Positions 1 through 64,000 of a DNA stretch of 64,000 nt are shown here, piece after piece. Numbering within the stretch: the stretch's first letter is position 1; each line of letters begins with the position of its first letter. The notes below the pieces were generated by a model. It was given only the letters and a program-made list of their open reading frames with translations. It made no database searches and had not been told where the DNA came from. The position numbers and the translations under genes were made by a program. Origin of the DNA: Nostoc sp. CENA543 (GTDB lineage Bacteria > Cyanobacteriota > Cyanobacteriia > Cyanobacteriales > Nostocaceae); assembly GCF_002896875.1 (NCBI RefSeq), contig NZ_CP023278.1, positions 3,720,001 through 3,784,000 of the forward strand, given 5' to 3'.

Positions 1-2147
1 TCTACAAATACTAGATACTCACCATTTGAGCGTCGAAAGGCGCGAATACCATAGGGTACATCAACCCAGCCGCTTTCCCCGGCGACTTCTGCTCCCGGTG
101 TTAGTATTTGTAGTTGCTTTCCGGTTGAGGCTTGATAGACATAGACTTCTGCTTTTTTACTGGCTACTGCAAAAACTCTGTCTCCCGCTACATCCATTGA
201 TTTAATGTGAAGTTTGGGGTCGGTGTTGGGATTGTAAGGTAAGGCTATCCGCCAACGTAAAGTTTTCTTTTTACTCCAGTTGTCATAACGTACTATCTCC
301 GTACCGACTAGACCCCAATCTCCATCTACATTGGGACGCTCAGTGGTATAGCCACCTAAATACATGACATCTTGTTGGGGAATATACTTGATTCTGGTCA
401 GGGTTTTAAAGGGTGCAGGCATGGGTATTTTCTCGCCAGTACCTTGACCATAAATCGGACAGCCATTTTTATCTAATTTCTGATAAGGATAGTGTTTGAT
501 GTAGCCAGCTTCGGCAGCTTGCCAAATATCTCCTTTGCTGTCAACTTCCCAACCCCATACAGAACCATCTTCTGCACCAAGGGTTTTATATTCGTTGCTT
601 TGAATTGCACCATCACCATTAATATCACGCCATAACCAGCTACCATCTTTGGGTTGATTAGGTGGCCATTTGAGATGGTTTTTACCAAAAATTCCACAGG
701 GGACAGCAATTTCACCATCAAAACGGTAGATTAACAGGCGTTCTGCCATCATTTCTGAGGAAAGATACATTAAACGCTTGCCACTGAGACGACGAACAAA
801 GGCGGCTGTGGGTGTGGTGTGTAGTCTCCCATCGTCAGGATAACGAAATTTATCTAAGGTATAGGCTTTATATGTCCATTCTTTACCACTGTTTTTGCTG
901 TAGTCCATGACGAAGTGTTCATTTTTAGTAAACACATCTTTACCATCACTATCAGGATCAGCGTCAGCATTATCTAGGAACTGTAAACCTAATAAACGCC
1001 ACTGGAGTTTTCCGGCGGGAGTGAATTTCCTTAAGTCTGCACCGGTGTTATTAAAACCGTTATTACTAACGTAAATATTACCGGCTTTATCTGTGCCGAC
1101 TCCAGTAATACCGTACAGTTTTGAGTCTTTGACCTGACCACGAATATTGCTATAAATTCCGCCTTTGTCGCCAAAGTTGCCGATTTTTACTGGTTTATCG
1201 GCAACTTTGTAAATTAAAATTTGCTGATTTTGACTATTATCTGCTACTAACAGTTGACCTTGGGGATTAAAGGCGATCGCAGTTGGTTTGGCGACATCTG
1301 TAATTTGTGCTAGTTGCTGTCCTTGGGGAGAATAACGGACAATCTTGGCTTGATTTTGGTGATTTTGAATCACCCATACATTATTTTGTCGGTCAATGGC
1401 GATCGCGCCTGGTTTGGTGACACTAAAACTGCGTAGTTCTTGCATGGTATCAGTGTTGAAAACACGGACGCGATTACTAGCCAGATCACTGACATATAAT
1501 TCTTTCCCAATAGTGGCTAATCCCGTCACTTCATTTTCACTATTGATGATCAGCATACTTTTATCCCAACCACGCCCCCCAGTAAAAGGCGCAGGTTTTC
1601 CAGACAAGTCATAGCGTCGGACACAATACCAAGTTGTCCCCTTTGGCGGATAATCATCCTCTGGTTTCCCTTCATGACCTTGCTGCATAGCTATATAAAG
1701 GTACTGCTGATTACCTGTAATCGCCATGCCTCCTAGCCTTCCCCAGCCATGCAAGTCATCAAATTTACCAATAACATCGCCATTTTGATAAATACCAACT
1801 TCTCGGCCTGCTTCATCCCAATGACTATTGATGTAAACTTTACCTTCCGGTGAAACATACATCCCCGCCATTTGAATTTGTACCCACTTGCTACCACCAA
1901 AAGTATTACCTATCCAAGATGTTTTATAAGATGGTTTGGTAGCTACTTTATAAGTATTGGTGGGTAATTTATTTAAAGTTCCAGATATAGAATCCCCTAT
2001 GGGTGTAACAATTATTCCCACTACTAAAGCGAGTATAAAAAGATATATTTTCAAACCCCGAAAGTGTTTATTTCGAGATAGTTTTTTGATATACTGACTA
2101 CAGTTTTGTTGAAGAGTAATAAACTGTGTTCCTAATCGTTTTTCCAT
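1..2147 (-). CDS. Membrane-anchored NHL/beta-propeller-like protein (3' end outside window)
   Basis: The minus strand is open without a stop from the ATG at 2147 to the window edge, about 715 codons, so the C-terminus is missing. A basic N-terminus is followed by one hydrophobic segment at about residues 33-50 (IYLFILALVVGIIV), a signal anchor or signal peptide. The rest is a string of propeller-like units with phrases such as GDVIGKFDDLHGWGR, YVSDLASNRVRVF and LLVADNSQNQQILIY, typical of NHL or SMP-30-type blades. A calcium-loop-like DINGDGAIQSNEYK sits near residue 540. The protein is probably extracytoplasmic. The substrate is unknown and no enzyme residues are obvious. Confidence 0.7.
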   Translation of the reverse strand, partial: MEKRLGTQFITLQQNCSQYIKKLSRNKHFRGLKIYLFILALVVGIIVTPIGDSISGTLNKLPTNTYKVATKPSYKTSWIGNTFGGSKWVQIQMAGMYVSPEGKVYINSHWDEAGREVGIYQNGDVIGKFDDLHGWGRLGGMAITGNQQYLYIAMQQGHEGKPEDDYPPKGTTWYCVRRYDLSGKPAPFTGGRGWDKSMLIINSENEVTGLATIGKELYVSDLASNRVRVFNTDTMQELRSFSVTKPGAIAIDRQNNVWVIQNHQNQAKIVRYSPQGQQLAQITDVAKPTAIAFNPQGQLLVADNSQNQQILIYKVADKPVKIGNFGDKGGIYSNIRGQVKDSKLYGITGVGTDKAGNIYVSNNGFNNTGADLRKFTPAGKLQWRLLGLQFLDNADADPDSDGKDVFTKNEHFVMDYSKNSGKEWTYKAYTLDKFRYPDDGRLHTTPTAAFVRRLSGKRLMYLSSEMMAERLLIYRFDGEIAVPCGIFGKNHLKWPPNQPKDGSWLWRDINGDGAIQSNEYKTLGAEDGSVWGWEVDSKGDIWQAAEAGYIKHYPYQKLDKNGCPIYGQGTGEKIPMPAPFKTLTRIKYIPQQDVMYLGGYTTERPNVDGDWGLVGTEIVRYDNWSKKKTLRWRIALPYNPNTDPKLHIKSMDVAGDRVFAVASKKAEVYVYQASTGKQLQILTPGAEVAGESGWVDVPYGIRAFRRSNGEYLVFV

Positions 2148-2623
2148 AGTTTATTTCAGTTATTAGCGGTTTTGATTCATCTAGCACCCGAATTACTCTG
2201 CAATTCAAAGGCTGACAGATATTTGATGTATGCAACTGAATAATTAAGCTAATTTTTGGTAGAACACGTACATAAACTAACAGATGATGACTAGAAACTT
2301 CTTCCATTCACAAAAGTTTTATTAAAATCACATAATTAATTTAAATAAGTAAATGTATAAATTGAATCTATTTGTAGTAAAAGCAACGAGGCTAAAACCC
2401 TCTTGCACCCTGTTCACAAAGAGGTTGTTTGCAAACTCCCAGGGGATGTATCAAATACTTTTATATCCCCTAAAATCCCTTTTCAAAAGGGCGACTTCGA
2501 TTCTAATTATTTCCTTTTTTCAAGTGTGGTTATGGGGAATTAATAAGTGTTAAAAAATACAGTCAACCACTTTTCAAACATCCTGGCAAGTCAACAGAGT
2601 AAGATATACTTTCTCCGTTTGCT
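2148..2623. other. Intergenic region, no supported gene
   Basis: This 476-bp AT-rich gap separates two minus-strand genes. Short open frames occur on both strands but have no ribosome-binding site or recognisable sequence. I see no RNA gene or strong terminator. Confidence 0.5.
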
Positions 2624-3781
2624 TCACACCTTGTAAAATTTTCTCACTGGTGTTTTAATGATGTTGCCAATTTGCGCTTTCAATCTCAGTAAGCGTGAGG
2701 AAAGGGGAAATTTAAAATTACGTTCTTGAGCAAAGGAGACAATTTCCCTGATTAATGGATCGTTGCTCTGGAGTACCTTGTAAGCAATGTATTTTTCCCT
2801 CTCTTGAGCATAGGCTTTTAAATCGAAGATATTAGCATAATGCTCGATACTTCCTGCTATTTCTAAAGTAAGCAAGGTTCTCATACATTTAAAACAAGTA
2901 GAACAGTTATAAGCTCTGTCAGCGTGAACACAAACATCTAGTGTCTGATATGAATCCTCAATATTAGCAACACGAATTGTTTTTTCTACACGAGTGTATT
3001 CACTATCTACAGAAAATGCGTCTAGGACTTCAGTGGACATTAGTGGCAGTGTCACCGCATCACTATAACCCATGCCGTTGCTAGCACCGATATAAATGTC
3101 TGTATAAGTATAAGCAGATGCGTACATGAAACGCCCAATTCCACGCTGCAACAGTAATGCGACTGAGGCGTTACGCGGAGTATGAGTTTGCCGAAAATTA
3201 AAGCCTTTATAAAAACTGTCCAGGTTGGAATTAACTGCAATAAAAGGTAGTTGAATACGTTCTGCTACCATCGGTTTTAATCGTGCATAACGTTCTCTGA
3301 ATAAACGTTCAGCACCTCCACCATGTGAGCCAACATTATTATATAAAAGATGTGTAACCCGAAAACCTGGTGGCACATTTTGTTTATAGTGATGATCTGC
3401 AAGTACAGAAAAAGAATCAATACCAGCAGAAAAACCAGTCGCTACGCCATCAGCTCGCAAAGATGCAACTTGAACATCTGATGGATAAACGTTAACCAAG
3501 CGTAGAGATGGCAAAATGATCTGCAATATTTTTTGATATCGACTAGACAAGTTGTAATACAGTTTTTCAGAAATTGTTCCTGATATATAAATATCCTCTC
3601 CTCTTGCCATTGCAGGAATGAGAAGTGCTACTAAAGCTGCATCAGCACGGTCTGAGACAAGATTAGCGTATTCTTCATCAACTGCATACCACAAGGTTTT
3701 ATTACCGTCTGAGAAATCAATATTGACACGATAAAAAATATAGTTGTCTTGCTGTACAACTTCAGGTTTATTAATTTTCAT
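2624..3781 (-). CDS. PP-loop (ATP pyrophosphatase) family protein of unknown pathway
   Basis: The 385-residue protein contains a PP-loop-like GFSAGIDSFS at about residues 116-125, the nucleotide-binding signature of ATP pyrophosphatases such as QueC, asparagine synthetase B and tRNA thiolases. A cysteine cluster (CVHADRAYNCSTCFKC) lies near residue 290 and could bind zinc, as in QueC-like enzymes. The frame is open 12 codons further upstream. I chose the ATG at 3781 because MKINKPEV begins the compact, hydrophilic part of the protein. It stands alone on the minus strand. Adenylation of a carboxylate or amide is likely from the family, but the substrate cannot be inferred. Confidence 0.7.
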   Translation of the reverse strand: MKINKPEVVQQDNYIFYRVNIDFSDGNKTLWYAVDEEYANLVSDRADAALVALLIPAMARGEDIYISGTISEKLYYNLSSRYQKILQIILPSLRLVNVYPSDVQVASLRADGVATGFSAGIDSFSVLADHHYKQNVPPGFRVTHLLYNNVGSHGGGAERLFRERYARLKPMVAERIQLPFIAVNSNLDSFYKGFNFRQTHTPRNASVALLLQRGIGRFMYASAYTYTDIYIGASNGMGYSDAVTLPLMSTEVLDAFSVDSEYTRVEKTIRVANIEDSYQTLDVCVHADRAYNCSTCFKCMRTLLTLEIAGSIEHYANIFDLKAYAQEREKYIAYKVLQSNDPLIREIVSFAQERNFKFPLSSRLLRLKAQIGNIIKTPVRKFYKV

Positions 3782-3897
3782 GAGAGATATTAAATAGACG
3801 GTTTTTGCATATAACAAGTAAATTTTATATCTTTATCCTGAAATTTAAGCATTTAATTATGGTGCGTTATCGTGCAAACGCACCATATTTTACAAGT

Positions 3898-4365
3898 TTA
3901 AAACTGCACTGCTTGAGCTGTGCCAACCAAAGAAGTCGTTTTATAAATCTGAGTTTGCCCTTGATTAAATCTAGTCGTCAGAGAAAAACGATTAATTGTT
4001 GTGATCCCATTGGTAGTAATTGGTGCTTGGTTGCTTTTTCCTAAATTCACCGCAGGTAAAAGTAAACTAAATGTGGTAGGATTACCTTCTAAAGTTTTCC
4101 CAGTGCTTACTGTCACCAATGTTCCAATCTCTAGTCCTACAGTACGGATTTGATCCCCTGTAAAATGTAATGTTTGTTGTCTGTCTTGGTAGTCTAAGCG
4201 TGGTCTACCATCAAAACTAGTGGTTGAGTAGGTAACTGTAATCCCTTCGCCTCGAAGTTCATACAAAGTTGGTACTTGTCCTTCTAATGCTTGAACTGGT
4301 AATACGGATATTGTGGACAAGCCAAGACCTATGGTGAGTAAAGGAATGAGGTTTTTTTTGTTCAT
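3898..4365 (-). CDS. Small exported protein of unknown function
   Basis: The 155-residue product starts with a signal peptide: MNKK, a hydrophobic stretch (LIPLLTIGLGLSTISVLPV) and a probable cleavage site after QALE. The mature part is about 130 residues, rich in Thr, Gly and beta-prone sequence, with no cysteines and no motif I recognise. It is probably periplasmic or outer-surface. No operon partner is evident. Confidence 0.65.
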   Translation of the reverse strand: MNKKNLIPLLTIGLGLSTISVLPVQALEGQVPTLYELRGEGITVTYSTTSFDGRPRLDYQDRQQTLHFTGDQIRTVGLEIGTLVTVSTGKTLEGNPTTFSLLLPAVNLGKSNQAPITTNGITTINRFSLTTRFNQGQTQIYKTTSLVGTAQAVQF

Positions 4366-4517
4366 GGTTGAAAATCTATAAATATTTTTCCACGAGTTAT
4401 TTAACAGGTCTTAAATTTCTATTTATGCAGATTGAATTGTAAATTTTATTTACATAAAAATTCCTAGCTGTCTGAAGAAGCTAGGAATCTCAAGGATCTT
4501 CATAATGTACTACGTAA

Positions 4518-5357
4518 CTAATCAACAAAATTAGGTCTAGCTTGGCTAGTTGATTCTAGTCTTGTTGTTAAAGCTGTCCAATTTTCCTGCTCAATTAGAT
4601 TAATTAATTCATCAAGATTTTGGCGATATTTTTGTAGTGAAATCAACAAGGCTTGACGATTATATTGCGCCATCATCACGCCTAATTCTGGATTTCCTCC
4701 ACCAACGCGACTAGTATCCCGAAAACCGGAACTAGCGAGATTTTGGGCTAATTGTAAAACTTCTGGGTCAGTTTCACTCATACAGCTTGCGATCAACGAA
4801 GAACTGATCATAACTGGTAAATGAGAAATCCAACTGACGGCGCGGTCATGTTGTTCTGGCTGACAATGATAGATATTAGCACCGAGCGATCGCACAATTT
4901 CTTCTACCTGCGCTACAGCATCGGGTGGCGTTTGTGATGTTGGTGTTAATACATAGGGTCGATTGACAAATAATTTTTTTTGTGCGGCTTCAATTCCACT
5001 ATCAGTAGTTCCCGCCATTGGATGACCGCCGATAAAATTTGCCCATATAGGGGAAATAGCTGTTACAATGGGTGCCTTTACTGAACCTACATCCGTAATT
5101 ACCGTACTCGATTTTAAATGCTTAATTAAATGCTCAACTTGGGGAACAATAAGTCCAATAGGTGTACAAACAAAGATAACTTCTGCGGTTGCTAACAAGT
5201 TCATGTTTACAGATGCTACATCGACACTACCTAAAGCTACTGCTGTTTGACAGGTAGATTCCTTGCGACTGACACCTAAAACATGATGACCTTGCGATCG
5301 CAAATCATAACCCAGTGAACCACCAATCAATCCCAATCCTAAAATCCCTATTTTCAT
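4518..5357 (-). CDS. tyrA: Prephenate/arogenate dehydrogenase
   Basis: TyrA catalyses the oxidative decarboxylation of prephenate or arogenate in tyrosine synthesis; cyanobacterial forms usually prefer arogenate and NADP. The N-terminus MKIGILGLGLIGGSLG is a Rossmann dinucleotide loop. GGHPMAGTTDSGIEAA (about residues 110-125) is the family signature, with its substrate-contacting histidine. The second conserved segment ISHLPVMISSSLI carries the catalytic-region histidine at about residue 180. At 279 residues it has the expected single-domain length, with no fused chorismate mutase. Confidence 0.93.
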   Translation of the reverse strand: MKIGILGLGLIGGSLGYDLRSQGHHVLGVSRKESTCQTAVALGSVDVASVNMNLLATAEVIFVCTPIGLIVPQVEHLIKHLKSSTVITDVGSVKAPIVTAISPIWANFIGGHPMAGTTDSGIEAAQKKLFVNRPYVLTPTSQTPPDAVAQVEEIVRSLGANIYHCQPEQHDRAVSWISHLPVMISSSLIASCMSETDPEVLQLAQNLASSGFRDTSRVGGGNPELGVMMAQYNRQALLISLQKYRQNLDELINLIEQENWTALTTRLESTSQARPNFVD

Positions 5358-5435
5358 CTTTAACTATGTAAGCTGATTATTCTTATTTTCCGTCTACTTG
5401 AACCAATATAGGGAAAGGGGAGCAGGAGAGAAAAA

Positions 5436-5467
5436 CTAATGACTAATGACTAATGACTAATGACTAA
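5436..5467. repeat. TAATGAC heptamer tandem repeat
   Basis: About four and a half perfect TAATGAC units lie just upstream of the pentapeptide-repeat gene. Short tandemly repeated heptamers of this kind are typical of heterocystous cyanobacteria. Related tracts occur near 7852-7885, 41773-41806, 45735-45760 and 54188-54246. Confidence 0.85.
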
Positions 5468-5479
5468 AGGGTAGCATCA

Positions 5480-7042
5480 ATGAATGTAGAGGAATTGCTA
5501 GAAAAATATACAAGCGGAGCAATGGACTTTAGCGGTGTTGACCTTTCAGAAGCGAATCTGAGCGGGGTCAAACTGAGTGGTGTGAACCTTAGTCATGCGA
5601 ATTTGAGCGTCGCTAATCTAAGTGGAGCTAATCTCAATGGAGCTGATTTAAGCCATGCCAAATTAAATGTAGCTAGACTTAGTGGTGTCAATCTCTCCAA
5701 TGCGATTCTCAATCATTGTTGTTTAAATGTAGCTAATTTAATTCGTGCTGATCTGAGCCGCGCGCAACTGCGGGGAGCTTTATTAGTGCGCGCGGAATTA
5801 ATTCGTGCAGAACTGAGTCGTGCTGATTTGTTTGAAGCTGATCTCAAAGGAGCTGACTTACGGGAAGCCACACTGCGCCATGCTCATCTCCGTAACGCCA
5901 ATCTCTCGGAAGCAATCTTAAAAGGTACTTCCCTAGCGGGGGCTAACCTAGAAATGGCTAACTTCAATGCAGCTGATTTGAGCCGTGCTGACTTAAGCAG
6001 CACTAATTTGCGAGAAGCTGAACTAAAACAAGCAAATCTAGCTCAAGCTAACCTGAGCGGTGCAGATTTGAGTGGTGCTAACCTGCGTTGGGCTGATTTA
6101 AATGGAGCTGATCTGAGTTGGACGGATTTAAGCAACGCCAAATTGAGTGGTGCCAGTTTAATTGGAGCAGACTTAAGTAATGCTAATTTAACCAATGCTA
6201 GTTTAGTCCATGCCAATTTAAGCCAAGCCAAATTAATTAAAGCAGAATGGATAGGTGCTGACTTAACTAGTGCAATTCTCACCGGTGCAAAACTTTACTC
6301 TACACCAAGGTTTGGTTTAAAAACGGATGCTTTAGTCTGTGAATGGGTGGATTTAAGCCCTGAAGGCGATCGCACTATTATTCAAAGATTTGATATAGAG
6401 GATGTCCGCGATTTTTTTAATGAAACGCCGCCAACTATTTGTATTGTCGTTGATGCAGCCCTAGAATCAGAAGCCAATTTTGCTTTAGCCGGTGCTTACT
6501 ACCACATCGCGCAAGAATATCAGCTATGCAAACAACCCCCTAGTATAGAAGTAAGTCGCCGCCGTACAGTCATCACCTTTCGAGTAGATAGTGATGATAC
6601 CCTATTACCTACCGCTTGTATGGCGATTCTCCCCTTTCGAGATGTAGCCAATACGCAAAAAAACATTTACACAATGGTAGACACCATAGGGAAAGAAGAT
6701 ATATCTCTTTTGGATCTAAACACACTCCAAAGGGCGAAGCAATTAGTAGCCCCTATCCAGGAAGCTATAGTTCAGGCGAAAGCCATTAGACAGGTAAAAA
6801 GAAATTTGGAATTAGCAGCCAAAATTAATTTCTTTAAAGCTGCCACCCAAACCATCTTAACTAATTCCAGTGGTCAAACTCTGATTGTGCATCACAACCC
6901 AAATTTTGGTAAACGATTTATTAATGCTGCCGATCATGTTAACTTTTTAGCTGATTTATCTAGTGAGTCACCTACACCCACACTACCACCCATGAATACA
7001 GTGATTGATTTTGTCAAAACTTTTCACTATGTCAATGAGTGA
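5480..7042 (+). CDS. Pentapeptide-repeat protein with C-terminal domain
   Basis: The 520-residue protein has about 50 A(D/N)LSx-type pentapeptide units from roughly residue 18 to 275, predicted to form a right-handed quadrilateral beta-helix. The last ~240 residues form a separate alpha/beta domain (from about FGLKTDALVCEWVDLSPEGD onward). In cyanobacteria I recall similar repeat-plus-tail proteins but not a proven function. There is no signal peptide, so it is probably cytoplasmic. The start is the ATG at 5480, with a weak AGGGTAG element just upstream. Confidence 0.85.
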   Translation: MNVEELLEKYTSGAMDFSGVDLSEANLSGVKLSGVNLSHANLSVANLSGANLNGADLSHAKLNVARLSGVNLSNAILNHCCLNVANLIRADLSRAQLRGALLVRAELIRAELSRADLFEADLKGADLREATLRHAHLRNANLSEAILKGTSLAGANLEMANFNAADLSRADLSSTNLREAELKQANLAQANLSGADLSGANLRWADLNGADLSWTDLSNAKLSGASLIGADLSNANLTNASLVHANLSQAKLIKAEWIGADLTSAILTGAKLYSTPRFGLKTDALVCEWVDLSPEGDRTIIQRFDIEDVRDFFNETPPTICIVVDAALESEANFALAGAYYHIAQEYQLCKQPPSIEVSRRRTVITFRVDSDDTLLPTACMAILPFRDVANTQKNIYTMVDTIGKEDISLLDLNTLQRAKQLVAPIQEAIVQAKAIRQVKRNLELAAKINFFKAATQTILTNSSGQTLIVHHNPNFGKRFINAADHVNFLADLSSESPTPTLPPMNTVIDFVKTFHYVNE

Positions 7043-7175
7043 GTGGGGGACTGGGGACTGGGGACTGGGGACTGGGAAGATGGGGAAGTGTGGGGAGTGT
7101 GGGGAGTGTGGGGGGAAAGATTTCTTCCCTATCCTCCCACACCTCCCACCCCTCCCGCACTTCTTGCTTGCCCTA
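7043..7175. repeat. GC-rich dispersed repeat (GGGACTG / CCTCCCAC type)
   Basis: Tandem GGGGACT and GGGGAGTGT units are followed by a partly complementary CCTCCCACAC and CCTCCCGCAC arm. The same two-armed element occurs inside the cobN-like gene at 50478-50640 and 51480-51629, on the opposite strand. Here it starts at the stop codon of the pentapeptide gene. Confidence 0.75.
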
Positions 7176-7207
7176 TACCCTTATATTCCGATGGGAGATA
7201 GAAATAG

Positions 7208-7795
7208 ATGTCTGGTATCTTCAACAAAATGATGGGGCGGACTCGTTATGTAGTCTGTCGGATATTTCTGCACTTGGCGGGATCAGAAATCGCGCCAATT
7301 TTGGGAGAATTAAATAGAATCGCTAGAGATGCGATCGCCTCTGAAGGTGATATGCAAGTCATGGGCGAGGGTCTAGTAGACCTGTGCGAAACTCTGGTGC
7401 GATACGATGAGTATTGGCTATCAGCATCTAATGAAGGTGATGTCTTCTGGAGTGAAGGGGAAGCCGGAGACTACTTCAACGAATTATTTAGTGATTCCGC
7501 CGAAAGATATGGTGCTGATTTAGACTTAGATGCTAGTTCCAGTCAACCTCTATCACTCCCCACCACACGTAATATTGTAGTGATGATCACAGTGGCTTTT
7601 GAAGGAGAAGTCCCCGACATAGAAACAGACTTAGCAAATATCCAGGCGTTAAAGGAAGGATTAAAAGCCTTAATTAATCTACACTACAACCACAAACTCA
7701 GAGCCATTCAAGTTCATTTCTCTCCAGCCAGATTAGGTGATGAACTCACTAACGACGAGTTGTTGCAATATTATCCAGAGTTAATTCCGTTGTAA
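7208..7795 (+). CDS. DUF1517 family protein
   Basis: The 195-residue protein matches my memory of the cyanobacterial/plastid DUF1517 family: RTRYVVCRIFLHLAGSEIAPIL near the N-terminus, an acidic middle, and the conserved tail IVVMITVAFEGEVPDIET with LTNDELLQYYPELIPL at the C-terminus. Most family members carry N-terminal membrane segments. This one lacks them and looks soluble. Function is unknown. The ATG at 7208 follows the dispersed repeat closely, so the promoter may lie within or beyond the repeat. Confidence 0.7.
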   Translation: MSGIFNKMMGRTRYVVCRIFLHLAGSEIAPILGELNRIARDAIASEGDMQVMGEGLVDLCETLVRYDEYWLSASNEGDVFWSEGEAGDYFNELFSDSAERYGADLDLDASSSQPLSLPTTRNIVVMITVAFEGEVPDIETDLANIQALKEGLKALINLHYNHKLRAIQVHFSPARLGDELTNDELLQYYPELIPL

Positions 7796-7796
7796 G

Positions 7797-7886
7797 GGAT
7801 GGGGACTGGGGAATGGGCAGGGGGCAGGGGGCAGGGAGATAAACTAGTGACTAATGACTAATGACTAATGACTAATGACTAATGAC
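7797..7886. repeat. GGGGCAG repeats followed by TAATGAC heptamers
   Basis: After the DUF1517 stop there are GGGGACT and GGGGGCA units and then about five TAATGAC heptamers. It is the same repeat vocabulary as the tracts at 5436 and 54188. Confidence 0.8.
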
Positions 7887-7984
7887 TTCTCTCTGTAATT
7901 TTCTGGATGAAATTTTTACCAATGTACGGTTATATTTGATGTCTCAAAAACTGGTAAAAATTTCTTTGTCTCCGTGCTTCTACC

Positions 7985-8497
7985 ATGAAAATATTCACTT
8001 TTCAGAACTGGACACGCTGCTTAAAACTATCTATGGTTGGTGCATTATTGTCACTTAGTACCATTAGCATGAGTTCTGATGCAGCTTGGGCTGGTGTCAT
8101 TAGCCAGAAAATTACAGCAAGTATACAGAATCTGCAAAAATCAGATGAACGCTGGATTCAGATTAATCTTTCTACACAGAGATTAATTGCTTGGGAAGGT
8201 AATAAACCAGTGTATGCGATCGTAATTTCCTCTGGTAAGAAATCTACACCCACACGTATTGGTACTTTTAAAGTTCAATCAAAGCATAAAGTTACCCGAA
8301 TGCGCGGTAGAAATTATGATGTCCCCAATGTTCCCTATGCAATGTTTTATGATGGGAATTACGGTATTCACGGTGCTTATTGGCATCGGAGATTTGGTAC
8401 TCCAGTTAGCCACGGTTGCGTAAATCTTGCACCTAATCATGCTAAATGGTTATTTAATTGGGCTTCTTTAGGCACATCAGTAATTATTCAAAAATGA
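7985..8497 (+). CDS. Exported L,D-transpeptidase (YkuD domain)
   Basis: The enzyme cross-links peptidoglycan or attaches molecules to it through L,D-peptide bonds. A signal peptide covers about residues 1-37 (SMVGALLSLSTISMSSDAAWA). The YkuD catalytic signature is visible: HGAYWHRRFG followed by SHGCVNL at about residues 144-150, with nucleophilic cysteine and catalytic histidine. At 170 residues it is a minimal single-domain form. A strong hairpin terminator directly follows, so the gene is probably monocistronic. Confidence 0.92.
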   Translation: MKIFTFQNWTRCLKLSMVGALLSLSTISMSSDAAWAGVISQKITASIQNLQKSDERWIQINLSTQRLIAWEGNKPVYAIVISSGKKSTPTRIGTFKVQSKHKVTRMRGRNYDVPNVPYAMFYDGNYGIHGAYWHRRFGTPVSHGCVNLAPNHAKWLFNWASLGTSVIIQK

Positions 8498-8505
8498 AGG
8501 TTTAA

Positions 8506-8529
8506 AAAGACGCGATAATCCGCGTCTTT
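8506..8529 (+). terminator. Rho-independent-type hairpin after L,D-transpeptidase gene
   Basis: The 9-bp perfect stem AAAGACGCG / CGCGTCTTT has a 6-nt loop and is followed by TAAATATG. It lies 9 bases after the stop codon. Its symmetry and A/T flanks could serve both strands. Confidence 0.75.
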
Positions 8530-8879
8530 AAATATGAATTTATAACTCAACATAGTTGTAATTACCTAATGGGTAAATTGGGAAAATATGGAACCTAAGA
8601 ACAGTAACCTATTCAAATAGGTAATGTAGAAATACTAATATTAAGTTCGTAGTAAGGACTTTAGTCCTTTTTTTATAACTAAATTTATCACTAAAAAAAT
8701 AATTATTATACCTCGCTATAATTAAATTATATTTTGATATTGAAAAAACTCTAAAAATATATCAAAATTGCATAACTTGTGAACAATTGCCCTCACTTTA
8801 AGGTAATGGCTTTTACAGCATTTAAAGCTGCTCATGAATTATGAATAATGAGGAAGCCGTGAGTGAGGGATAGGAAAAG
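8530..8879. other. Intergenic region with one dispersed repeat
   Basis: This AT-rich gap holds one copy of the GTTCGTAGTAAGGACTTTAG repeat at 8645-8668, a self-complementary AAGGACTTTAGTCCTT followed by a T run. Otherwise I see nothing apart from the probable promoter region of the next small gene. Confidence 0.5.
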
Positions 8880-9065
8880 ATGGTGAATCAGAATCTAGTC
8901 AGCCTGATGAGTTTTATAGCTGCTATCGGTTTCAGTGTTGGCGCAATCACCATAATTCAATCTATGAATATACCTGTTCTTGTGACTCTCAGTGCTTCTT
9001 TATTTAGTTGTTTTGCTTTAATAGTTTTTATTCTGATATACAGTCTAGTGTCCCATTTCAAATGA
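8880..9065 (+). CDS. Small two-helix membrane protein
   Basis: The 61-residue product has two hydrophobic helices (about residues 6-25 and 31-54) and a short basic C-terminus, like many cyanobacterial small membrane proteins. AGGAAAAG precedes the ATG as a plausible ribosome-binding site. No homologue is recognised and the gene could be spurious, but composition and helix pattern favour a real product. Confidence 0.45.
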   Translation: MVNQNLVSLMSFIAAIGFSVGAITIIQSMNIPVLVTLSASLFSCFALIVFILIYSLVSHFK

Positions 9066-9189
9066 GAGCGGAATTTAATTACATATTACTTGTGGAAATA
9101 TCAGGGCGATCGCTAGGAAAATTTACTACTTCAACTTAGTACCTAATCATAGCGATCGCCTGGGTAATCTGGATGTTAAACTTAAACAT

Positions 9190-10098
9190 TTAGCTGAGTT
9201 TGATTACACCCCGATCAAAGACGCGATGATTAGTACCAATAGCAACGACTTCGATTTTATCGGGATAAACATCATAGGCAGCAAAGCTTAAATTACTGGT
9301 AGAATACTCCGTCCATTCTGAACGACTGACAGGACGATTTCCTGCACCTGCACCACAAATTAAATAGGTAGTTCCATCGATAGCGCGAGTGCGTTCGTAA
9401 CTATGTTCATGTCCATTGATATACAATTGCACACCATATTTTTTAAATAAGGGTGTGAAGGTTTTAATAAACTCAGAATTGCTCCCATAGACACCAGAGG
9501 AATAAATGGGATGATGTCCAAAAACTATTTTCCAAGTAGCATCACTACTACTTAACTCTTTTTCTAACCAAGATAATTGATTTTGCCAATCAGCATTACC
9601 ATTGGTGTCTAAAGCAAAAAATTGCACCCGTTCTCGACGAAAAGTATAATATCTGCGTCCGTTCATATTAAACCCAGGATATTTGACTTGCGGTTCGCCG
9701 TTATCAGTGCGAATGTCATGATTACCTAGACAAGCTTGAAACTTTACACCACGTTTGAGTAAATCTTGATAGGGACGTTCAAAAACAGCTTGGACTTTTT
9801 CAATTTCGCCGTTGTTGTAAATGTTATCACCTGCTAACACCACTAAATCATAAGGATTGCGCTGGTGATATAGCGTCATCGCCTTAGCTACAGCATACTG
9901 TCCCTTGGCACCAGTACCAGTATCGGCTACAGACACAAACCGCAAGAGTAAATTTTTCTTCGGTGGTGTAGCTGCGGTGACAGAATCTATCAGTTGCTTA
10001 CGGCCATTTTGATGAATTAACGTCCAAGTTAACACTCCACTACCAACGGTGCTGAGACTACTTAACAATAAAAATTGCCGACGGTTGAGTTTCATCAC
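9190..10098 (-). CDS. Tat-exported metallophosphoesterase (purple acid phosphatase-like)
   Basis: The 302-residue phosphatase has a twin-arginine leader (LNRRQFLLLSS) and hydrophobic segment, so it is probably folded before export. The dinuclear metal motifs appear in order: VADTGTG (about 57), GDNIY (about 91), GNHD (about 126), FGHHP (about 193) and NGHEHSYERT (about 230). This GDN / GNHD / GHH / GHEH set is the calcineurin-like phosphoesterase signature. It is likely a periplasmic phosphomonoesterase or phosphodiesterase; I cannot tell the substrate. It stands as a single minus-strand gene. Confidence 0.88.
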   Translation of the reverse strand: MMKLNRRQFLLLSSLSTVGSGVLTWTLIHQNGRKQLIDSVTAATPPKKNLLLRFVSVADTGTGAKGQYAVAKAMTLYHQRNPYDLVVLAGDNIYNNGEIEKVQAVFERPYQDLLKRGVKFQACLGNHDIRTDNGEPQVKYPGFNMNGRRYYTFRRERVQFFALDTNGNADWQNQLSWLEKELSSSDATWKIVFGHHPIYSSGVYGSNSEFIKTFTPLFKKYGVQLYINGHEHSYERTRAIDGTTYLICGAGAGNRPVSRSEWTEYSTSNLSFAAYDVYPDKIEVVAIGTNHRVFDRGVIKLS

Positions 10099-10219
10099 AC
10101 ACTAAATTTTCATAATTTGTAATTCGTAATTGTATTATGTAGACGCAGCTTTAACATAGGGTAAGAATACAAATTGCTAGATAGTTGTAGATATAATCTG
10201 TGCTTTTGGTGAAATTTCC

Positions 10220-11125
10220 ATGTCACAAGACAAACCTCCTGAACCAACAAATAAGTCTTCGTCGAGAAGTCAACCCCGCCAAAGAACAGTCCAACCTATT
10301 TGGAAGGGGATAATTATTCAAATTCTCAGGGGAACAATAGGAATATTAGAAACCACCGTAGAACAACTAGAAACTCCATCTACTGAAACAACAATAGGAT
10401 TTTGGCGATCGCTAGAATCTAAATGGAGTAGATTTTTACTTAAGCAAGTCCGTCCTTTTTTACCATCGAATCTATCTACAAAGGTGACGGATACAGCTTT
10501 GACAGGAATCATTGCTAGTGTCTTGGCTGTAATCGTCGTGTGGACAACTACGACTGTACTCACCAAAAAACCCACTCAAATTGCAACAGTTCCCCCAGCA
10601 CAAGAAGTTCCCACACCCACACCCACGCCTACAACAACACCAACACCACAAAGCACTACACCACCAGAACCACAGCCACAGCCATCAGCAGAAGCCACAC
10701 CCACCCCAGAAGCAGAACTAACTCCAGAACCAGAACCGACACCAGAACCCACCCCAGAAACCACCCCAGAACCAACGCCAGAACCAACACCAACCCCAAC
10801 GCCAAGAATAGAATTAACCCCAGAACAAAGACTAATTGCAGCCATTGAAACTCAAGTGGCAGAAATTAGCGATGCTTACGTTTCCGGCATCATAGAATCA
10901 ATTCAAGCTAACTTCCGCAGCAGTAGCTTGACTGTGAAAATTAAAGATGATTGGTACAATCTCCCAGAATCCCAGCAAAATCAATTAGCCGCAGACATAT
11001 TACAGCGTTCTCAAGAATTAGATTTTGCTCATTTAGAAATTATCGATTCTCAAGAGAGATTAGTCGCACGTAACCCCGTTATCGGAACTGAGATGATTAT
11101 TTTTCAACGCAGGACAACAATTTAA
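10220..11125 (+). CDS. Membrane-anchored proline-rich protein
   Basis: The 301-residue protein has a cytoplasmic N-terminus, one transmembrane segment at about residues 92-115 (ALTGIIASVLAVIVVWTT), a Pro/Thr/Glu-rich linker with PTPEP repeats (about 125-200) and a ~95-residue C-terminal domain (LIAAIETQVAEISDAYVSG onward). The linker suggests a domain held in the periplasm or cell-wall zone. I do not recognise the terminal domain. The stop codon lies a few bases before the CAST-related sequence, and the reading frame seems intact. Confidence 0.75.
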   Translation: MSQDKPPEPTNKSSSRSQPRQRTVQPIWKGIIIQILRGTIGILETTVEQLETPSTETTIGFWRSLESKWSRFLLKQVRPFLPSNLSTKVTDTALTGIIASVLAVIVVWTTTTVLTKKPTQIATVPPAQEVPTPTPTPTTTPTPQSTTPPEPQPQPSAEATPTPEAELTPEPEPTPEPTPETTPEPTPEPTPTPTPRIELTPEQRLIAAIETQVAEISDAYVSGIIESIQANFRSSSLTVKIKDDWYNLPESQQNQLAADILQRSQELDFAHLEIIDSQERLVARNPVIGTEMIIFQRRTTI

Positions 11126-11130
11126 TTTTG

Positions 11131-11204
11131 GTGGCAAGTAATTTGTCGTTTGAGGTTTTTGACAAATAATATGTCGCCACGGTCAAATAATCTGTCGCTG
11201 TACA
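11131..11204. mobile_element. Probable remnant of an older CAST end
   Basis: Read on the minus strand from 11204, the sequence begins TGTACAGCGACAGATTATTT and continues with further GACA-type sites at about 20-bp spacing to about 11131. This resembles the TGTACA-terminated left end of the Scytonema CAST as I remember it. It lies just outside the target duplication of the present element and in the orientation expected for a tRNA-proximal end. No other part of such an element is visible upstream. Confidence 0.55.
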
Positions 11205-11206
11205 AC
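11202..11206. repeat. Target-site duplication ACAAC, tnsB side
   Basis: ACAAC directly precedes the TGT terminus at 11207 and recurs at 41654-41658 directly after the opposite terminus. A 5-bp duplication is the known hallmark of Tn7-like insertion. Confidence 0.9.
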
Positions 11207-11432
11207 TGTCGAATAACTAATTATTTGTCGTCTTAACAAAATAATGTCATCAAATATAAAAACATCAAAAACGTTGCTACATAAGTGTTTGCAGCGTTTT
11301 TTAATATGCAAAGGATAAATAGTTTATTTAACACTTTAATTGTCGTGTATTTCAAGAATAACAAAATAGATGTCGTCTTTTATAATTTTACATTTTCCAA
11401 GATTTTCTGATTTCGTAACAGATTAGCTGTCG
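11207..11432. repeat. TnsB-binding sites, tnsB-side transposon end
   Basis: TGTCG- or TGTCA-type words occur at 11207, 11226, 11245, 11341, 11371 and 11428, all in one orientation; the first three are 19 bp apart. They mirror the CGACA words at the other end and match the expected layout of TnsB sites. Confidence 0.8.
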
Positions 11433-11462
11433 CTTTTTCGCTCGAATAGTGGTATTATAACT

Positions 11463-11488
11463 TTATTTAGTACATATGTACTAAATAA
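11463..11488. promoter_or_regulatory. LexA (SOS) box-like palindrome upstream of tnsB
   Basis: A 26-bp perfect palindrome has the core TAGTACATATGTACTA. The core fits the cyanobacterial LexA box RGTACNNNDGTWCB as I recall it from Anabaena. It lies about 120 bp before the tnsB ATG, just after a possible promoter (TATAAC at about 11456), a position suited to repression. Confidence 0.6.
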
Positions 11489-11609
11489 TACATCCTTATA
11501 CCGAAAAGTTGCCGCTTCCATTGAAGGGTCAACTGCTTTAGGAAGTTTGGATGTTCTCGCACAATAGCGAGATTGTTATTACTGTTTTGAGCATGAATCA
11601 ATTTTTTCT

Positions 11610-13352
11610 ATGGATGAAATGCCCATCGTCAATCAAGACGACGAATCTCTGCCTTTTGAAAACAACGATGATGTAGATGAAATTCAGAATGATGAACCAG
11701 AAGAAGCAAACGTAATTATCACGGAATTATCGGCTGAGGCAAAACTCAAAATGGACGTGATCCAAGGTTTGCTTGAACCATGCGATCGCAAAACCTATGG
11801 TGAGAAGTTAAGAGCAGCAGCAAAGAAACTGGGCAAGACTGTGCGAACAGTTCAGCGTCTAGTCAAAAAATATCAACAAGACGGTTTATCGGCAATTGTT
11901 GAAACGCAGAGAAATGACAAAGGTAGTTATCGAATAGACCCAGAGTGGCAAAAATTTATTGTTACCACTTTTAAAGAAGGGAATAAGGGTAGCAAAAAAA
12001 TGACTCCTGCTCAGGTGGCGATGAGAGTCCAAGTCAGAGCAGAACAGTTAGGTTTACAACAATACCCTAGCCACATGACAGTTTATAGGGTTCTCAACCC
12101 TATCATTGAACGTCAAGAGCAGAAACAGAAACAGAGGAATATTGGATGGCGAGGGTCACGAGTCTCACATAAAACTCGTGATGGGCAAACATTAGATGTG
12201 CGTTACAGCAACCATGTTTGGCAGTGCGACCATACAAAGTTAGATGTCATGTTGGTTGATCAGTATGGTGAAGCATTAGCTAGACCTTGGTTCACAAAGA
12301 TTACAGACAGTTATTCTCGCTGCATTATGGGTATTCATGTGGGCTTTGATGCACCTAGCTCTCAAGTGGTTGCTCTAGCTTTACGTCATGCTATTTTGCC
12401 AAAGCAATATAGTGCAGAATATAAACTTATTAGCGACTGGGGAACATACGGCGTACCCGAAAATCTTTTCACTGATGGTGGTAAAGACTTTCGCTCGGAA
12501 CACTTAAAACAGATTGGTTTTCAATTAGGCTTTGAGTGCCATTTACGCGATCGCCCTAGTGAGGGCGGTATTGAAGAACGTAGCTTCGGCACGATTAATA
12601 CAGAATTTCTCTCTGGTTTCTATGGCTATTTAGGTTCCAATATTCAGGAACGTTCTAAGACAGCAGAGGAAGAAGCTTGCTTAACTTTACGGGAATTACA
12701 CCTACTGTTAGTTCGCTACATTGTTGACAACTACAATCAACGTCTTGATGCACGGACAAAAGACCAAACAAGGTTTCAACGATGGGAAGCGGGACTACCT
12801 GCTCTACCAAAAATGGTTAAGGAGCGGGAATTAGATATCTGTTTGATGAAAAAGACTCGGCGCAGCATTTACAAAGGCGGGTATCTCAGCTTTGAAAATA
12901 TCATGTATCGTGGTGACTACCTGGCGGCTTACGCAGGGGAAAATATTGTACTCAGGTATGACCCTAGAGATATTACAACTGTTTGGGTTTACCGAATAGA
13001 TAAAGGTAAGGAAGTGTTTCTGTCTGCTGCTCATGCGCTGGATTGGGAAACTGAGCAATTATCTCTAGAAGAGGCTAAAGCCGCTAGTCGAAAAGTTCGC
13101 TCTGTTGGTAAAACACTCAGTAATAAATCAATTTTGGCAGAGATACACGACCGTGATACTTTCATCAAGCAAAAGAAAAAGAGCCAAAAGGAACGCAAGA
13201 AAGAAGAACAAGCTCAAGTTCATTCTGTGTCTGAACCCATCAATCTGAGCGAGACAGAACCACTAGAAAATTTACAAGAAACACCAAAACCTGTAACTCG
13301 AAAACCCAGAATCTTTAACTATGAGCAACTTCGTCAAGATTATGATGAGTAG
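11610..13352 (+). CDS. tnsB: CAST transposase TnsB
   Basis: TnsB binds both transposon ends and performs the strand-transfer reaction. The 580-residue protein has an acidic N-terminus, HTH-type DNA-binding regions (about 50-180), a DDE integrase core and a C-terminal beta-barrel. Catalytic acids are visible in QCDHTKLD (about D206), FTDGGKDF (about D288) and GGIEERSF (about E322), a normal D-x34-E spacing. The basic tail (KQKKKSQKERKKEE) and the end of the protein (RIFNYEQLRQDYDE) resemble the TnsC-contacting hook of Mu/Tn7-type transposases. It is followed after 78 bp by tnsC. No TnsA partner exists, so only 3' ends should be cut. Confidence 0.96.
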   Translation: MDEMPIVNQDDESLPFENNDDVDEIQNDEPEEANVIITELSAEAKLKMDVIQGLLEPCDRKTYGEKLRAAAKKLGKTVRTVQRLVKKYQQDGLSAIVETQRNDKGSYRIDPEWQKFIVTTFKEGNKGSKKMTPAQVAMRVQVRAEQLGLQQYPSHMTVYRVLNPIIERQEQKQKQRNIGWRGSRVSHKTRDGQTLDVRYSNHVWQCDHTKLDVMLVDQYGEALARPWFTKITDSYSRCIMGIHVGFDAPSSQVVALALRHAILPKQYSAEYKLISDWGTYGVPENLFTDGGKDFRSEHLKQIGFQLGFECHLRDRPSEGGIEERSFGTINTEFLSGFYGYLGSNIQERSKTAEEEACLTLRELHLLLVRYIVDNYNQRLDARTKDQTRFQRWEAGLPALPKMVKERELDICLMKKTRRSIYKGGYLSFENIMYRGDYLAAYAGENIVLRYDPRDITTVWVYRIDKGKEVFLSAAHALDWETEQLSLEEAKAASRKVRSVGKTLSNKSILAEIHDRDTFIKQKKKSQKERKKEEQAQVHSVSEPINLSETEPLENLQETPKPVTRKPRIFNYEQLRQDYDE

Positions 13353-13430
13353 ATTTCATTGAATTTACAGGATTTTATTAAACATATTCAGACGTTAAAA
13401 CGTTATTAATTTTCGACAACAATCAGAATC

Positions 13431-14267
13431 ATGAAAGATGATTATTGGCAGAGATGGGTACAGAATTTATGGGGAGATGAACCCATTCCAGAAGAATTAC
13501 AGCCAGAAATTGAACGTCTCCTTAGTCCTAGTGTTGTGGAATTAGAGCATATACAAAAAATTCATGATTGGTTAGATGGTTTGCGTCTTTCTAAACAATG
13601 TGGTCGAATTGTTGCACCTCCACGAGCAGGTAAATCTGTGACTTGTGATGTGTATAGACTATTAAATAAGCCCCAAAAAAGAGGAGGTAAAAGAGATATT
13701 GTACCTGTTTTGTATATGCAAGTTCCAGGAGATTGCTCATCGGGTGAGTTATTGGTTCTGATTTTGGAAAGTTTGAAATATGATGCAACTTCAGGAAAAC
13801 TAACTGACCTCAGAAGGCGAGTACAAAGGCTACTCAAGGAATCTAAGGTGGAAATGCTGATTATTGATGAAGCAAATTTTCTGAAATTAAATACTTTTAG
13901 TGAAATTGCTCGAATTTATGACCTGTTGAGAATTTCAATTGTTCTTGTAGGAACAGATGGTTTAGACAATCTCATTAAAAAAGAACCTTACATTCATGAT
14001 CGATTTATCGAATGTTACAGATTACCTTTGGTATCAGAGAAGAAATTTTCTGAATTAGTAAAAATTTGGGAAGAAGAAGTATTGTGTTTGCCCCTGCCAT
14101 CTAATCTCATAAGAAATGAAACTTTATTACCTTTGTATCAAAAAACAGGTGGCAAAATTGGTTTGGTTGATCGGGTATTGAGAAGAGCTTCAATCTTAGC
14201 TTTAAGAAAAGGATTGAAGAACATTGATAAAGATACTTTGACTGAAGTTTTGGATTGGTTTGAATAA
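13431..14267 (+). CDS. tnsC: CAST AAA+ regulator TnsC
   Basis: TnsC polymerises on DNA and links the target complex (Cas12k-TniQ) to TnsB. The 278-residue length is typical of the short V-K form. A Walker A motif lies at about residues 62-69 (APPRAGKS) and Walker B at about 142-147 (MLIIDE). The stop codon of tnsC overlaps the start codon of tniQ by one base (TAATG), which indicates translational coupling. Confidence 0.95.
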   Translation: MKDDYWQRWVQNLWGDEPIPEELQPEIERLLSPSVVELEHIQKIHDWLDGLRLSKQCGRIVAPPRAGKSVTCDVYRLLNKPQKRGGKRDIVPVLYMQVPGDCSSGELLVLILESLKYDATSGKLTDLRRRVQRLLKESKVEMLIIDEANFLKLNTFSEIARIYDLLRISIVLVGTDGLDNLIKKEPYIHDRFIECYRLPLVSEKKFSELVKIWEEEVLCLPLPSNLIRNETLLPLYQKTGGKIGLVDRVLRRASILALRKGLKNIDKDTLTEVLDWFE

Positions 14268-14770
14268 TGGAAATCGGTGCGGAAGAACCTCGTGTTTTTG
14301 AAGTAGAACCCCTGGATGGAGAAAGCTTAAGCCATTTCTTAGGACGCTTTCGCCGAGAAAATTATTTAACCTCAAGCCAGTTAGGTAAATTAACTGGACT
14401 CGGTGCAGTTGTTTCGCGTTGGGAAAAGTTTTACTTTAATCCGTTTCCTACTAGACAGGAGTTGGAGGCTTTGGCATCTGTGGTAAGAGTCAATGCGGAT
14501 AGATTAGCCGATACCTTACTACCCAAGGGGGTGACGATGAAGCCCAGACCAATTAGATTATGTGCTGCTTGTTATGCAGAAGTACCTTGTCATCGAATTG
14601 AGTGGCAGTATAAAGACAAAATGAAATGCGATCGCCACAATTTACGCTTATTAACGAAGTGTACTAACTGTGAAACGCCTTTCCCTATTCCCGCAGACTG
14701 GGTACAAGGCGAATGTCCTTACTGTTTTTTGCCGTTTGCAACGATGGCGAAGCGTCAGAAGCATGGCTAA
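14267..14770 (+). CDS. tniQ: CAST target-selection protein TniQ (short V-K form)
   Basis: TniQ bridges the Cas12k R-loop and the TnsC filament. At 167 residues it is the small type found in V-K CASTs rather than the larger TnsD/TniQ of other Tn7-like elements. The N-terminal PLDGESLSHFLGRF motif is the conserved TniQ beginning. Cysteines at about 99, 102, 108, 121, 132, 135, 150 and 153 form two zinc-binding clusters. It is the third gene of the tnsBC-tniQ unit. Confidence 0.94.
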   Translation: MEIGAEEPRVFEVEPLDGESLSHFLGRFRRENYLTSSQLGKLTGLGAVVSRWEKFYFNPFPTRQELEALASVVRVNADRLADTLLPKGVTMKPRPIRLCAACYAEVPCHRIEWQYKDKMKCDRHNLRLLTKCTNCETPFPIPADWVQGECPYCFLPFATMAKRQKHG

Positions 14771-14773
14771 GAA

Positions 14774-14908
14774 ATGCGATCGCTTGCGGGGATAGATTTT
14801 TGTCTAATCGAGTTTTTCGACAGCAGTGAAAAGTTTGAAGAATTTTGGCTAGATTTGTTGCCTGTAGGTCGTATGAGATGCGATTTGCTGGAGTGGACAG
14901 AAGGCTAG
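14774..14908 (+). CDS. Possible small protein downstream of tniQ
   Basis: A 44-codon frame starts at an ATG 3 bp after the tniQ stop. Its tail, FEEFWLDLLPVGRMRCDLL, is protein-like, but I recognise no family. It could be a small cargo protein, the remnant of a longer gene or chance. The short distance to tniQ would allow translation from the same transcript. Confidence 0.3.
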   Translation: MRSLAGIDFCLIEFFDSSEKFEEFWLDLLPVGRMRCDLLEWTEG

Positions 14909-15235
14909 AATATATTCGAGTGTGAACAGCTTTTTATTCTGAACAGCTTTGTTATGGAATTTTAGTAGCGGTCTAAAATGGTGTCGAGGCGATCGCTATT
15001 CAGTTAGTTGAGAATAGTGGCTATATATTCAGTTAGTTGAGAATAGTGGCTATAGTGTAAAGCAACCCATTTACCCAGTACAAAAGTATGTCTTAGCTGT
15101 ATAACTTGAGGAATGATTCCTGCCAAGTGTAATATTTCAGTGCTATGGTAAATAGCTTTTTGCATTCTTTACCTTAGTAGTGCGAATGTACTATAAAATT
15201 AGGGTACACCGAGTATCCAGTTTCGGTTATAAAAT
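14909..15235. other. Intergenic region between transposition genes and cargo
   Basis: This region includes a perfect 29-bp tandem duplication (14997-15025 and 15026-15054, unit beginning TATTCAGTTAGTTGAG) and a LexA-box-like site at 15178-15193 in front of the ATPase gene. No other gene or RNA is evident. Confidence 0.6.
15178..15193. promoter_or_regulatory. Imperfect LexA-box-like site upstream of ietA-like gene
   Basis: TAGTGCGAATGTACTA matches 13 of 16 bases of the palindrome core upstream of tnsB. It departs from the LexA consensus as I recall it by one base in the left half-site. It lies 43 bp before the start codon of the ATPase gene. Confidence 0.4.
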
Positions 15236-16246
15236 ATGGCACGCGGCGAAATTCTCAGAAAACTCTTCAGAAGCTTCTCTCGCAATGAGAGAGAAGAGTT
15301 TTTAGCTGCCGCTAAGGAACTGATTGAAGAAGAAAGAAATAAAAATCATATATTGCTTGCTAGGGATCTGGAAAAACTGCTTCAAAACGGGAATGGATAC
15401 ACAAAACCCTTAGCTGCTAACCCTAGCCCTTGGAGCCAGTTTCCTGAACCGCCTAAAGATAAGGATACTGGGTTGGCTTTAGTTGAGGTAAAACAATTCG
15501 ATCTAACCTGGGATCACATTGTCCTCAGCGAAACAATTTTTGATATTCTGCAAGAAATTGTCCTCGAAAACCGTAAGCAAGATATACTCGCAGCTTACAA
15601 TCTCAAGCCCAAAAACAAATTACTATTCTGCGGGCCACCTGGCTGTGGTAAAACCCAAACCGCAAAAGTCCTCTCCAGCGTACTAGCTCTGCCGCTTGTT
15701 TATGTGAACCTAACGGCAGTATTCTCGTCTTACTTAGGTGAAACGGCAACGAATCTTCAGAAAATTTTTACCTACATTGAACAGGGTGAATGGCTTGTTT
15801 TGTTCGATGAGTTTGATGCGATCGCCCGCGATCGGGATAATTTCAATGAACATGGTGAAGTAAAACGGTTAGTGAATAGCCTGCTACAACTCATCGATAA
15901 CGCAACTAATCAAAGTATATTTGTTGCAGCTACTAATCACGAAAAACTCCTAGACAGTGCTGTTTGGCGACGTTTTGATGAAGTGATTTTTTTTGATAAC
16001 CCGTCGGTTGAACTGCGGACGGCTCTTTTGAGTCGTTATTTATCTGCTATTCGTTATACTGCTATTGATTTGTTTGCTTTTGCTACTCGGCTTGAGAATG
16101 CTACTGGAGCAGATATAGAGCGTATATGCTCTGATGCTATTAAAGCTGTGATTCTAAGGGGTGAACGTACCTTGACTGCTGATGATTTAGAAGTAGCAAT
16201 AGGCCGTTTTGTCACAAGACAAAGTATAATAGCAAACTCAAGATAA
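15236..16246 (+). CDS. ietA: AAA+ ATPase, IetA-like (defence pair with subtilase)
   Basis: The 336-residue protein has a single AAA+ domain of the FtsH/CDC48-like class: GPPGCGKT at about 133-140 (Walker A), LVLFDEFDAIA at about 187-197 (Walker B), then the sensor ATNHEK region and an arginine-finger candidate in VWRRFDE. An ATPase followed immediately by a subtilisin-like protease is the IetAS arrangement, described first as an Agrobacterium plasmid-exclusion toxin/antitoxin-like pair and later as an anti-phage system. The protease gene begins 20 bp downstream. IetAS is my best match; assignment rests on architecture and gene order. Confidence 0.8.
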   Translation: MARGEILRKLFRSFSRNEREEFLAAAKELIEEERNKNHILLARDLEKLLQNGNGYTKPLAANPSPWSQFPEPPKDKDTGLALVEVKQFDLTWDHIVLSETIFDILQEIVLENRKQDILAAYNLKPKNKLLFCGPPGCGKTQTAKVLSSVLALPLVYVNLTAVFSSYLGETATNLQKIFTYIEQGEWLVLFDEFDAIARDRDNFNEHGEVKRLVNSLLQLIDNATNQSIFVAATNHEKLLDSAVWRRFDEVIFFDNPSVELRTALLSRYLSAIRYTAIDLFAFATRLENATGADIERICSDAIKAVILRGERTLTADDLEVAIGRFVTRQSIIANSR

Positions 16247-16265
16247 CTATTTACGTCTAATCACG

Positions 16266-18782
16266 ATGGGTAGTCAGTTTGAACACCTGAAATTACCGAG
16301 AATAATAAGCATTGAATTACCTCGGCGATCAACTGGTGGTTTTGGAGGTACAAAACGTACTAATGTCAGTGAACACGGTAAGCTGCTATTAGATCAAATT
16401 TCTACCCTAATTGAGCCTGTTAAGCAAAAAACTAGCCCTTTTCGTCTCGACCCAAAACTAATTTTTAAGATAAAAGTTGCTGAAAAACATTCTTTTTCGG
16501 ACGACTTGGTAACTCAGATAGGACTAAATGTCTTAGCACGAGAACCTAGTAAAGCTATTGTTGTATTTTCATCTGACAATGAGCTAACTGAATTCAAAAA
16601 GCGGTTAGAGAGTTACAGCCAGATTAAAGATGGCCCCAAATATGAATACTTAGGGGCAATTGATGAGCTAGTTCCCCTCGAACCACAGGATCGCATTGGT
16701 CGTTTGTTACAACTAAAGCCTGTACAACCAGATGAACTTGCAGCCTTAGATTTGGAACTCTGGCATACAGGCTATCCCAAAGAAATGCGAAAGTATTTAG
16801 ATGGTTTTGCCAAAGATATAGAGGGCTTATCCAGCGATACTGCTCCTATGAGAATGACTGATAGCTACGTTGGCGAATACCTCTGTATTGCTCGAATTAA
16901 AGTTACTCAAGAAGTTTTAGAGCTTTTACTAGAATTGCCCATAGTCAAAGAAATTGATCGCCCACCCCAACCTGCTTTTGAAACAACTGCTGACTATAAT
17001 CTGCCAATTTCTGCTTTTCCCGAAGTTGTTTCCCCACCTGAAGATAATTGCGGTATTCTGGTTATCGACTCTGGTGTACAGCGTGGACATCCTTTAATTG
17101 CTCCTGCACTGGGTGAGGCTGAAGTATTTCCAGATGCAAAACGGCAATTCATAAAAGGTGGCCCGGACGATGTACATGGACATGGTACAAGTGTTGCGGG
17201 CATTGCTATCTATGGAAATGTTGACAACTGCATTCAACAGCGTTCTTTTGATCCAACAGCTTGGTTATTTTCTGCTCGTGTAACAGATGAGAATAACAAA
17301 TATGATGAGGATCTTCTTATAGAAACTCAACTTCATGAAGCCATTCGTGCTTTTGTTGAACAGTATCCTAATTGCAAAGTCATAAATATCTCGCTAGGTA
17401 ACGATGAACAAATTTACCGAGACGGTATGAAGCAGTTTCGATTAGCTGCAAAGATAGATGAAATTGCTTACCAGTACCAAAATAAAAATATTGTTTTTGT
17501 GGTTTCAGCAGGGAATACGGAACCACCTCATAAAGAGGCAAAATCAGATGAGCAACTACAGACTGACTACCCAAATTATCTACTGAACGAAGATGCTCGA
17601 ATTATCGACCCTGCAACTTCAGCAATTGCACTAACTGTAGGTTCTGTATCATTTGGTCGGGGTAGTATTACAGAACCTTCTGATGTTCGTCGTCAGGCGA
17701 TCGCCAATTTACCAGGATACCCCTCTCCCTTTACGAGAACTGGTTTTGGAGTGGATGGGATGATAAAGCCAGATGTTGTGGACTTTGGCGGAGATGTTGT
17801 ATTAGACCTCAAATATCGAGAAGGACTGGATTTACCTAAAGCTAAATTGCGACTCCCAGATACCGTAGCTGGTGTTTCTGTTGTTACCCTCTCCAAAGAT
17901 TTTAATAGTTCTTTATTTCATATCTGTAGTGGTACGAGCTTTGCTGCACCCCGTGTTGCTAACCTTGCTGCTCAACTTTTTACAAAATATCCAGAAGCTA
18001 GTTCTAATTTGATTCGGGCCCTTATTGTTAACTCTGCGGTTATTCCCAAGGAAATCCCGCCTGAATTTCAATGTCACAGTCACCAATCTCAGAGTCAAAA
18101 GACAAAGCAAATTGAGAACCAACTAGCTATCTATGGTTATGGACAGAGTGATTTGGAACGTGCAATGTATTCTGCTGAGAATTACGTTGTTTTATCAGAA
18201 GACAACATTTTAATTCCAGTAGGCAAGTTTCATATTTATGAAATTCCTCAATTACCGCCCGAATTTTTTGAAGTAAAAGGTACTCGCATACTCTCAATCA
18301 CCTTGGCATTTGACCCACCAACTCGTCCTACTCGTGGAGACTCATATTTGGGAGTCACAATGGAATTCAATCTTTTCAAGGGTCTTGACCATACAAGTAT
18401 TGTGAATGCTTATGTAGATGCTAGGAAAACAAATGAGCCTGATAAATTTACAGAAATATCTCTAGATATTTTGAAGAAAAATCATGGTTCTGGCATCTCG
18501 GTTGATTTATCTCCAGGTTCTAACCTTCGGAAGAAAGGAACGGTACAAAGGGGACAAGTAAAAATATTTCCTCAGTCCACAAAATATGAGCAAGGGAACA
18601 TGACTCTGGTTGTGAGCTGTAACCGTAAATGGGCAAACCCAGATGAAATAGAAATGCAACGTTATGCCTTAGTTGCTTCAATTAGCCATTCCGATCCTCA
18701 AGTGAATTTATACAATCGCATGAGGCTCCAGATTAACCAGAGGAATGAAAGAGAGCAAGAGCGACAAAGAGCAAGAGTTTAA
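16266..18782 (+). CDS. ietS: Subtilisin-like serine protease, IetS-like
   Basis: The 838-residue protein has an S8 peptidase domain. The catalytic triad is visible in VIDSGVQRGHP (about D267), HGHGTSVAG (about H305) and SGTSFAAPRVAN (about S559), with the oxyanion-region Asn probably in VSAGN. About 260 N-terminal residues and 230 C-terminal residues flank the protease and may be regulatory or target-sensing. There is no signal peptide, so it acts in the cytoplasm, unusual for subtilases but normal for IetS. It is co-transcribed with the AAA+ ATPase that presumably controls it. Confidence 0.8.
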   Translation: MGSQFEHLKLPRIISIELPRRSTGGFGGTKRTNVSEHGKLLLDQISTLIEPVKQKTSPFRLDPKLIFKIKVAEKHSFSDDLVTQIGLNVLAREPSKAIVVFSSDNELTEFKKRLESYSQIKDGPKYEYLGAIDELVPLEPQDRIGRLLQLKPVQPDELAALDLELWHTGYPKEMRKYLDGFAKDIEGLSSDTAPMRMTDSYVGEYLCIARIKVTQEVLELLLELPIVKEIDRPPQPAFETTADYNLPISAFPEVVSPPEDNCGILVIDSGVQRGHPLIAPALGEAEVFPDAKRQFIKGGPDDVHGHGTSVAGIAIYGNVDNCIQQRSFDPTAWLFSARVTDENNKYDEDLLIETQLHEAIRAFVEQYPNCKVINISLGNDEQIYRDGMKQFRLAAKIDEIAYQYQNKNIVFVVSAGNTEPPHKEAKSDEQLQTDYPNYLLNEDARIIDPATSAIALTVGSVSFGRGSITEPSDVRRQAIANLPGYPSPFTRTGFGVDGMIKPDVVDFGGDVVLDLKYREGLDLPKAKLRLPDTVAGVSVVTLSKDFNSSLFHICSGTSFAAPRVANLAAQLFTKYPEASSNLIRALIVNSAVIPKEIPPEFQCHSHQSQSQKTKQIENQLAIYGYGQSDLERAMYSAENYVVLSEDNILIPVGKFHIYEIPQLPPEFFEVKGTRILSITLAFDPPTRPTRGDSYLGVTMEFNLFKGLDHTSIVNAYVDARKTNEPDKFTEISLDILKKNHGSGISVDLSPGSNLRKKGTVQRGQVKIFPQSTKYEQGNMTLVVSCNRKWANPDEIEMQRYALVASISHSDPQVNLYNRMRLQINQRNEREQERQRARV

Positions 18783-18993
18783 TTGATAATGAGGTAGAGT
18801 CAGCGCACTATGACTGGATGAAACCAAGCAATTTAAACTTGGTTTGTTTTCATGATGCGATCACGCTTTTCAAGATAAACTTGAAAGCATCAAGCTATAT
18901 TTCCTAAATTTCTCTTCCTAATATTTGCTGTATCAATAAAGCACATCAAGATATCAGATAAGTATTTTATATAGATTTAACAGATATTTAAAC

Positions 18994-19587
18994 CTATATA
19001 TCTTCAAAATTTTCTAATAATTTTAACGTATTCACTCCTAATAAATGCTTAAATTCCTCTTTTATAGAAATTACTTTAACTCCGCTTTTAGCAGCTAGCT
19101 CTTCAGCTTGGTTAACCAAAAAGTTATTATTATCAATAATAATTTTTTGGTTATATTCAAAATTTTCATATACAATCGACTTAAATTTTTCCTGATCACT
19201 TTCATTCAATTCTTTAGCTCTATTTAAAAAATAATTAAGCTGTCTTATCTGCTCATTATTTAAATCACAAATTTCTTTTCTTTTTGCTAATAGCCAATCT
19301 CCAATTTGCATATTTAATGCAGCTTCGATTTTCTTGGCTATTATATTTAGCTCAACATCAGTTTTTACAATATTTTGCATAATATCAATAATTCCTTTCA
19401 TTATCAATAAATTATGCTCTTTAGTCTGTCTATCAATATCTGATGCAATTTGGAGCTTTTCCATTTCTAACCGTGCTTGCTTTTCATATTCAATAATCGC
19501 TAACTTTTGTTGTTCGCGATTATTGAATCCGTTTACTAAGCTACTAATAATATCAAGTCCCGTATTGATAATTGGTAAAAACCACAT
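18994..19587 (-). CDS. Coiled-coil partner of dynamin-like GTPase
   Basis: The 197-residue protein has a hydrophobic, amphipathic N-terminus (MWFLPIINTGLDIISSLVNG) followed by long helical, Lys/Glu/Asn-rich sequence likely to form a coiled coil. It ends 21 bp after the start side of the operon: the GTPase gene lies immediately upstream on the same strand. I do not recognise the family. Paired dynamin-like genes occur in bacterial defence (Eleos/LeoABC), so a partner role is an inference from context. Both genes are strikingly AT-rich. Confidence 0.6.
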   Translation of the reverse strand: MWFLPIINTGLDIISSLVNGFNNREQQKLAIIEYEKQARLEMEKLQIASDIDRQTKEHNLLIMKGIIDIMQNIVKTDVELNIIAKKIEAALNMQIGDWLLAKRKEICDLNNEQIRQLNYFLNRAKELNESDQEKFKSIVYENFEYNQKIIIDNNNFLVNQAEELAAKSGVKVISIKEEFKHLLGVNTLKLLENFEDI

Positions 19588-19608
19588 AAATAATGTCCCT
19601 ACTTTATT

Positions 19609-22600
19609 TTAATGATTTTTAGTAACTTGAAGTAGTACATCAAGCATATCTAGTCTTTCGTCAACTTCTTCAAGTTCTAACTCTAATTTGACAATTTCGT
19701 CTTGAGCATTAAAGCCTATAGTTTTTTGTTTATTAATAGCTTCATCTAAATTTTGAGTTAGCTTTTTAAGTTGACTATTGATTTGATGATTTAAATATAT
19801 TTTTATTTCATTTATGCCTTCTTCTGTTAATAAGAGTATTTTCTTTTTAGCTTCTTTTATAGCATTTATAATACTTTCTTTCGACGATTTTTGTAGTTGC
19901 TCTAAGTTAACAGAATAAATTGTTTTAGGGCTACTACAGCAACCACCCCCAGTATTTCTACTATTATATAAACCTTCTACTTTATCTATTACAGAATCTA
20001 ATTCAATTTTTGGAAACACAAAATCTTTAGTATTTAGTTCTACATTTAATGTGTCACCTAGTTTTTGATTTAAATCAGTAATGATTTTGTTGGCATGAGT
20101 ATATGCTTCATCAAAAATTTGTTGACGTTGTACACTAGCAAATATCTTAAGTTCTGCTTCAAACTTTGTAGCCATTTCTCTAGTTGTTTCTGCCAGTAGA
20201 TCATTATATTGTTTTATTGACTTATTTATTTCATTTTCATCTTGAGTGTTCCCTAAATTTATAATTTTGCCAGCAACATTAATAAGTATTTGAAATTTGT
20301 CTTGAAGGCTTTTATCCAAATCTAAAATATTTATAATAAAACCTGTTACAGAACCTAATGATTGTTTAAGTAATTCCCAAAACCCATTAAATTTATTATT
20401 AACTTTGGCAGTTTCAAAAATTTTATCTATTAAAATTGATAATTCATCACTAAAATTATTATATTTCTTAATCAATGAACATCGAAACTTTTTTTTAGAT
20501 ATATCTATTTTTTGTTTTAAAACATTTTTATCAGATTCTGCTTCTTCTTTCCATTGCTTAAATTTAATAACTATTTCCTCTAACTCATTTAAAGTTTTTT
20601 GAGAATATCCTAAACTTTCTTGTAAAGAACGTTTATAATCTTGAATATATATATTGGCTCTATTAATTGCATCAGTAATTAAGTCTTTAGTTTGATTACT
20701 ATTTTGCAAATAGCTGATGATAGCATTATCTAATGCTTGAATATTAGAACTTACAAGAACTTGATTTTTCGCTTGAATTACTGATTCAGGTGTCACATCA
20801 TCTAAATCTAAAAAAGGAGCAAAAAACTTTTGAAACTCTTTTTTTCTTTCTTTATCTGATAAGCCTTGCTCGTCAATTCTATACAATAACGCAGGTTTGG
20901 CTGCAACACCTATAATATGCTTGTCAGGAACTTTATAGCCGTAACCGTTTTGAATACGATGGCGAATGTCTTGTAATTTATCTTCTAAAGTTGTACCTTT
21001 GTAAGATTCGTGCATATCAATTTTATTGATTACAAAAAAGAATTTTTCATAAAATTCAGGGTTAAATCGTTCTCTTTGTCTTTTAATTTCTTGTAATAAT
21101 TCATCTTCACCAGAAATATCAAATTTTGTGAAGTCAATCACATATATAACTACATTTGCTTTATCAATAAAATTGTATGTTATCCGTTTATGGTCAGTAT
21201 GGGCTGCTGAATTAGGCCCTGGTGTATCTACAAGTTGAATACCATCAAGTTTAATGTGGTTTTTGAGATAGCGTATTGGCGTATCTATTTTTAGTTCCTG
21301 TACATACTTATTATTAATAAAACTTCCTAATTCTACAGCATCAATATTTTTAATAGATATTAAACTTTCTCTTAAGAGTAGACGAGCTTGATTAGCATGA
21401 ACATCAAAGTTTTCATCAATTTCTTCAAAAGGATTATTAACATGAGTTATATGCTCAATATCTTGTATAGCTTCTGAGCAATAAACTTCAGCATTTGTAA
21501 TCAAGCCACTCTCTAGGTATTTTTTTAAATACTTTTTAAAGCTACCTACATCTCTGTAAGAAATCGCTAGAGTTTTATTTTTAACACTGATGTGAGCAAC
21601 AGTTTCTCCATCACAATGATTTATAAAAGTTAGTCTGCCAGTACAAGATTTTTCTAACGATGGCAGTAGTTCAAAGCCTAATATTGCATTAATTAAGCTT
21701 GATTTACCAGCCTTCATTGTTGCAATAAAAGCAATTTGATATGTATTTTCTTCTATCTTATTTAATTCCTTTTGCAATCCATTAGCTGCATCAGTGATTC
21801 CTTTTTCGTTCAAAAAGATAATTGTTTTTTTTAGTTCTGTAGCTAAATTAAAACGAACATCATCCCAATTCTGTATATTACTCATGATTTCCTCATTCTT
21901 GATTTCTGTGATAATTCTTTGATTACATTTATTAAGCTGTTGGTCTAGATGATTTTCTAAAGTTTTAGATGTAAGTTTTAGTAAGTGTTTTTTATACTGT
22001 AAATAATTATCTAATTTATCTAATTCTGCTTGAATATGTTTTTTTGCTAATCTTTCAGTTTTAACAATCCTTGCGTATTTTTCTAAATCTTGATCATTAG
22101 GTTGAGATGATGGCTTTAGGCTAATATTAGTCAGCAAACTCAAAATTATAAAGCGTAGTTCTGGATATTGATGAGCTAGTTTTAAAAGTCTTGCTTCAGT
22201 TTCTTCCTCAAAAAGTTCCAGATAGCTCCTAATATTACTCAAGGTAGCAGTTTCGCTATTTTCTGTATAAAGATGTTGGTTAATAATTAAATATAAGTCA
22301 TTGATAAAGAATGCTTTTTTATTTTTTATCTCTAAGATAAAAATATCAATTACTAAATCAAAGACTGTTATTTTTACAGGAATACAGCCAAATTCAGCCA
22401 TTTCAACTATCAAACTTGTAACTTGCCAAATTTTATTTAGGCAAATATCTATTTCTATCTTACTAATCTTTAAAAAATAGCTAATATTTGCTTTCTTTAT
22501 TAATTTAGAATTAAGCTGTTGTCTAAAATCTTTTAAGAAATCTTTTAATTGACCTCTATATCTAATTAGTTCATCATGATTACAAGTTAGATAATCAAAA

Positions 22601-22641
22601 AGCTGTGGGTATTCCTGGGAAATTTTTCCAAGGTTAATCAT
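19609..22641 (-). CDS. Dynamin-like large GTPase (possible Eleos-like defence)
   Basis: The 1010-residue protein has a long helical N-terminus (1-290), then a dynamin-type GTPase domain: ATMKAGKSS at about 308-316 (G1), DTPGPNS at about 472 (G3) and NKID at about 538 (G4). A helical stalk with heptad character follows, then a GGGCCSSP loop near residue 920. Bacterial dynamins remodel membranes, and several are linked to phage defence. Here the gene forms a two-gene operon inside a defence-rich transposon cargo. Base composition is much more AT-rich than in neighbouring genes, suggesting separate acquisition. Confidence 0.8.
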   Translation of the reverse strand: MINLGKISQEYPQLFDYLTCNHDELIRYRGQLKDFLKDFRQQLNSKLIKKANISYFLKISKIEIDICLNKIWQVTSLIVEMAEFGCIPVKITVFDLVIDIFILEIKNKKAFFINDLYLIINQHLYTENSETATLSNIRSYLELFEEETEARLLKLAHQYPELRFIILSLLTNISLKPSSQPNDQDLEKYARIVKTERLAKKHIQAELDKLDNYLQYKKHLLKLTSKTLENHLDQQLNKCNQRIITEIKNEEIMSNIQNWDDVRFNLATELKKTIIFLNEKGITDAANGLQKELNKIEENTYQIAFIATMKAGKSSLINAILGFELLPSLEKSCTGRLTFINHCDGETVAHISVKNKTLAISYRDVGSFKKYLKKYLESGLITNAEVYCSEAIQDIEHITHVNNPFEEIDENFDVHANQARLLLRESLISIKNIDAVELGSFINNKYVQELKIDTPIRYLKNHIKLDGIQLVDTPGPNSAAHTDHKRITYNFIDKANVVIYVIDFTKFDISGEDELLQEIKRQRERFNPEFYEKFFFVINKIDMHESYKGTTLEDKLQDIRHRIQNGYGYKVPDKHIIGVAAKPALLYRIDEQGLSDKERKKEFQKFFAPFLDLDDVTPESVIQAKNQVLVSSNIQALDNAIISYLQNSNQTKDLITDAINRANIYIQDYKRSLQESLGYSQKTLNELEEIVIKFKQWKEEAESDKNVLKQKIDISKKKFRCSLIKKYNNFSDELSILIDKIFETAKVNNKFNGFWELLKQSLGSVTGFIINILDLDKSLQDKFQILINVAGKIINLGNTQDENEINKSIKQYNDLLAETTREMATKFEAELKIFASVQRQQIFDEAYTHANKIITDLNQKLGDTLNVELNTKDFVFPKIELDSVIDKVEGLYNSRNTGGGCCSSPKTIYSVNLEQLQKSSKESIINAIKEAKKKILLLTEEGINEIKIYLNHQINSQLKKLTQNLDEAINKQKTIGFNAQDEIVKLELELEEVDERLDMLDVLLQVTKNH

Positions 22642-22751
22642 ATAAAGATTATCGCTTCAGGTTATTTTATTGGCATTTACTTTAAATCTTTCCTTATTCT
22701 TCCCACTCCTAAACTATAAATAACTACTCTAGAAAAAAACATTTGTTAAGT

Positions 22752-24204
22752 CAATACCGTTGCCAAAATAAGAGCATGAAGAGGTAGGGCGTTTCGTAGT
22801 AGAGTTATTGTCTCTCACAACGACAACTCAAAAACCACTACTCGCCCATGCCCAATATCTTATCACTCCTGCAATGCCTGCTACCGCAAATAAACGCGAC
22901 AACGATGCGGCAATTGAACCAAATTATCCTGGCAATGTTAGCGATGAGTGGTAGAGTCACGATGTTGGGAATTGCCCGTTGGACAAGTACAGGTGGTAGC
23001 TATCGGACAATGGGGAGATTTTTCTCGACAGTAATACCTTGGGCAACATTGTTTTGGCTGTTTTTTCGGAAACATTTGTGGCGAGAGAGGGATGTTTATT
23101 TGCTGGCAGGAGATGAAGTTGTAGTTAGTAAATCTGGTAAAGAAACTTACGGGGTAGACAGATTTTTTTCGAGCCTGACTAGTAAACCAATTAATGGTTT
23201 ATCTTTCTTCGTATTGTCATTAGTAAGTGTGTCAGGAAGACAGTCATTTCCAATTCAGATAGAACAGGTAATCAAAAGTGATACCCAAATAAATAGTACC
23301 TTACCAATCAAAAAAAAAGAATCTCAAGAGAAAAGTGGAAGGGGACGACCAAAAGGCAGTAAAAATAAAAACAAAACCGAAGTGATATTAACATCTGAAC
23401 TATTACTAATCAAAAAGATGATTAACTCACTATTCGAGCTAGTAGCTAACTTTATCCCCTTGACGTACTTGGTAGTAGATGGTCATTTTGGTAACAACAA
23501 TGCTTTGCAGATGGCACGACAAGTTAAGTTACACATAATTTCCAAGTTGCGCCACGATTCAGCATTATACATCCCTTACGAAAATCCCAACTCGAATAAA
23601 CGTTCTCGTCGTAAATACGGTGACAAGTTAGACTATCGTAATATACCTGAGAAATATTTGTGTAAAAGTGATATTGAGGATGGCATTCTTTCCTGTATTT
23701 ATCAAGCTACTCTTCTTCACAAAGAATTTGCTCAGTCTCTGAATGTGGTTATTTTAGTTAAAACTAATCTTAAAACCAATACAAGTAGCCATGTGATTTT
23801 ATTTTCCAGCGACTTGGATTTGAAGGCTGATAAAATTATTGACTATTACAAGCTGCGTTTCCAAATTGAGTTTAATTTTCGGGATGCCAAGCAATTTTGG
23901 GGTTTAGAGGATTTTATGAATCTGAGCCAAACTGCTGTGACTAATGCGGCTAATCTCGCATTCTTTATGGTTAATTTATCTCATCATCTTCTGGCTGATT
24001 TTCGTAAACATAATCCTGGTTCTGGCATTATTGACCTGAAAGCTTATTACCGTGGTTTTCGATATGTTCATGAAATTTTAAAAATGCTTCCCGAAAAACC
24101 TGAGCCGATTTTATTAGCTCAAATTTTTGCCAAGATTACTTCTTTGGGACGTATTCATCCCATTTCTGGTGGCATTGAACCCTCGTAAATTGGCTAAGGT
24201 ATTG
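22752..24204 (+). mobile_element. IS4-like insertion sequence with 6-bp target duplication
   Basis: The 1453-bp element has imperfect terminal repeats: CAATACCGTTGCCAAAATAA on the left matches CAATACCTTAGCCAATTTAC read inward from the right, 18 of 23 positions over the full repeat. TTAAGT flanks it on both sides (22746-22751 and 24205-24210). It carries one transposase gene and sits between two defence modules without interrupting a gene. Confidence 0.85.
22848..24188 (+). CDS. IS4-family-like DDE transposase
   Basis: The 446-residue transposase has a first catalytic Asp in LLAGDEVVVSK, a second in VVDGHFGNNNAL and the glutamate in the YREK signature YYKLRFQIEFNFRDAK, which defines IS4-type transposases (Y-x2-R-x3-E-x6-K). 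A basic GRGRPKGSKNKNK linker lies in the insertion domain. The frame is intact, so it may be active. Confidence 0.88.
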   Translation: MPNILSLLQCLLPQINATTMRQLNQIILAMLAMSGRVTMLGIARWTSTGGSYRTMGRFFSTVIPWATLFWLFFRKHLWRERDVYLLAGDEVVVSKSGKETYGVDRFFSSLTSKPINGLSFFVLSLVSVSGRQSFPIQIEQVIKSDTQINSTLPIKKKESQEKSGRGRPKGSKNKNKTEVILTSELLLIKKMINSLFELVANFIPLTYLVVDGHFGNNNALQMARQVKLHIISKLRHDSALYIPYENPNSNKRSRRKYGDKLDYRNIPEKYLCKSDIEDGILSCIYQATLLHKEFAQSLNVVILVKTNLKTNTSSHVILFSSDLDLKADKIIDYYKLRFQIEFNFRDAKQFWGLEDFMNLSQTAVTNAANLAFFMVNLSHHLLADFRKHNPGSGIIDLKAYYRGFRYVHEILKMLPEKPEPILLAQIFAKITSLGRIHPISGGIEPS

Positions 24205-24368
24205 TTAAGTTAAAATATATTTGAGATCGCACTTCCCAAGCCAAATTCCACCAGTTCAGGCGATCGCCTCCTAAATTGAGCTTGCTACTACCTACTTCAC
24301 CAATAGACGCTGGTGCAGAGATGGCAGGCTGTAAAAAGCCGATTTAGAAGCTTTAGGTACTTCACTTC

Positions 24369-24980
24369 TTACCTAACCAAAAGTTTGCCTTGACTTGTTG
24401 CAGCAGCGATCGCATTCCTATTTGAAGTAAAAACTTTAATACCAGGGACGGTAAGATAATCACCATCATCGGTAATTATTTGTGTGACTCCAGCTTTGTC
24501 CATCGCTTCCAGTATCAGCAAGTCATAACCATCAAGTAATTGTGTTTGAAATCTGGTAAGTGCAGCATTGCTGGTTTCTTCGCTTACCAAAACATCAGTG
24601 CATACTGCACTAGATATCACCTGACTCCAAGCTGCTTGAACTTCGGCTACAACTTTTGCTCTTTCTGTTGGGTAGTTATGGCGGTAATCCTTAGATGAAA
24701 ATCTAGGATTAGGATTAAATATTTGTTTTTCTGTTTGCTCGATTCTGTGAGCTAGTTCTGCTAATGAAAGACCGCAGTATAAAAGCAAGGAGTTAGCAGA
24801 AATAGCTTTGGCAATGTAGGAAGGATACTCTGTAATCTGATAAGGACTAGATGAAATGCTGGCATTAGTATAGGTATACCAATACCAGGCATTTGTATCT
24901 ACTAAGAAAATATCATCATTTTTCGGAGCGTCAGACCGGATATCAACCACTTCAGCCTGAACTGTGTAGTTGATTGGCAT
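24369..24980 (-). CDS. PIN-domain protein (putative RNase effector)
   Basis: The 203-residue protein has PIN-type acidic motifs: FLVDTNAWYWY at about 25-35 (first Asp), a conserved Glu in SLAELAHRIE, and DLLILEAMDKAG ... IITDDGDYLTV near the C-terminus with the last catalytic aspartates. PIN domains are metal-dependent RNases common in toxins. It is the last gene of a three-gene minus-strand operon behind the HATPase and STAS-like genes, and its start overlaps the preceding stop. An effector role controlled by the upstream proteins is inferred. Confidence 0.7.
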   Translation of the reverse strand: MPINYTVQAEVVDIRSDAPKNDDIFLVDTNAWYWYTYTNASISSSPYQITEYPSYIAKAISANSLLLYCGLSLAELAHRIEQTEKQIFNPNPRFSSKDYRHNYPTERAKVVAEVQAAWSQVISSAVCTDVLVSEETSNAALTRFQTQLLDGYDLLILEAMDKAGVTQIITDDGDYLTVPGIKVFTSNRNAIAAATSQGKLLVR

Positions 24981-25363
24981 TACTGGGTATTTGCTTGTTC
25001 GCTGATCACTTGGTCTACTCTACTGCGAAAATCAGGATCGGAGTAATACCGCTTTGAATTTTCGATTACTAGTTTGAGTATTTGCTTACCGACTGTATTG
25101 AGATTAGAGAATTTCAGCAGACGATTGAGGGTTTCTGGCTGAATATCCCGAAGTAATTGCCCGATAGCAAAGTTAAAGAACGGAGAAGCAAAAATTTCTA
25201 CTCCTGCAAAGTCTAGCTCAACTTCATTAAAAGCTAATAATTCTGGATGAACCAAATCGTACACTTTCTGACCATCGTCAGGTGTAATACAGTTTTTGCC
25301 TATTAGGGTTAGGATTTGGTGTTTCATAGTCCGCACATCACCCTTAAAACAACGGCTCGTCAT
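24980..25363 (-). CDS. STAS-like DUF4325 family protein
   Basis: The 127-residue frame probably starts at the internal ATG (MKHQILTL, residue 13). The pattern VELDFAGVEIFASPFFNFAIGQLL is typical of DUF4325 STAS-like domains, which resemble anti-anti-sigma folds. It overlaps the preceding HATPase gene by 20 bp and the following PIN gene by one base, so the three are translationally linked. It probably binds the HATPase protein, as SpoIIAA binds SpoIIAB; this is inference. Confidence 0.7.
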   Translation of the reverse strand: MTSRCFKGDVRTMKHQILTLIGKNCITPDDGQKVYDLVHPELLAFNEVELDFAGVEIFASPFFNFAIGQLLRDIQPETLNRLLKFSNLNTVGKQILKLVIENSKRYYSDPDFRSRVDQVISEQANTQ

Positions 25364-26219
25364 CTGGTTCTAGCTCCAAAGCATAATACGATTCGTCGCA
25401 CAGGAGTGTAATATTTACCAGTGTTCCTCCAAAGAAACTTTGTCTATTTTCGTAAATTTCCTGTTTTTCATCTATTGTCGCACATCCATCATGGCTTAAA
25501 ATTTGAAGTTTTCCCTTATTTATATGAACAAATTGTTTTAAATAGTCAAGACCAATACCACCCGTTACTTGCCCACCCCTGGTAGTTGTCCCCTTTTGAA
25601 AAGCCCATTTTAATGCTTGGTCTGCTGGCAGGTTAGGATTTTTCTGGAAATCCCGCACATTTTGAGGAATTCCTACGCCAAAGTCAACTACTGTGAGTTT
25701 AAGTTGTTTTAGGTCAGGATAATGTTGTCCGCAACTAAAGACTCCGATATCTGTCCGTCCATGTTCAAAAGCATTGGCATAAATTTCTAAAACTGTTGCT
25801 ACAATTAGCTGTTGCAAATTTGGGCTGACATGAACCCAGCCTCTACCAAGCCATTGTTCAGCTAGGTATTGAACCAACTCATCTTTATTTTGCTTTGGAT
25901 CTTCTCGATATGGGATGGAGTTTCCCTGCCAAGGTTCTATATCCTGGCAAAAGGCATACATAAACCCATTTTGTTGTAGATTTCTCTTGACTTTTTGATG
26001 AATGGTATGTTCTAAAAAAGTGACTTTTCTACCTTGTGATTGAATTAAACGAATTAATCCACCTAAAAAAGCTACTGCGTTTGGTCGTAGAAACCAACAT
26101 TTGGAAAAGTCGAAAATTACTTCTGAGGAATCTTCGTTGACTTGCTGCCAAAGTTGAAACAAGCAATCAAAGTCCTCTAGCTCATCGTTGACAGTCGGAA
26201 TTTGAAGAGTAAGGCTCAC
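25344..26219 (-). CDS. STAS-HATPase fusion protein (regulatory ATPase)
   Basis: The 291-residue protein has an N-terminal STAS-like segment (VIFDFSKCWFLRPNAVAFLGG, about 34-55) fused to a GHKL ATPase domain: an N-box in VLEIYANAFEHG (about 155), a G1 box in VVDFGVGIP (about 188) and a G2 box in GGIGLDYLK (about 232). There is no HisKA phosphoacceptor, so it is an anti-sigma/MutL-like ATPase rather than a sensor kinase. It is the first gene of the HATPase / STAS-like / PIN operon. The combination suggests a switch that releases the PIN effector. Confidence 0.7.
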   Translation of the reverse strand: MSLTLQIPTVNDELEDFDCLFQLWQQVNEDSSEVIFDFSKCWFLRPNAVAFLGGLIRLIQSQGRKVTFLEHTIHQKVKRNLQQNGFMYAFCQDIEPWQGNSIPYREDPKQNKDELVQYLAEQWLGRGWVHVSPNLQQLIVATVLEIYANAFEHGRTDIGVFSCGQHYPDLKQLKLTVVDFGVGIPQNVRDFQKNPNLPADQALKWAFQKGTTTRGGQVTGGIGLDYLKQFVHINKGKLQILSHDGCATIDEKQEIYENRQSFFGGTLVNITLLCDESYYALELEPDDEPLF

Positions 26220-26290
26220 AATTCCCTGTTGAATGCTGCTTTTAAGTCTCGATTTTAGCAGGGTTTGTAAGGATAATTGATGAGTTTTAT

Positions 26291-27496
26291 CTACAATTCT
26301 CCTTTAAATGCTTTGTCCAAGATGGAAGGTAGTAGCGCATCAAGTTCTTTTATTGCTTGTTCTCTAAGCCTTTTCATTGTGTCTACTTTGGTTTGTAGTT
26401 CATCAAGGTAGGCGACTATGCGATGTTGTTCAGGTAGGGGTGGGACTGGTACAGAAACAGTTTTTAGATTGCCAGCACTAAGTCCAATATTACCTGCGGT
26501 TGTTGCACAAAAAGATTCAATAATTTTCCGACATTTTGGACTATTCAATGCGAGACAAGCAAACTCTGGCATTATATTGTTTGTATCTAGTCGAAAACGA
26601 ATGAGCTTATCTGGGTAAAGATGTTGTCTCCCAGAGTATGCTTTATAAAGTGCAAATTTTCCCGTGTAATGCAAGTTGCCATTATAACGACAAGCTAAAA
26701 GATCACCAGGTTCTAGCTTGTATTTGAGCGCATCTTGTTCGCTAACTTCCAAATATTTAACATCTGCTTCATCAATAATGGCATTTGCTTGTGAAGTTGC
26801 AGCACTAATACGTAGTATTGGAAGACCTGGAGGTGTCTCTGAAGGACGGGGTGATAAACCATTTAAAGAATTTTCGCGTAACAATTTATTTAAAGGTACT
26901 TCTTCCCAATCATCATTATCTAAAATAGTGGCTGTAGACCTTGTTACGAGTGTGGCTGTTTCTTCAAATGCTTTTTGACGTAGCGATCGCACTTCCTCAA
27001 TTTTCCCCACCAGTTCCTCAATTCGTGCCACAATCCGCCGTTGTTCCTCTAGTAGTGGTAGGCGGATTTTCATTGAGAGAAATTTATCTTCTTTTAGCCG
27101 AACCCTATTTGTAGTACCTTCGCTGGCAGCTTTACAAATTTCTATAAAATCTTTTGTTTTACTCATCCAGTCAAGAAACTGTGGCAGAATCTTGTGAATG
27201 TTAGGTGTGAAAACAGGAAAATCATTAGTAACAACAGCACCATCAAGAGAGTTTGGAATAATACCAAAAGCACCATGACGAGCATCAATTCGGGACAATA
27301 TAAACTGCCCATGATGCACTTTTAATCTTTTTGTAGCAGCAATTTCTGCTCCGCTTACTTCATTACGTTCTACAACACCTTTACCCCAAATTTTGACAGT
27401 TACCTGTTTATATTTTTCTGTAGGGTTAATGTCTATCCATTCCTCCGATTTTGTGAGAATTTCTCTAAGCGGCACTAAAGATAAATCTTTACTCAT
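26291..27496 (-). CDS. hsdS: Type I restriction-modification specificity subunit HsdS
   Basis: HsdS recognises the bipartite DNA target for the HsdR-HsdM complex. The 401-residue protein has two target-recognition domains, each followed by a conserved helix: LPLLEEQRRIVARIEELVGK at about 145-165 and VPPLPEQHRIVAYLDELQTK at about 350-370. The start codon overlaps the hsdM stop (ATGA, 4 bp). Confidence 0.94.
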   Translation of the reverse strand: MSKDLSLVPLREILTKSEEWIDINPTEKYKQVTVKIWGKGVVERNEVSGAEIAATKRLKVHHGQFILSRIDARHGAFGIIPNSLDGAVVTNDFPVFTPNIHKILPQFLDWMSKTKDFIEICKAASEGTTNRVRLKEDKFLSMKIRLPLLEEQRRIVARIEELVGKIEEVRSLRQKAFEETATLVTRSTATILDNDDWEEVPLNKLLRENSLNGLSPRPSETPPGLPILRISAATSQANAIIDEADVKYLEVSEQDALKYKLEPGDLLACRYNGNLHYTGKFALYKAYSGRQHLYPDKLIRFRLDTNNIMPEFACLALNSPKCRKIIESFCATTAGNIGLSAGNLKTVSVPVPPLPEQHRIVAYLDELQTKVDTMKRLREQAIKELDALLPSILDKAFKGEL

Positions 27497-29298
27497 TCTG
27501 CTCTTACCAATAACTGCCGAATTTCTAACATGATCTCAGCCACTCGCTTATCCTTTTCCAAAATATCTGCCACTAACTGCTCAGTTGGTAAATGCTCAAA
27601 ATCTTGCTTACTATTTGGATTTTTTCGGTCTAAATTATAAATTGCCCAGTAAATAGCATCTCCTTTAGCCTTCTCATCTTTCGCAATCTCGCGCTGACTT
27701 TGCTCTTCAGTGTGAGCCTGTTTTACCTCATCCTTAATTAACTTAATCTGACTATTAATCTGTGCAACTTCTTTTGGTGGCGAAAAGTCCAAAATTGAAT
27801 TTTGTAAACTTTGGATTTTTTCAGTTAATTCTTTCACTGTCTTTGCAAGCTGATTAGCAGCTTCCTCTGCTTTTTTCGCTGCATTCCAATGAGGTGTAGC
27901 TTCTTTTATCGCCTGATTATAAGCTTGCCTAAAGTTATACTTCCAAGCTTGTTCATTCTCTTCTCGATTTTTCCACCATGCTACACATTCAGCAAAATCT
28001 TCATCCTGTATGGGCTTAGTCTTGGTGTAAGTTTTCCGTCCTTCTGGTAAAGGCAACTCATAGTACCAAATCTCATTCGTTTGCCCAGAACGGTCGAAAA
28101 ATAACAAATTTGTGGGAATGCTGGTATAAGGCGCAAACACCCCATTAGGTAAACGGACAATGGTATGCAGATTAAAATTATTTAGCAAATCTTCCTTAAT
28201 TTTGGTGCAAATATTATCGCTACCAAATAGCACCCCATTGGGAAATACTACTGCTGCGCGTCCTGGTTTGGGTCTTTGTCTGAGACGACGCATAATCAAC
28301 TGAAGGAATAACAATGCTGTTTCTTTGGTTTTCCTATCTGGGGGAAAGTTTTTTTGAATTCTGTCTTCCTCCTCACCCCCAAACGGCGGGTTAGTGAGAA
28401 TGATGTCCACCCAGTCTTTTTCACCCATTTCGGCAATAGTAAACCGCAGACTATTACCATCATCAATATCGGGATATTCAAACCCATGTAACAGCAAACT
28501 CATGTGCGCTAACATCAAAGGCAAGGATTTCGCCTCAGCACCAATAATGCTTTTTTGAAGTATCTGCCAATCTTGTGCGCTACACTGTTTTTTCAGGTAT
28601 TCATACGCCTCTACCAAAAAGCCACCTGTTCCGCAAGCGGGGTCAAAAATGGTTTCTCCCAATTGCGGTTCCATCACCTGGACAATAAACCGCACTACCG
28701 GACGGGGGGTGTAAAATTCTCCCGAATCTCCCGCAGCGTCGCGCATTTCTTTCAGCATCGACTCATAAAGAGTGCTGAGGAGGTTCACCTCTTCTGATTT
28801 ATCAAAGTGAATCTCATTTACTTTATTCAGCACATCCCAAAGCAAAGTCCCGCTAGTCATGCGGTTGTTGACATCTTTGAATACTTTGGCGATGACATCA
28901 GCACGATCGCGTCCAGTTTTGCTTTTAAGATTCCGCAAATAGGCGAGTAACCCTGCACCTTTCGTGCCATCTGGTAAAATTGCCTCATCATTGTTGATGA
29001 AACTTTTCAGGCGATCGCCCGTAAAATTTTCATTAGCAGCCCAATCTCGCCAGCGATAAGGCGGTTGAATTGTTGGTTTATAGGAAATTCCTTCTAACTC
29101 TGCTTCCACCTCATGCAGTTTTTCAGAATCATCCAAAAGTTTCAAAAACATGATCCAGGTCAACTGCGGGAGACGGTCTAATTCGCCATTCAATCCCTTA
29201 TCCGTCCGCATGATGTCACGCGCTGACTTAATCACGCTTCCCAGCTTTTGGGCTGTAGTTACGGGTTTATCGTTTTGTTTGGTAGTGCGTTTGGGCAT
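27493..29298 (-). CDS. hsdM: Type I DNA methyltransferase HsdM
   Basis: HsdM makes N6-adenine methylation within the target. The 601-residue protein has the SAM-binding motif FDPACGTGGFLVEA at about 218-231 and the catalytic NPPFGG at about 302. A long coiled-coil C-terminus (about 460-560) is the usual docking region. It lies between the two accessory genes and hsdS in one operon. Confidence 0.95.
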   Translation of the reverse strand: MPKRTTKQNDKPVTTAQKLGSVIKSARDIMRTDKGLNGELDRLPQLTWIMFLKLLDDSEKLHEVEAELEGISYKPTIQPPYRWRDWAANENFTGDRLKSFINNDEAILPDGTKGAGLLAYLRNLKSKTGRDRADVIAKVFKDVNNRMTSGTLLWDVLNKVNEIHFDKSEEVNLLSTLYESMLKEMRDAAGDSGEFYTPRPVVRFIVQVMEPQLGETIFDPACGTGGFLVEAYEYLKKQCSAQDWQILQKSIIGAEAKSLPLMLAHMSLLLHGFEYPDIDDGNSLRFTIAEMGEKDWVDIILTNPPFGGEEEDRIQKNFPPDRKTKETALLFLQLIMRRLRQRPKPGRAAVVFPNGVLFGSDNICTKIKEDLLNNFNLHTIVRLPNGVFAPYTSIPTNLLFFDRSGQTNEIWYYELPLPEGRKTYTKTKPIQDEDFAECVAWWKNREENEQAWKYNFRQAYNQAIKEATPHWNAAKKAEEAANQLAKTVKELTEKIQSLQNSILDFSPPKEVAQINSQIKLIKDEVKQAHTEEQSQREIAKDEKAKGDAIYWAIYNLDRKNPNSKQDFEHLPTEQLVADILEKDKRVAEIMLEIRQLLVRAE

Positions 29299-29308
29299 AA
29301 ATTAAGAA

Positions 29309-29986
29309 TTAGTATCTTGCTTTAAAATCTTGAAAATTGACTTGAAAAGCATACATAAGTTTATTCAGATTATTAGTTTTACCTGGAACTATATAATGTG
29401 CCCATTTGTGAGGCTTATTAGCTAATAATTTGATTACATTCTTGGAAGTACTATTTGAAACAAAATAGCAATCGCCTTCTAGTCTGGTTAATGTAGAGTT
29501 CAACCCAATAAAAGAACGAGCTAAATCCAAAGGTAAATCTGAACTGTAGTGCTTACATTCTGCCACAATAAGCACTTTAGATGAACGAGGTTGTTCTCTC
29601 TTTCTTCGGCATCTCGAAGCTTCTTCCCGATAAAGAACACATACATCACATTCTTGGGCGACTTGAGCTTGTCCTTTGACTTTGATTCCAATATGCGCTT
29701 CTAGTAAGGGTTTATTATTGCCAAAATTAAGCACTGCATGAGTAAATCTTTGAGTATCCCCATATATTTGTCCTGGGCTTTGGCGGAAAGTTAAAGAATT
29801 AGTGATTCTACCATAAATGTCTTCGTAATAAACTCTTGCACCTTCATTTTGGGCTGCTCTAATAATTATGCTAAATATATAAAACTCAAACAAATCCGAT
29901 GTTGCATTAGATGTATTTGCACCAAAATTGACTGCATTTCCTAATCTGTTTCTAATACCTTTTATTAAAGAGTAATTAATAGACAC
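29309..29986 (-). CDS. Predicted PD-(D/E)xK-type nuclease, RM accessory gene
   Basis: The 225-residue protein has an Asp in AQECDVCVLY and, after a spacer, VLIVAECKHYS at about 136-147. This D...ExK pattern on adjacent beta strands is the PD-(D/E)xK nuclease signature. It is embedded between hsdR and hsdM, overlaps the 134-residue gene by one base, and is not a standard type I subunit. It may be a second nuclease or a methylation-state effector. The family is not recognised. Confidence 0.55.
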   Translation of the reverse strand: MSINYSLIKGIRNRLGNAVNFGANTSNATSDLFEFYIFSIIIRAAQNEGARVYYEDIYGRITNSLTFRQSPGQIYGDTQRFTHAVLNFGNNKPLLEAHIGIKVKGQAQVAQECDVCVLYREEASRCRRKREQPRSSKVLIVAECKHYSSDLPLDLARSFIGLNSTLTRLEGDCYFVSNSTSKNVIKLLANKPHKWAHYIVPGKTNNLNKLMYAFQVNFQDFKARY

Positions 29987-30390
29987 TAGAATTCAACCTC
30001 AAATCGCAAATTGTTTAAAAAATCTCCCAGTTGCCTTGCAGAAGATAGCCTTTCCTCTATTTGTCCAGGAGCAAATACAAACAATTCTTCTCCTCGTTCA
30101 TCTGAAGGATAAAATCTGATTTCTGGAATCAGCTCATGAACAGATAAAAATCTACTAATTTCAGCCGCTATCTCTACATTATTTACGACAGCTTGCTCAA
30201 CAGCATTAATCAAAAGTAGAAGTTGCTCTTGAGCAGAATATTCTTCTGTTCTATTTATTCCTTCATTCTCTTCAAGATTCTTGCCTTCACGAATAGTCTG
30301 GGCAACTTGTTCTGCAACCCATTCAAGATTAAACTCATATAAAATTTGCTCTAATTCCCTATAAGCAATAAAACAGTCTTCTTCGTCCAC
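29986..30390 (-). CDS. Small acidic protein in RM operon
   Basis: The 134-residue acidic, mostly helical protein (DEEDCFIAYRELEQILYE at the N-terminus, LSSARQLGDFLNNLRFEVEF at the C-terminus) has no recognised domain. It overlaps the stop-start junction with the predicted nuclease gene and lies 9 bp after hsdR, so it belongs to the operon. The coupling suggests a partner or inhibitor of that nuclease. This is inference only. Confidence 0.5.
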   Translation of the reverse strand: MDEEDCFIAYRELEQILYEFNLEWVAEQVAQTIREGKNLEENEGINRTEEYSAQEQLLLLINAVEQAVVNNVEIAAEISRFLSVHELIPEIRFYPSDERGEELFVFAPGQIEERLSSARQLGDFLNNLRFEVEF

Positions 30391-30399
30391 AAATTACTC

Positions 30400-32793
30400 C
30401 TAAGCTGAATACAATAAGTTTTGCAAGTGTTTTACTGCTTCCCTAAGTTGCTGAACTCCACCAAACTTTTGAGCAATTTCAGCCACATTTCCATATTTAT
30501 CAAATTCGCGGTTAGCCTTAAATGTAGTTGGAACATTAAACTCTTCAACTCCTTTTTCTGCATACTTGTCCAAAAGTATCTCTAAAATTGCCCTAGCATC
30601 CTCCCCATATTGCTCAAAAAAATCAGTCTTGCGACGACGCAACCTTTCAGCCCGTTGCTTGCAAGTCAGCACAGGAGCATCAAAGGCAATATGACATAGT
30701 AAATCAAAAGGGTCTGCTTCGGAAAGATTAGTAACCTGTTTTAACTCATCAAAATCAATTCCCCTGTCTGCCAATAACTCAATAATCTCGGAACGCTGTT
30801 CTGGATCTGCCCAGCGTTGCTGTATTTCTAGAGTGGAACGATACAGGATGCGGACTTGTTCTCTGGTGTAGTCAATTAATCGAGACAAGCGCAGTTGATT
30901 GTCTGGGTTTAAATCATAAATTCTTTCTTCAACAATTTCTTCGCTTCCCCCATCGGCGTAATATTTCCGAGGTGGTGCATCATCATCATCTGGGAGTCCC
31001 CAAAATCCAGACTTATCGTCATCATCTTCCAAATCTTCTGCTTCGTCTTCTAACTCTGCTGATTCCAGTTCCTCCTCATGTTCAGAGAGAATTTCCCCCT
31101 GATCATCCATCTCTGATTCATTAATGAGGGCGGGTTCTCCGTCAAAATCTCTATCCTCAAACAATACTGTGCTGTTGGTGTAATCCAGTATATTAAAGGA
31201 CAGCTTACCCCGTTCTTCTCGCACACGAGTTCCCCGTCCAATAATCTGCTTAAAGTCTGTCATTGAACGAATTACACGGGCAAGCACAACATTTTTACAG
31301 GTGGGAACATCTACCCCTGTTGTTAGTAACCTAGCAGTTACAGCAATAACGTGAGTTTCATTTAAGACATCTTTAAAGTTGTAGAGATGTCCCTTACCCA
31401 CATCACCAGCATCAGAGGTAATACGAGTTATGTAGTTAGGATTTGTTCTGGTGATGTCGCTGTTGAGGTTGCGTAATTCCTTGATCATTGCCTTAACGTG
31501 CGGTTCGTCCACACAAAAGACAATGGTTTTGGCATAGCGATCGCTGCTTTTGAGAAAATCAGTAATATGTTGGGCGATCGCCTTTGTCCGTGCTTCTCTC
31601 ACCAATTTGCGCTCAAAGTCCGGTGTCAGATAAACTTCATTAGGAATTGTTCTGCCATAGCGGTCAATTTGTCCAGCACTAGGTCGCCATCCTTCCCGGT
31701 CAGAACGGGTAAGAACCCGATAAACTCGATAGGGAGCTAAGAAACCATCATCAATCCCTTGTTTGAGAGAATAGGTGTAAAGGGGATTGCCAAAGTAGCG
31801 ATAGGTATCAACGTTATCATCCCGTAGCGGTGTCGCTGTCAGTCCCAACTGATACGCAGGTTCAAAATGTTCTAGAATTTGTCGCCAGTTACTTTCATCC
31901 CTAGCACTACCTCGGTGGCACTCATCAATAATAATCAAGTCAAAATAATCAGGACTGTATTCCCTGTAAAGTCCAAAGCTATCTTCTCTATCACCAATAG
32001 CTTGATAAATTGCAAAGTAAAGGTCTCGTCCTTTTTTCACTTCCCCCTGAATTTTGTGTATTTTCTGCTGATTGAAGGCAGAAAAATCCTTATTCATCGG
32101 GTCATCTACCAACACATTCCGATCTGCCAAAAACAGAATTCTAGGGGAACGAGATTCTCCAAAAGCATTCCACTCCAAACTTGACAGTTTCCAAGCGATT
32201 TGGAAAGCAACAGTAGTTTTACCTGTTCCCGTCGCCAATGTCAGCAGTAGACGATTTTGACCTTTGAAAATCGCCGCTAGTGCTGCATTAATGGCGTTTC
32301 GTTGATAATAACGCAGTGGTTTATCTGCCGTTGGGTAAAAGGAAGTTAGCAGTTTTTCGGCTATGTCCTCTCTAATTTGTTCTTTACCTTCACCTGTTAA
32401 CCGTTGCCAAAGTTGATCAGGACTGGGAAAGGAGTCCATGACATCAGACTGCTTACCCGTGATGAAGTCATACTCCACAATCCCTTCACCATTAGTAGAG
32501 TAAGCAAACTTTACGTTGAGAATTTGGGCATAGGCGATCGCCTGTTCTAGTCCCTCATCAGGAGTTTCATATTTCCTTTTTGCCTCTACTACTGCCAAGG
32601 GAAACTCGCCGTTATACAGTAGTAAATAATCTGCAAATTTCCGTTTACCACGAGGCTGACGCTTGTTTTTGGGGCGAATCTTGCCATCAGTGAAGTAATA
32701 CTGCTCAGTATAATCGTGTGGTTCTTGCTCCCACCCCGCATCTCTTAATTTTGGTTCAACATATTTACGGCAGGTATTAGCTTCATTGCTCAT
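30400..32793 (-). CDS. hsdR: Type I restriction subunit HsdR
   Basis: HsdR translocates and cleaves unmodified DNA. The 797-residue protein (EcoEI-type length) has an N-terminal nuclease motif, ADYLLLYNGEFPLAVVEAK (about 49-67), a helicase Walker A LATGTGKTT (about 185), DECHRG (about 291, motif II) and the later motifs TTGVDVPT and QIIGRGTR. An acidic stretch follows (about 560-610). It is the first gene of the five-gene operon. Confidence 0.95.
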   Translation of the reverse strand: MSNEANTCRKYVEPKLRDAGWEQEPHDYTEQYYFTDGKIRPKNKRQPRGKRKFADYLLLYNGEFPLAVVEAKRKYETPDEGLEQAIAYAQILNVKFAYSTNGEGIVEYDFITGKQSDVMDSFPSPDQLWQRLTGEGKEQIREDIAEKLLTSFYPTADKPLRYYQRNAINAALAAIFKGQNRLLLTLATGTGKTTVAFQIAWKLSSLEWNAFGESRSPRILFLADRNVLVDDPMNKDFSAFNQQKIHKIQGEVKKGRDLYFAIYQAIGDREDSFGLYREYSPDYFDLIIIDECHRGSARDESNWRQILEHFEPAYQLGLTATPLRDDNVDTYRYFGNPLYTYSLKQGIDDGFLAPYRVYRVLTRSDREGWRPSAGQIDRYGRTIPNEVYLTPDFERKLVREARTKAIAQHITDFLKSSDRYAKTIVFCVDEPHVKAMIKELRNLNSDITRTNPNYITRITSDAGDVGKGHLYNFKDVLNETHVIAVTARLLTTGVDVPTCKNVVLARVIRSMTDFKQIIGRGTRVREERGKLSFNILDYTNSTVLFEDRDFDGEPALINESEMDDQGEILSEHEEELESAELEDEAEDLEDDDDKSGFWGLPDDDDAPPRKYYADGGSEEIVEERIYDLNPDNQLRLSRLIDYTREQVRILYRSTLEIQQRWADPEQRSEIIELLADRGIDFDELKQVTNLSEADPFDLLCHIAFDAPVLTCKQRAERLRRRKTDFFEQYGEDARAILEILLDKYAEKGVEEFNVPTTFKANREFDKYGNVAEIAQKFGGVQQLREAVKHLQNLLYSA

Positions 32794-33064
32794 AGCTAGA
32801 CAAGTTACCAGTTACTTTTATAACTTAGCAGCTAGTCACCTCTACGCACAAGCAAATAAAGTTACTTTTATCCACCTATTCACCAAAATGTCAATACTCT
32901 TGAGCGATAATTACTGATTGCATTTTACTCTTGAGTGAAACGGCAAAAACATTGTGGAATAATCCTTATTTGGATTTTATTTGTAGACAACTTTTCAATT
33001 AGCGTTAATTTTGGCAAGAATCTGGGCTTCCTAAGTATAGATATGATTTTAGGATGTATTTAGA

Positions 33065-33403
33065 ATGACTAATACTCAGAAAAAGCCTGTGGAATCGGTT
33101 CCCGCCAAGCAAAGCAATCCAGCAGTTGAAGAATTAGTCGCTTTGCGCCAAGAACTTACTGAATTGAGAAAAGATGTTGCTGCTGCAAGAAAGCGTCTCT
33201 GGTTGGATGTAGCGTCTGGTGTCGCGGCGGCATTAATTGTTTTGGGGATACTTGCTACTATGCTTGGCGAGATTGTTAAAACAGTTTCCGCTCATGCTGA
33301 ACGTGAAAGGATTAACAAGGTTATGGAAGAATCTCGCGCTCGTACTGAAAAACTGCGTCAACAGATGTGTGCGATCGATCCCAGCCTGGATGAGTGCAAA
33401 TAG
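33065..33403 (+). CDS. Small membrane protein with coiled coil
   Basis: The 112-residue protein has an N-terminal coiled coil (about 23-45, VEELVALRQELTELRKDV), one transmembrane helix at about 48-72 and a charged C-terminal helix. It has no recognised family. It stands at the junction between the RM operon (opposite strand) and the HTH-like genes. Confidence 0.6.
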   Translation: MTNTQKKPVESVPAKQSNPAVEELVALRQELTELRKDVAAARKRLWLDVASGVAAALIVLGILATMLGEIVKTVSAHAERERINKVMEESRARTEKLRQQMCAIDPSLDECK

Positions 33404-33625
33404 ACATTTCTCCTCTGCTTATGCTTCATCTGCATGAGAGTTATTATCTTTTGTTAAAGAAATAAAAGATTTAACTAAAGTAACAATTGGTACAGGAGTA
33501 AATCTCAAAGACTGCCCTAGAGAACAAATCATACAACAAGCAGTTTTATCAATAGCGATCGCCTGATTTTCTACACACATCGTGACTCATAATATTTTTA
33601 CAATAGTCACGAATCGTGAGTTTTA
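33404..33625. other. Intergenic region with gene-like remnant and inverted repeats
   Basis: From about 33448 to 33567 a frame without a start codon reads LSFVKEIKDLTKVTIG and ends QQAVLSIAIA, protein-like and probably a gene remnant. Near 33580-33621 the words CGTGACTC and GTCACGAATCGTGAG form inverted repeats directly before the first HTH-like gene; TCGTGATTCGTGACTA at 33948-33963 follows that gene. These may be operators. Confidence 0.4.
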
Positions 33626-33943
33626 GTGTCTTTGAAAACAAAAAGGCTAATAGACAATAACCCCCAGACCAATGAATATAGAATCGATGCGCTCAGTGAG
33701 AAGCCTTTGGAGCCTTTGGAATATTGTCAACGATGGCTTGAAATGTCCCCTGATGAACGGGGATACAGAAAAGCCTGTATTGCTGCTCTAGCTGAAGCAA
33801 CAGGCTTAAGTGAAAGGACTATAGGGAATTGGGGTCAAAACTTTGAGAGGCGACCTAACTATGTAGTGCATATATTACGCATGGCAGATATGCTGAACCA
33901 AATTAGAAAAATAGTCCTACCTCCTGATTATCCTCAAAAATAA
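33626..33943 (+). CDS. HTH-like protein, first of a tandem pair
   Basis: The 105-residue protein has the helical core PLEYCQRWLEMSPDERGYRK and then IAALAEATGLSERTIGNWG, a plausible helix-turn-helix (about 52-72). It is a clear paralogue of the next gene: both have PLEPxEYCxRW, YRKACI and a terminal LPPDxPQ. It is probably DNA-binding and may act on the inverted repeats around it. The start is the GTG or TTG region at 33626; no better start is seen. Confidence 0.55.
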   Translation: MSLKTKRLIDNNPQTNEYRIDALSEKPLEPLEYCQRWLEMSPDERGYRKACIAALAEATGLSERTIGNWGQNFERRPNYVVHILRMADMLNQIRKIVLPPDYPQK

Positions 33944-34084
33944 TTTAGTCGTGATTCGTGACTAAAATGCTTGTAATGTGAGCCGATATTTTTTAACTTG
34001 AGTTGAGCAAGCAGAAGATATTTGAGCTAACCAGTTACTCTCACTAATCCTCTGCTTACTTAATCTGATTCAGCAAAACAGAAG

Positions 34085-34399
34085 ATGCAGACTGGGAGCG
34101 ACTCCCATCAGAATAATCATCGAATTGATATGCTCCGTCAGTTGCCCCTCGAACCGATGGAGTATTGTCGCCGTTGGGTTAGTCAAGAACCAGGGCGCAA
34201 TTATCGCAAAGCCTGCATCAATGCGATCGCCCAAGTTACAGGTACTAGCCCAAAAACTGTTAAGGACTGGGGGACTGACTTTCGCCGACGACCGAAATAT
34301 GTTACTCGCATATTACGGCAAGCAGACCTAATTAACCAATTTAGGCAGCTTGTTACCAAAGGAATTGTGACTTTACCTCCAGACTTTCCTCAAGAATAA
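34085..34399 (+). CDS. HTH-like protein, second of a tandem pair
   Basis: The 104-residue paralogue of the preceding gene shows the same order of motifs (PLEPMEYCRRW, NYRKACINAIAQVTGTSPKTV, RILRQAD, LPPDFPQ). The two are similar at roughly half of positions by eye. They are separated by 141 bp. A role in regulating cargo or in a small defence unit is possible, but nothing in the sequence decides it. Confidence 0.55.
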   Translation: MQTGSDSHQNNHRIDMLRQLPLEPMEYCRRWVSQEPGRNYRKACINAIAQVTGTSPKTVKDWGTDFRRRPKYVTRILRQADLINQFRQLVTKGIVTLPPDFPQE

Positions 34400-34438
34400 G
34401 CAAAAGCGATCGCTACTCACGACCAATTGCCCTAAAAA

Positions 34439-34461
34439 CCCCTTGTATTAACAACAAGGGG
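34439..34461. terminator. Hairpin after second HTH-like gene
   Basis: The perfect 8-bp stem CCCCTTGT / ACAAGGGG has a 7-nt loop and lies 40 bp after the stop codon. No T run follows, so termination is plausible but unproven. Confidence 0.4.
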
Positions 34462-34503
34462 AATCTTAGGCTGAGGTACATAGGTACTAACGCATCCGTA
34501 TTG

Positions 34504-35149
34504 ATGACAACAATGGCAGAACACCAAATGAACTCTATCTCTACCTTTGACATCACTAAGTATTTTCTCCTTGATGTCCTGAAAGATATTAAAACTGGAC
34601 GCATCCAACTTCCAGATTTTCAAAGAGATTGGGTTTGGGATGATACTCATGTGCGTCGTTTAATTGCCAGCGTATCTCTTGCTTATCCCATTGGTGCAGT
34701 CATGATGCTGCAACAAAGCATTCAAAGCCGACAATTCAAACCCCGTTTAGTTGATGGGGTATTAAAACCAGAAAATTATACGCCAAACTTATTAATCCTT
34801 GATGGACAGCAACGCCTGACAACCATGTTTATGGTGTTCCTCTCTGAGCAACCTGTCATCATCAAAGATCAGAAAAGCCAAAAAATGATTAAAAAGTGGT
34901 ACTACCTGGATATTAAAAAATGCCTCAACCCAGAATGCGATCGCCGTAATGCGATCATGTCCTTACCTGAATCCAAAATTGCACGAACCTTCACGGGTGG
35001 TTTGATTGACTGTTCCGCACCAGAAAAAGAATATCAGGCACTATTGTTTCCTTTATCAAAAGTTTTCTGTTTTTCTGAATGGCGGAGTAAATTTTCTAAG
35101 TATTGGCAATACGATCCTCAAAAACTGGAGCTAATTGACACCTTGGAAC
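34504..35149 (+). pseudogene. DUF262-HNH (GmrSD-like) gene, 5' part, broken by IS
   Basis: About 215 codons encode a DUF262 N-terminus: IQLPDFQRDWVWDDTHVRRL, then AYPIGAVMML and the signature LLILDGQQRLTTMFM. The frame runs into the terminal repeat of an insertion sequence and stops within it. DUF262-HNH proteins such as GmrSD are type IV-like nucleases attacking modified phage DNA. The central section normally found after this part is missing on both sides of the IS, so insertion was accompanied or followed by deletion. Confidence 0.8.
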
Positions 35150-36652
35150 CTGGAGTTTAGACTAGTTCCCGGTGCGACAACGAAAAATAAGGGGTGTGCT
35201 TGAACACAGTCCCCTATTAGCAGAAGCTGAGAGAAGAACCACCAACTCTCATCTGCCAATATGAACCGTGCCAAATTAGAGGAATTTCGTCAAGCAGCGT
35301 ATAACTATCTAGGTAGAGCGCATGATGCAACATTTGAACTGATGGATGCAATATTGCTAACTCGGAACGCTTACAGTTTGGCAGATTTATCACTATCACC
35401 AGCATTTAGACGCAAGTGGTCAAGTATTTATGAAGCGTTACAAGATAGCAGGCCACAGCGACAAAAATTGATGCAGTTATACATCAAACAGATGCCACAC
35501 CAGGGTCGTCCGTTGTTGGCTGGCGACCATACAGCTTGGCCAAGGCCAGATGCGGTAACGCTACAGGAAAGGACAATTGAACACAGCAGTGTCTCAATGG
35601 GAGGTGACAAACCAATCACCATTGGTCAGGGCTATAGCACCATTGCTTGGATACCGGAGAGTTCGGGCAGTTGGGCATTACCATTGAGACACGAGCGAAT
35701 TACCAGTTGGGAAAGCCCAATCCAGAAAGCAGCATGGCAATTACAACAAGTTTGTGAAAATTTACCTACCAGACCAATTTCGGTTTGGGATAGTGAGTAC
35801 GGGTGCGCTCCTTTCGTTTTGAAGACGAGTAATATTAAAGCAGACATTTTGGTACGTTTGCGTTCAAATCTTTGTTTATGGGGCGCACCACCACCATATT
35901 CTGGCAAGGGACGACCGAGAAAACATGGTGATAAATTTAAGTTGAATGATGCTTCGACATGGACTCAAGCCATTCAAACTATAGAAGTAAATCATCCAAA
36001 ACTAGGACGTATCAAGGTGAGCTTGTGGTCAAATTTTCATTTTCGGAAAGCCGCTACACGTCCGATGTCCTTGATTCGGGTTGAGCGTCTTGATGAGCTT
36101 GGCAACTTGCGGGTGTCAAAACCTTTGTGGTTGGCTTGGCTGGGAGAACAAATGCCGCCTTTAGAAGAAGTTTGGCAACTCTACTTGCGGCGTTTTACTG
36201 TTGACCACTGGTATCGCTTTTTGAAGCAACGCTTACACTGGACTCTTCCCAAGCTACGTACCCCTAAGCAATGTGAGCGTTGGAGTGACTTAATGCCCAT
36301 CATGACTTGGGAATTGTGGTTAGCCCGTGATATCGTTGCAGACAACCCTTTACCTTGGCAAAAGTTATTAGTTAGTTTGACTCCAGGTAGGGTTGCTCAG
36401 GCGATGGGAAGTATTTTAGCGACGATTGGTACTCCTGCCCGTCCGCCCAAACCTCGCGGAAAGTCCCCTGGCTGGAAGACTGGACAACCCCGACAACGTA
36501 GAATTCGCTATCCTGTTGTTAGAAAAACTACAACTAAGCCACGTAAGCAACAATCAGAATCTGCTTAAGATTGTCGATTTTTATGTCTAATGCCTATTTA
36601 TTTTCAACTCAGCCTTCCTGGGTCATTTTTTGCTGCTTAGTCTAAACTCCAG
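35150..36652 (+). mobile_element. Insertion sequence inside the DUF262 gene
   Basis: The 1503-bp element is bounded by a perfect 15-bp inverted repeat (CTGGAGTTTAGACTA at 35150, complement at 36638-36652). No target duplication is visible: GGAAC precedes and TTAAT follows. This agrees with loss of adjacent host-gene sequence. Confidence 0.85.
35261..36568 (+). CDS. DDE-type IS transposase (IS701/IS4-like)
   Basis: The 435-residue transposase has a first catalytic Asp in PLLAGDHTAWPRPDA and a second in ISVWDSEYGCAPF; the C-terminal LRRFTVDHWYRFLKQ is at the place of the catalytic Glu helix. A basic tail (PRKQQSESA) ends the protein. I recall similar cyanobacterial transposases but cannot name the subgroup. 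The frame is intact. Confidence 0.8.
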   Translation: MNRAKLEEFRQAAYNYLGRAHDATFELMDAILLTRNAYSLADLSLSPAFRRKWSSIYEALQDSRPQRQKLMQLYIKQMPHQGRPLLAGDHTAWPRPDAVTLQERTIEHSSVSMGGDKPITIGQGYSTIAWIPESSGSWALPLRHERITSWESPIQKAAWQLQQVCENLPTRPISVWDSEYGCAPFVLKTSNIKADILVRLRSNLCLWGAPPPYSGKGRPRKHGDKFKLNDASTWTQAIQTIEVNHPKLGRIKVSLWSNFHFRKAATRPMSLIRVERLDELGNLRVSKPLWLAWLGEQMPPLEEVWQLYLRRFTVDHWYRFLKQRLHWTLPKLRTPKQCERWSDLMPIMTWELWLARDIVADNPLPWQKLLVSLTPGRVAQAMGSILATIGTPARPPKPRGKSPGWKTGQPRQRRIRYPVVRKTTTKPRKQQSESA

Positions 36653-37551
36653 TTAATTGCGATCGCTCTGAAGTTCTCAAACTCACCAAAGAAGAATATC
36701 AAAAATGGGCTGATCCAATTTCCAGGGGTTTTGAAGAATCTGCTCGTTTCCTTCATGGTCAAAAAATCTTTGATGCAGACGATTTAGCTTACCCCATCCA
36801 ATTAGTGATTCTGAGTACCATTTTTACCATTCTCGGAGAGCGTTCCCGTTCTTTGCAAGCACGTTCTATGCTGGAACGCTGGTTATGGTGTGGGATGTTT
36901 GGTGAAGTATATACACGTTGGTATGAAGCACGAGCCGGACGAGACGTGATAGAAGTACCAGACTGGTTAGCAGGTGGCTCACTGCCGCTTACCATTGTGC
37001 AAGCAGATTTTTCTTTTGATAGGTTGATTAGCGTTAGAAAACGTTACGGTGCAGTCTATCAAGGATTAGCTGCTTTAGTACGACGTGAGGGGGCAATTGA
37101 TTGGTGTACTGGGGAAGAAATCAATGATGTGATTTATTTTGAAGAACAGATAGATTCGCACCATATCTTCCCTGTGGCATGGTGTCGCAAAAAAGGCATT
37201 GAACCCAAAAAATATAACTGCTTGATTAACCGTACACCTTTAAGTGCCAAAACCAACAAAAAAATTGGGAGTAAAGCACCTTCTCTTTATTTAGAGGAGT
37301 TTGAACTTTCTGGGACATCAGCCAAAAGACTGGATGAAATACTGCGATCGCACGCTATATCCCCAAAAACTTTGCGAAGAGATGACTTTGAAGCCTTTTT
37401 CCAGATGCGAGCAAACAATTTGCTGACGCTAATTGGCAAGGCTATGGGCAAGAGTTTAAGTTTTGAATCCTCAGAGGATTTTGTTCGAGATTGTCATAAC
37501 GGGAATGGCAGAGAGTATAAGTTGCATCCCGAAATTATCACTAACTATTAA
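36653..37551 (+). pseudogene. DUF262-HNH gene, 3' part with HNH nuclease domain
   Basis: Open frame resumes after the IS at about SEVLKLTKEEYQKWADP and continues to a DUF1524-type HNH domain, with the DSHHIFPVAWCRKKG motif at about codon 178 and a following NCLINRTPLSAKTN helix. This is the C-terminal half of a DUF262-DUF1524 protein. The segment expected between the halves (including the NTGG-type region as I recall the family) is absent, so excision of the IS alone would not restore function. Confidence 0.75.
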
Positions 37552-37624
37552 GTCATCAGGCTCAGAATAGCCTACTTTACACCCTCTCTATAGGACTTTG
37601 TGGCCAACATATTTCTCAATTCTC

Positions 37625-37786
37625 CTAACTTTGTTTGTCTGAGGATTCTTTCTTTTTTAACCAATCTCTAATTGCCTCCTCTAAAGCCGCAGTCTGTGTT
37701 ACTTCCAGACGCGCACAGGCGATTTCAAACGCGATTTTTAAGTCTTTAGGGAGTCTCCCCCGAACTTCTCTAGTTTCTTCTGCCAT
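37625..37786 (-). CDS. Arc/ribbon-helix-helix repressor next to cas12k
   Basis: The 53-residue protein starts MAEETREVRGRLPKDLKIAF and has a typical ribbon-helix-helix layout: a short beta strand (EVRGRLP), helix A, a turn and helix B (TAALEEAIRDWLKKK). An AGG precedes the ATG. It is transcribed divergently from cas12k, and the shared 150-bp region carries four TTGCG units. V-K CASTs are known to carry small repressors of cas12k (MerR-type CvkR, and Arc-type in others as I recall). Repression of cas12k and its own gene is a strong inference. Confidence 0.8.
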   Translation of the reverse strand: MAEETREVRGRLPKDLKIAFEIACARLEVTQTAALEEAIRDWLKKKESSDKQS

Positions 37787-37847
37787 CCTAATTTGAAGTC
37801 AAAGTTTGCGGCTTTCATTTTTACACAGCCTCTGAGTAAAAAAACAT

Positions 37848-37883
37848 TTGCGCTATTGCGTCATTGCGCTATTGCGGTATAAT
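37848..37883 (+). promoter_or_regulatory. cas12k promoter with four TTGCG operator units
   Basis: TTGCG occurs at 37848, 37856, 37864 and 37872, exactly every 8 bp, directly followed by a consensus -10 box TATAAT at 37878-37883. Regular direct repeats of this kind suit cooperative binding by ribbon-helix-helix dimers and would block polymerase. Confidence 0.7.
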
Positions 37884-37938
37884 GCAAAAACAACAAAAAC
37901 CTCGTCAGTTCCATCGAATCTACAAAGCGGAGGACACC

Positions 37939-39846
37939 ATGAGCATTATTACAATTCAATGCCGCCTGGTTGCAGAAGAAGAAACCCTCCGCAAACTCTG
38001 GGAACTGATGACTGACAAAAACACACCACTTATAAATGAACTGTTGGCACAGGTAGGACAACACCCAGACTTTGAAAATTGGCTAGAAAAAGGCAAAATA
38101 CCTACTGAATTACTCAAAACACTTGTTAACTCCCTCAAAACTCAAGAGCGTTTTTCTGGTCAACCTGGACGCTTTTACACCTCAGCGATCGCTCTAGTAG
38201 ATTATGTATATAAATCTTGGTTCGCCTTACAAAAACGAAAAAAGCGGCAAATAGAAGGGAAAGAACGTTGGCTGACAATTCTCAAAAGTGATCTACAACT
38301 CGAACAAGAAAGCCAATGTAGCTTAAACGCAATTCGTACTAAAGCCAACGAAATCCTTACTAAACTTACTCCCCAGTCCGAGCAGAATAAAAACCAGAGA
38401 AAGAGCAAAAGAACTAAAAAATCTGCAAAGTTACAAAAATCTTCACTTTTCCAAATTCTTTTAAACACTTACGAAGAAACACAAGACGCTCTTACTCGTT
38501 GTGCGATCGCATATCTGCTCAAAAATAATTGTCAAATTAGTGAACTCGACGAAGATTTAGAAGCATTTACTCGACATAAGCGCAAAAAAGAAATAGAAAT
38601 TCAGCGATTGAAAGACCAACTTCAAAGTCGCATACCTAAAGGTAGAGATTTAACAGGGGAAGAGTGGTTCAAGATTTTAGAAATTGCTACAGGCAATGTA
38701 CCTCAAAATGAAAATGAAGCAAAAGCTTGGCAAGCAGCACTTTTAAGAAAATCTGCTGATGTCCCCTTTCCTGTGGCTTACGGATCTGGCGAAGATATGA
38801 CATGGTTGCAAAATGACAAAGGTCGTCTCTTCGTTCGATTCAATGGTTTGGGAAAGCTGACCTTTGAGATTTACTGCGATAAGCGTCATTTGCATTACTT
38901 TAAACGCTTCCTAGAAGATCAAGAAATTAAACGCAATAGTAAAGATGAATACTCAAGCAGTTTGTTCACTCTCCGTTCGGGAAGGCTTGTTTGGTTGCCA
39001 AGAGAAAAAAAAGGTGAAGCCTGGAAAGTAAATCAACTTAATCTTTTCTGTGCTTTAGATACTCGGACGTTGACTAATGAAGGAACTCAACAGGTAATTC
39101 TTGAGAAAAGCGCAAAAATTACCAAAAAGCTAACTAAAGCAAAACAGAAAGATGACCTGAATGATAAACAACAAGCTTTTATTACTCGTCAGCAATCCAC
39201 GCTAGATATGATTAATAACCCTTTCCCTCGTCCCACTAAACCTAATTATCAAGGTCAACCCTCAATCTCAGTTGGTGTTAGTTTGGGTCTAGAAAAGCCA
39301 GTAACATTAGCTGTAGTAGATGTTGTTAAAAATGAAGTTTTAGCCTATCGCAGTGTCAAACAACTACTTGGCAAAAACTACAACCTTCTCAATCGCCAGC
39401 GACAACAACAGCAACGCCTATCTCACGAACGCCACAAAGCTCAGAAACGAAATGCGCCAAACTCCTTTGGTGAATCAGAGCTAGGACAATATGTGGATAG
39501 ATTATTGGCTGATGGGATTGTGGCGATCGCCAAAACCTATCAAGCAAGCAGCATAGTTATTCCAAAACTCCGCGATATGCGTGAGCAAATCAGTAGTGAA
39601 ATTCAATCCAGAGCAGAAAAGAAATGTCCTGGTTACAAGGAAGCTCAACAAAAATACGCCAAAGAGTACCGCATGAGTGTTCATCGCTGGAGTTACGGTC
39701 GATTAATTGAAAGTATTAAATCCCAAGCTTCAAAAGCCGGAATTTCTACTGAAATTGGTACACAGCCAATCAGAGGTAGTCCACAAGAAAAAGCGCGAGA
39801 TTTAGCCGTCTTTGCATACCAAGAACGTCAAGCCGCTTTAATTTAA
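37939..39846 (+). CDS. cas12k: Cas12k, RNA-guided target binder without nuclease activity
   Basis: Cas12k binds crRNA and tracrRNA and recruits TniQ and TnsC to the target. The frame is open further upstream, but the ATG at 37939 follows a perfect GGAGG 5 bp earlier and begins MSIITIQCRL, like the Scytonema protein as I remember it. That gives 635 residues. The C-terminal RuvC-like region is present, but its first motif reads VGVSLGLEKPVTLAVVD with no catalytic Asp at the usual place, as expected for nuclease-dead Cas12k. A further conserved segment is SVHRWSYGRLIESIK. Confidence 0.97.
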   Translation: MSIITIQCRLVAEEETLRKLWELMTDKNTPLINELLAQVGQHPDFENWLEKGKIPTELLKTLVNSLKTQERFSGQPGRFYTSAIALVDYVYKSWFALQKRKKRQIEGKERWLTILKSDLQLEQESQCSLNAIRTKANEILTKLTPQSEQNKNQRKSKRTKKSAKLQKSSLFQILLNTYEETQDALTRCAIAYLLKNNCQISELDEDLEAFTRHKRKKEIEIQRLKDQLQSRIPKGRDLTGEEWFKILEIATGNVPQNENEAKAWQAALLRKSADVPFPVAYGSGEDMTWLQNDKGRLFVRFNGLGKLTFEIYCDKRHLHYFKRFLEDQEIKRNSKDEYSSSLFTLRSGRLVWLPREKKGEAWKVNQLNLFCALDTRTLTNEGTQQVILEKSAKITKKLTKAKQKDDLNDKQQAFITRQQSTLDMINNPFPRPTKPNYQGQPSISVGVSLGLEKPVTLAVVDVVKNEVLAYRSVKQLLGKNYNLLNRQRQQQQRLSHERHKAQKRNAPNSFGESELGQYVDRLLADGIVAIAKTYQASSIVIPKLRDMREQISSEIQSRAEKKCPGYKEAQQKYAKEYRMSVHRWSYGRLIESIKSQASKAGISTEIGTQPIRGSPQEKARDLAVFAYQERQAALI

Positions 39847-39879
39847 TTCACTAATCCGAACCTTGAAAATATAATATTT

Positions 39880-40144
39880 TTATAACAGTGCCGCAGTTCA
39901 TGCTCTTTTGAGCCAATGTACTGTGAAAAATCTGGGTTAGTTTGGCAGTTGGAAGATTGTCATGCTTTCTGACCCTGGTAGCTGCCCGCTTCTGATGCTG
40001 CCATCTGTAGCAATCTATGGATGGGATAGGTGCGCTCCCAGCAATAAGGAGTAAGGCTTTCAGCTGTAGCCGTTATTTATAACGGTGTGGATTACCACAG
40101 TGGTGGCTACTGAATCACCCCCTTCGTCGGGGGAATCCTCCCAA
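39880..40144 (+). ncRNA. V-K tracrRNA
   Basis: The region between cas12k and the array contains the blocks I recall from CAST tracrRNA: GTGCCGCAGTTCATGCTC, CTTTCTGACCCTGGTAGCTG, GGATAGGTGCGCTCCCAGCA, CAGTGGTGGCTACTGAATCA, then a CCCCC / GGGGG hairpin and CCTCCC (40137-40142), which can pair with the G-rich 3' half of the repeat. The boundaries are estimated from these blocks. Confidence 0.9.
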
Positions 40145-40163
40145 ATATTTTTCTGGCGAATCA

Positions 40164-40181
40164 AAGCGGGGTCAAAAACCC
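40164..40181 (+). promoter_or_regulatory. Leader word shared with the second CRISPR array
   Basis: AAGCGGGGTCAAAAACCC stands 160 bp before the first CAST repeat. The same 18 bases occur at 55218-55235, 171 bp before the first repeat of the other array, with further similarity on both sides. Confidence 0.6.
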
Positions 40182-40341
40182 TGGAGACTTGCCAAATTCT
40201 GAAAACCCTTGTCCTGTATTGAATTAAGAAATTACTGCGTCAATCGATTTACTTTTTTCATTGTCAGCAGAAGCAGCTTTTTAACAGACTTGTCAATTAG
40301 ACATCTGAAAAGCTTGTATAACAAGGGTCTAGGCGGGAACA

Positions 40342-41400
40342 GTTTCAACGACCATCCCGGCTAGGGGTGGGTTGAAAGATTTGACTGGTAAGCATTAAAC
40401 TGGCCGCCAGCCCACGTTTCAACGACCATCCCGGCTAGGGGTGGGTTGAAAGAGAAACTCAACATTGCCATTCACGCCCAATTTTTTAGTTTCAACGACC
40501 ATCCCGGCTAGGGGTGGGTTGAAAGATTAATTCTTGCTTGTTGACACTCCAGCATTCCCCAGTTTCAACGACCATCCCGGCTAGGGGTGGGTTGAAAGAA
40601 GCAAGCCGAAACACCCAAACATTTCACCAAAAAGTTTCAACGACCATCCCGGCTAGGGGTGGGTTGAAAGCTACTGTAAATGTGTCACGAATATAAGGTG
40701 AAGTGGTTTCAACGACCATCCCGGCTAGGGGTGGGTTGAAAGGAGTCTTCACCTTCTATGAGGGTGAAGCTATTATTTGTTTCAACGACCATCCCGGCTA
40801 GGGGTGGGTTGAAAGAACAAGTAGGCGAAAAGTATTTTTGTAAGTATATGGTTTCAACGACCATCCCGGCTAGGGGTGGGTTGAAAGTTTGCGTTGAGCG
40901 ATCGCCAAGGGGAATTAGGCGATGTTTCAACGACCATCCCGGCTAGGGGTGGGTTGAAAGGGTTTAACCAAATCAAACTTCACTACGTCAATTGGCAGTT
41001 TCAACGACCATCCCGGCTAGGGGTGGGTTGAAAGGTTGACCAAAAGAAACTCTTAGCAAACTTAGATGTGTTTCAACGACCATCCCGGCTAGGGGTGGGT
41101 TGAAAGCTTCTAGGTCAGCCATCACTAACTTATCGGTTGACGGCTGGTTTCAACGACCATCCCGGCTAGGGGTGGGTTGAAAGTCAAACCAACTAGTAGG
41201 AGTGTTGTAGCTGACTTGGTTTCAACGACCATCCCGGCTAGGGGTGGGTTGAAAGGATAAATACTACACTGGTTTCATTGATTCAACAGCGTTTCAACGA
41301 CCATCCCGGCTAGGGGTGGGTTGAAAGTGTAAGCCTTCCTATTGCTACTGGCATTGTCTTTCAGTTTCAACGACCATCCTGGCTGGAGGTAGGTTGAAAG
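40342..41400 (+). CRISPR. CAST CRISPR array, 15 repeats of 37 bp, 14 spacers
   Basis: Repeats start at 40342, 40416, 40489, 40562, 40634, 40706, 40779, 40851, 40924, 40998, 41070, 41147, 41219, 41291 and 41364. The repeat begins GTTTCAACGACCATCC and ends GGGGTGGGTTGAAAG, the V-K type. The last copy has several changes (CCTGGCTGGAGGTAGG), which marks it as the old, leader-distal end. Spacers are 34-40 nt. One (between 40851 and 40924) contains the HIP1 word GCGATCGC, pointing to cyanobacterial or cyanophage targets. No adaptation genes are present. Confidence 0.97.
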
Positions 41401-41423
41401 AAATTTTTTAGTATTACAATTTT

Positions 41424-41460
41424 GGCGGGAGGGTTGAAAGGCGCACTTCGTTCGGGATTA
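41424..41460 (+). ncRNA. Delocalised homing crRNA against tRNA-Pro
   Basis: A partial repeat GGCGGGAGGGTTGAAAG (41424-41440), separated from the array by 23 bp, is followed by the spacer GCGCACTTCGTTCGGGA (41441-41457). These 17 bases match the tRNA-Pro gene exactly (minus strand, 41713-41697), next to GGTA, which contains the GTN PAM. Its GGGAGG pairs with tracrRNA CCTCCC without mismatch, whereas the array repeats have GGGTGG. Confidence 0.92.
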
Positions 41461-41531
41461 TTCTGGATATTTGCAGGTATGTTAAACTTCGAGAAAACGG
41501 AACCTCAAAGCAGCCCCAAAAAGATAGTCAG

Positions 41532-41653
41532 CGACATTAATTTGTTAACGACTTTGACAGATGCTTTGACGACACTAATTCGTTAACAGCGACATTAATT
41601 TGTTGATAACGACAAGAATCTGTTAACGACGACAAATAATTAGTTATTCTACA
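41532..41653. repeat. TnsB-binding sites, CRISPR-side transposon end
   Basis: CGACA words at 41532, 41570, 41590, 41610 and 41630 are oriented opposite to those at the other end; the last four are spaced exactly 20 bp. The final site is contained in the perfect 22-bp inverted repeat shared with 11211-11232. Confidence 0.85.
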
Positions 41654-41658
41654 ACAAC
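41654..41658. repeat. Target-site duplication ACAAC, CRISPR side
   Basis: ACAAC follows the TACA terminus at 41653 and equals 11202-11206. Confidence 0.9.
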
Positions 41659-41661
41659 AAA

Positions 41662-41735
41662 TCGGGATGACTGGATTCGAACCAGCGGCCCCTTCGTCCC
41701 GAACGAAGTGCGCTACCAAGCTGCGCTACATCCCG
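41662..41735 (-). tRNA. tRNA-Pro (anticodon CGG), CAST attachment site
   Basis: The minus-strand sequence folds as a standard tRNA: acceptor CGGGATG / CATCCCG, D-arm AGCGCAGCTTGGTAGCGC, anticodon stem CTTCG / CGAAG with loop TTCGGGA giving anticodon CGG, and T-arm with GTTCGAATC. The discriminator base is A, and CCA is not encoded. The transposon lies just beyond its 3' end, so the gene is intact. Confidence 0.96.
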
Positions 41736-41772
41736 AAAATTTTCACACACCCCTAAACATAGCACAAATTCT

Positions 41773-41806
41773 GAATAGTCAATAGTCAATAGTCATTAGT
41801 CATTAG
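41773..41806. repeat. AATAGTC / ATTAGTC heptamer tract
   Basis: Tandem heptamers of the TAGTCAA and TAGTCAT type lie upstream of lipA, the same family as at 5436 and 54188. Confidence 0.75.
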
Positions 41807-41927
41807 TTTTATCTCCCTTGTTCCCAGTCCCCATTCCCCCATATATATAGATATAGTGAAATGTCTTCAGCGAGGAATTTGCTTGCTAGGATTAGATTTG
41901 TACAACTTTGAGTGGTAAGGGCGGATT

Positions 41928-42821
41928 GTGACAGTTAAACCAGACTGGTTGCGAGTAAAAGCTCCTCAATGGGAGCGCGTTGGCAATGTTAAAGAGATTT
42001 TGCGAGATTTAGCACTCAATACAGTTTGCGAAGAAGCATCTTGTCCCAATATTGGGGAATGCTTCCAAGCTGGAACGGCTACATTTTTAATTATGGGGCC
42101 AGCTTGTACTCGTGCTTGTCCTTATTGTGATATCGACTTTGACAAAAAACCCAAAGCTTTAGATCCTACAGAACCAGCACGATTAGCCGAAGCTGTACGC
42201 CGGATGAAACTGAATCATGTGGTGATTACCTCTGTGAATAGAGATGATTTACCAGATGGTGGTGCGTCTCAATTTGTACGCTGTATTGAATCTGTGCGAA
42301 CAGTTTCACCAAACACTACAATTGAAGTGTTAATTCCTGATTTATGCGGTAACTGGGATGCTTTAGAGATAATTCTCCAAGCTGCACCAGAGGTACTAAA
42401 CCATAATACAGAAACAGTTCCACGGTTATATAAACGGGTGCGACCCCAAGGAAATTACGATCGCACACTAGAATTACTTAAACTCAGTCGTCAACTTGCA
42501 CCTTGGTTGTACACCAAATCCGGGATTATGGTCGGATTGGGTGAAACTGATGCCGAAGTTCGTCAAGTTATGCAAGACTTACGCTCTGTAGATTGTGATA
42601 TTTTGACTATCGGGCAGTATCTCCAACCGAGCCAAAAACATTTGCAAGTACAAGGCTTTATCACACCAGAACAATTTGCAGCTTGGCAAGCTTATGGTGA
42701 AGAATTAGGATTTTTGCAAGTTGTAGCATCACCCCTAACCAGAAGTTCTTACCATGCTGAACAAGTGCGGGAACTGATGGAACGCTATCCACGCCAGAGA
42801 GTGGTGAGTGCTGAGTGCTGA
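41928..42821 (+). CDS. lipA: Lipoyl synthase
   Basis: LipA inserts two sulfurs into octanoyl groups on lipoyl domains. The 297-residue protein has the auxiliary-cluster motif [12 protein letters not shown] (about 34-45) and the radical-SAM motif CTRACPYC (about 60-67), plus the terminal RSSYHAEQ segment with the conserved cluster-ligating serine region. It starts at a GTG (41928). Its stop lies in a GAGTGCT-type repeat tract, so the last few residues (VVSAEC) may be repeat-derived. Confidence 0.94.
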
Positions 42822-42930
42822 GTATTGAGTGCTGAGTATTTGGAATTTTGTAGGCGTAAGCCTTTGCTACGCAACGCTACCGCGAACTCGTAGAGTATTT
42901 TGAATTTTGAATTTTGAATTTTGAATTTTA
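42810..42930. repeat. Heptamer tracts between lipA and gpsA
   Basis: GAGTGCT / GAGTATT units (42802-42840) and TTTTGAA units (42897-42927) flank a stretch with GCTACGCAACGCTACCGCGA, another common cyanobacterial dispersed word. The lipA 3' end runs into the first tract. Confidence 0.6.
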
Positions 42931-42933
42931 AAG

Positions 42934-43851
42934 GTGCAAGGAAATACAGTCGCAATTTTGGGTGCAGGTGCTTGGGGTGCAGCTTTAGCAAAGTTAGCAG
43001 CAGAAAACGGCCATAGAGTTCGTATGTGGTCACGCCAGGGATCTGCCACCTTGGCAGAGGTTTTACAAGATGCTGAAATTGTTCTTTCTGCAATTTCGAT
43101 GAAGGGTGTGAGAGATGTTGCATCTCAAGTACATTCTTTCACCCTTTCACCTACAACTATCTTTGTGACGGCAACAAAAGGACTAGAACCACAAACCATC
43201 TTTACGCCGTCGCAAATTTGGCAATCAACTTTTCCTGATCATGCAGTTGTGGTGCTGTCGGGGCCAAATTTATCGAAAGAAATTGAACAATCATTACCAG
43301 CCGCTTCGGTTGTTGCTAGTCGTGACACAACAGCCGCCGAAAAAGTGCAGCTGGTATTTTCTTCTGCGCGCTTTCGCGTCTATACCAATGCTGACCCCGT
43401 AGGTGTGGAATTAGGCGGTACACTCAAAAACGTCATGGCGATCGCAGCTGGAGTTTGTGACGGTTTACATTTGGGAACTAACGCCAAAGCCGCTTTAGTC
43501 ACTCGCGGACTCACAGAAATGGTTCGCATCGGCAATTACTGGGACGCAAAAACGGAAACCTTTTATGGTTTATCTGGTCTAGGAGATTTGTTAGCCACCT
43601 GCAATAGTCCTTTAAGTCGTAACTACCAAGTCGGCTATCAACTAGCTAGTGGTAAGTCACTTACAGAAATTCTCTCCCATCTACCAGGAACAGCTGAAGG
43701 AGTAAATACTTGTCAGGTATTAGTCCAACTAGCCAGACAGAAAAACATAGTTATTCCTATTACCGAGCAGGTTTACCGATTGTTACAAGGTGATGTCACT
43801 CCTGGACAAGCCCTTGAAGAACTGATGCTTCGTAATATTAAACCGGAATAG
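42934..43851 (+). CDS. gpsA: Glycerol-3-phosphate dehydrogenase [NAD(P)+]
   Basis: GpsA makes sn-glycerol-3-phosphate for membrane lipids. The 305-residue protein starts at a GTG (42934). It has a Rossmann motif VAILGAGAWGAALA (about 6-19), VVVLSGPNLSKEI (about 103) and the catalytic-lysine motif GGTLKNVMAIAAG (about 157-169), plus YGLSGLGDLLATC further on. Its length is normal. It is close behind lipA but separated by repeats. Confidence 0.95.
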   Translation: MQGNTVAILGAGAWGAALAKLAAENGHRVRMWSRQGSATLAEVLQDAEIVLSAISMKGVRDVASQVHSFTLSPTTIFVTATKGLEPQTIFTPSQIWQSTFPDHAVVVLSGPNLSKEIEQSLPAASVVASRDTTAAEKVQLVFSSARFRVYTNADPVGVELGGTLKNVMAIAAGVCDGLHLGTNAKAALVTRGLTEMVRIGNYWDAKTETFYGLSGLGDLLATCNSPLSRNYQVGYQLASGKSLTEILSHLPGTAEGVNTCQVLVQLARQKNIVIPITEQVYRLLQGDVTPGQALEELMLRNIKPE

Positions 43852-44481
43852 GGAATAGGGAATAGGGAATAGAATCTGTAATTTTTAATGTTGAATTAAT
43901 TACACTCCAATGCCCCATGCCCCATGCCCCATACCCAAAAAATGAAGAAATATTGATGTAATCCGAACTAAGTATGAAGTGTTGATGAAAAATTGCTAAT
44001 TGTGAACAATTTGATTGTTGAAAGTATCACTTGTAACAGACCACTTGAGCCTCTGGAATTATATGTTACCTCTCATTGTTCCTCAAAAATCCCTAGAAAA
44101 AAATTAGAAAATCGTCAGGAAAACAGTTTCATATCCATGTAGATGTGACTATACCAATGATAAACATGATTTCCACTGAATGATGTTTATACAAAATCCT
44201 AAAGTAGCAACTAATATCCCTGATGTTTAAAAAGCTGACTCGGTAGTTCAGAATCTAAAGCCTAATTGTGAATTTGAATAGCTATTGGTTCAATCAAAAG
44301 TTTAGCAACCGAGCCTAATTCGGTGTTAATGCTTGCCAGAACCAGTAATTTGTTTTGCAAAAAAACATTACTGGAATTCTCAACCGTGTTAGATCATCTA
44401 AAATCACGGGAACAATAGCAACAGTTAAATTTCAATAGCTGACCGCAATCTATTGTTACCTGGAGCCATAGAGACGATTTT
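43852..44481. other. Long upstream region of sigC
   Basis: This 630-bp gap begins with GGGAATA and CCCCATG repeat tracts (43850-43931). The rest is AT-rich and presumably holds one or more sigC promoters. I see no convincing open frame or RNA gene. Confidence 0.5.
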
Positions 44482-45732
44482 ATGCCAGCAACATCTTTTT
44501 ACGCAGATGCCGCCTACAATACCCCTAAATCCCGCCAGATGTTAGAACCTGATCTGACGGTTGATGATGGTGAGTTTTTGGCTGACGATCTCCATGATTT
44601 GGAAATTGCTGCGGCTGACCCCAATAATTTTGCTGCTAACAGTAACCGTCGCAGTACAGACTTGGTACGTCTATATCTTCAGGAAATAGGCCGAGTTCGG
44701 TTGTTAGGACGCGACGAAGAGGTTTCCGAAGCCCAAAAAGTCCAGCGTTACCTTAAATTGCGGACAGTGTTGGCTAATGCAGCTAAACAAGGAGATGCAG
44801 TCGCCACCCCCTATCTTAACTTAATTGAAGTTCAAGAGCGTTTAGCATCAGAGTTAGGACATCGTCCTTCTTTGGAAAGGTGGGCTGCTACTGCTGGTGT
44901 GAAGGTAACTGACCTGAAGCCGATTTTATCTGAAGGTAAGCGTCGTTGGGCAGAAATTGCCAAAATGACCGTTGAAGAATTGGAACAAATCCAATCTAAC
45001 GGTTTACAAGCCAAAGAACACATGATCAAGGCAAATCTGCGTTTGGTTGTGTCGGTAGCGAAGAAATACCAAAATCGTGGTTTGGAATTGCTAGATTTAG
45101 TCCAAGAAGGGACTCTTGGTTTAGAAAGGGCGGTGGAAAAATTTGATCCTACCAAGGGTTATCGCTTTAGTACCTATGCTTACTGGTGGATTCGTCAAGG
45201 AATCACTAGAGCGATCGCCACTTCTAGCCGCACAATTCGCCTGCCTGTCCACATCACAGAAAAGCTCAACAAAATTAAAAAGGCTCAACGCAAAATTGCT
45301 CAAGAAAAAGGTCGCACTCCGACTTTAGAAGACTTGGCTATTGAGTTAGAAATGACACCAAGTCAAGTACGGGAAGTTCTATTAAGAGTGCCTCGTTCTG
45401 TTTCTTTAGAAACTAAAGTTGGTAAAGATAAAGATACCGAACTCGGTGAATTATTAGAAACCGATGGTGTTACTCCTGAAGAAATGTTAATGCGAGAATC
45501 TCTACAAAGAGATTTGCAACATTTATTAGCAGACTTAACCAGCCGGGAACGGGATGTCATCCTCATGCGGTTTGGTTTAGCTGATGGTCATCCTTACTCA
45601 TTGGCAGAAATCGGCCGCGCCCTGGATTTGTCACGGGAACGCGTCCGCCAAATTGAATCGAAAGCTTTACAGAAGTTGCGTCAACCCAAACGTCGTAACT
45701 TGATCCGCGATTATTTGGAGTCTTTGAGTTAA
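44482..45732 (+). CDS. sigC: Group 2 RNA polymerase sigma factor, SigC-like
   Basis: The 416-residue sigma-70 family protein has region 1.2 (DLVRLYLQEIGRVRLL, about 60), region 2 (ANLRLVVSVAKKYQNRG, DLVQEGTLGLERAVEKFD, YAYWWIRQGITRAI), region 3 and region 4 (LTSRERDVILMRFGL, LSRERVRQIESKALQKLR). It lacks the long acidic region of the principal sigma, which makes it group 2. Naming as SigC rests on its N-terminus (MPATSFYADAAYN) and its place directly upstream of furA, as I recall it from Anabaena. Confidence 0.88.
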   Translation: MPATSFYADAAYNTPKSRQMLEPDLTVDDGEFLADDLHDLEIAAADPNNFAANSNRRSTDLVRLYLQEIGRVRLLGRDEEVSEAQKVQRYLKLRTVLANAAKQGDAVATPYLNLIEVQERLASELGHRPSLERWAATAGVKVTDLKPILSEGKRRWAEIAKMTVEELEQIQSNGLQAKEHMIKANLRLVVSVAKKYQNRGLELLDLVQEGTLGLERAVEKFDPTKGYRFSTYAYWWIRQGITRAIATSSRTIRLPVHITEKLNKIKKAQRKIAQEKGRTPTLEDLAIELEMTPSQVREVLLRVPRSVSLETKVGKDKDTELGELLETDGVTPEEMLMRESLQRDLQHLLADLTSRERDVILMRFGLADGHPYSLAEIGRALDLSRERVRQIESKALQKLRQPKRRNLIRDYLESLS

Positions 45733-45817
45733 TTAATAGTTAATAGTCAATAGTCAATAGTGAACAAAACTTATACTATAGATTGTTGACTATTGACTAT
45801 TTATTTGCATACACATC

Positions 45818-45929
45818 TTTTGATCCCCAGATACATAGGCATTCATTGCTTATTAGAAATTTCTGCCAAAAATAACTTGTGTAACAACACAATTATTTTT
45901 GGCAGAAATATTCAAATTGGGGATCAAAA
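45818..45929. other. Nested long inverted repeat between sigC and furA
   Basis: An inner perfect 16-bp stem (TTTCTGCCAAAAATAA at 45860-45875, complement at 45893-45908) with a 17-nt loop lies inside an outer 12-bp stem (TTTTGATCCCCA at 45818-45829, complement at 45918-45929, with one end mismatch). A one-sided insertion of about 20 nt separates the stems. It could be the sigC terminator, an RNA element or a miniature mobile repeat. Confidence 0.7.
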
Positions 45930-45974
45930 TTTTTATAATTTATCTTGTAAGCTTCATCAGTTATTTTAAAAAGC

Positions 45975-45993
45975 TTAATAATTATTCTCAATA
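45975..45993 (+). promoter_or_regulatory. Possible Fur box upstream of furA
   Basis: TTAATAATTATTCTCAATA resembles an iron box (NAT triplets in loose inverted symmetry) about 75 bp before the furA start. FurA is known to autoregulate in Anabaena. The match is weak. Confidence 0.35.
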
Positions 45994-46067
45994 AGCAATG
46001 ATTGTTGCAAACCGCCCAAAACATTTGCTATATTCTCAATTAATAGGCTTTGTTGAGAAAAATTAGT

Positions 46068-46523
46068 ATGACTGTCTACACAACTACTTCACTCAAGGCA
46101 GAATTAAACGAACGCGGTTGGCGTTTAACTCCCCAGCGAGAAACTATATTACATATCTTCCAAGAACTGCCTCAAGGCGAACACTTAAGTGCTGAGGATT
46201 TATACCACCGCCTAGAAGGTGATGGTGAAGGAATTAGCCTTTCCACTATCTACCGGACTTTGAAATTGATGGCGCGGATGGGGATATTAAGGGAACTGGA
46301 ACTGGGAGAAGGGCATAAGCACTATGAAATCAACCAACCTTACCCCCATCACCATCATCACTTAATTTGTGTACGTTGTAACTCCACAATTGAGTTTAAA
46401 AATGACTCTATTTTAAAAATTGGAGCTAAAACTGCTCAAAAAGAAGGATTTCATCTGCTTGACTGCCAAATGACAATCCATGCAGTGTGTCCCAAATGTC
46501 AAAGGGCTTTAATGCCGCTTTAG
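46068..46523 (+). CDS. furA: Ferric uptake regulator FurA
   Basis: Iron-responsive repressor of the Fur family. The frame opens earlier, but MTVYTTTSLKAELNERGW at 46068 gives 151 residues, the known Anabaena FurA length as I recall it. The winged-helix region has RLTPQRETIL and SLSTIYRTLKLM (recognition helix, about 50-62). Metal sites are seen in HKHYEI, HHHHHLICVRC and CPKCQ. Its neighbour on the opposite strand, pointing toward it, is the peptidoglycan-binding gene whose read-through transcript forms the antisense alpha-furA RNA in Anabaena sp. PCC 7120. Confidence 0.93.
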   Translation: MTVYTTTSLKAELNERGWRLTPQRETILHIFQELPQGEHLSAEDLYHRLEGDGEGISLSTIYRTLKLMARMGILRELELGEGHKHYEINQPYPHHHHHLICVRCNSTIEFKNDSILKIGAKTAQKEGFHLLDCQMTIHAVCPKCQRALMPL

Positions 46524-46836
46524 CCCCCATTACAAGAAGGTAAAAGGCAAAAAGCACAAGTAAATTAAATATTAGTGGCCGATTCGATGAGCTTTTCGCC
46601 TCATACCAATTGCCTAAAAATAAGTAACAGATGTGAGTCAGACAAATCTTGCTGCGTCTAAATACCAATTTGAAACATGATGACGACAAATGGATTGCCC
46701 AAAAGCTTACTAGTAAAGCATTCCACAATCCAAAATCTAAAATCTAAAATCCCAAATGGTATGGTCTATTGCAAACTACTATGCGGAGGTAAATCAACTG
46801 TTACAAATTGATACGAAGAAAATACGGAAGTGGGTG
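46524..46836 (-). other. Convergent intergenic region; possible antisense furA transcript
   Basis: This 313-bp region lies between convergent genes. I see no strong hairpin terminator for the minus-strand gene, which would allow read-through across furA. A TAAAATC repeat lies at 46736-46752. Antisense alpha-furA is established in Anabaena; its presence here is inference. Confidence 0.4.
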
Positions 46837-48075
46837 CTAAAAGCGTCCACTTCTAATATCGTTGAGGCTGATGCCATAGAATTCCTGTGCTAGTCTAATG
46901 GCGTTTTTGGTATCTTCTGCCATTAGTCCGTTGAGTTGACCTTTATAGAATCCTCTTGCTTGCAGTCTGCGTTGGATTTCTAAAACACTAAAATCACCTT
47001 TTGGTGTTTTGTTAACTAAGCTATACAATTTAGCTCTGGTAGTGGGGCCAGCTACGCCACTCACAGCTAAATAGTTTTCGGCTTGAAATCTTTTAACAGC
47101 ATCTGCGGTGTAAGAGCCAAAGTAGCCATTGGGTTGTCCCTGCAAATACCCGGCTTGGATTAATTGTTCTTGTAAGACTCGCACCGCTTCACCGCGATCG
47201 CCCATTTTGAGTTGATCCTTGCTAGTATTGGCAGTGCTAGTATTAGCTGTCTGTCTAGGGGAAGAAGTTCTACCACCCACACCCAATGGAGGTAGTTTCG
47301 CTAGTGTCGCTGGCCCTACAACCCCATCAACGTCTAATTTATAGGCAGTTTGAAATCTTTTAACGGCTTCTTGAGTCACCGGGCCGAAAATGCCTGTGGC
47401 ATTACCGTAATAAAACCCAGCCACTCGCAAACGTTCTTGCAGAATTCTCACATCTTGACCTTCATCACCTTGAGCGAGATAGTTGGGACTTTGGCGTTTT
47501 GTAGTAACAGAATTAACTACTGTAGTCTGAGTAGGACGTGTATTGGCGGTAGTGCTGGTTTGTCTGGGACGTGTAGTAGCCGTGGTACTAGTGCGAGTTT
47601 GTGTATTGTTCGTGGTCGTTTGTCTGGTTGTTGTGCCATTACTTACAGGGGTGGCTGTGAGTGGTTGACTAATGACTGTCGCTGACGGCCATTTATCCAA
47701 TCTTTCTAAAGTGCTAGTATCGACAATTCCATCAACAGGTAAACCTGCTGCTTCTTGAAAACGCCGCACAGCTGCTTCTGTATTAAAGTCGTAAACTTGG
47801 GTAATTTGTTCACGATAAAAACCTGCGGTGCGTAGCTTTTCTTGAAGATTTTTGACGGATGGCCCTTGATCTCCCCTTTCCAATGCCCAGACGCTGCTAA
47901 CACTGCTTAAAACTGCTAATGTCAGAGCAAGAGGTAACATATGCTTCCAAGCCCTGCTAGAAAGACGTTGCCAATTAGGTAACGTAGCCTTATCTAATAG
48001 GGGGGTAAAAGAAACAAACTCACTATCGTTTCCTTCGTAGGCGGAAGCTAGATGTAAATACGCGATATTGTCCAT
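46837..48075 (-). CDS. Membrane-anchored triple peptidoglycan-binding protein (alr1690-like)
   Basis: The 412-residue protein has an N-terminal transmembrane segment at about 46-64 (MLPLALTLAVLSSVSSVWA), then three PG_binding_1 domains at about 68-110, 200-250 and 290-340, each with the pattern GxxVxxLQExLRxAGFY ... AVxRFQ ... VDGxVGPxTLxKL. A partial fourth unit follows at the end. A Thr/Arg-rich linker (about 135-195) joins the first and second. It probably binds the cell wall. Position and content match the gene I recall as alr1690 next to furA. Confidence 0.85.
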   Translation of the reverse strand: MDNIAYLHLASAYEGNDSEFVSFTPLLDKATLPNWQRLSSRAWKHMLPLALTLAVLSSVSSVWALERGDQGPSVKNLQEKLRTAGFYREQITQVYDFNTEAAVRRFQEAAGLPVDGIVDTSTLERLDKWPSATVISQPLTATPVSNGTTTRQTTTNNTQTRTSTTATTRPRQTSTTANTRPTQTTVVNSVTTKRQSPNYLAQGDEGQDVRILQERLRVAGFYYGNATGIFGPVTQEAVKRFQTAYKLDVDGVVGPATLAKLPPLGVGGRTSSPRQTANTSTANTSKDQLKMGDRGEAVRVLQEQLIQAGYLQGQPNGYFGSYTADAVKRFQAENYLAVSGVAGPTTRAKLYSLVNKTPKGDFSVLEIQRRLQARGFYKGQLNGLMAEDTKNAIRLAQEFYGISLNDIRSGRF

Positions 48076-48089
48076 AGTTCTTACACCAC

Positions 48090-51000
48090 TTACTTTTCTT
48101 CAATCGCTGCTTCAGCTTGATGTACTAAACTGCGTAAATTTTCTAGTGTTTGTATATTTACATCCTGCCATAAACCGCGCTTGTGTGACTCTAATAATTT
48201 TTCCGCAATATCACGTAGAGCATGGGGATTTTTATTTTGAAGAAAATCACAAACTACTGGATCAAGTAAATAAGCTTGCATCACACCTTGATACATAAAG
48301 TCTTCTACACATCTAGCTGTGGCATCGTAGGCAAATAAAAAATCTACAGTTGCTGAAATTTCAAATGCACCTTTGTAGCCGTGGCGCATCATCCCTTCAA
48401 TCCATTTGGGGTTAACTACGCGGGAACGGTACACCCGTGCAATTTCCGTTTTGAGTTGGCGGACGCGTGGTTGAGATGGAATGGAATTGTCACCAAAATA
48501 GGTTTCAGGATTTTGGCCTTGAATAGACCGCACCGCCACCGTTAAACCACCTTGAAACTGATAGTAATCATCAGAATCGAGCAAATCATGTTCGCGGTTG
48601 TCTTGGTTGTGCAGCACAATTTGCATTTGGGCTAGTCTTTGGGTGAAGGCTTCGGGGTTGGGCATGGGAAATTGGGCATTGGGCATTGGGCATTGGGAAT
48701 CGTTCTCCCCTGCTCCCTGCCCCCTGCCCCCTGCCCCCTGCCCCCCTGCCTCTTTCCTCTTGGAAGAATAGGCGTAAGAACTCCAGTTGATGTAGGCTTG
48801 GGCTAAATCTTGGTCGGTTTGCCAGTTTTGGGAGTCCATTAAGCCTTGGAGTCCTGCACCGTAAGCACCTGGTTTAGATCCAAAGATGCGATATTGCGAT
48901 CGCTCTATGGCTGTTTCTATACTTAAGCCTTGTTGTAACCAAAACTCTGTTTCTTGTTGGACTTGGGCAGCTAAAGGATTTTGTTCTGGGGGTTCGTCTA
49001 GGGCGGCGACGGCGTTGACGGCTTGGTCAAATAAATCGATTAAGTTGGGAAAGGCATCACGGAAAAAGCCAGAAATGCGTAAGGTGACATCGACACGAGG
49101 TCTTCCCAAAATGCTCAAAGGCAAGATTTCTAAGTCGATGACTCGCCGTGCTGCTCCATCCCACACGGGTCTAACACCTAGTAAGGCTAAGGCCTCAGCG
49201 ATATCGTCCCCACCAGTCCGCATAGTGGCTGTTCCCCACACGGATAAACCTAGTGTTTTGGGATACTCTCCGTGTTCTTGAGTGTAGGATTCAATCAAGT
49301 TTTCGGCGGCTTTTCTGCCTACATCCCAAGCTGTTTCTGTAGGGATGGCGCGAATATCCACTGCGTAAAAGTTTCTGCCTGTGGGTAAAACCTCCGGTCT
49401 ACCCCTAGTAGGTGCGCCTGATGGTGCGCTAGGGACGTATTTCCCATCCAATCCCCGCAGCAAATTTGTGATTTCCATCTGGGTTTGTTGTAAAGCGGGG
49501 AGGAGTTTGGTACTTATCCAGTTGAGGGAATTGGGAACTGGGCATGGGGCATGGGGCATTGGGAACTGGGGACTGGGCAAAAACTCTCCCCCTGCACCCT
49601 GCCCCCTGCCCCCCTGCCTCATAATCTCTTCTACTAACACTGCTGCATACTCTTCTAGGACACTCACGGCATCGCCTGCGGTGCGGCAGGGATGGGGGGT
49701 TTTTTGGGCTAGGATTTGTTTGTCGGTTGGGGATAATTCGCTGCTGAAATCGGCTGCAAGGGGGTCGATTTCTAAGTCCCAAGTGTTGGCTAAAACTTTG
49801 GTAATTCCTGGGGAATGGCGGTTAGGAATTCGGGCGATCGCTATAATTAAATCCCGTAGTTGTCTACCTTGGGGACATTGCCCAAAAATGTGTAAACCAT
49901 CGCGAATTTGTGCTTCTTTTAATTCGCATAGATAACCATCTATTGAGTTCAAAATGTCTTTTTCGTCTTTAATACCTAAATCTTGATAAAGATTTTCTTG
50001 GATGATTAGTTTTTGGATGCGATCGCGTAATGTGGGTAAACGGGAAGGATCTAAACTTTCTGCTTCATAATATTCATCAATTAAATTTTCCAGTTGTTGC
50101 AAAGCCCCGTAAAGTTCAGCGCGAGTCATGGGGGGTGTGAGATGGTCGATAATCACCGCTTGGGCGCGACGTTTAGCTTGTGAACCCTCACCTGGGTCAT
50201 TGACAATAAATGGGTACAAGTGAGGCATTGCACCAAAGGCGACTTCGGGGTAACAGGTATTAGATAATGCCAAACTCTTACCAGGAAGCCATTCTAAATT
50301 CCCGTGTTTTCCCACATGGACAATAGCATCAGCCCCAAAACATTCCCGCACCCAATAATAAAAAGCTAAATAGTTATGAGTCGGTTCTAAATCCGGCGCG
50401 TGATAATTCAAACTGGGGTCAAGATCATAACCCCGTGATGGTTGAATACCGACAAATACATTACCGAGTTGAATACCAGGAATTGGGAATTGGGAATTGG
50501 GAATTGGGCAAGCAGGAAGTGTGGGAGGGGTGGGAGGTGTGGGAGGTGTGGGAAGAAATCTTTCCCCCCTCACTCCCCACACTTCCCCATCTTCCCAGTC
50601 CCCAGTCCCCAGTCCCCAGTCCCCAGTCCCCCATCTCTCCCCAACACCCTGCTGCACTGCTGTGGGTAAAGAGACGAAATAGGCTTGATATTCTTCTACG
50701 GAGAGGCTTTGCTGTATTGGTCGCCAGTCTCTACCTTCTGGGTCATTGGTGACACCAGATGTTAACCGGGTGATTAATTCATCACTATTCGTGGGGGGAT
50801 TTTCTACTATATAGCCGCTTTGCTGTAAGGCTTGGAGGATTTCTATACAACTGGCGGGTGTGTCTAAACCGACACCATTGGCTAAACGTCCGTCGCGGTT
50901 GGGGTAATTGGCTAAGATGAGGGCTATTTTGCGTTCTTGGGGTGGTTTTTGCCGCAGTTTTACCCAATTAGCGGCTAGTTGAGCGACAAATTCAATGCGA

Positions 51001-52169
51001 TCGCTAACTGGTTCATACACTACTACATCGGTTTCCAAGTCAGGATTGCGAGTTTGTACTGTCTTAAAAGACACTGCACGGCTGATAATTCTACCATCTA
51101 CTTCCGGTAGTGCGACATTCATGGCAATATCACGGGGAGAAAGTCCTTGTGATTGTGTTGACCACTGCTCTAAAAATCCGCCACTCAAAATCACTTGCAA
51201 TACAGGAACATCCAATTTTTGCCATAGTTCAGTCTGGGGCGTTTCTGTATCTAACCGTGCTAAAGAAAAACTTGTGGTGTTAAGTAATACTGCAACTTGC
51301 TCTGAGTCTTGGGGTTGGAAAAACTCCATCAACTCTGCTTGCACTTCAGGGTCACGCAAGGAAGAAACAAATATCGGTAAAGGCTGCAAATTTTTCTTAC
51401 ATAAAGCCGCACACAAAGCATCAATAACTTTAGTATTTCCCGATAAATAGTGAGCGCGGTAGAATAATATACCGATTTTGGGCATGGGGCATGGGGCATA
51501 GGGCAAACAGGAAGTGTGGGAGGGGTGGGAGGTGTGGGAGGATAGGGAAGAAATCTTTCCCCCCTCTCTCCCCACACTTCCCCATCTTCCCAGTCCCCAG
51601 TCCCCAATCCCCATTCCCCAATCACCCACATAAAAACCCACACGGGGAACTCGTTGCGGCGGTGCTGGGTTATATGCAGTTGCTAAACATTTATCACTAA
51701 TAAATTGCAGGGCGTTAACAAAATTTTCTATGCCACCTTCATGGAAATATTCCCATATTTGATTAACAGTGGACACAGGCAAGGTAGACTGAGAAAACAA
51801 TTCAGGATCAAGAGCATCGTCTCCTGGCATTACAATTAAATTTATGCCATTACGTTGCACAATTTCTTGCACTACTTCTAAACCGTAAGTCCAATAGGAA
51901 CGTCCTCCTATTAGGCGTAAAATGATAACTTGGGCAAGTTCTAAAACTTGTTCAGCATAAGTATCAATGCTTATTTGTTGCTGTAATAGTAATAAATTAG
52001 CTACTCTCAAAGCAGGAAATGTTGCAGGTAATTGGGGAACTGCGGCCGCCAGGGTTTGGATGTCGGTATCAGCAGCAGTAATGAAAACAAAGCTAGCTGG
52101 AGTTTGGTCTAAAAAAATGACACCTTCTGACTGATTCAATCCTACCGATGTGGTACTTATACGATGCAT
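48090..52169 (-). CDS. cobN: CobN-like cobaltochelatase large subunit with repeat insertions
   Basis: The 1359-residue protein belongs to the CobN / magnesium-chelatase H family, which inserts metal into a tetrapyrrole ring. Family segments include ALILANYPNRDGRLANGVGLDTP, VGKHGNLEWLPGKSLALS and KGAFEISATVDFLFAYDATA. CobN rather than ChlH is favoured by the first of these. Four low-complexity, in-frame insertions of the local dispersed repeat (see 48657, 49527, 50478, 51480) lengthen it by about 150 residues, yet the frame is open throughout. It is divergent from the histidine kinase gene. Confidence 0.85.
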   Translation of the reverse strand: MHRISTTSVGLNQSEGVIFLDQTPASFVFITAADTDIQTLAAAVPQLPATFPALRVANLLLLQQQISIDTYAEQVLELAQVIILRLIGGRSYWTYGLEVVQEIVQRNGINLIVMPGDDALDPELFSQSTLPVSTVNQIWEYFHEGGIENFVNALQFISDKCLATAYNPAPPQRVPRVGFYVGDWGMGIGDWGLGRWGSVGREGGKISSLSSHTSHPSHTSCLPYAPCPMPKIGILFYRAHYLSGNTKVIDALCAALCKKNLQPLPIFVSSLRDPEVQAELMEFFQPQDSEQVAVLLNTTSFSLARLDTETPQTELWQKLDVPVLQVILSGGFLEQWSTQSQGLSPRDIAMNVALPEVDGRIISRAVSFKTVQTRNPDLETDVVVYEPVSDRIEFVAQLAANWVKLRQKPPQERKIALILANYPNRDGRLANGVGLDTPASCIEILQALQQSGYIVENPPTNSDELITRLTSGVTNDPEGRDWRPIQQSLSVEEYQAYFVSLPTAVQQGVGERWGTGDWGLGTGDWEDGEVWGVRGERFLPTPPTPPTPPTLPACPIPNSQFPIPGIQLGNVFVGIQPSRGYDLDPSLNYHAPDLEPTHNYLAFYYWVRECFGADAIVHVGKHGNLEWLPGKSLALSNTCYPEVAFGAMPHLYPFIVNDPGEGSQAKRRAQAVIIDHLTPPMTRAELYGALQQLENLIDEYYEAESLDPSRLPTLRDRIQKLIIQENLYQDLGIKDEKDILNSIDGYLCELKEAQIRDGLHIFGQCPQGRQLRDLIIAIARIPNRHSPGITKVLANTWDLEIDPLAADFSSELSPTDKQILAQKTPHPCRTAGDAVSVLEEYAAVLVEEIMRQGGRGQGAGGEFLPSPQFPMPHAPCPVPNSLNWISTKLLPALQQTQMEITNLLRGLDGKYVPSAPSGAPTRGRPEVLPTGRNFYAVDIRAIPTETAWDVGRKAAENLIESYTQEHGEYPKTLGLSVWGTATMRTGGDDIAEALALLGVRPVWDGAARRVIDLEILPLSILGRPRVDVTLRISGFFRDAFPNLIDLFDQAVNAVAALDEPPEQNPLAAQVQQETEFWLQQGLSIETAIERSQYRIFGSKPGAYGAGLQGLMDSQNWQTDQDLAQAYINWSSYAYSSKRKEAGGQGAGGRGQGAGENDSQCPMPNAQFPMPNPEAFTQRLAQMQIVLHNQDNREHDLLDSDDYYQFQGGLTVAVRSIQGQNPETYFGDNSIPSQPRVRQLKTEIARVYRSRVVNPKWIEGMMRHGYKGAFEISATVDFLFAYDATARCVEDFMYQGVMQAYLLDPVVCDFLQNKNPHALRDIAEKLLESHKRGLWQDVNIQTLENLRSLVHQAEAAIEEK
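48657..48752. repeat. In-frame dispersed repeat in cobN, copy 4
   Basis: GGGCATT units and CCCCTGC units encode GGQGAGGRGQGAGEN and QCPMPNAQFPMPN in the product. These residues have no place in the chelatase fold. Confidence 0.7.
49527..49618. repeat. In-frame dispersed repeat in cobN, copy 3
   Basis: GGGGCAT / GGGGACT units facing CCCCCTG units encode GGRGQGAGGEFLPSP and PMPHAPCPVPNS. Confidence 0.7.
50478..50640. repeat. In-frame dispersed repeat in cobN, copy 2
   Basis: A two-armed repeat, closely similar to 7043-7175 on the opposite strand, encodes GTGDWGLGTGDWEDGEVW and a PTPPTPPTPPTLP tail between two conserved chelatase segments. Confidence 0.75.
51480..51629. repeat. In-frame dispersed repeat in cobN, copy 1
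   Basis: A two-armed repeat of about 150 bp encodes GDWGMGIGDWGLGRWGS and SHTSHPSHTSCLPYAP between RVGFYV and KIGILFYR. RVGFYV may itself be an imprecise duplicate of the KIGILFY strand. Confidence 0.75.
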
Positions 52170-52261
52170 AATCCTGTATTACCGCTTTAAACTGTTGGTT
52201 AGAACATAATCAAACAAATATTTCAGCCTAGCACCCCACCCCTTTTACACAGCCATTGACA

Positions 52262-54193
52262 ATGCTTAGTTCTCCTGATTTGAGCTTTTCTCGAAGTGTA
52301 CCTGTAGTTGTGTTTAATCAACTTGGGGAATTGTTGCAGCAAACGGCTCGTGCAGTGAAGACTGCTGCTTTGGTATTGACAGAGGCGATTTTGTCTAGAG
52401 TTCGTGTTCCTGTGGAGTGGGAAAGACAGAGGTTTACATTAGTAGTATCTGAGCGATTTACTGCTTTGCTTGTAGGTGAGCAAGAACAACAAAGTCAGTT
52501 ATGGGAAGAAATTTTACCTTTAAGCACGGATGGGGAGCATTCTTCAGGTTCATTAATCCATACTAGGCTGACGTTTAATTTAGATGCGATCGCCTCCTTT
52601 ATTTCGCAGTTGCAAGACTTGTTTGGATGTGATTCTTATACTTACCAACATTTAGATAACTATCGCCAAATTCTGCAACCCAATGATGTTACACTACAAA
52701 GTCAATTTTCCTTATTGTTATTAGAATATTTTTTACCACAATCAACATCAGAGTCAACAACATCTACAATAAAAAATTTACCAGAATTTTATAGCTGTCA
52801 GCCCATAGAAGATGCCCTAAAAAAACAAGTTTCTCAAGAGAGACTACTAAACCAAGTAACGACTCAAATTCGCAAAAGCCTAGACTTGTCAGTGATTATG
52901 ACAACGGCGATCGCCCAAGTTAGAGAGTTTTTAGAATTAGATAGATTAGTAATATATAAATTTGAGACGGCACGAGTCAATAATTATAATTCCCTACATC
53001 CCGGCATCCAAAAATTACGAAAATATGGTGGTTGTATCGTTTATGAGGCTAGAGCTACAGAGACAATTCCATCAGTGTTAGATTATCAGGAAAAAACTTG
53101 TTTTAGTAAAAATTCCTCATGTTGGGAAAAATATCGTCAGGGTTTTACCCTAGTTGTAGATGATGTAGAAAAAACCTATGCTCTAGAAGAGTGTTTTTTA
53201 GATTTTCTCAGACAAAGCCAAGTCAGAGCTAAATTAGCAGCACCGATTATTTTTGAAGATAAACTCTGGGGTTTATTGATTGCCCATCAATGTTACAATC
53301 CTCGTCAGTGGACTGAGAGTGATAAAAGTTTACTGATTTCCATTGCTGAACAATTAGCGATCGCTATTCATCAGTCAGAGTTAATGCGATCGCTCACTCA
53401 AGAAAAACAAACCCTAGAACAGCGCGTTATAGAACGCACAATGGCGTTAAGAGACGCTTTACTCGCCGCCGAAGCCGCAAGTCGCCTGAGAAATGAATTT
53501 TTAGCCACCATTAGCCATGAATTACTCACGCCGTTGACTTACGTAATAGGGATGTCTTCGACTTTATTACGCTGGCCTTTGGGTGAATTAAGTCAACGAC
53601 AACGGGATTATTTACAAACCATCCACGACAGTGGCGAACATCTTTTAGAAATGATTAACGATATCCTCGATTTATCTCAAATTGAGGCAGGTAAAGCCGT
53701 ATTAAATCTGGGAGAATTTTCTTTAGTCAAAATTGCCGAAAATACTCTAGAATCCTTACTAGAGAAAGCGCAAGCTGAACAAGTCACCTTAAAATTAGAC
53801 TTGCAAATTGACCCGAAACGCGATCGCTTCATTGCGGATGTCACCAGAGTAGAACAAATCCTCTGGAATTTATTAACCAACGCCATTAAATTTACCCCAG
53901 AAGGTGGCAGCGTCACCTTACGTTTATGGGTAGAAGACGACACCGCCATTTTTCAAATTGAAGATACAGGTATTGGTATTCCCGATAACCAATTAACCCG
54001 ACTATTTGAAAAATTTCAACAACTCGACACCCCCTATCGCCGCCGCTACGAAGGTACAGGACTAGGTTTAGCCTTAACAAAACAATTAGTAGAACTACAT
54101 CGGGGACGCATTGAAGTAGAATCAACAGTAGGTATAGGCTCAATTTTTACAGTCTGGATACCATCACAGCAGACGGGAGCATTAAGTCAATAG
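52262..54193 (+). CDS. GAF-domain sensor histidine kinase, cyanobacteriochrome-like
   Basis: The 643-residue protein (ATG 52262; a TTG two codons earlier is possible) has an N-terminal DICT-like sensory region (1-190), one GAF domain (about 205-385), a coiled linker, a HisKA domain with phosphoacceptor in FLATISHELLTPL (about 420) and a HATPase domain with an N-box in LLTNAIKFTPEGG and EDTGIGIPDNQL. The GAF has the cyanobacteriochrome pattern, with a Cys in EECFLDFLRQSQVRAKL (about 313) at the bilin-attachment place, another Cys in EKTCFSK where DXCF types have theirs, and LWGLLIAHQCYNPRQW. Light sensing is likely but the two cysteines sit in non-standard contexts. Confidence 0.85.
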   Translation: MLSSPDLSFSRSVPVVVFNQLGELLQQTARAVKTAALVLTEAILSRVRVPVEWERQRFTLVVSERFTALLVGEQEQQSQLWEEILPLSTDGEHSSGSLIHTRLTFNLDAIASFISQLQDLFGCDSYTYQHLDNYRQILQPNDVTLQSQFSLLLLEYFLPQSTSESTTSTIKNLPEFYSCQPIEDALKKQVSQERLLNQVTTQIRKSLDLSVIMTTAIAQVREFLELDRLVIYKFETARVNNYNSLHPGIQKLRKYGGCIVYEARATETIPSVLDYQEKTCFSKNSSCWEKYRQGFTLVVDDVEKTYALEECFLDFLRQSQVRAKLAAPIIFEDKLWGLLIAHQCYNPRQWTESDKSLLISIAEQLAIAIHQSELMRSLTQEKQTLEQRVIERTMALRDALLAAEAASRLRNEFLATISHELLTPLTYVIGMSSTLLRWPLGELSQRQRDYLQTIHDSGEHLLEMINDILDLSQIEAGKAVLNLGEFSLVKIAENTLESLLEKAQAEQVTLKLDLQIDPKRDRFIADVTRVEQILWNLLTNAIKFTPEGGSVTLRLWVEDDTAIFQIEDTGIGIPDNQLTRLFEKFQQLDTPYRRRYEGTGLGLALTKQLVELHRGRIEVESTVGIGSIFTVWIPSQQTGALSQ

Positions 54194-54246
54194 TCAATAG
54201 TCAATAGTCAATAGTCATTAGTCATTAGTCATTAGTCATTAGTCAT
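54188..54246. repeat. CAATAGT / CATTAGT heptamer tract
   Basis: About eight tandem heptamers follow the histidine kinase stop codon, changing from CAATAGT to CATTAGT part-way. Confidence 0.85.
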
Positions 54247-54276
54247 TACTCAATCCCGAATTGCCAACTGATCTGA

Positions 54277-54345
54277 GTTCGTAGTAAGGACTTTAGTCCT
54301 TTCCTGTTCGCGGAGTGTCTCTTAGAGAGAACTAAAGTTTTCACT
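54277..54345. repeat. Dispersed palindromic repeat, full-length copy
   Basis: It starts GTTCGTAGTAAGGACTTTAG, passes through TGTTCGCGGAGTGTCTCTTA and ends GAACTAAAGTTTTCAC. The reverse complement of 62593-62669 is nearly the same. Partial copies lie at 8645-8668 and 59675-59728. Confidence 0.8.
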
Positions 54346-54369
54346 AAAAACCTCTCACTGTTCACTGTA

Positions 54370-55062
54370 ATGTCAATACTTCCAATTCCTAATTTCAATC
54401 AAGGACTCATTGTTTCTTGTCAAGCACCAATTGATTCACCATTGCATGAACCATCGGTAATTGCTGCAATGGCTGAAGCGGCTATCAATAACGGTGCTGT
54501 GGGTGTGCGTATCGATACACCAAATCATATTCGTGCTGTGCGTCAAAAAATTACAGCACCAATTATTGGTTTATGGAAACAAATCACTACTGACTATGAT
54601 GTGTACATTACTCCGCAATTTCATCATGCTGTTGCTGTGGCGGAAGCGGGGGCTGATATCATTGCCATAGATGCCACAACTAGAAAGCGTCCTGGTGATG
54701 AGACTACAGCAGATATCATCACTCGCATTCATGAGGAACTGGGTAAATCAGTCATGGCTGATGTTGACACCATCGCCGCAGCAAAGTTTGCGGTGGCGGC
54801 TGGTGCAGATATAGTTGGGACAACTCTTTACGGTTACACTGCGGTTACTCAAGATTTGTCTCCTCCTGGTTGGGAATTGCTGACGCAGATGGTAGAACAG
54901 TTAGACGTTCCTGTAATTTGTGAAGGTGGAATTTCTTCACCGCAAATGGCGCGCAAGGCTTTAGATTTGGGTGCTGATGCTGTGGTAGTAGGTACAGCTA
55001 TCACTGGAATTGATTTGCAAGTCAAAGCTTATGCTTCTGCTTTGCTGATTAATTTTGATTAA
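54370..55062 (+). CDS. nanE: N-acetylmannosamine-6-phosphate 2-epimerase (NanE family)
   Basis: The 230-residue TIM-barrel protein has the NanE motifs: GLIVSCQAP at the N-terminus, AVGVRIDTPNHIRAV, APIIGLWKQ with the catalytic lysine region, AGADIIAIDATTRKRP, ADVDT and CEGGISSP, with VVGTAIT phosphate binding near the end. The known reaction interconverts ManNAc-6-P and GlcNAc-6-P. No other sialic-acid genes are near, so a role in amino-sugar recycling is more likely. Confidence 0.9.
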   Translation: MSILPIPNFNQGLIVSCQAPIDSPLHEPSVIAAMAEAAINNGAVGVRIDTPNHIRAVRQKITAPIIGLWKQITTDYDVYITPQFHHAVAVAEAGADIIAIDATTRKRPGDETTADIITRIHEELGKSVMADVDTIAAAKFAVAAGADIVGTTLYGYTAVTQDLSPPGWELLTQMVEQLDVPVICEGGISSPQMARKALDLGADAVVVGTAITGIDLQVKAYASALLINFD

Positions 55063-55406
55063 GTTTTAATTATGTGATTTTTCTGTTAAAAACCTGATGT
55101 ACATAGACTTTCTGTAAGGTTTGTATCTTGCTTACTGTGGTTCAACTTTAAAAAATCCTCGACAATAGCAAATAGTCATCTTATGATTAGGTAATCAGCT
55201 TGATGTTTGACAAGTCGAAGCGGGGTCAAAAACCCCAGGGATTCGTCAAAATCGCCAGAACCTTGACAACATAATAATTACAGCGTTTCAATAATTCGGG
55301 AAGTTGCGAATTACTCGCAATAAGGTGGGCTGAAATCGACCTAATTTTGCGATTCGTCAAAATGCTTCCCAGGAAGCTTGCTCTATCTCAGTTTCAGTAC
55401 CGAGCA
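55063..55406 (+). promoter_or_regulatory. Leader region of second CRISPR array
   Basis: It holds the 18-bp word AAGCGGGGTCAAAAACCC at 55218-55235, shared with the CAST leader, and a repeat-like stretch at 55284-55336 starting GTTTCAATAATTCGGG and ending AAGGTGGGCTGAAAT. It is AT-rich with no open frame. Confidence 0.6.
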
Positions 55407-56476
55407 GTTTCCATCAACTATTTCCCCGCAAGGGGACTGAAACCCGTAGCCTGCTGTACCATTCCCTGGCTCAACTTCTAAGTTTCCATCAACTATTTCC
55501 CCGCAAGGGGACTGAAACACAAAAAAATTGAGGAAATTGCCCCGCCTGACGAGTTTCCATCAACTATTTCCCCGCAAGGGGACTGAAACTAACTTTGTAG
55601 TGGCAGGTGATGTGAACCACATCCTTGTGGAGTTTCCATCAACTATTTCCCCGCAAGGGGACTGAAACTGATCCTTGGGTCAAAAACAACTAACCCGGCT
55701 GGTTTCCATCAACTATTTCCCCGCAAGGGGACTGAAACGTTAGTAGCCCTAACATTAACTACCTACAAACAATCTAGTTTCCATCAACTATTTCCCCGCA
55801 AGGGGACTGAAACTAATTCATTCCTTGCGATCGCCCACAGTCTTTTTGTTTCCATCAACTATTTCCCCGCAAGGGGACTGAAACACTACTTCTGGGACTT
55901 CTGAGCCGTAACCTTGTAACGTTTCCATCAACTATTTCCCCGCAAGGGGACTGAAACATTTAAGTTCTGCCCTACTGAGTCTATCAAGCCGTTAAGTTTC
56001 CATCAACTATTTCCCCGCAAGGGGACTGAAACCTAGTGCTGTTTTCTCCGGTATCTTAGATATCCTCAAGTTTCCATCAACTATTTCCCCGCAAGGGGAC
56101 TGAAACTTCCCTTGGCGCATAATCCAAGTTCCAAATTTTGTAGGTTTCCATCAACTATTTCCCCGCAAGGGGACTGAAACATCTAATACCGATATAACCT
56201 ATGATGTCATTTCTCTGTTTCCATCAACTATTTCCCCGCAAGGGGACTGAAACATTGAACTTATTTTTATCTAAATATACTTTTATGTTTTCGTTTCCAT
56301 CAACTATTTCCCCGCAAGGGGACTGAAACATCCCCCAAATGCTCTGCTTGGCGATCGCCGTTGAAGTGTTTCCATCAACTATTTCCCCGCAAGGGGACTG
56401 AAACTCTAACCTGTGGGTGTACCCTGTTTTTGCTGCACCGTTTCCATCAACTATTTCCCCGCAAGGGAACTAAAAA
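55407..56476 (+). CRISPR. Second CRISPR array, 15 repeats of 37 bp, 14 spacers, no cas genes
   Basis: Repeats start at 55407, 55482, 55553, 55632, 55702, 55777, 55848, 55921, 55996, 56070, 56144, 56217, 56293, 56368 and 56440. The repeat begins GTTTCCATCAACTATTTCCC and ends GCAAGGGGACTGAAAC, common in Nostocales; I cannot fix its subtype (I-D or III are candidates). The last copy is degenerate (GGGAACTAAAAA), which places the leader on the left. Spacers are mostly 33-42 nt. Effector and adaptation genes must lie elsewhere. Confidence 0.97.
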
Positions 56477-56562
56477 AGAAACCCAGAGTTTGACAGATTG
56501 TCATTTGACGCGGTGATTAGTGGCGATTTAGCATGACTTTTGAGTGAATCTTGGGGGAACTG

Positions 56563-57474
56563 ATGCAGTTGGCTATCAAACTAACAAAGAGTGTGCTATC
56601 AAAAATTGCGATCGCTACTACTACCACCACCATAATTTTTCATCATGCTCTAGGTTTAGCCTCTGCTGCTCCAAACCAAGAAATTACGATTAAATTTGCC
56701 GCGAAAGTTGCTCAAAAACCCTTTGAGTGTGGCAAAATATACACTTTAGGAAAACCAGCCACCAAAGTCACCGCTTCTGACTTCCGCTTCTATGTCTCTG
56801 ATGTGGCTTTGATTGATATTAATGGCAAAGCTACACCCCTAACCTTAACCCAGGATGGCAAGTGGCAATACCAAAATGTAGCCCTACTGGACTTTGAAAA
56901 TAAAACTGGTAGTTGTGCTAATGGTACAGTAGAGACAAGAAACCAAGTAATTGGTACTGTACCCCAAGGCAAATATCAAGGACTGCAATTTACTTTGGGT
57001 GTTCCTTTCAATCTTAATCACGCTGATTCTGTAACAGCCGAATCACCCCTAAATCTCACTTCATTATGGTGGAATTGGTTATTTGGGTACAAATTTGCAC
57101 GTATTGATTTGGAAAGCGCAAAGCATAGTGCTAATGTCAAGCATGATCAGCCAAACCATCAGGCTTCCGGCTTCCCTATTCACTTGGGTAGTACCGCGTG
57201 TCAAGCTAGTGAAGGTAGTCAGAAACCATCAAAGTGTAACAACCCCAATACTGCAAAAGTCGTCATTGCTAAATTTGATCCCAATAAAAATGTCGTTGTT
57301 GCTGATTTGGCGGCGTTGGTAGCAAACACAAATTTAACAGTCAATGAACCAAATACCCCTCCTGGTTGTATGTCATCGCCTGATGATCGTGACTGTATCA
57401 GCATTATGGAAAATTTTGGTCTACCATTTGCGGGTAAATCTGCCTCTAGACAGAAATTTTTTAGACTGGAATAG
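56563..57474 (+). CDS. MbnP-family metal-binding protein
   Basis: The 303-residue exported protein has a signal peptide ending near LASAAPNQ. The mature domain shows MbnP features as I know them: ITIKFAAKVAQKPFECGKIY, then VTASDFRFYVSDVALID, PQGKYQGLQFTLGVPFNLNH and LWWNWLFGYKFARIDLES, with four or more cysteines (FECGK, GSCAN, TACQA, KCNNP). The start chosen (56563) has GGGGGAA upstream. Directly before the MbnH-like peroxidase gene it forms the 'metallo-mystery pair', implicated in copper-linked tryptophan oxidation. Confidence 0.85.
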   Translation: MQLAIKLTKSVLSKIAIATTTTTIIFHHALGLASAAPNQEITIKFAAKVAQKPFECGKIYTLGKPATKVTASDFRFYVSDVALIDINGKATPLTLTQDGKWQYQNVALLDFENKTGSCANGTVETRNQVIGTVPQGKYQGLQFTLGVPFNLNHADSVTAESPLNLTSLWWNWLFGYKFARIDLESAKHSANVKHDQPNHQASGFPIHLGSTACQASEGSQKPSKCNNPNTAKVVIAKFDPNKNVVVADLAALVANTNLTVNEPNTPPGCMSSPDDRDCISIMENFGLPFAGKSASRQKFFRLE

Positions 57475-57506
57475 TATTTACCAGATTGTTTTTTGTCTTG
57501 TTTCTG

Positions 57507-58667
57507 ATGAAATTAACTCGCTGGTTAACTCTAGCTATTATTTGTCTGTTATCTATTTGCTTGTCTATTGGACTGAGTAGAGGTTTAGCTGCATCCCCAA
57601 CTTCAGAATATAACTGGAATCTTCCGGCTTGGATGCCAAAACCAATTGTGCCGGTTGATAATCTAATGAGTCCTGAAAAAGTAGAATTAGGACGACACCT
57701 ATTTTATGAAAAACGCCTGTCAATCACAGGTGAATTTTCTTGTGCTACTTGTCATATTCAAGCACTGGCTTTTACTGACGGTAAGTCAGTAGCTGTAGGG
57801 GCGACTGGAGAAAAACACCCCCGTAGTTCGATGAGTCTGGCTAATATTGGTTACAATCCTGTTTTGACTTGGGCTAACCCTTTCATGACAAGTTTAGAAC
57901 ATCAAGCCCTGGTACCCATGTTTGGGGAACATCCAGTAGAAATGGGTATGTCAGGAAAGGAAGAGCAAATATTAGCCATGCTGCGGGATGACTCTCAATA
58001 TCGACAAATGTTTACAGCCGCTTTTGGTAATACTAAAGATGCAATTAGTCTCAATAATTTAACTAAAGCCATAGCTACTTTTGAACGGACTTTAATTTCT
58101 GTAAATTCTCCCTATGACCGCTATCGGTTTGGGAATGAGCAAAATGCCATTTCTGCTGCTGCTAAACGAGGAGAGAAATTATTTAATAGTGAACGCCTAG
58201 AATGTTTTCATTGTCATGGTGGGATTAATTTTACAGATTCAGTCACACATCAAAAATTAGCTTTTGTAGAAATTGCTTTTCATAACACTGGACTTTATAA
58301 CATTGATGGTAAAGGAGCTTATCCACCAAATAATACTGGTGTTCATGAAATAACTGCGCTACCATCAGATATGGGTCGCTTTAAAGCTCCGAGTTTGCGA
58401 AATATTGCTTTGACTGCTCCATATATGCACGATGGGAGTATTGCGACTCTTGAAGAAGTTATTGACCATTACAAAGTCGGTGGAAGAACTATTCATAGTG
58501 GTCAGTTTGCTGGTATAGGTAGTCAAAACCCTTTAAAAAGTAAATTTATTTCTGGGTTCGATTTATCTGCTAGTGAAAAACAAGATTTAATAGCCTTTCT
58601 GCAAAGTTTAACTGATGAAAATTTTATTAATAATCCCGCATTCAGTGAACCGCATCATCAGCAGTGA
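57507..58667 (+). CDS. Di-haem cytochrome c peroxidase, MbnH/MauG family
   Basis: The 386-residue periplasmic protein has a signal segment (RWLTLAIICLLSICLSIGL) and two haem c sites, CATCH (about residue 83) and CFHCH (about residue 234), with a distal region MHDGSIATLEEVI typical of MauG/CcpA. MbnH oxidises a tryptophan on its MbnP partner by a bis-Fe(IV) mechanism; partner and order (MbnP first, 32-bp gap) match. The start at 57507 (MKLTRWL) is preferred to one 21 bp earlier. Confidence 0.88.
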   Translation: MKLTRWLTLAIICLLSICLSIGLSRGLAASPTSEYNWNLPAWMPKPIVPVDNLMSPEKVELGRHLFYEKRLSITGEFSCATCHIQALAFTDGKSVAVGATGEKHPRSSMSLANIGYNPVLTWANPFMTSLEHQALVPMFGEHPVEMGMSGKEEQILAMLRDDSQYRQMFTAAFGNTKDAISLNNLTKAIATFERTLISVNSPYDRYRFGNEQNAISAAAKRGEKLFNSERLECFHCHGGINFTDSVTHQKLAFVEIAFHNTGLYNIDGKGAYPPNNTGVHEITALPSDMGRFKAPSLRNIALTAPYMHDGSIATLEEVIDHYKVGGRTIHSGQFAGIGSQNPLKSKFISGFDLSASEKQDLIAFLQSLTDENFINNPAFSEPHHQQ

Positions 58668-58830
58668 AATAGGCTAAAAGAGTATGTTGGACGTAGTTTG
58701 AGTTTCGTTACTCAACACAACATTGTAATTTTGCAGGTTTAATCAGAGCGATCGCCTCAACTTGGTGTTTGGTGAAAGCGTTATCATAGATCGCAAATCA
58801 CACTCCATCGGACTTATAAGGTGTCTGGCA

Positions 58831-59496
58831 ATGACCATCTCCTTAGAACAATTTAGCCAATCTTCTCTGGTGTTTCAGCAGTATGATGCAACTTGGCAAG
58901 ACTATGAGAAGGTGCGAGATAACCCGAATCTTGATTGGCGTAAAATTGCATTTCATCAGGGATGGTTATGGGTTGATATGGGAACAGAAGGACTAGGACA
59001 TTCTTCTTTTAGCGATTTGATGACGGCAGTTTTCTTTGTTTGGGCGTTCCTACACCCAGAGATAGTATTGCAATCCTACGGACGCTGTTTAATTGAAAAG
59101 CCCGAAACCCACGCCTGTGCGCCAGATTTAGTATTGTACAAAGGTCAAAATATTCCGAAATGGAAACCAGGTGAACCCCGTCGGATTATTCTTGATCGTC
59201 ATCGTCTACCTGATTTAGTGGGAGAAATTGCTGATACCACTTTAGGTATTGATTTGGATGAACAAAAGCGACTTTACGCTAGTTTAGGAATTGCCGAATA
59301 CTGGGTAATTGATGTTAAAGGAATGCGATTGTTTGCATTTGGTTTAACTGCAACAGGTATCTATCAAGCGATCGAAGTTTCTCAGGTATTGACTGGTTTA
59401 CCCATCGCCCTGATTGAACAAACACTAGAAAGATTACCCCAAGAAACTAACACCGCAGCCGCTAATTGGTTGATGCAGCAATTACAAACAAAATAA
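58831..59496 (+). CDS. Uma2 family (DUF820) PD-(D/E)xK-fold protein
   Basis: The 221-residue protein starts MTISLEQFSQ. It has the Uma2 core: APDLVLYKG (catalytic Asp), PDLVGEIADTTLGIDLDEQKRLYAS in the place of the ExxK strand and GIAEYWVIDVKG. These are nuclease-fold proteins, very numerous in cyanobacteria, with no settled function. It is a solitary gene with a HIP1 site upstream. Confidence 0.88.
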   Translation: MTISLEQFSQSSLVFQQYDATWQDYEKVRDNPNLDWRKIAFHQGWLWVDMGTEGLGHSSFSDLMTAVFFVWAFLHPEIVLQSYGRCLIEKPETHACAPDLVLYKGQNIPKWKPGEPRRIILDRHRLPDLVGEIADTTLGIDLDEQKRLYASLGIAEYWVIDVKGMRLFAFGLTATGIYQAIEVSQVLTGLPIALIEQTLERLPQETNTAAANWLMQQLQTK

Positions 59497-59896
59497 GTGC
59501 AAATTTAAAATAGACAATTTGGCGTTGCATAAATGCGTGATTAATTAAGCTTTTTTCACAAGGTTAACGATAGATGTTTCGCGCAAAGGCGCAAAGGCGC
59601 GAAACAAAATTCATCCTCTTAATCCAATACGGTTCAGTTAAAGCTAAAATCTGGGGTTTGTGAAGTAATGAAAAGTTCGTAGTAAGGACTTCAGTCCTTA
59701 GATGAGGACTAAAGTCCTCTCTACAAACTATTTTTTTAACTGAACTGTATTGCCTCTTAATCAGCAACGCTTGTTTTTTTAGCCGCGAATTCCATTCGTC
59801 GGGGCTAGGTGCAAGATATGTCTATACAGTGATAGCAAACGCATAAAATTGGGAAATTTAAGATTAATCTATTCAAATTGACGTACAAAAGTTTAC
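59497..59896. other. Repeat-rich intergenic region before devC
   Basis: The region contains GTTTCGCGC / GCGCGAAAC inverted repeats around GGCGCAAAG (59576-59605), a copy of the GTTCGTAGTAAGGACTTCAG palindromic repeat followed by a second arm (59675-59728), and an AT-rich promoter region before devC. No gene is supported. Confidence 0.55.
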
Positions 59897-61063
59897 ATGA
59901 ATTTTTTGGGCAGAGTCCCCTTAGCTTGGTTGCAATTGACTCGCTATAAACTACGCCTAGTTGTAGCGATTTTAGGTATTGCTTTTGCATCCATTCTGAT
60001 TTTTATGCAATTAGCCTTTTTAGATTCTCTCTATGATAGCCAAACAGCACTGCATAAACTTCTCAAAGCAGATTTGGTTTTAATCAACACTGATATGAAA
60101 ACTTTGGCGAATACTGGAGATTTTTCCCGCCAATATTTATATCGCACCCTAAATTTCCGGGAAGTTGAATCTGTAAATTATGTCTACCATGCGCGAGATG
60201 ATTTCCGCTATGGCAGTGTTCGCGGCGGCAAAGGAATTATTATTTTAGGGATTAATCCAGATAACGTTCCTTTTGAAATTGCAGACTTTCAGAAAGTTGC
60301 TCATTTTTTAAAAGCTAGAGGCGTGGTTTTATTTGATCGCAATTCTGACTCTAAAGAATATGGGAGTATTTTCCAAGATTTGCAACCAGGAAAACCAATT
60401 GCGGCTGAAATCGCTGGTCATAAAGTTTGGATTAGTGGCTTAGTAAATTTTGCTGGTGCTTCTTTTGCTGATGATGGTAATTTGATTACCAGTAGTATGA
60501 CTTTTAATTATCTGTTTCCTCATCGTTCAGCTAACAATATTACCCTGGGTTTAGTGACTCTTAAACCAGGAGTAAATCCACAGGCGATCGCCCAAAAAAT
60601 CCGCGCTCAACTTCCCCGCAAAGTACGGCTGATGACACGCCAAGAATTTATCGAATATGAAAAGCATTATTGGGCTACTAGTGCGCCTATTGGATTTGTC
60701 TTTACTACAGGCGTTTTTGTCGGTTTCTTAGTAGGAGTAATTATTGTCTATCAAATTCTTTATGGCGAAATTACCGACCATTTACCAGACTATGCCGTTC
60801 TGAAAGCTAGAGGTTATAAACATCGTTTCTTCTTAAATATTTTGTTTCAAGAAGCATTGATTTTGGCAGTCTTGGGTTACATTCCTGGTTTAATCATGTC
60901 TTTGGGATTATATGCAATTGTCAATGGTGCCACATCTTTACCGATGAATATGACATGGCCGCGAGCTTCTCTGGTACTACTATTAACAATAATAATGTGC
61001 TTTACTTCTGGTTTTGTGAGTATGAATAAGCTCAGAGAGTCTAATCCGGCTGACCTATTTTAA
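59897..61063 (+). CDS. devC: DevC-type ABC exporter permease
   Basis: The 388-residue permease has one N-terminal membrane helix (LVVAILGIAFASILIFMQLAFL), a large periplasmic domain (about 45-260) and three C-terminal helices, a MacB/FtsX-like layout. LGIAFASILIFMQLAFLDSLYDS is characteristic of cyanobacterial DevC. In heterocyst formers DevBCA-type systems export glycolipids through TolC. It is followed after 23 bp by the ATPase gene. Confidence 0.9.
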   Translation: MNFLGRVPLAWLQLTRYKLRLVVAILGIAFASILIFMQLAFLDSLYDSQTALHKLLKADLVLINTDMKTLANTGDFSRQYLYRTLNFREVESVNYVYHARDDFRYGSVRGGKGIIILGINPDNVPFEIADFQKVAHFLKARGVVLFDRNSDSKEYGSIFQDLQPGKPIAAEIAGHKVWISGLVNFAGASFADDGNLITSSMTFNYLFPHRSANNITLGLVTLKPGVNPQAIAQKIRAQLPRKVRLMTRQEFIEYEKHYWATSAPIGFVFTTGVFVGFLVGVIIVYQILYGEITDHLPDYAVLKARGYKHRFFLNILFQEALILAVLGYIPGLIMSLGLYAIVNGATSLPMNMTWPRASLVLLLTIIMCFTSGFVSMNKLRESNPADLF

Positions 61064-61086
61064 ATTAATAATTAATCTGAATTATT

Positions 61087-62559
61087 GTGCTGAATCAAAC
61101 AGTTATTTCTATTCAAAATCTCAATCACTTTTTTGGGGAAGCCGCACTCAAAAAGCAAATTTTATTTGATATTAATCTCACCATTAAAGCTAAAGAATTT
61201 GTCATTTTAACTGGCCCTTCTGGGTCAGGGAAAAGCACATTGCTCAGTTTAATTGGTTGTCTGCGTTCTGTACAGCAAGGCAGTTTAAATATTTTAGGAC
61301 AGGAACTCAACGGTGCAACTAAAGAGCAATTAGTCCAAATGCGCCGGAATTTTGGTTATATCACCCAATCTAGTAATTTACTCGATTTTTTAACAGTCCA
61401 GCAGAATATTCAGATGTCTTTGGAATTACAGCCGGATTTTTCTGTACAAGCGGCGCGGGCGAAAACAGTCGCTATTTTAGAGTCTGTGGGATTAAGGGAA
61501 AAAATCGATGTTTATCCTAAAAATCTGTCTGGGGGACAAAAACAACGGGTAGCGATCGCTTGTGCTTTGGTAACTCAACCCAGGTTGGTACTCGCTGATG
61601 AACCAACAGCCGCACTGGATAAATCATCAGGACGTAATGTTGTCGCTTTAATGCACCGTTTAGCTAAAGAACACAATAGTGCTGTTCTCATGGTGACTCA
61701 TGATCACCGCATCTTGGATTTGGCTGATCGGATTGTGCATGTGGAAGATGGCCAACTCGGTTTAGCTTTAAACCAAGAACTGTCTTTGATGTTACCGGGT
61801 TTTGATGAAACTTTACTAGAAAAAGCCAACACTAAACCAACTGTGTTGACTTACGCATCCGAGGAAATCATTGTTCGCCAGGGGGAACCAGCGACGAAAT
61901 TTTATATTCTGCTAGAAGGAGACGTAGAAGTTTTCCAAGATTTTCCCGATCAGCCGACTCGCCTGTTAAATCGGCTGAGTCGCGGAGATTATTTTGGGGA
62001 AGTTGGTTTACTGCGGGGTGGAAAACGTACAGCTACAGTGCGTGTCACCAAAAACTCAGAAGTGAAAGTGATGGTGATTGAGGAAGAATTATTTCAGTTG
62101 TTTGTGAATAACTCAGAGTTGACTAGTAATGATGTCGTGCGTCGTTTGCATCAACGGGTAATGACAAGTCATTTATCCAAAGCTTTACCTAATGTCGATC
62201 CATCAGAAATTGTGGCGATCGCTTCTCAATCTAAGGGAAGTCAATACAAAGCCAATTCTATTATTGTTCAACAAGGCGAATTTGGCGATCGCGTCTACTT
62301 GATATTAGAGGGAGAAGTAGAAATATCTGTGATTGATCAAGGGGAATCTAGAACAATTCAACTCAAATCAGGTGAATATTTTGGTAATTTACAACTTTCC
62401 GGTGGTCAAAATTATCCTGTTAATCTTCGAGCTATAGCCTGTACTGACGTTGAATTGATGGCAATTAATCGAGACAGTTTTTGTAATTTAATTTTAAAAT
62501 CCAATACAAATTCCGATACCGTAGCCTCTGTACTCCACCACCAATTTCTCAACTTTTGA
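61087..62559 (+). CDS. devA: DevA-type ABC ATPase fused to two cyclic-nucleotide-binding-like domains
   Basis: The 490-residue protein starts at a GTG. The ATPase (1-230) has Walker A GPSGSGKST (about 40-48), signature LSGGQKQR (about 146) and Walker B LVLADEPTAALD (about 166). Then come two CRP-type beta-roll domains at about 260-360 (ILLEGDVEVFQDFP, GDYFGEVGLLRGGKRTATV) and about 380-480 (VQQGEFGDRVYLILEGEVEIS, SGEYFGNLQLSGG). Standard DevA lacks these additions, so nucleotide or other ligand control of export is inferred. Confidence 0.9.
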   Translation: MLNQTVISIQNLNHFFGEAALKKQILFDINLTIKAKEFVILTGPSGSGKSTLLSLIGCLRSVQQGSLNILGQELNGATKEQLVQMRRNFGYITQSSNLLDFLTVQQNIQMSLELQPDFSVQAARAKTVAILESVGLREKIDVYPKNLSGGQKQRVAIACALVTQPRLVLADEPTAALDKSSGRNVVALMHRLAKEHNSAVLMVTHDHRILDLADRIVHVEDGQLGLALNQELSLMLPGFDETLLEKANTKPTVLTYASEEIIVRQGEPATKFYILLEGDVEVFQDFPDQPTRLLNRLSRGDYFGEVGLLRGGKRTATVRVTKNSEVKVMVIEEELFQLFVNNSELTSNDVVRRLHQRVMTSHLSKALPNVDPSEIVAIASQSKGSQYKANSIIVQQGEFGDRVYLILEGEVEISVIDQGESRTIQLKSGEYFGNLQLSGGQNYPVNLRAIACTDVELMAINRDSFCNLILKSNTNSDTVASVLHHQFLNF

Positions 62560-62592
62560 TATCAATTTAGTAGAACAGGGTAAATAATTAAA

Positions 62593-62669
62593 GGTTTGTA
62601 GTGAGAACTTTAGTTCCCTCTAAGAGACGCTCCGCGAACAAAAAAGGACTAAAGTCCTTACTACGAACT
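62593..62669. repeat. Dispersed palindromic repeat between convergent dev genes
   Basis: Full copy of the repeat at 54277-54345, here inverted: GGTTTGTAGTGAGAACTTTA on the left and GGACTAAAGTCCTTACTACG on the right, with GAGACGCTCCGCGAACA between. The arms can pair, so it could serve as a two-way terminator. Confidence 0.8.
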
Positions 62670-62722
62670 GAATTCTAGTATTTTTACATTGCTTAATTAT
62701 AGTTTGGTTTTTTCTATTCGTT

Positions 62723-63919
62723 CTACTTAATCTGAATTGATGCTCTAACTTGTAACTTATTCAGTGTTCTCACACGTTCACTGTCATCGGGACGCAGGCG
62801 AATTTTCACTTTCACGATTCTAACATCGGCTTTGGCGGTGGGATCATCATTAATGATTCCTGGCTGTTCAATTTGCAATCCAATTTGATCTACCTCTCCT
62901 TTAATTTCTCCAGTAAATCCACCATATTCACTGACAATTTTTGCTTCCTGACCGATTTTTACATAATGAATATCACTTTCGTAAACTTCAGCAATCACAT
63001 ACATTTGTTGTGTTTGTCCGATATCAACAATCCCTTTACTACTGACAACTTCACCGACTCTGGTATTGATATTTAAAATTTGCCCAGCTACAGGTGCTTT
63101 CACATAAAGAGATTCTAGGTCAACTTTTGCCTTTTCTAATTGAGATAAGGACTCATTTAATTCTGCTTTGGCGACTAAAATATCTGTGGGTTTGACATGA
63201 TCTAAACTATCTAATGTAGCTTCAGCAGCTTTTACACGTTCCTCACCTGTACTAACTTGTTCACGGAGGTTAGCTTGGGCTTCTTGCAATTTTTGCTGCT
63301 CAATTTCCACTTGCAAACGTCTAGTTTCTGTATCAGAAACAGACACTGCTCCTTTATCCAACAAATCTTTGTAGCGTTGATAATTATCTTTAGCTTTGAG
63401 TAATTCCAGTTGTTGACGAGCAACTACAGATTGTTGTACCTTAACACCTTCAACTAATTGTGATTGTGTTTCTGCAACTTTTTGGCGTTGAGCTTCAATT
63501 TGTCCAGATTCTTCACCAGCTTGCACTTGAGCTAAACGCGATCGCGCTACATTTACTTTGGCTTTAGCATTTTCTACAGCCGCTTGATATTGACTCACAT
63601 TATCCATAACTGCAATAATTTGGTCTGCACTCACTTGTTCACCTTCTTTTACCAACAGTTTCGCCAAACGTTGATTTGCGCCTGTCGCAGACAGGTGAAT
63701 AATATCGCCTTGTGGTTCTAATCTGCCTAAAGCTGTAATACGAACTATAGACTGTTGATTATTTGATATTGCTGGTAAATTATTCTGACTGGTGTTTGTT
63801 GATTGCCTACGTAAATTCACAGCCCAGAGAATACCAATACTGCTAATAATAGACAAAATTAAAGTAATTGTCCTCAGACTAAATATCCATTTATTCTGAC
63901 CAGATGCTATTTTAAACAT
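62723..63919 (-). CDS. devB: DevB-type membrane fusion protein (HlyD family)
   Basis: The 398-residue adaptor has an N-terminal membrane anchor (TITLILSIISSIGILWAVNL), a lipoyl half-motif (IHLSATGANQRLAKLLVKEGEQVSADQIIAVMDN, split), a long coiled-coil hairpin (about 110-260) and a barrel domain with VYVKAPVAGQIL-type sequence (read SLYVKAPVAGQILNINTRVGE). It bridges the DevCA pump to an outer-membrane channel. The ATG at 63919 (MFKIASGQ) is preferred to a TTG four codons earlier. It faces devCA on the opposite strand, unlike the usual devBCA order. Confidence 0.9.
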   Translation of the reverse strand: MFKIASGQNKWIFSLRTITLILSIISSIGILWAVNLRRQSTNTSQNNLPAISNNQQSIVRITALGRLEPQGDIIHLSATGANQRLAKLLVKEGEQVSADQIIAVMDNVSQYQAAVENAKAKVNVARSRLAQVQAGEESGQIEAQRQKVAETQSQLVEGVKVQQSVVARQQLELLKAKDNYQRYKDLLDKGAVSVSDTETRRLQVEIEQQKLQEAQANLREQVSTGEERVKAAEATLDSLDHVKPTDILVAKAELNESLSQLEKAKVDLESLYVKAPVAGQILNINTRVGEVVSSKGIVDIGQTQQMYVIAEVYESDIHYVKIGQEAKIVSEYGGFTGEIKGEVDQIGLQIEQPGIINDDPTAKADVRIVKVKIRLRPDDSERVRTLNKLQVRASIQIK

Positions 63920-64000
63920 GATTTTCACCAAGGAACTATTTGGTCATTTATGCCATTGTTTAAATAATCAAAGTAGTTTTTGGTATTAGACTGACTGCCA

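Follow-up and report, generated by a model that had tools for sequence, protein, structure and literature searches.

The 64,000-nt stretch of Nostoc sp. CENA543 DNA analyzed here (hereafter the window) carries a V-K CAST of 30,447 bp (11207-41653) that lies beside a gene for tRNA-Pro(CGG) (Table 1). At its far end, the genes for TnsB, TnsC and TniQ follow one another in the order characteristic of V-K systems. Toward the tRNA lie the Cas12k effector gene, a tracrRNA and a CRISPR array, with the tracrRNA situated between the latter two and bearing an anti-repeat (AATCCTCCC, 40134-40142) complementary to the repeat. The cas12k ORF opens at 37864, and similarity to ShCas12k begins at residue 24-26. 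No TnsA family was detected in a Pfam scan covering element ORFs of at least 90 aa, except four that overlap larger ones, and a 53-aa ribbon-helix-helix protein. This small protein is likely an Arc-type CAST regulator, as its position matches that given in PMC9938897, where small DNA-binding regulators, Arc types included, are encoded divergently from cas12k. Many defence genes were observed in the cargo (15236-36568). The 5-bp sequence ACAAC stands at each side of the element as a target site duplication typical of Tn7-like transposition, and the duplication and element limits proposed in an earlier note on this DNA hold. When read from the sequence, the tnsB-side end and the reverse complement of the opposite end have GAATAACTAATTATTTGTCGTC in common.

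Table 1. Features of the tRNA-Pro locus, with positions numbered from the first base of the window
Feature	Position	Strand	Evidence or remark
Left (CRISPR-side) end, type D, from an older V-K CAST; lies beyond the limits of the present element	11132..11204	+	nhmmer E 6.6e-16
Target site duplication ACAAC, far copy	11202..11206	.	Includes the final 3 bases of the old end
tnsB-side end of the present CAST, TGTCGAATAACTAATTATTTGTCGTC	11207..11240	+	
TnsB transposase	11610..13352	+	PDB TnsB chain 7svw_A, E 1.4e-219
TnsC (TniB/AAA)	13431..14267	+	Pfam TniB, E 5.9e-25
TniQ	14267..14770	+	Pfam TniQ, E 1.2e-07
Cargo: IetA/IetS pair	15236-18782		
Cargo: LeoBC-like dynamin	19609-22641		
Cargo: two IS-type transposases	22848-24188, 35261-36568		
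Cargo: DUF4325 and HATPase pair	24980-26219		
Cargo: type I R-M	26291-32793		
Cargo: short GmrSD-N protein	34501-35160		
53-aa ribbon-helix-helix protein, divergent from cas12k	37624..37786	-	Pfam 56B_RHH, E 4.3e-15
cas12k	37939..39846	+	NCBIfam V_Cas12k, 959.8 bits (cut-off 150); ShCas12k, E 6.1e-236
tracrRNA region	39880..40142	+	Core and tail conserved in relatives; 5' limit approximate, inferred
CRISPR array, 15 repeats (37 nt) and 14 spacers	40342..41400	+	15 Rfam CRISPR-DR15 matches, called on the minus strand
Truncated repeat R*, GAGGGTTGAAAG	41429..41440	+	
17-nt homing (anchor) guide, GCGCACTTCGTTCGGGA	41441..41457	+	
Type-B LE of the present CAST (target-proximal)	41566..41653	+	nhmmer 73.8 bits, E 2.6e-21, with a profile containing the window's own sequence
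Target site duplication ACAAC, near copy	41654..41658	.	
tRNA-Pro(CGG), homing target	41661..41736	-	ARAGORN; Rfam tRNA 64.7 bits

The final repeat of the array is degenerate, and a truncated repeat (R*) begins 28 nt past its end, followed directly by a 17-nt spacer identical to the adjoining tRNA. The earlier note had described these as a delocalised crRNA. R* and guide are indeed present, but at 28 nt from the array they are less delocalised than PMC9938897 gives as usual, and the R* of the window resembles a degenerate last unit of the CRISPR array. The coordinates given for the guide proved exact to the base: 41441-41457 equals minus-strand 41713-41697 with no mismatch, so that the protospacer is plus-strand 41697-41713, inside the tRNA-Pro(CGG) gene. 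Reading the PAM strand likewise bore out the claim that the base before the protospacer completes a GGTA containing a GTN PAM, which lies directly 5' of the protospacer at plus-strand 41714-41717. From this PAM to the transposon end at 41653 there are 60 bp with the duplication and 55 bp without it, the same values as originally claimed. In the tRNA D loop, the GGTA at the PAM position corresponds to the conserved G18-G19 region. Sixty bp from this point the sequence is just beyond the 3' end of the tRNA, which may explain why tRNAs suit V-K CASTs. The distance also falls inside the published range of 46-82 nt (PMC9938897).

When the whole 7.2-Mb genome was searched with up to two mismatches, only the guide and its tRNA-Pro target matched, both perfectly. 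A 17-nt match is expected by chance ~3.5e-8 times in the neighbourhood and 8e-4 times in the genome. As tRNA genes are frequent targets of integrases (general knowledge; also PMC11406308), such a match might instead represent the attachment-site duplication of a tyrosine-integrase island that used tRNA-Pro and is unrelated to the CAST. However, the 17-nt copy runs in the opposite orientation to the tRNA and sits immediately behind a truncated CRISPR repeat, 196 bp inward of the CAST end, and other CASTs display the same arrangement with different tRNAs and guides, the guide covarying with the species of the neighbouring tRNA. No tyrosine-integrase family was found in the element ORFs of at least 90 aa, four overlapping ORFs lying outside the scan. 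An integrase attachment duplication was rejected because the match is inverted and within the element, and we consider its probability close to nil.

Guides of this kind recur in the family. Allowing two mismatches at most, the R* core joined to guide bases 1-13 was found in 49 of 217 family genomes, and a reversed control pattern was not seen in the same family-genome table. Following removal of four duplicates, 52 guide sites were examined; six had no tRNA-Pro target within 1.5 kb, two had a target with an unassignable end, and 44 were measured. The distance from PAM to end was 53-66 bp at the measured sites and 59-60 bp at 26 of them, and the recognised end faced tRNA-Pro at 44 of the 46 guide sites having a target, with the end search covering only the target-facing side of the guide. 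End sequences at tRNA-Pro were sorted into four types by our own grouping (A, 13; B, 17; C, 10; D, 4). These data bear upon the possibility that untargeted or array-guided transposition brought the element here and that the guide match evolved or was captured later. V-K CASTs do exhibit high off-site transposition outside their natural setting (PMC11406308, section 3.4), and guide-less remnants exist at tRNA-Pro in genus genomes. Nevertheless, later capture would not yield equal spacing in lineages of four end types, and both the tight clustering of distances and the facing of the recognised end, on the one side searched, argue against it. We regard later acquisition of the match as highly improbable.

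Among perfect guides, identity stops at exactly 17 nt in all 34 cases. The eighteenth base after the guide start matches in 0 of 34, where roughly one quarter would be expected by chance if the sites were independent; this could reflect a guide identity kept at 17 nt, or common descent of the sites. One stretch (L023, genome G007) was seen to carry a second, weaker type-A end (967-995, 16.6 bits) ~330 bp inside the type-A end at tRNA-Pro. R* and guide commonly occur without machinery: 21 of 36 Pro-site stretches, some of them short owing to contig ends, have no cas12k match and 24 of 36 have no tracrRNA core. Orphan guides in the Pro-site stretches and at G004:C1:4324163 could serve another CAST in trans.

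A separate set of 14 CAST loci comprised the window and 13 of 15 loci found, as two (L010 and L015) have no tRNA in the stretch. Eleven of the 14, at Thr, Ala, Gly and Pro tRNAs, carry a guide that matches their own tRNA over 14-17 nt, with GGTA as the PAM in 11/11, and the remaining three (L009, L013 and L017) have no exact match of at least 12 nt to the adjoining tRNA. At three tRNA-Val loci (L221, L222 and L223), the PAM is GGTT followed by CGAGTCC, apparently in the tRNA T arm and not the D-loop GGTA.

The earlier note had predicted an empty tRNA-Pro site in a relative, and one was found in G009, which of the genus genomes is the nearest to the window in this region: its left flank (96% identical) directly adjoins tRNA-Pro, with no element between them. 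The alignment to G009 is poor past a tandem-repeat stretch behind the tRNA that differs in length. Across 13 genus genomes, an end profile adjoins tRNA-Pro in 10, namely the window and nine of the remaining 12, where scores ranged from 16.4 to 85.6 bits, and no end profile was found beside tRNA-Pro in G001, G003 and G005. A Pro guide occurs in four of the 13, and cas12k adjoins the tRNA-Pro guide only in G000 and G012. Six (G002, G006, G008, G009, G010 and G011) have a CAST end profile at tRNA-Pro and no Pro guide, the profiles being weak (16-22 bits) in G002, G008 and G009. The same insertion point without the spacer match, which the earlier note had named as evidence against homing, therefore does literally occur in 6/13 genus genomes, yet cas12k is absent beside tRNA-Pro in all six. 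Since no cas12k is found there, we read the six guide-less ends as probable remnants left by decay, rather than insertions made independently of a guide. What survives decay seems to be the tRNA-proximal end of the element.

A difference in gene order was also observed at this site. The left-flank gene lies directly before tRNA-Pro and lipA in G000 and G009 (9190-11125 and 41654-42821 in the window), and it is inverted and 11-13 kb beyond lipA in G010, G012 and G003. The breakpoint of this inversion falls at the CAST site, an arrangement compatible with replicative intramolecular transposition.

A second end lies outside the present element, on the far side. The type-D LE profile, built from four other genomes, matches 11132-11204 over profile positions 18-90 of 90, and the match attains the last outer position of the profile. 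At E 1e-3, only two places in the 64 kb were listed for any end profile, this old end and the new type-B end. The body that belonged to the old end is lost. In the reconstructed pre-insertion site, the old end lies 57 bp from the same PAM, within the 53-66 range of the measured sites. Because 11132-11204 abuts the element and contains similar repeats resembling TnsB sites, it could be viewed as an extra TnsB-binding region of the present element. Against this, a reduced copy stands at the same junction in G009, which lacks the present element; the match is to an LE profile, in displaced orientation, and of type D as opposed to type B; and two other elements whose tnsB-side end is available (G061 and G114) have nothing at the equivalent place. 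An extra binding region is, in our estimation, very unlikely. The sequences suggest that tRNA-Pro was homed to at least twice. Most simply read, homing by a type-D CAST came first, this CAST lost its body, and the present type-B CAST later inserted between the fossil and the tRNA.

Stacking was sampled in 10 tRNA-Pro elements (the window and nine of 30 genomes searched; four genomes with a broken tnsB near the guide, G019, G060, G107 and G134, are omitted from the count) by comparing the 300 bp outboard of the tnsB-side end (286 in G099) with the end profiles. In six of the 10, an end profile in displaced orientation was found no more than 40 bp from the tnsB-side end, scoring 16.6 to 56.7 bits, against a maximum of 7.2 bits among 96 control pieces, each of 300 bp. 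In a seventh element (G047), an older Pro guide lies outboard together with a truncated repeat that has decayed, which brings stacking to seven of 10; G169, among the six already counted, also has an outboard older Pro guide. No older end or guide was found in the outboard 300 bp of G061, G114 and G004 with the end profiles, and the two ends of the G004 element are of different types. Old and new end types differ in five of the six, with the exception of G099, where a weak type-B old end lies beside a type-B end. This small number fits a putative target immunity that is specific to end type. Flanking 5-mers, compared by eye, match in the window and G099 and mismatch in G004, G047, G167 and G169, so that later rearrangement must be assumed in the latter four, which speaks against an uncomplicated history.

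Two further observations concern these stretches. In G047 (C11:157994-188020) and G169 (C1:5100861-5129909), two Pro guides of the same orientation lie ~29-30 kb apart, the outboard guide with its decayed truncated repeat being just beyond the tnsB end of the inner element. L156 (G012) has a 31-bp near-palindrome, TGTAGAGCGACAAATAATTTGTCGTTCTACA, immediately outboard of its tnsB-side end; this palindrome resembles two fused CAST end tips with the whole body gone.

Taken together, the V-K genes, guide, PAM, distance, duplication and empty G009 site agree with the guide-directed homing proposed in the earlier note. Identity between guide and tRNA is targeting potential and not proof that the insertion used the guide; from the agreement of these features, we infer that the guide directed the present insertion. 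By analogy with known V-K biochemistry, Cas12k with the tracrRNA and the R*-guide crRNA would bind the tRNA gene, TniQ and TnsC would assemble on the Cas12k-bound gene, and TnsB would insert the element just beyond the 3' end of the tRNA, which is spared. In the window, the element does lie 60 bp downstream, with its CRISPR-side end facing the target and a 5-bp duplication. On the sequence evidence, it is very probable that a V-K CAST homed to tRNA-Pro(CGG) at this locus, that homing by an older CAST of a different end type had preceded it, and that the older CAST decayed to its target-proximal end, the present element landing between this fossil and the tRNA.

In order to compare how R* and the array repeats fit the tracrRNA, 70 loci were collected, of which 41 were dropped (29 with no recognisable tracrRNA core, one with no tail, four with no R* and seven duplicates) and 29 kept, 27 of them with an array. 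A match of guide to tRNA is confirmed in all but five of the 29 (L009, L082, L083, L090 and L112). Pairing was scored over 8 nt ending in the TT before GAAAG; in the window, this stretch is GGTGGGTT in the array, GGAGGGTT in R* and AATCCTCC in the anti-repeat. At one fixed position, the array repeats are mismatched to the tracrRNA in 27/27 loci and R* in 1/27 (L082). Across the whole 8-nt stretch, mismatches are fewer in R* than in the array in 23 loci, equal in four and more numerous in none (n = 27). In raw counts uncorrected for shared ancestry, a T in the tracrRNA is accompanied by an A in R* in 22/23 loci, and an A by a T in 6/6. The predicted duplex energy is better for R* in 25/27 (means of -13.8 vs -10.5 kcal/mol). 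Moreover, a predicted hairpin in the full consensus array repeat of this lineage covers the pairing stretch, and R* is without the second arm.

A wider set at the level of the order was less uniform. Sixty loci were fetched and 29 used, 25 with array and anti-repeat, and some of the 29 guides match a tRNA over only 12-14 nt. Here R* had fewer mismatches than the array in 12 of 25 loci, an equal number in eight and more in five, and its duplex energy was lower in 15 and higher in 10. A better fit of R* than of the array as a general V-K rule was rejected on the basis of these counts, and since the order-level set is mixed, the array mismatch is regarded as a lineage trait, confined in the sequences compared to the present lineage and some related ones. 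Specifically, in 10 of the 11 order-level loci with the anti-repeat AAYCCTCY or AGCCCTCC, the array is mismatched and R* paired; L241, with a guide match of 13 nt, has neither the array mismatch nor R* pairing at the position. R* does tend to fit its own tracrRNA: order-level R* had a mean of 0.59 mismatches of 8 with its own tracrRNA (19/29 perfect) and 1.71 with those of other loci (766 cross pairs).

R* may be favoured through tracrRNA pairing. It is tentatively hypothesized, with somewhat less confidence than doubt, that the homing guide is privileged by a tracrRNA matched to R* and mismatched to the array repeats, and that stacking reflects target immunity specific to end type. If so, the homing crRNA would outcompete array crRNAs for Cas12k, RNA pairing would sort the two pathways, and the hairpin of the array repeats themselves would add to the one fixed tracrRNA mismatch. 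The titles and abstract openings of the literature searched do not name a difference in tracrRNA fit between R* and array, and the likeliest source, Saito 2021, lay outside that literature.

Guide-directed V-K homing and the layout of R* and anchor spacer are already published (PMC9938897, PMC11406308). As the earlier note had said, homing by delocalised crRNA is known for V-K CASTs and is described in PMC9938897, PMC11406308 and PMC11656645. The first of these gives an R* of ~12 nt, an anchor spacer of usually 17 nt, a GTN PAM, a distance from PAM to end that, one case apart, is 46-82 nt, and a tRNA that points to the CRISPR-side end. According to PMC11406308, an att-targeting crRNA can explain nearly all insertions in natural cyanobacterial genomes, naturally optimised spacers are among the possible reasons for on-target natural insertions, and V-K CASTs seem to have target immunity. 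The element in the window is thus ordinary for its class, the notable extras, as read from the sequence, being a fossil end stacked beside it and the match of R* to the tracrRNA. As a natural example it is nonetheless clean, with guide, PAM, distance, duplication and empty relative all concordant, and the fossil ends beside the tRNA give a readable order of arrival. The comparative data make it testable how V-K CASTs might prefer the att-site guide over array guides, and how several CASTs come to lie at one tRNA despite apparent target immunity.

With AnCAST and the 118 V-K systems of PMC9938897, the element shares gene order, tracrRNA, 37-nt repeats, an R* of ~12 nt, a 17-nt anchor spacer, a GTN PAM, tRNA orientation, a distance within 46-82 nt and a divergent small regulator; unlike them, it has its R* only 28 nt behind the array and an older end of another type outboard. 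Cas12k and TnsB are homologous over nearly their full length to those of ShCAST from Scytonema hofmanni, whereas the target in the window is tRNA-Pro. The element ends are presumably of another sequence type than the ShCAST ends. Type I-F3b systems with atypical guides (PMC11406308) are similar in that the att-site guide is set apart by a diverged repeat, although their effector is unrelated and the categorisation of guides is said to be controlled by TniQ; in the V-K system of the window, by comparison, tracrRNA pairing could categorise the guides, with hyperactivity of R* being hypothetical.
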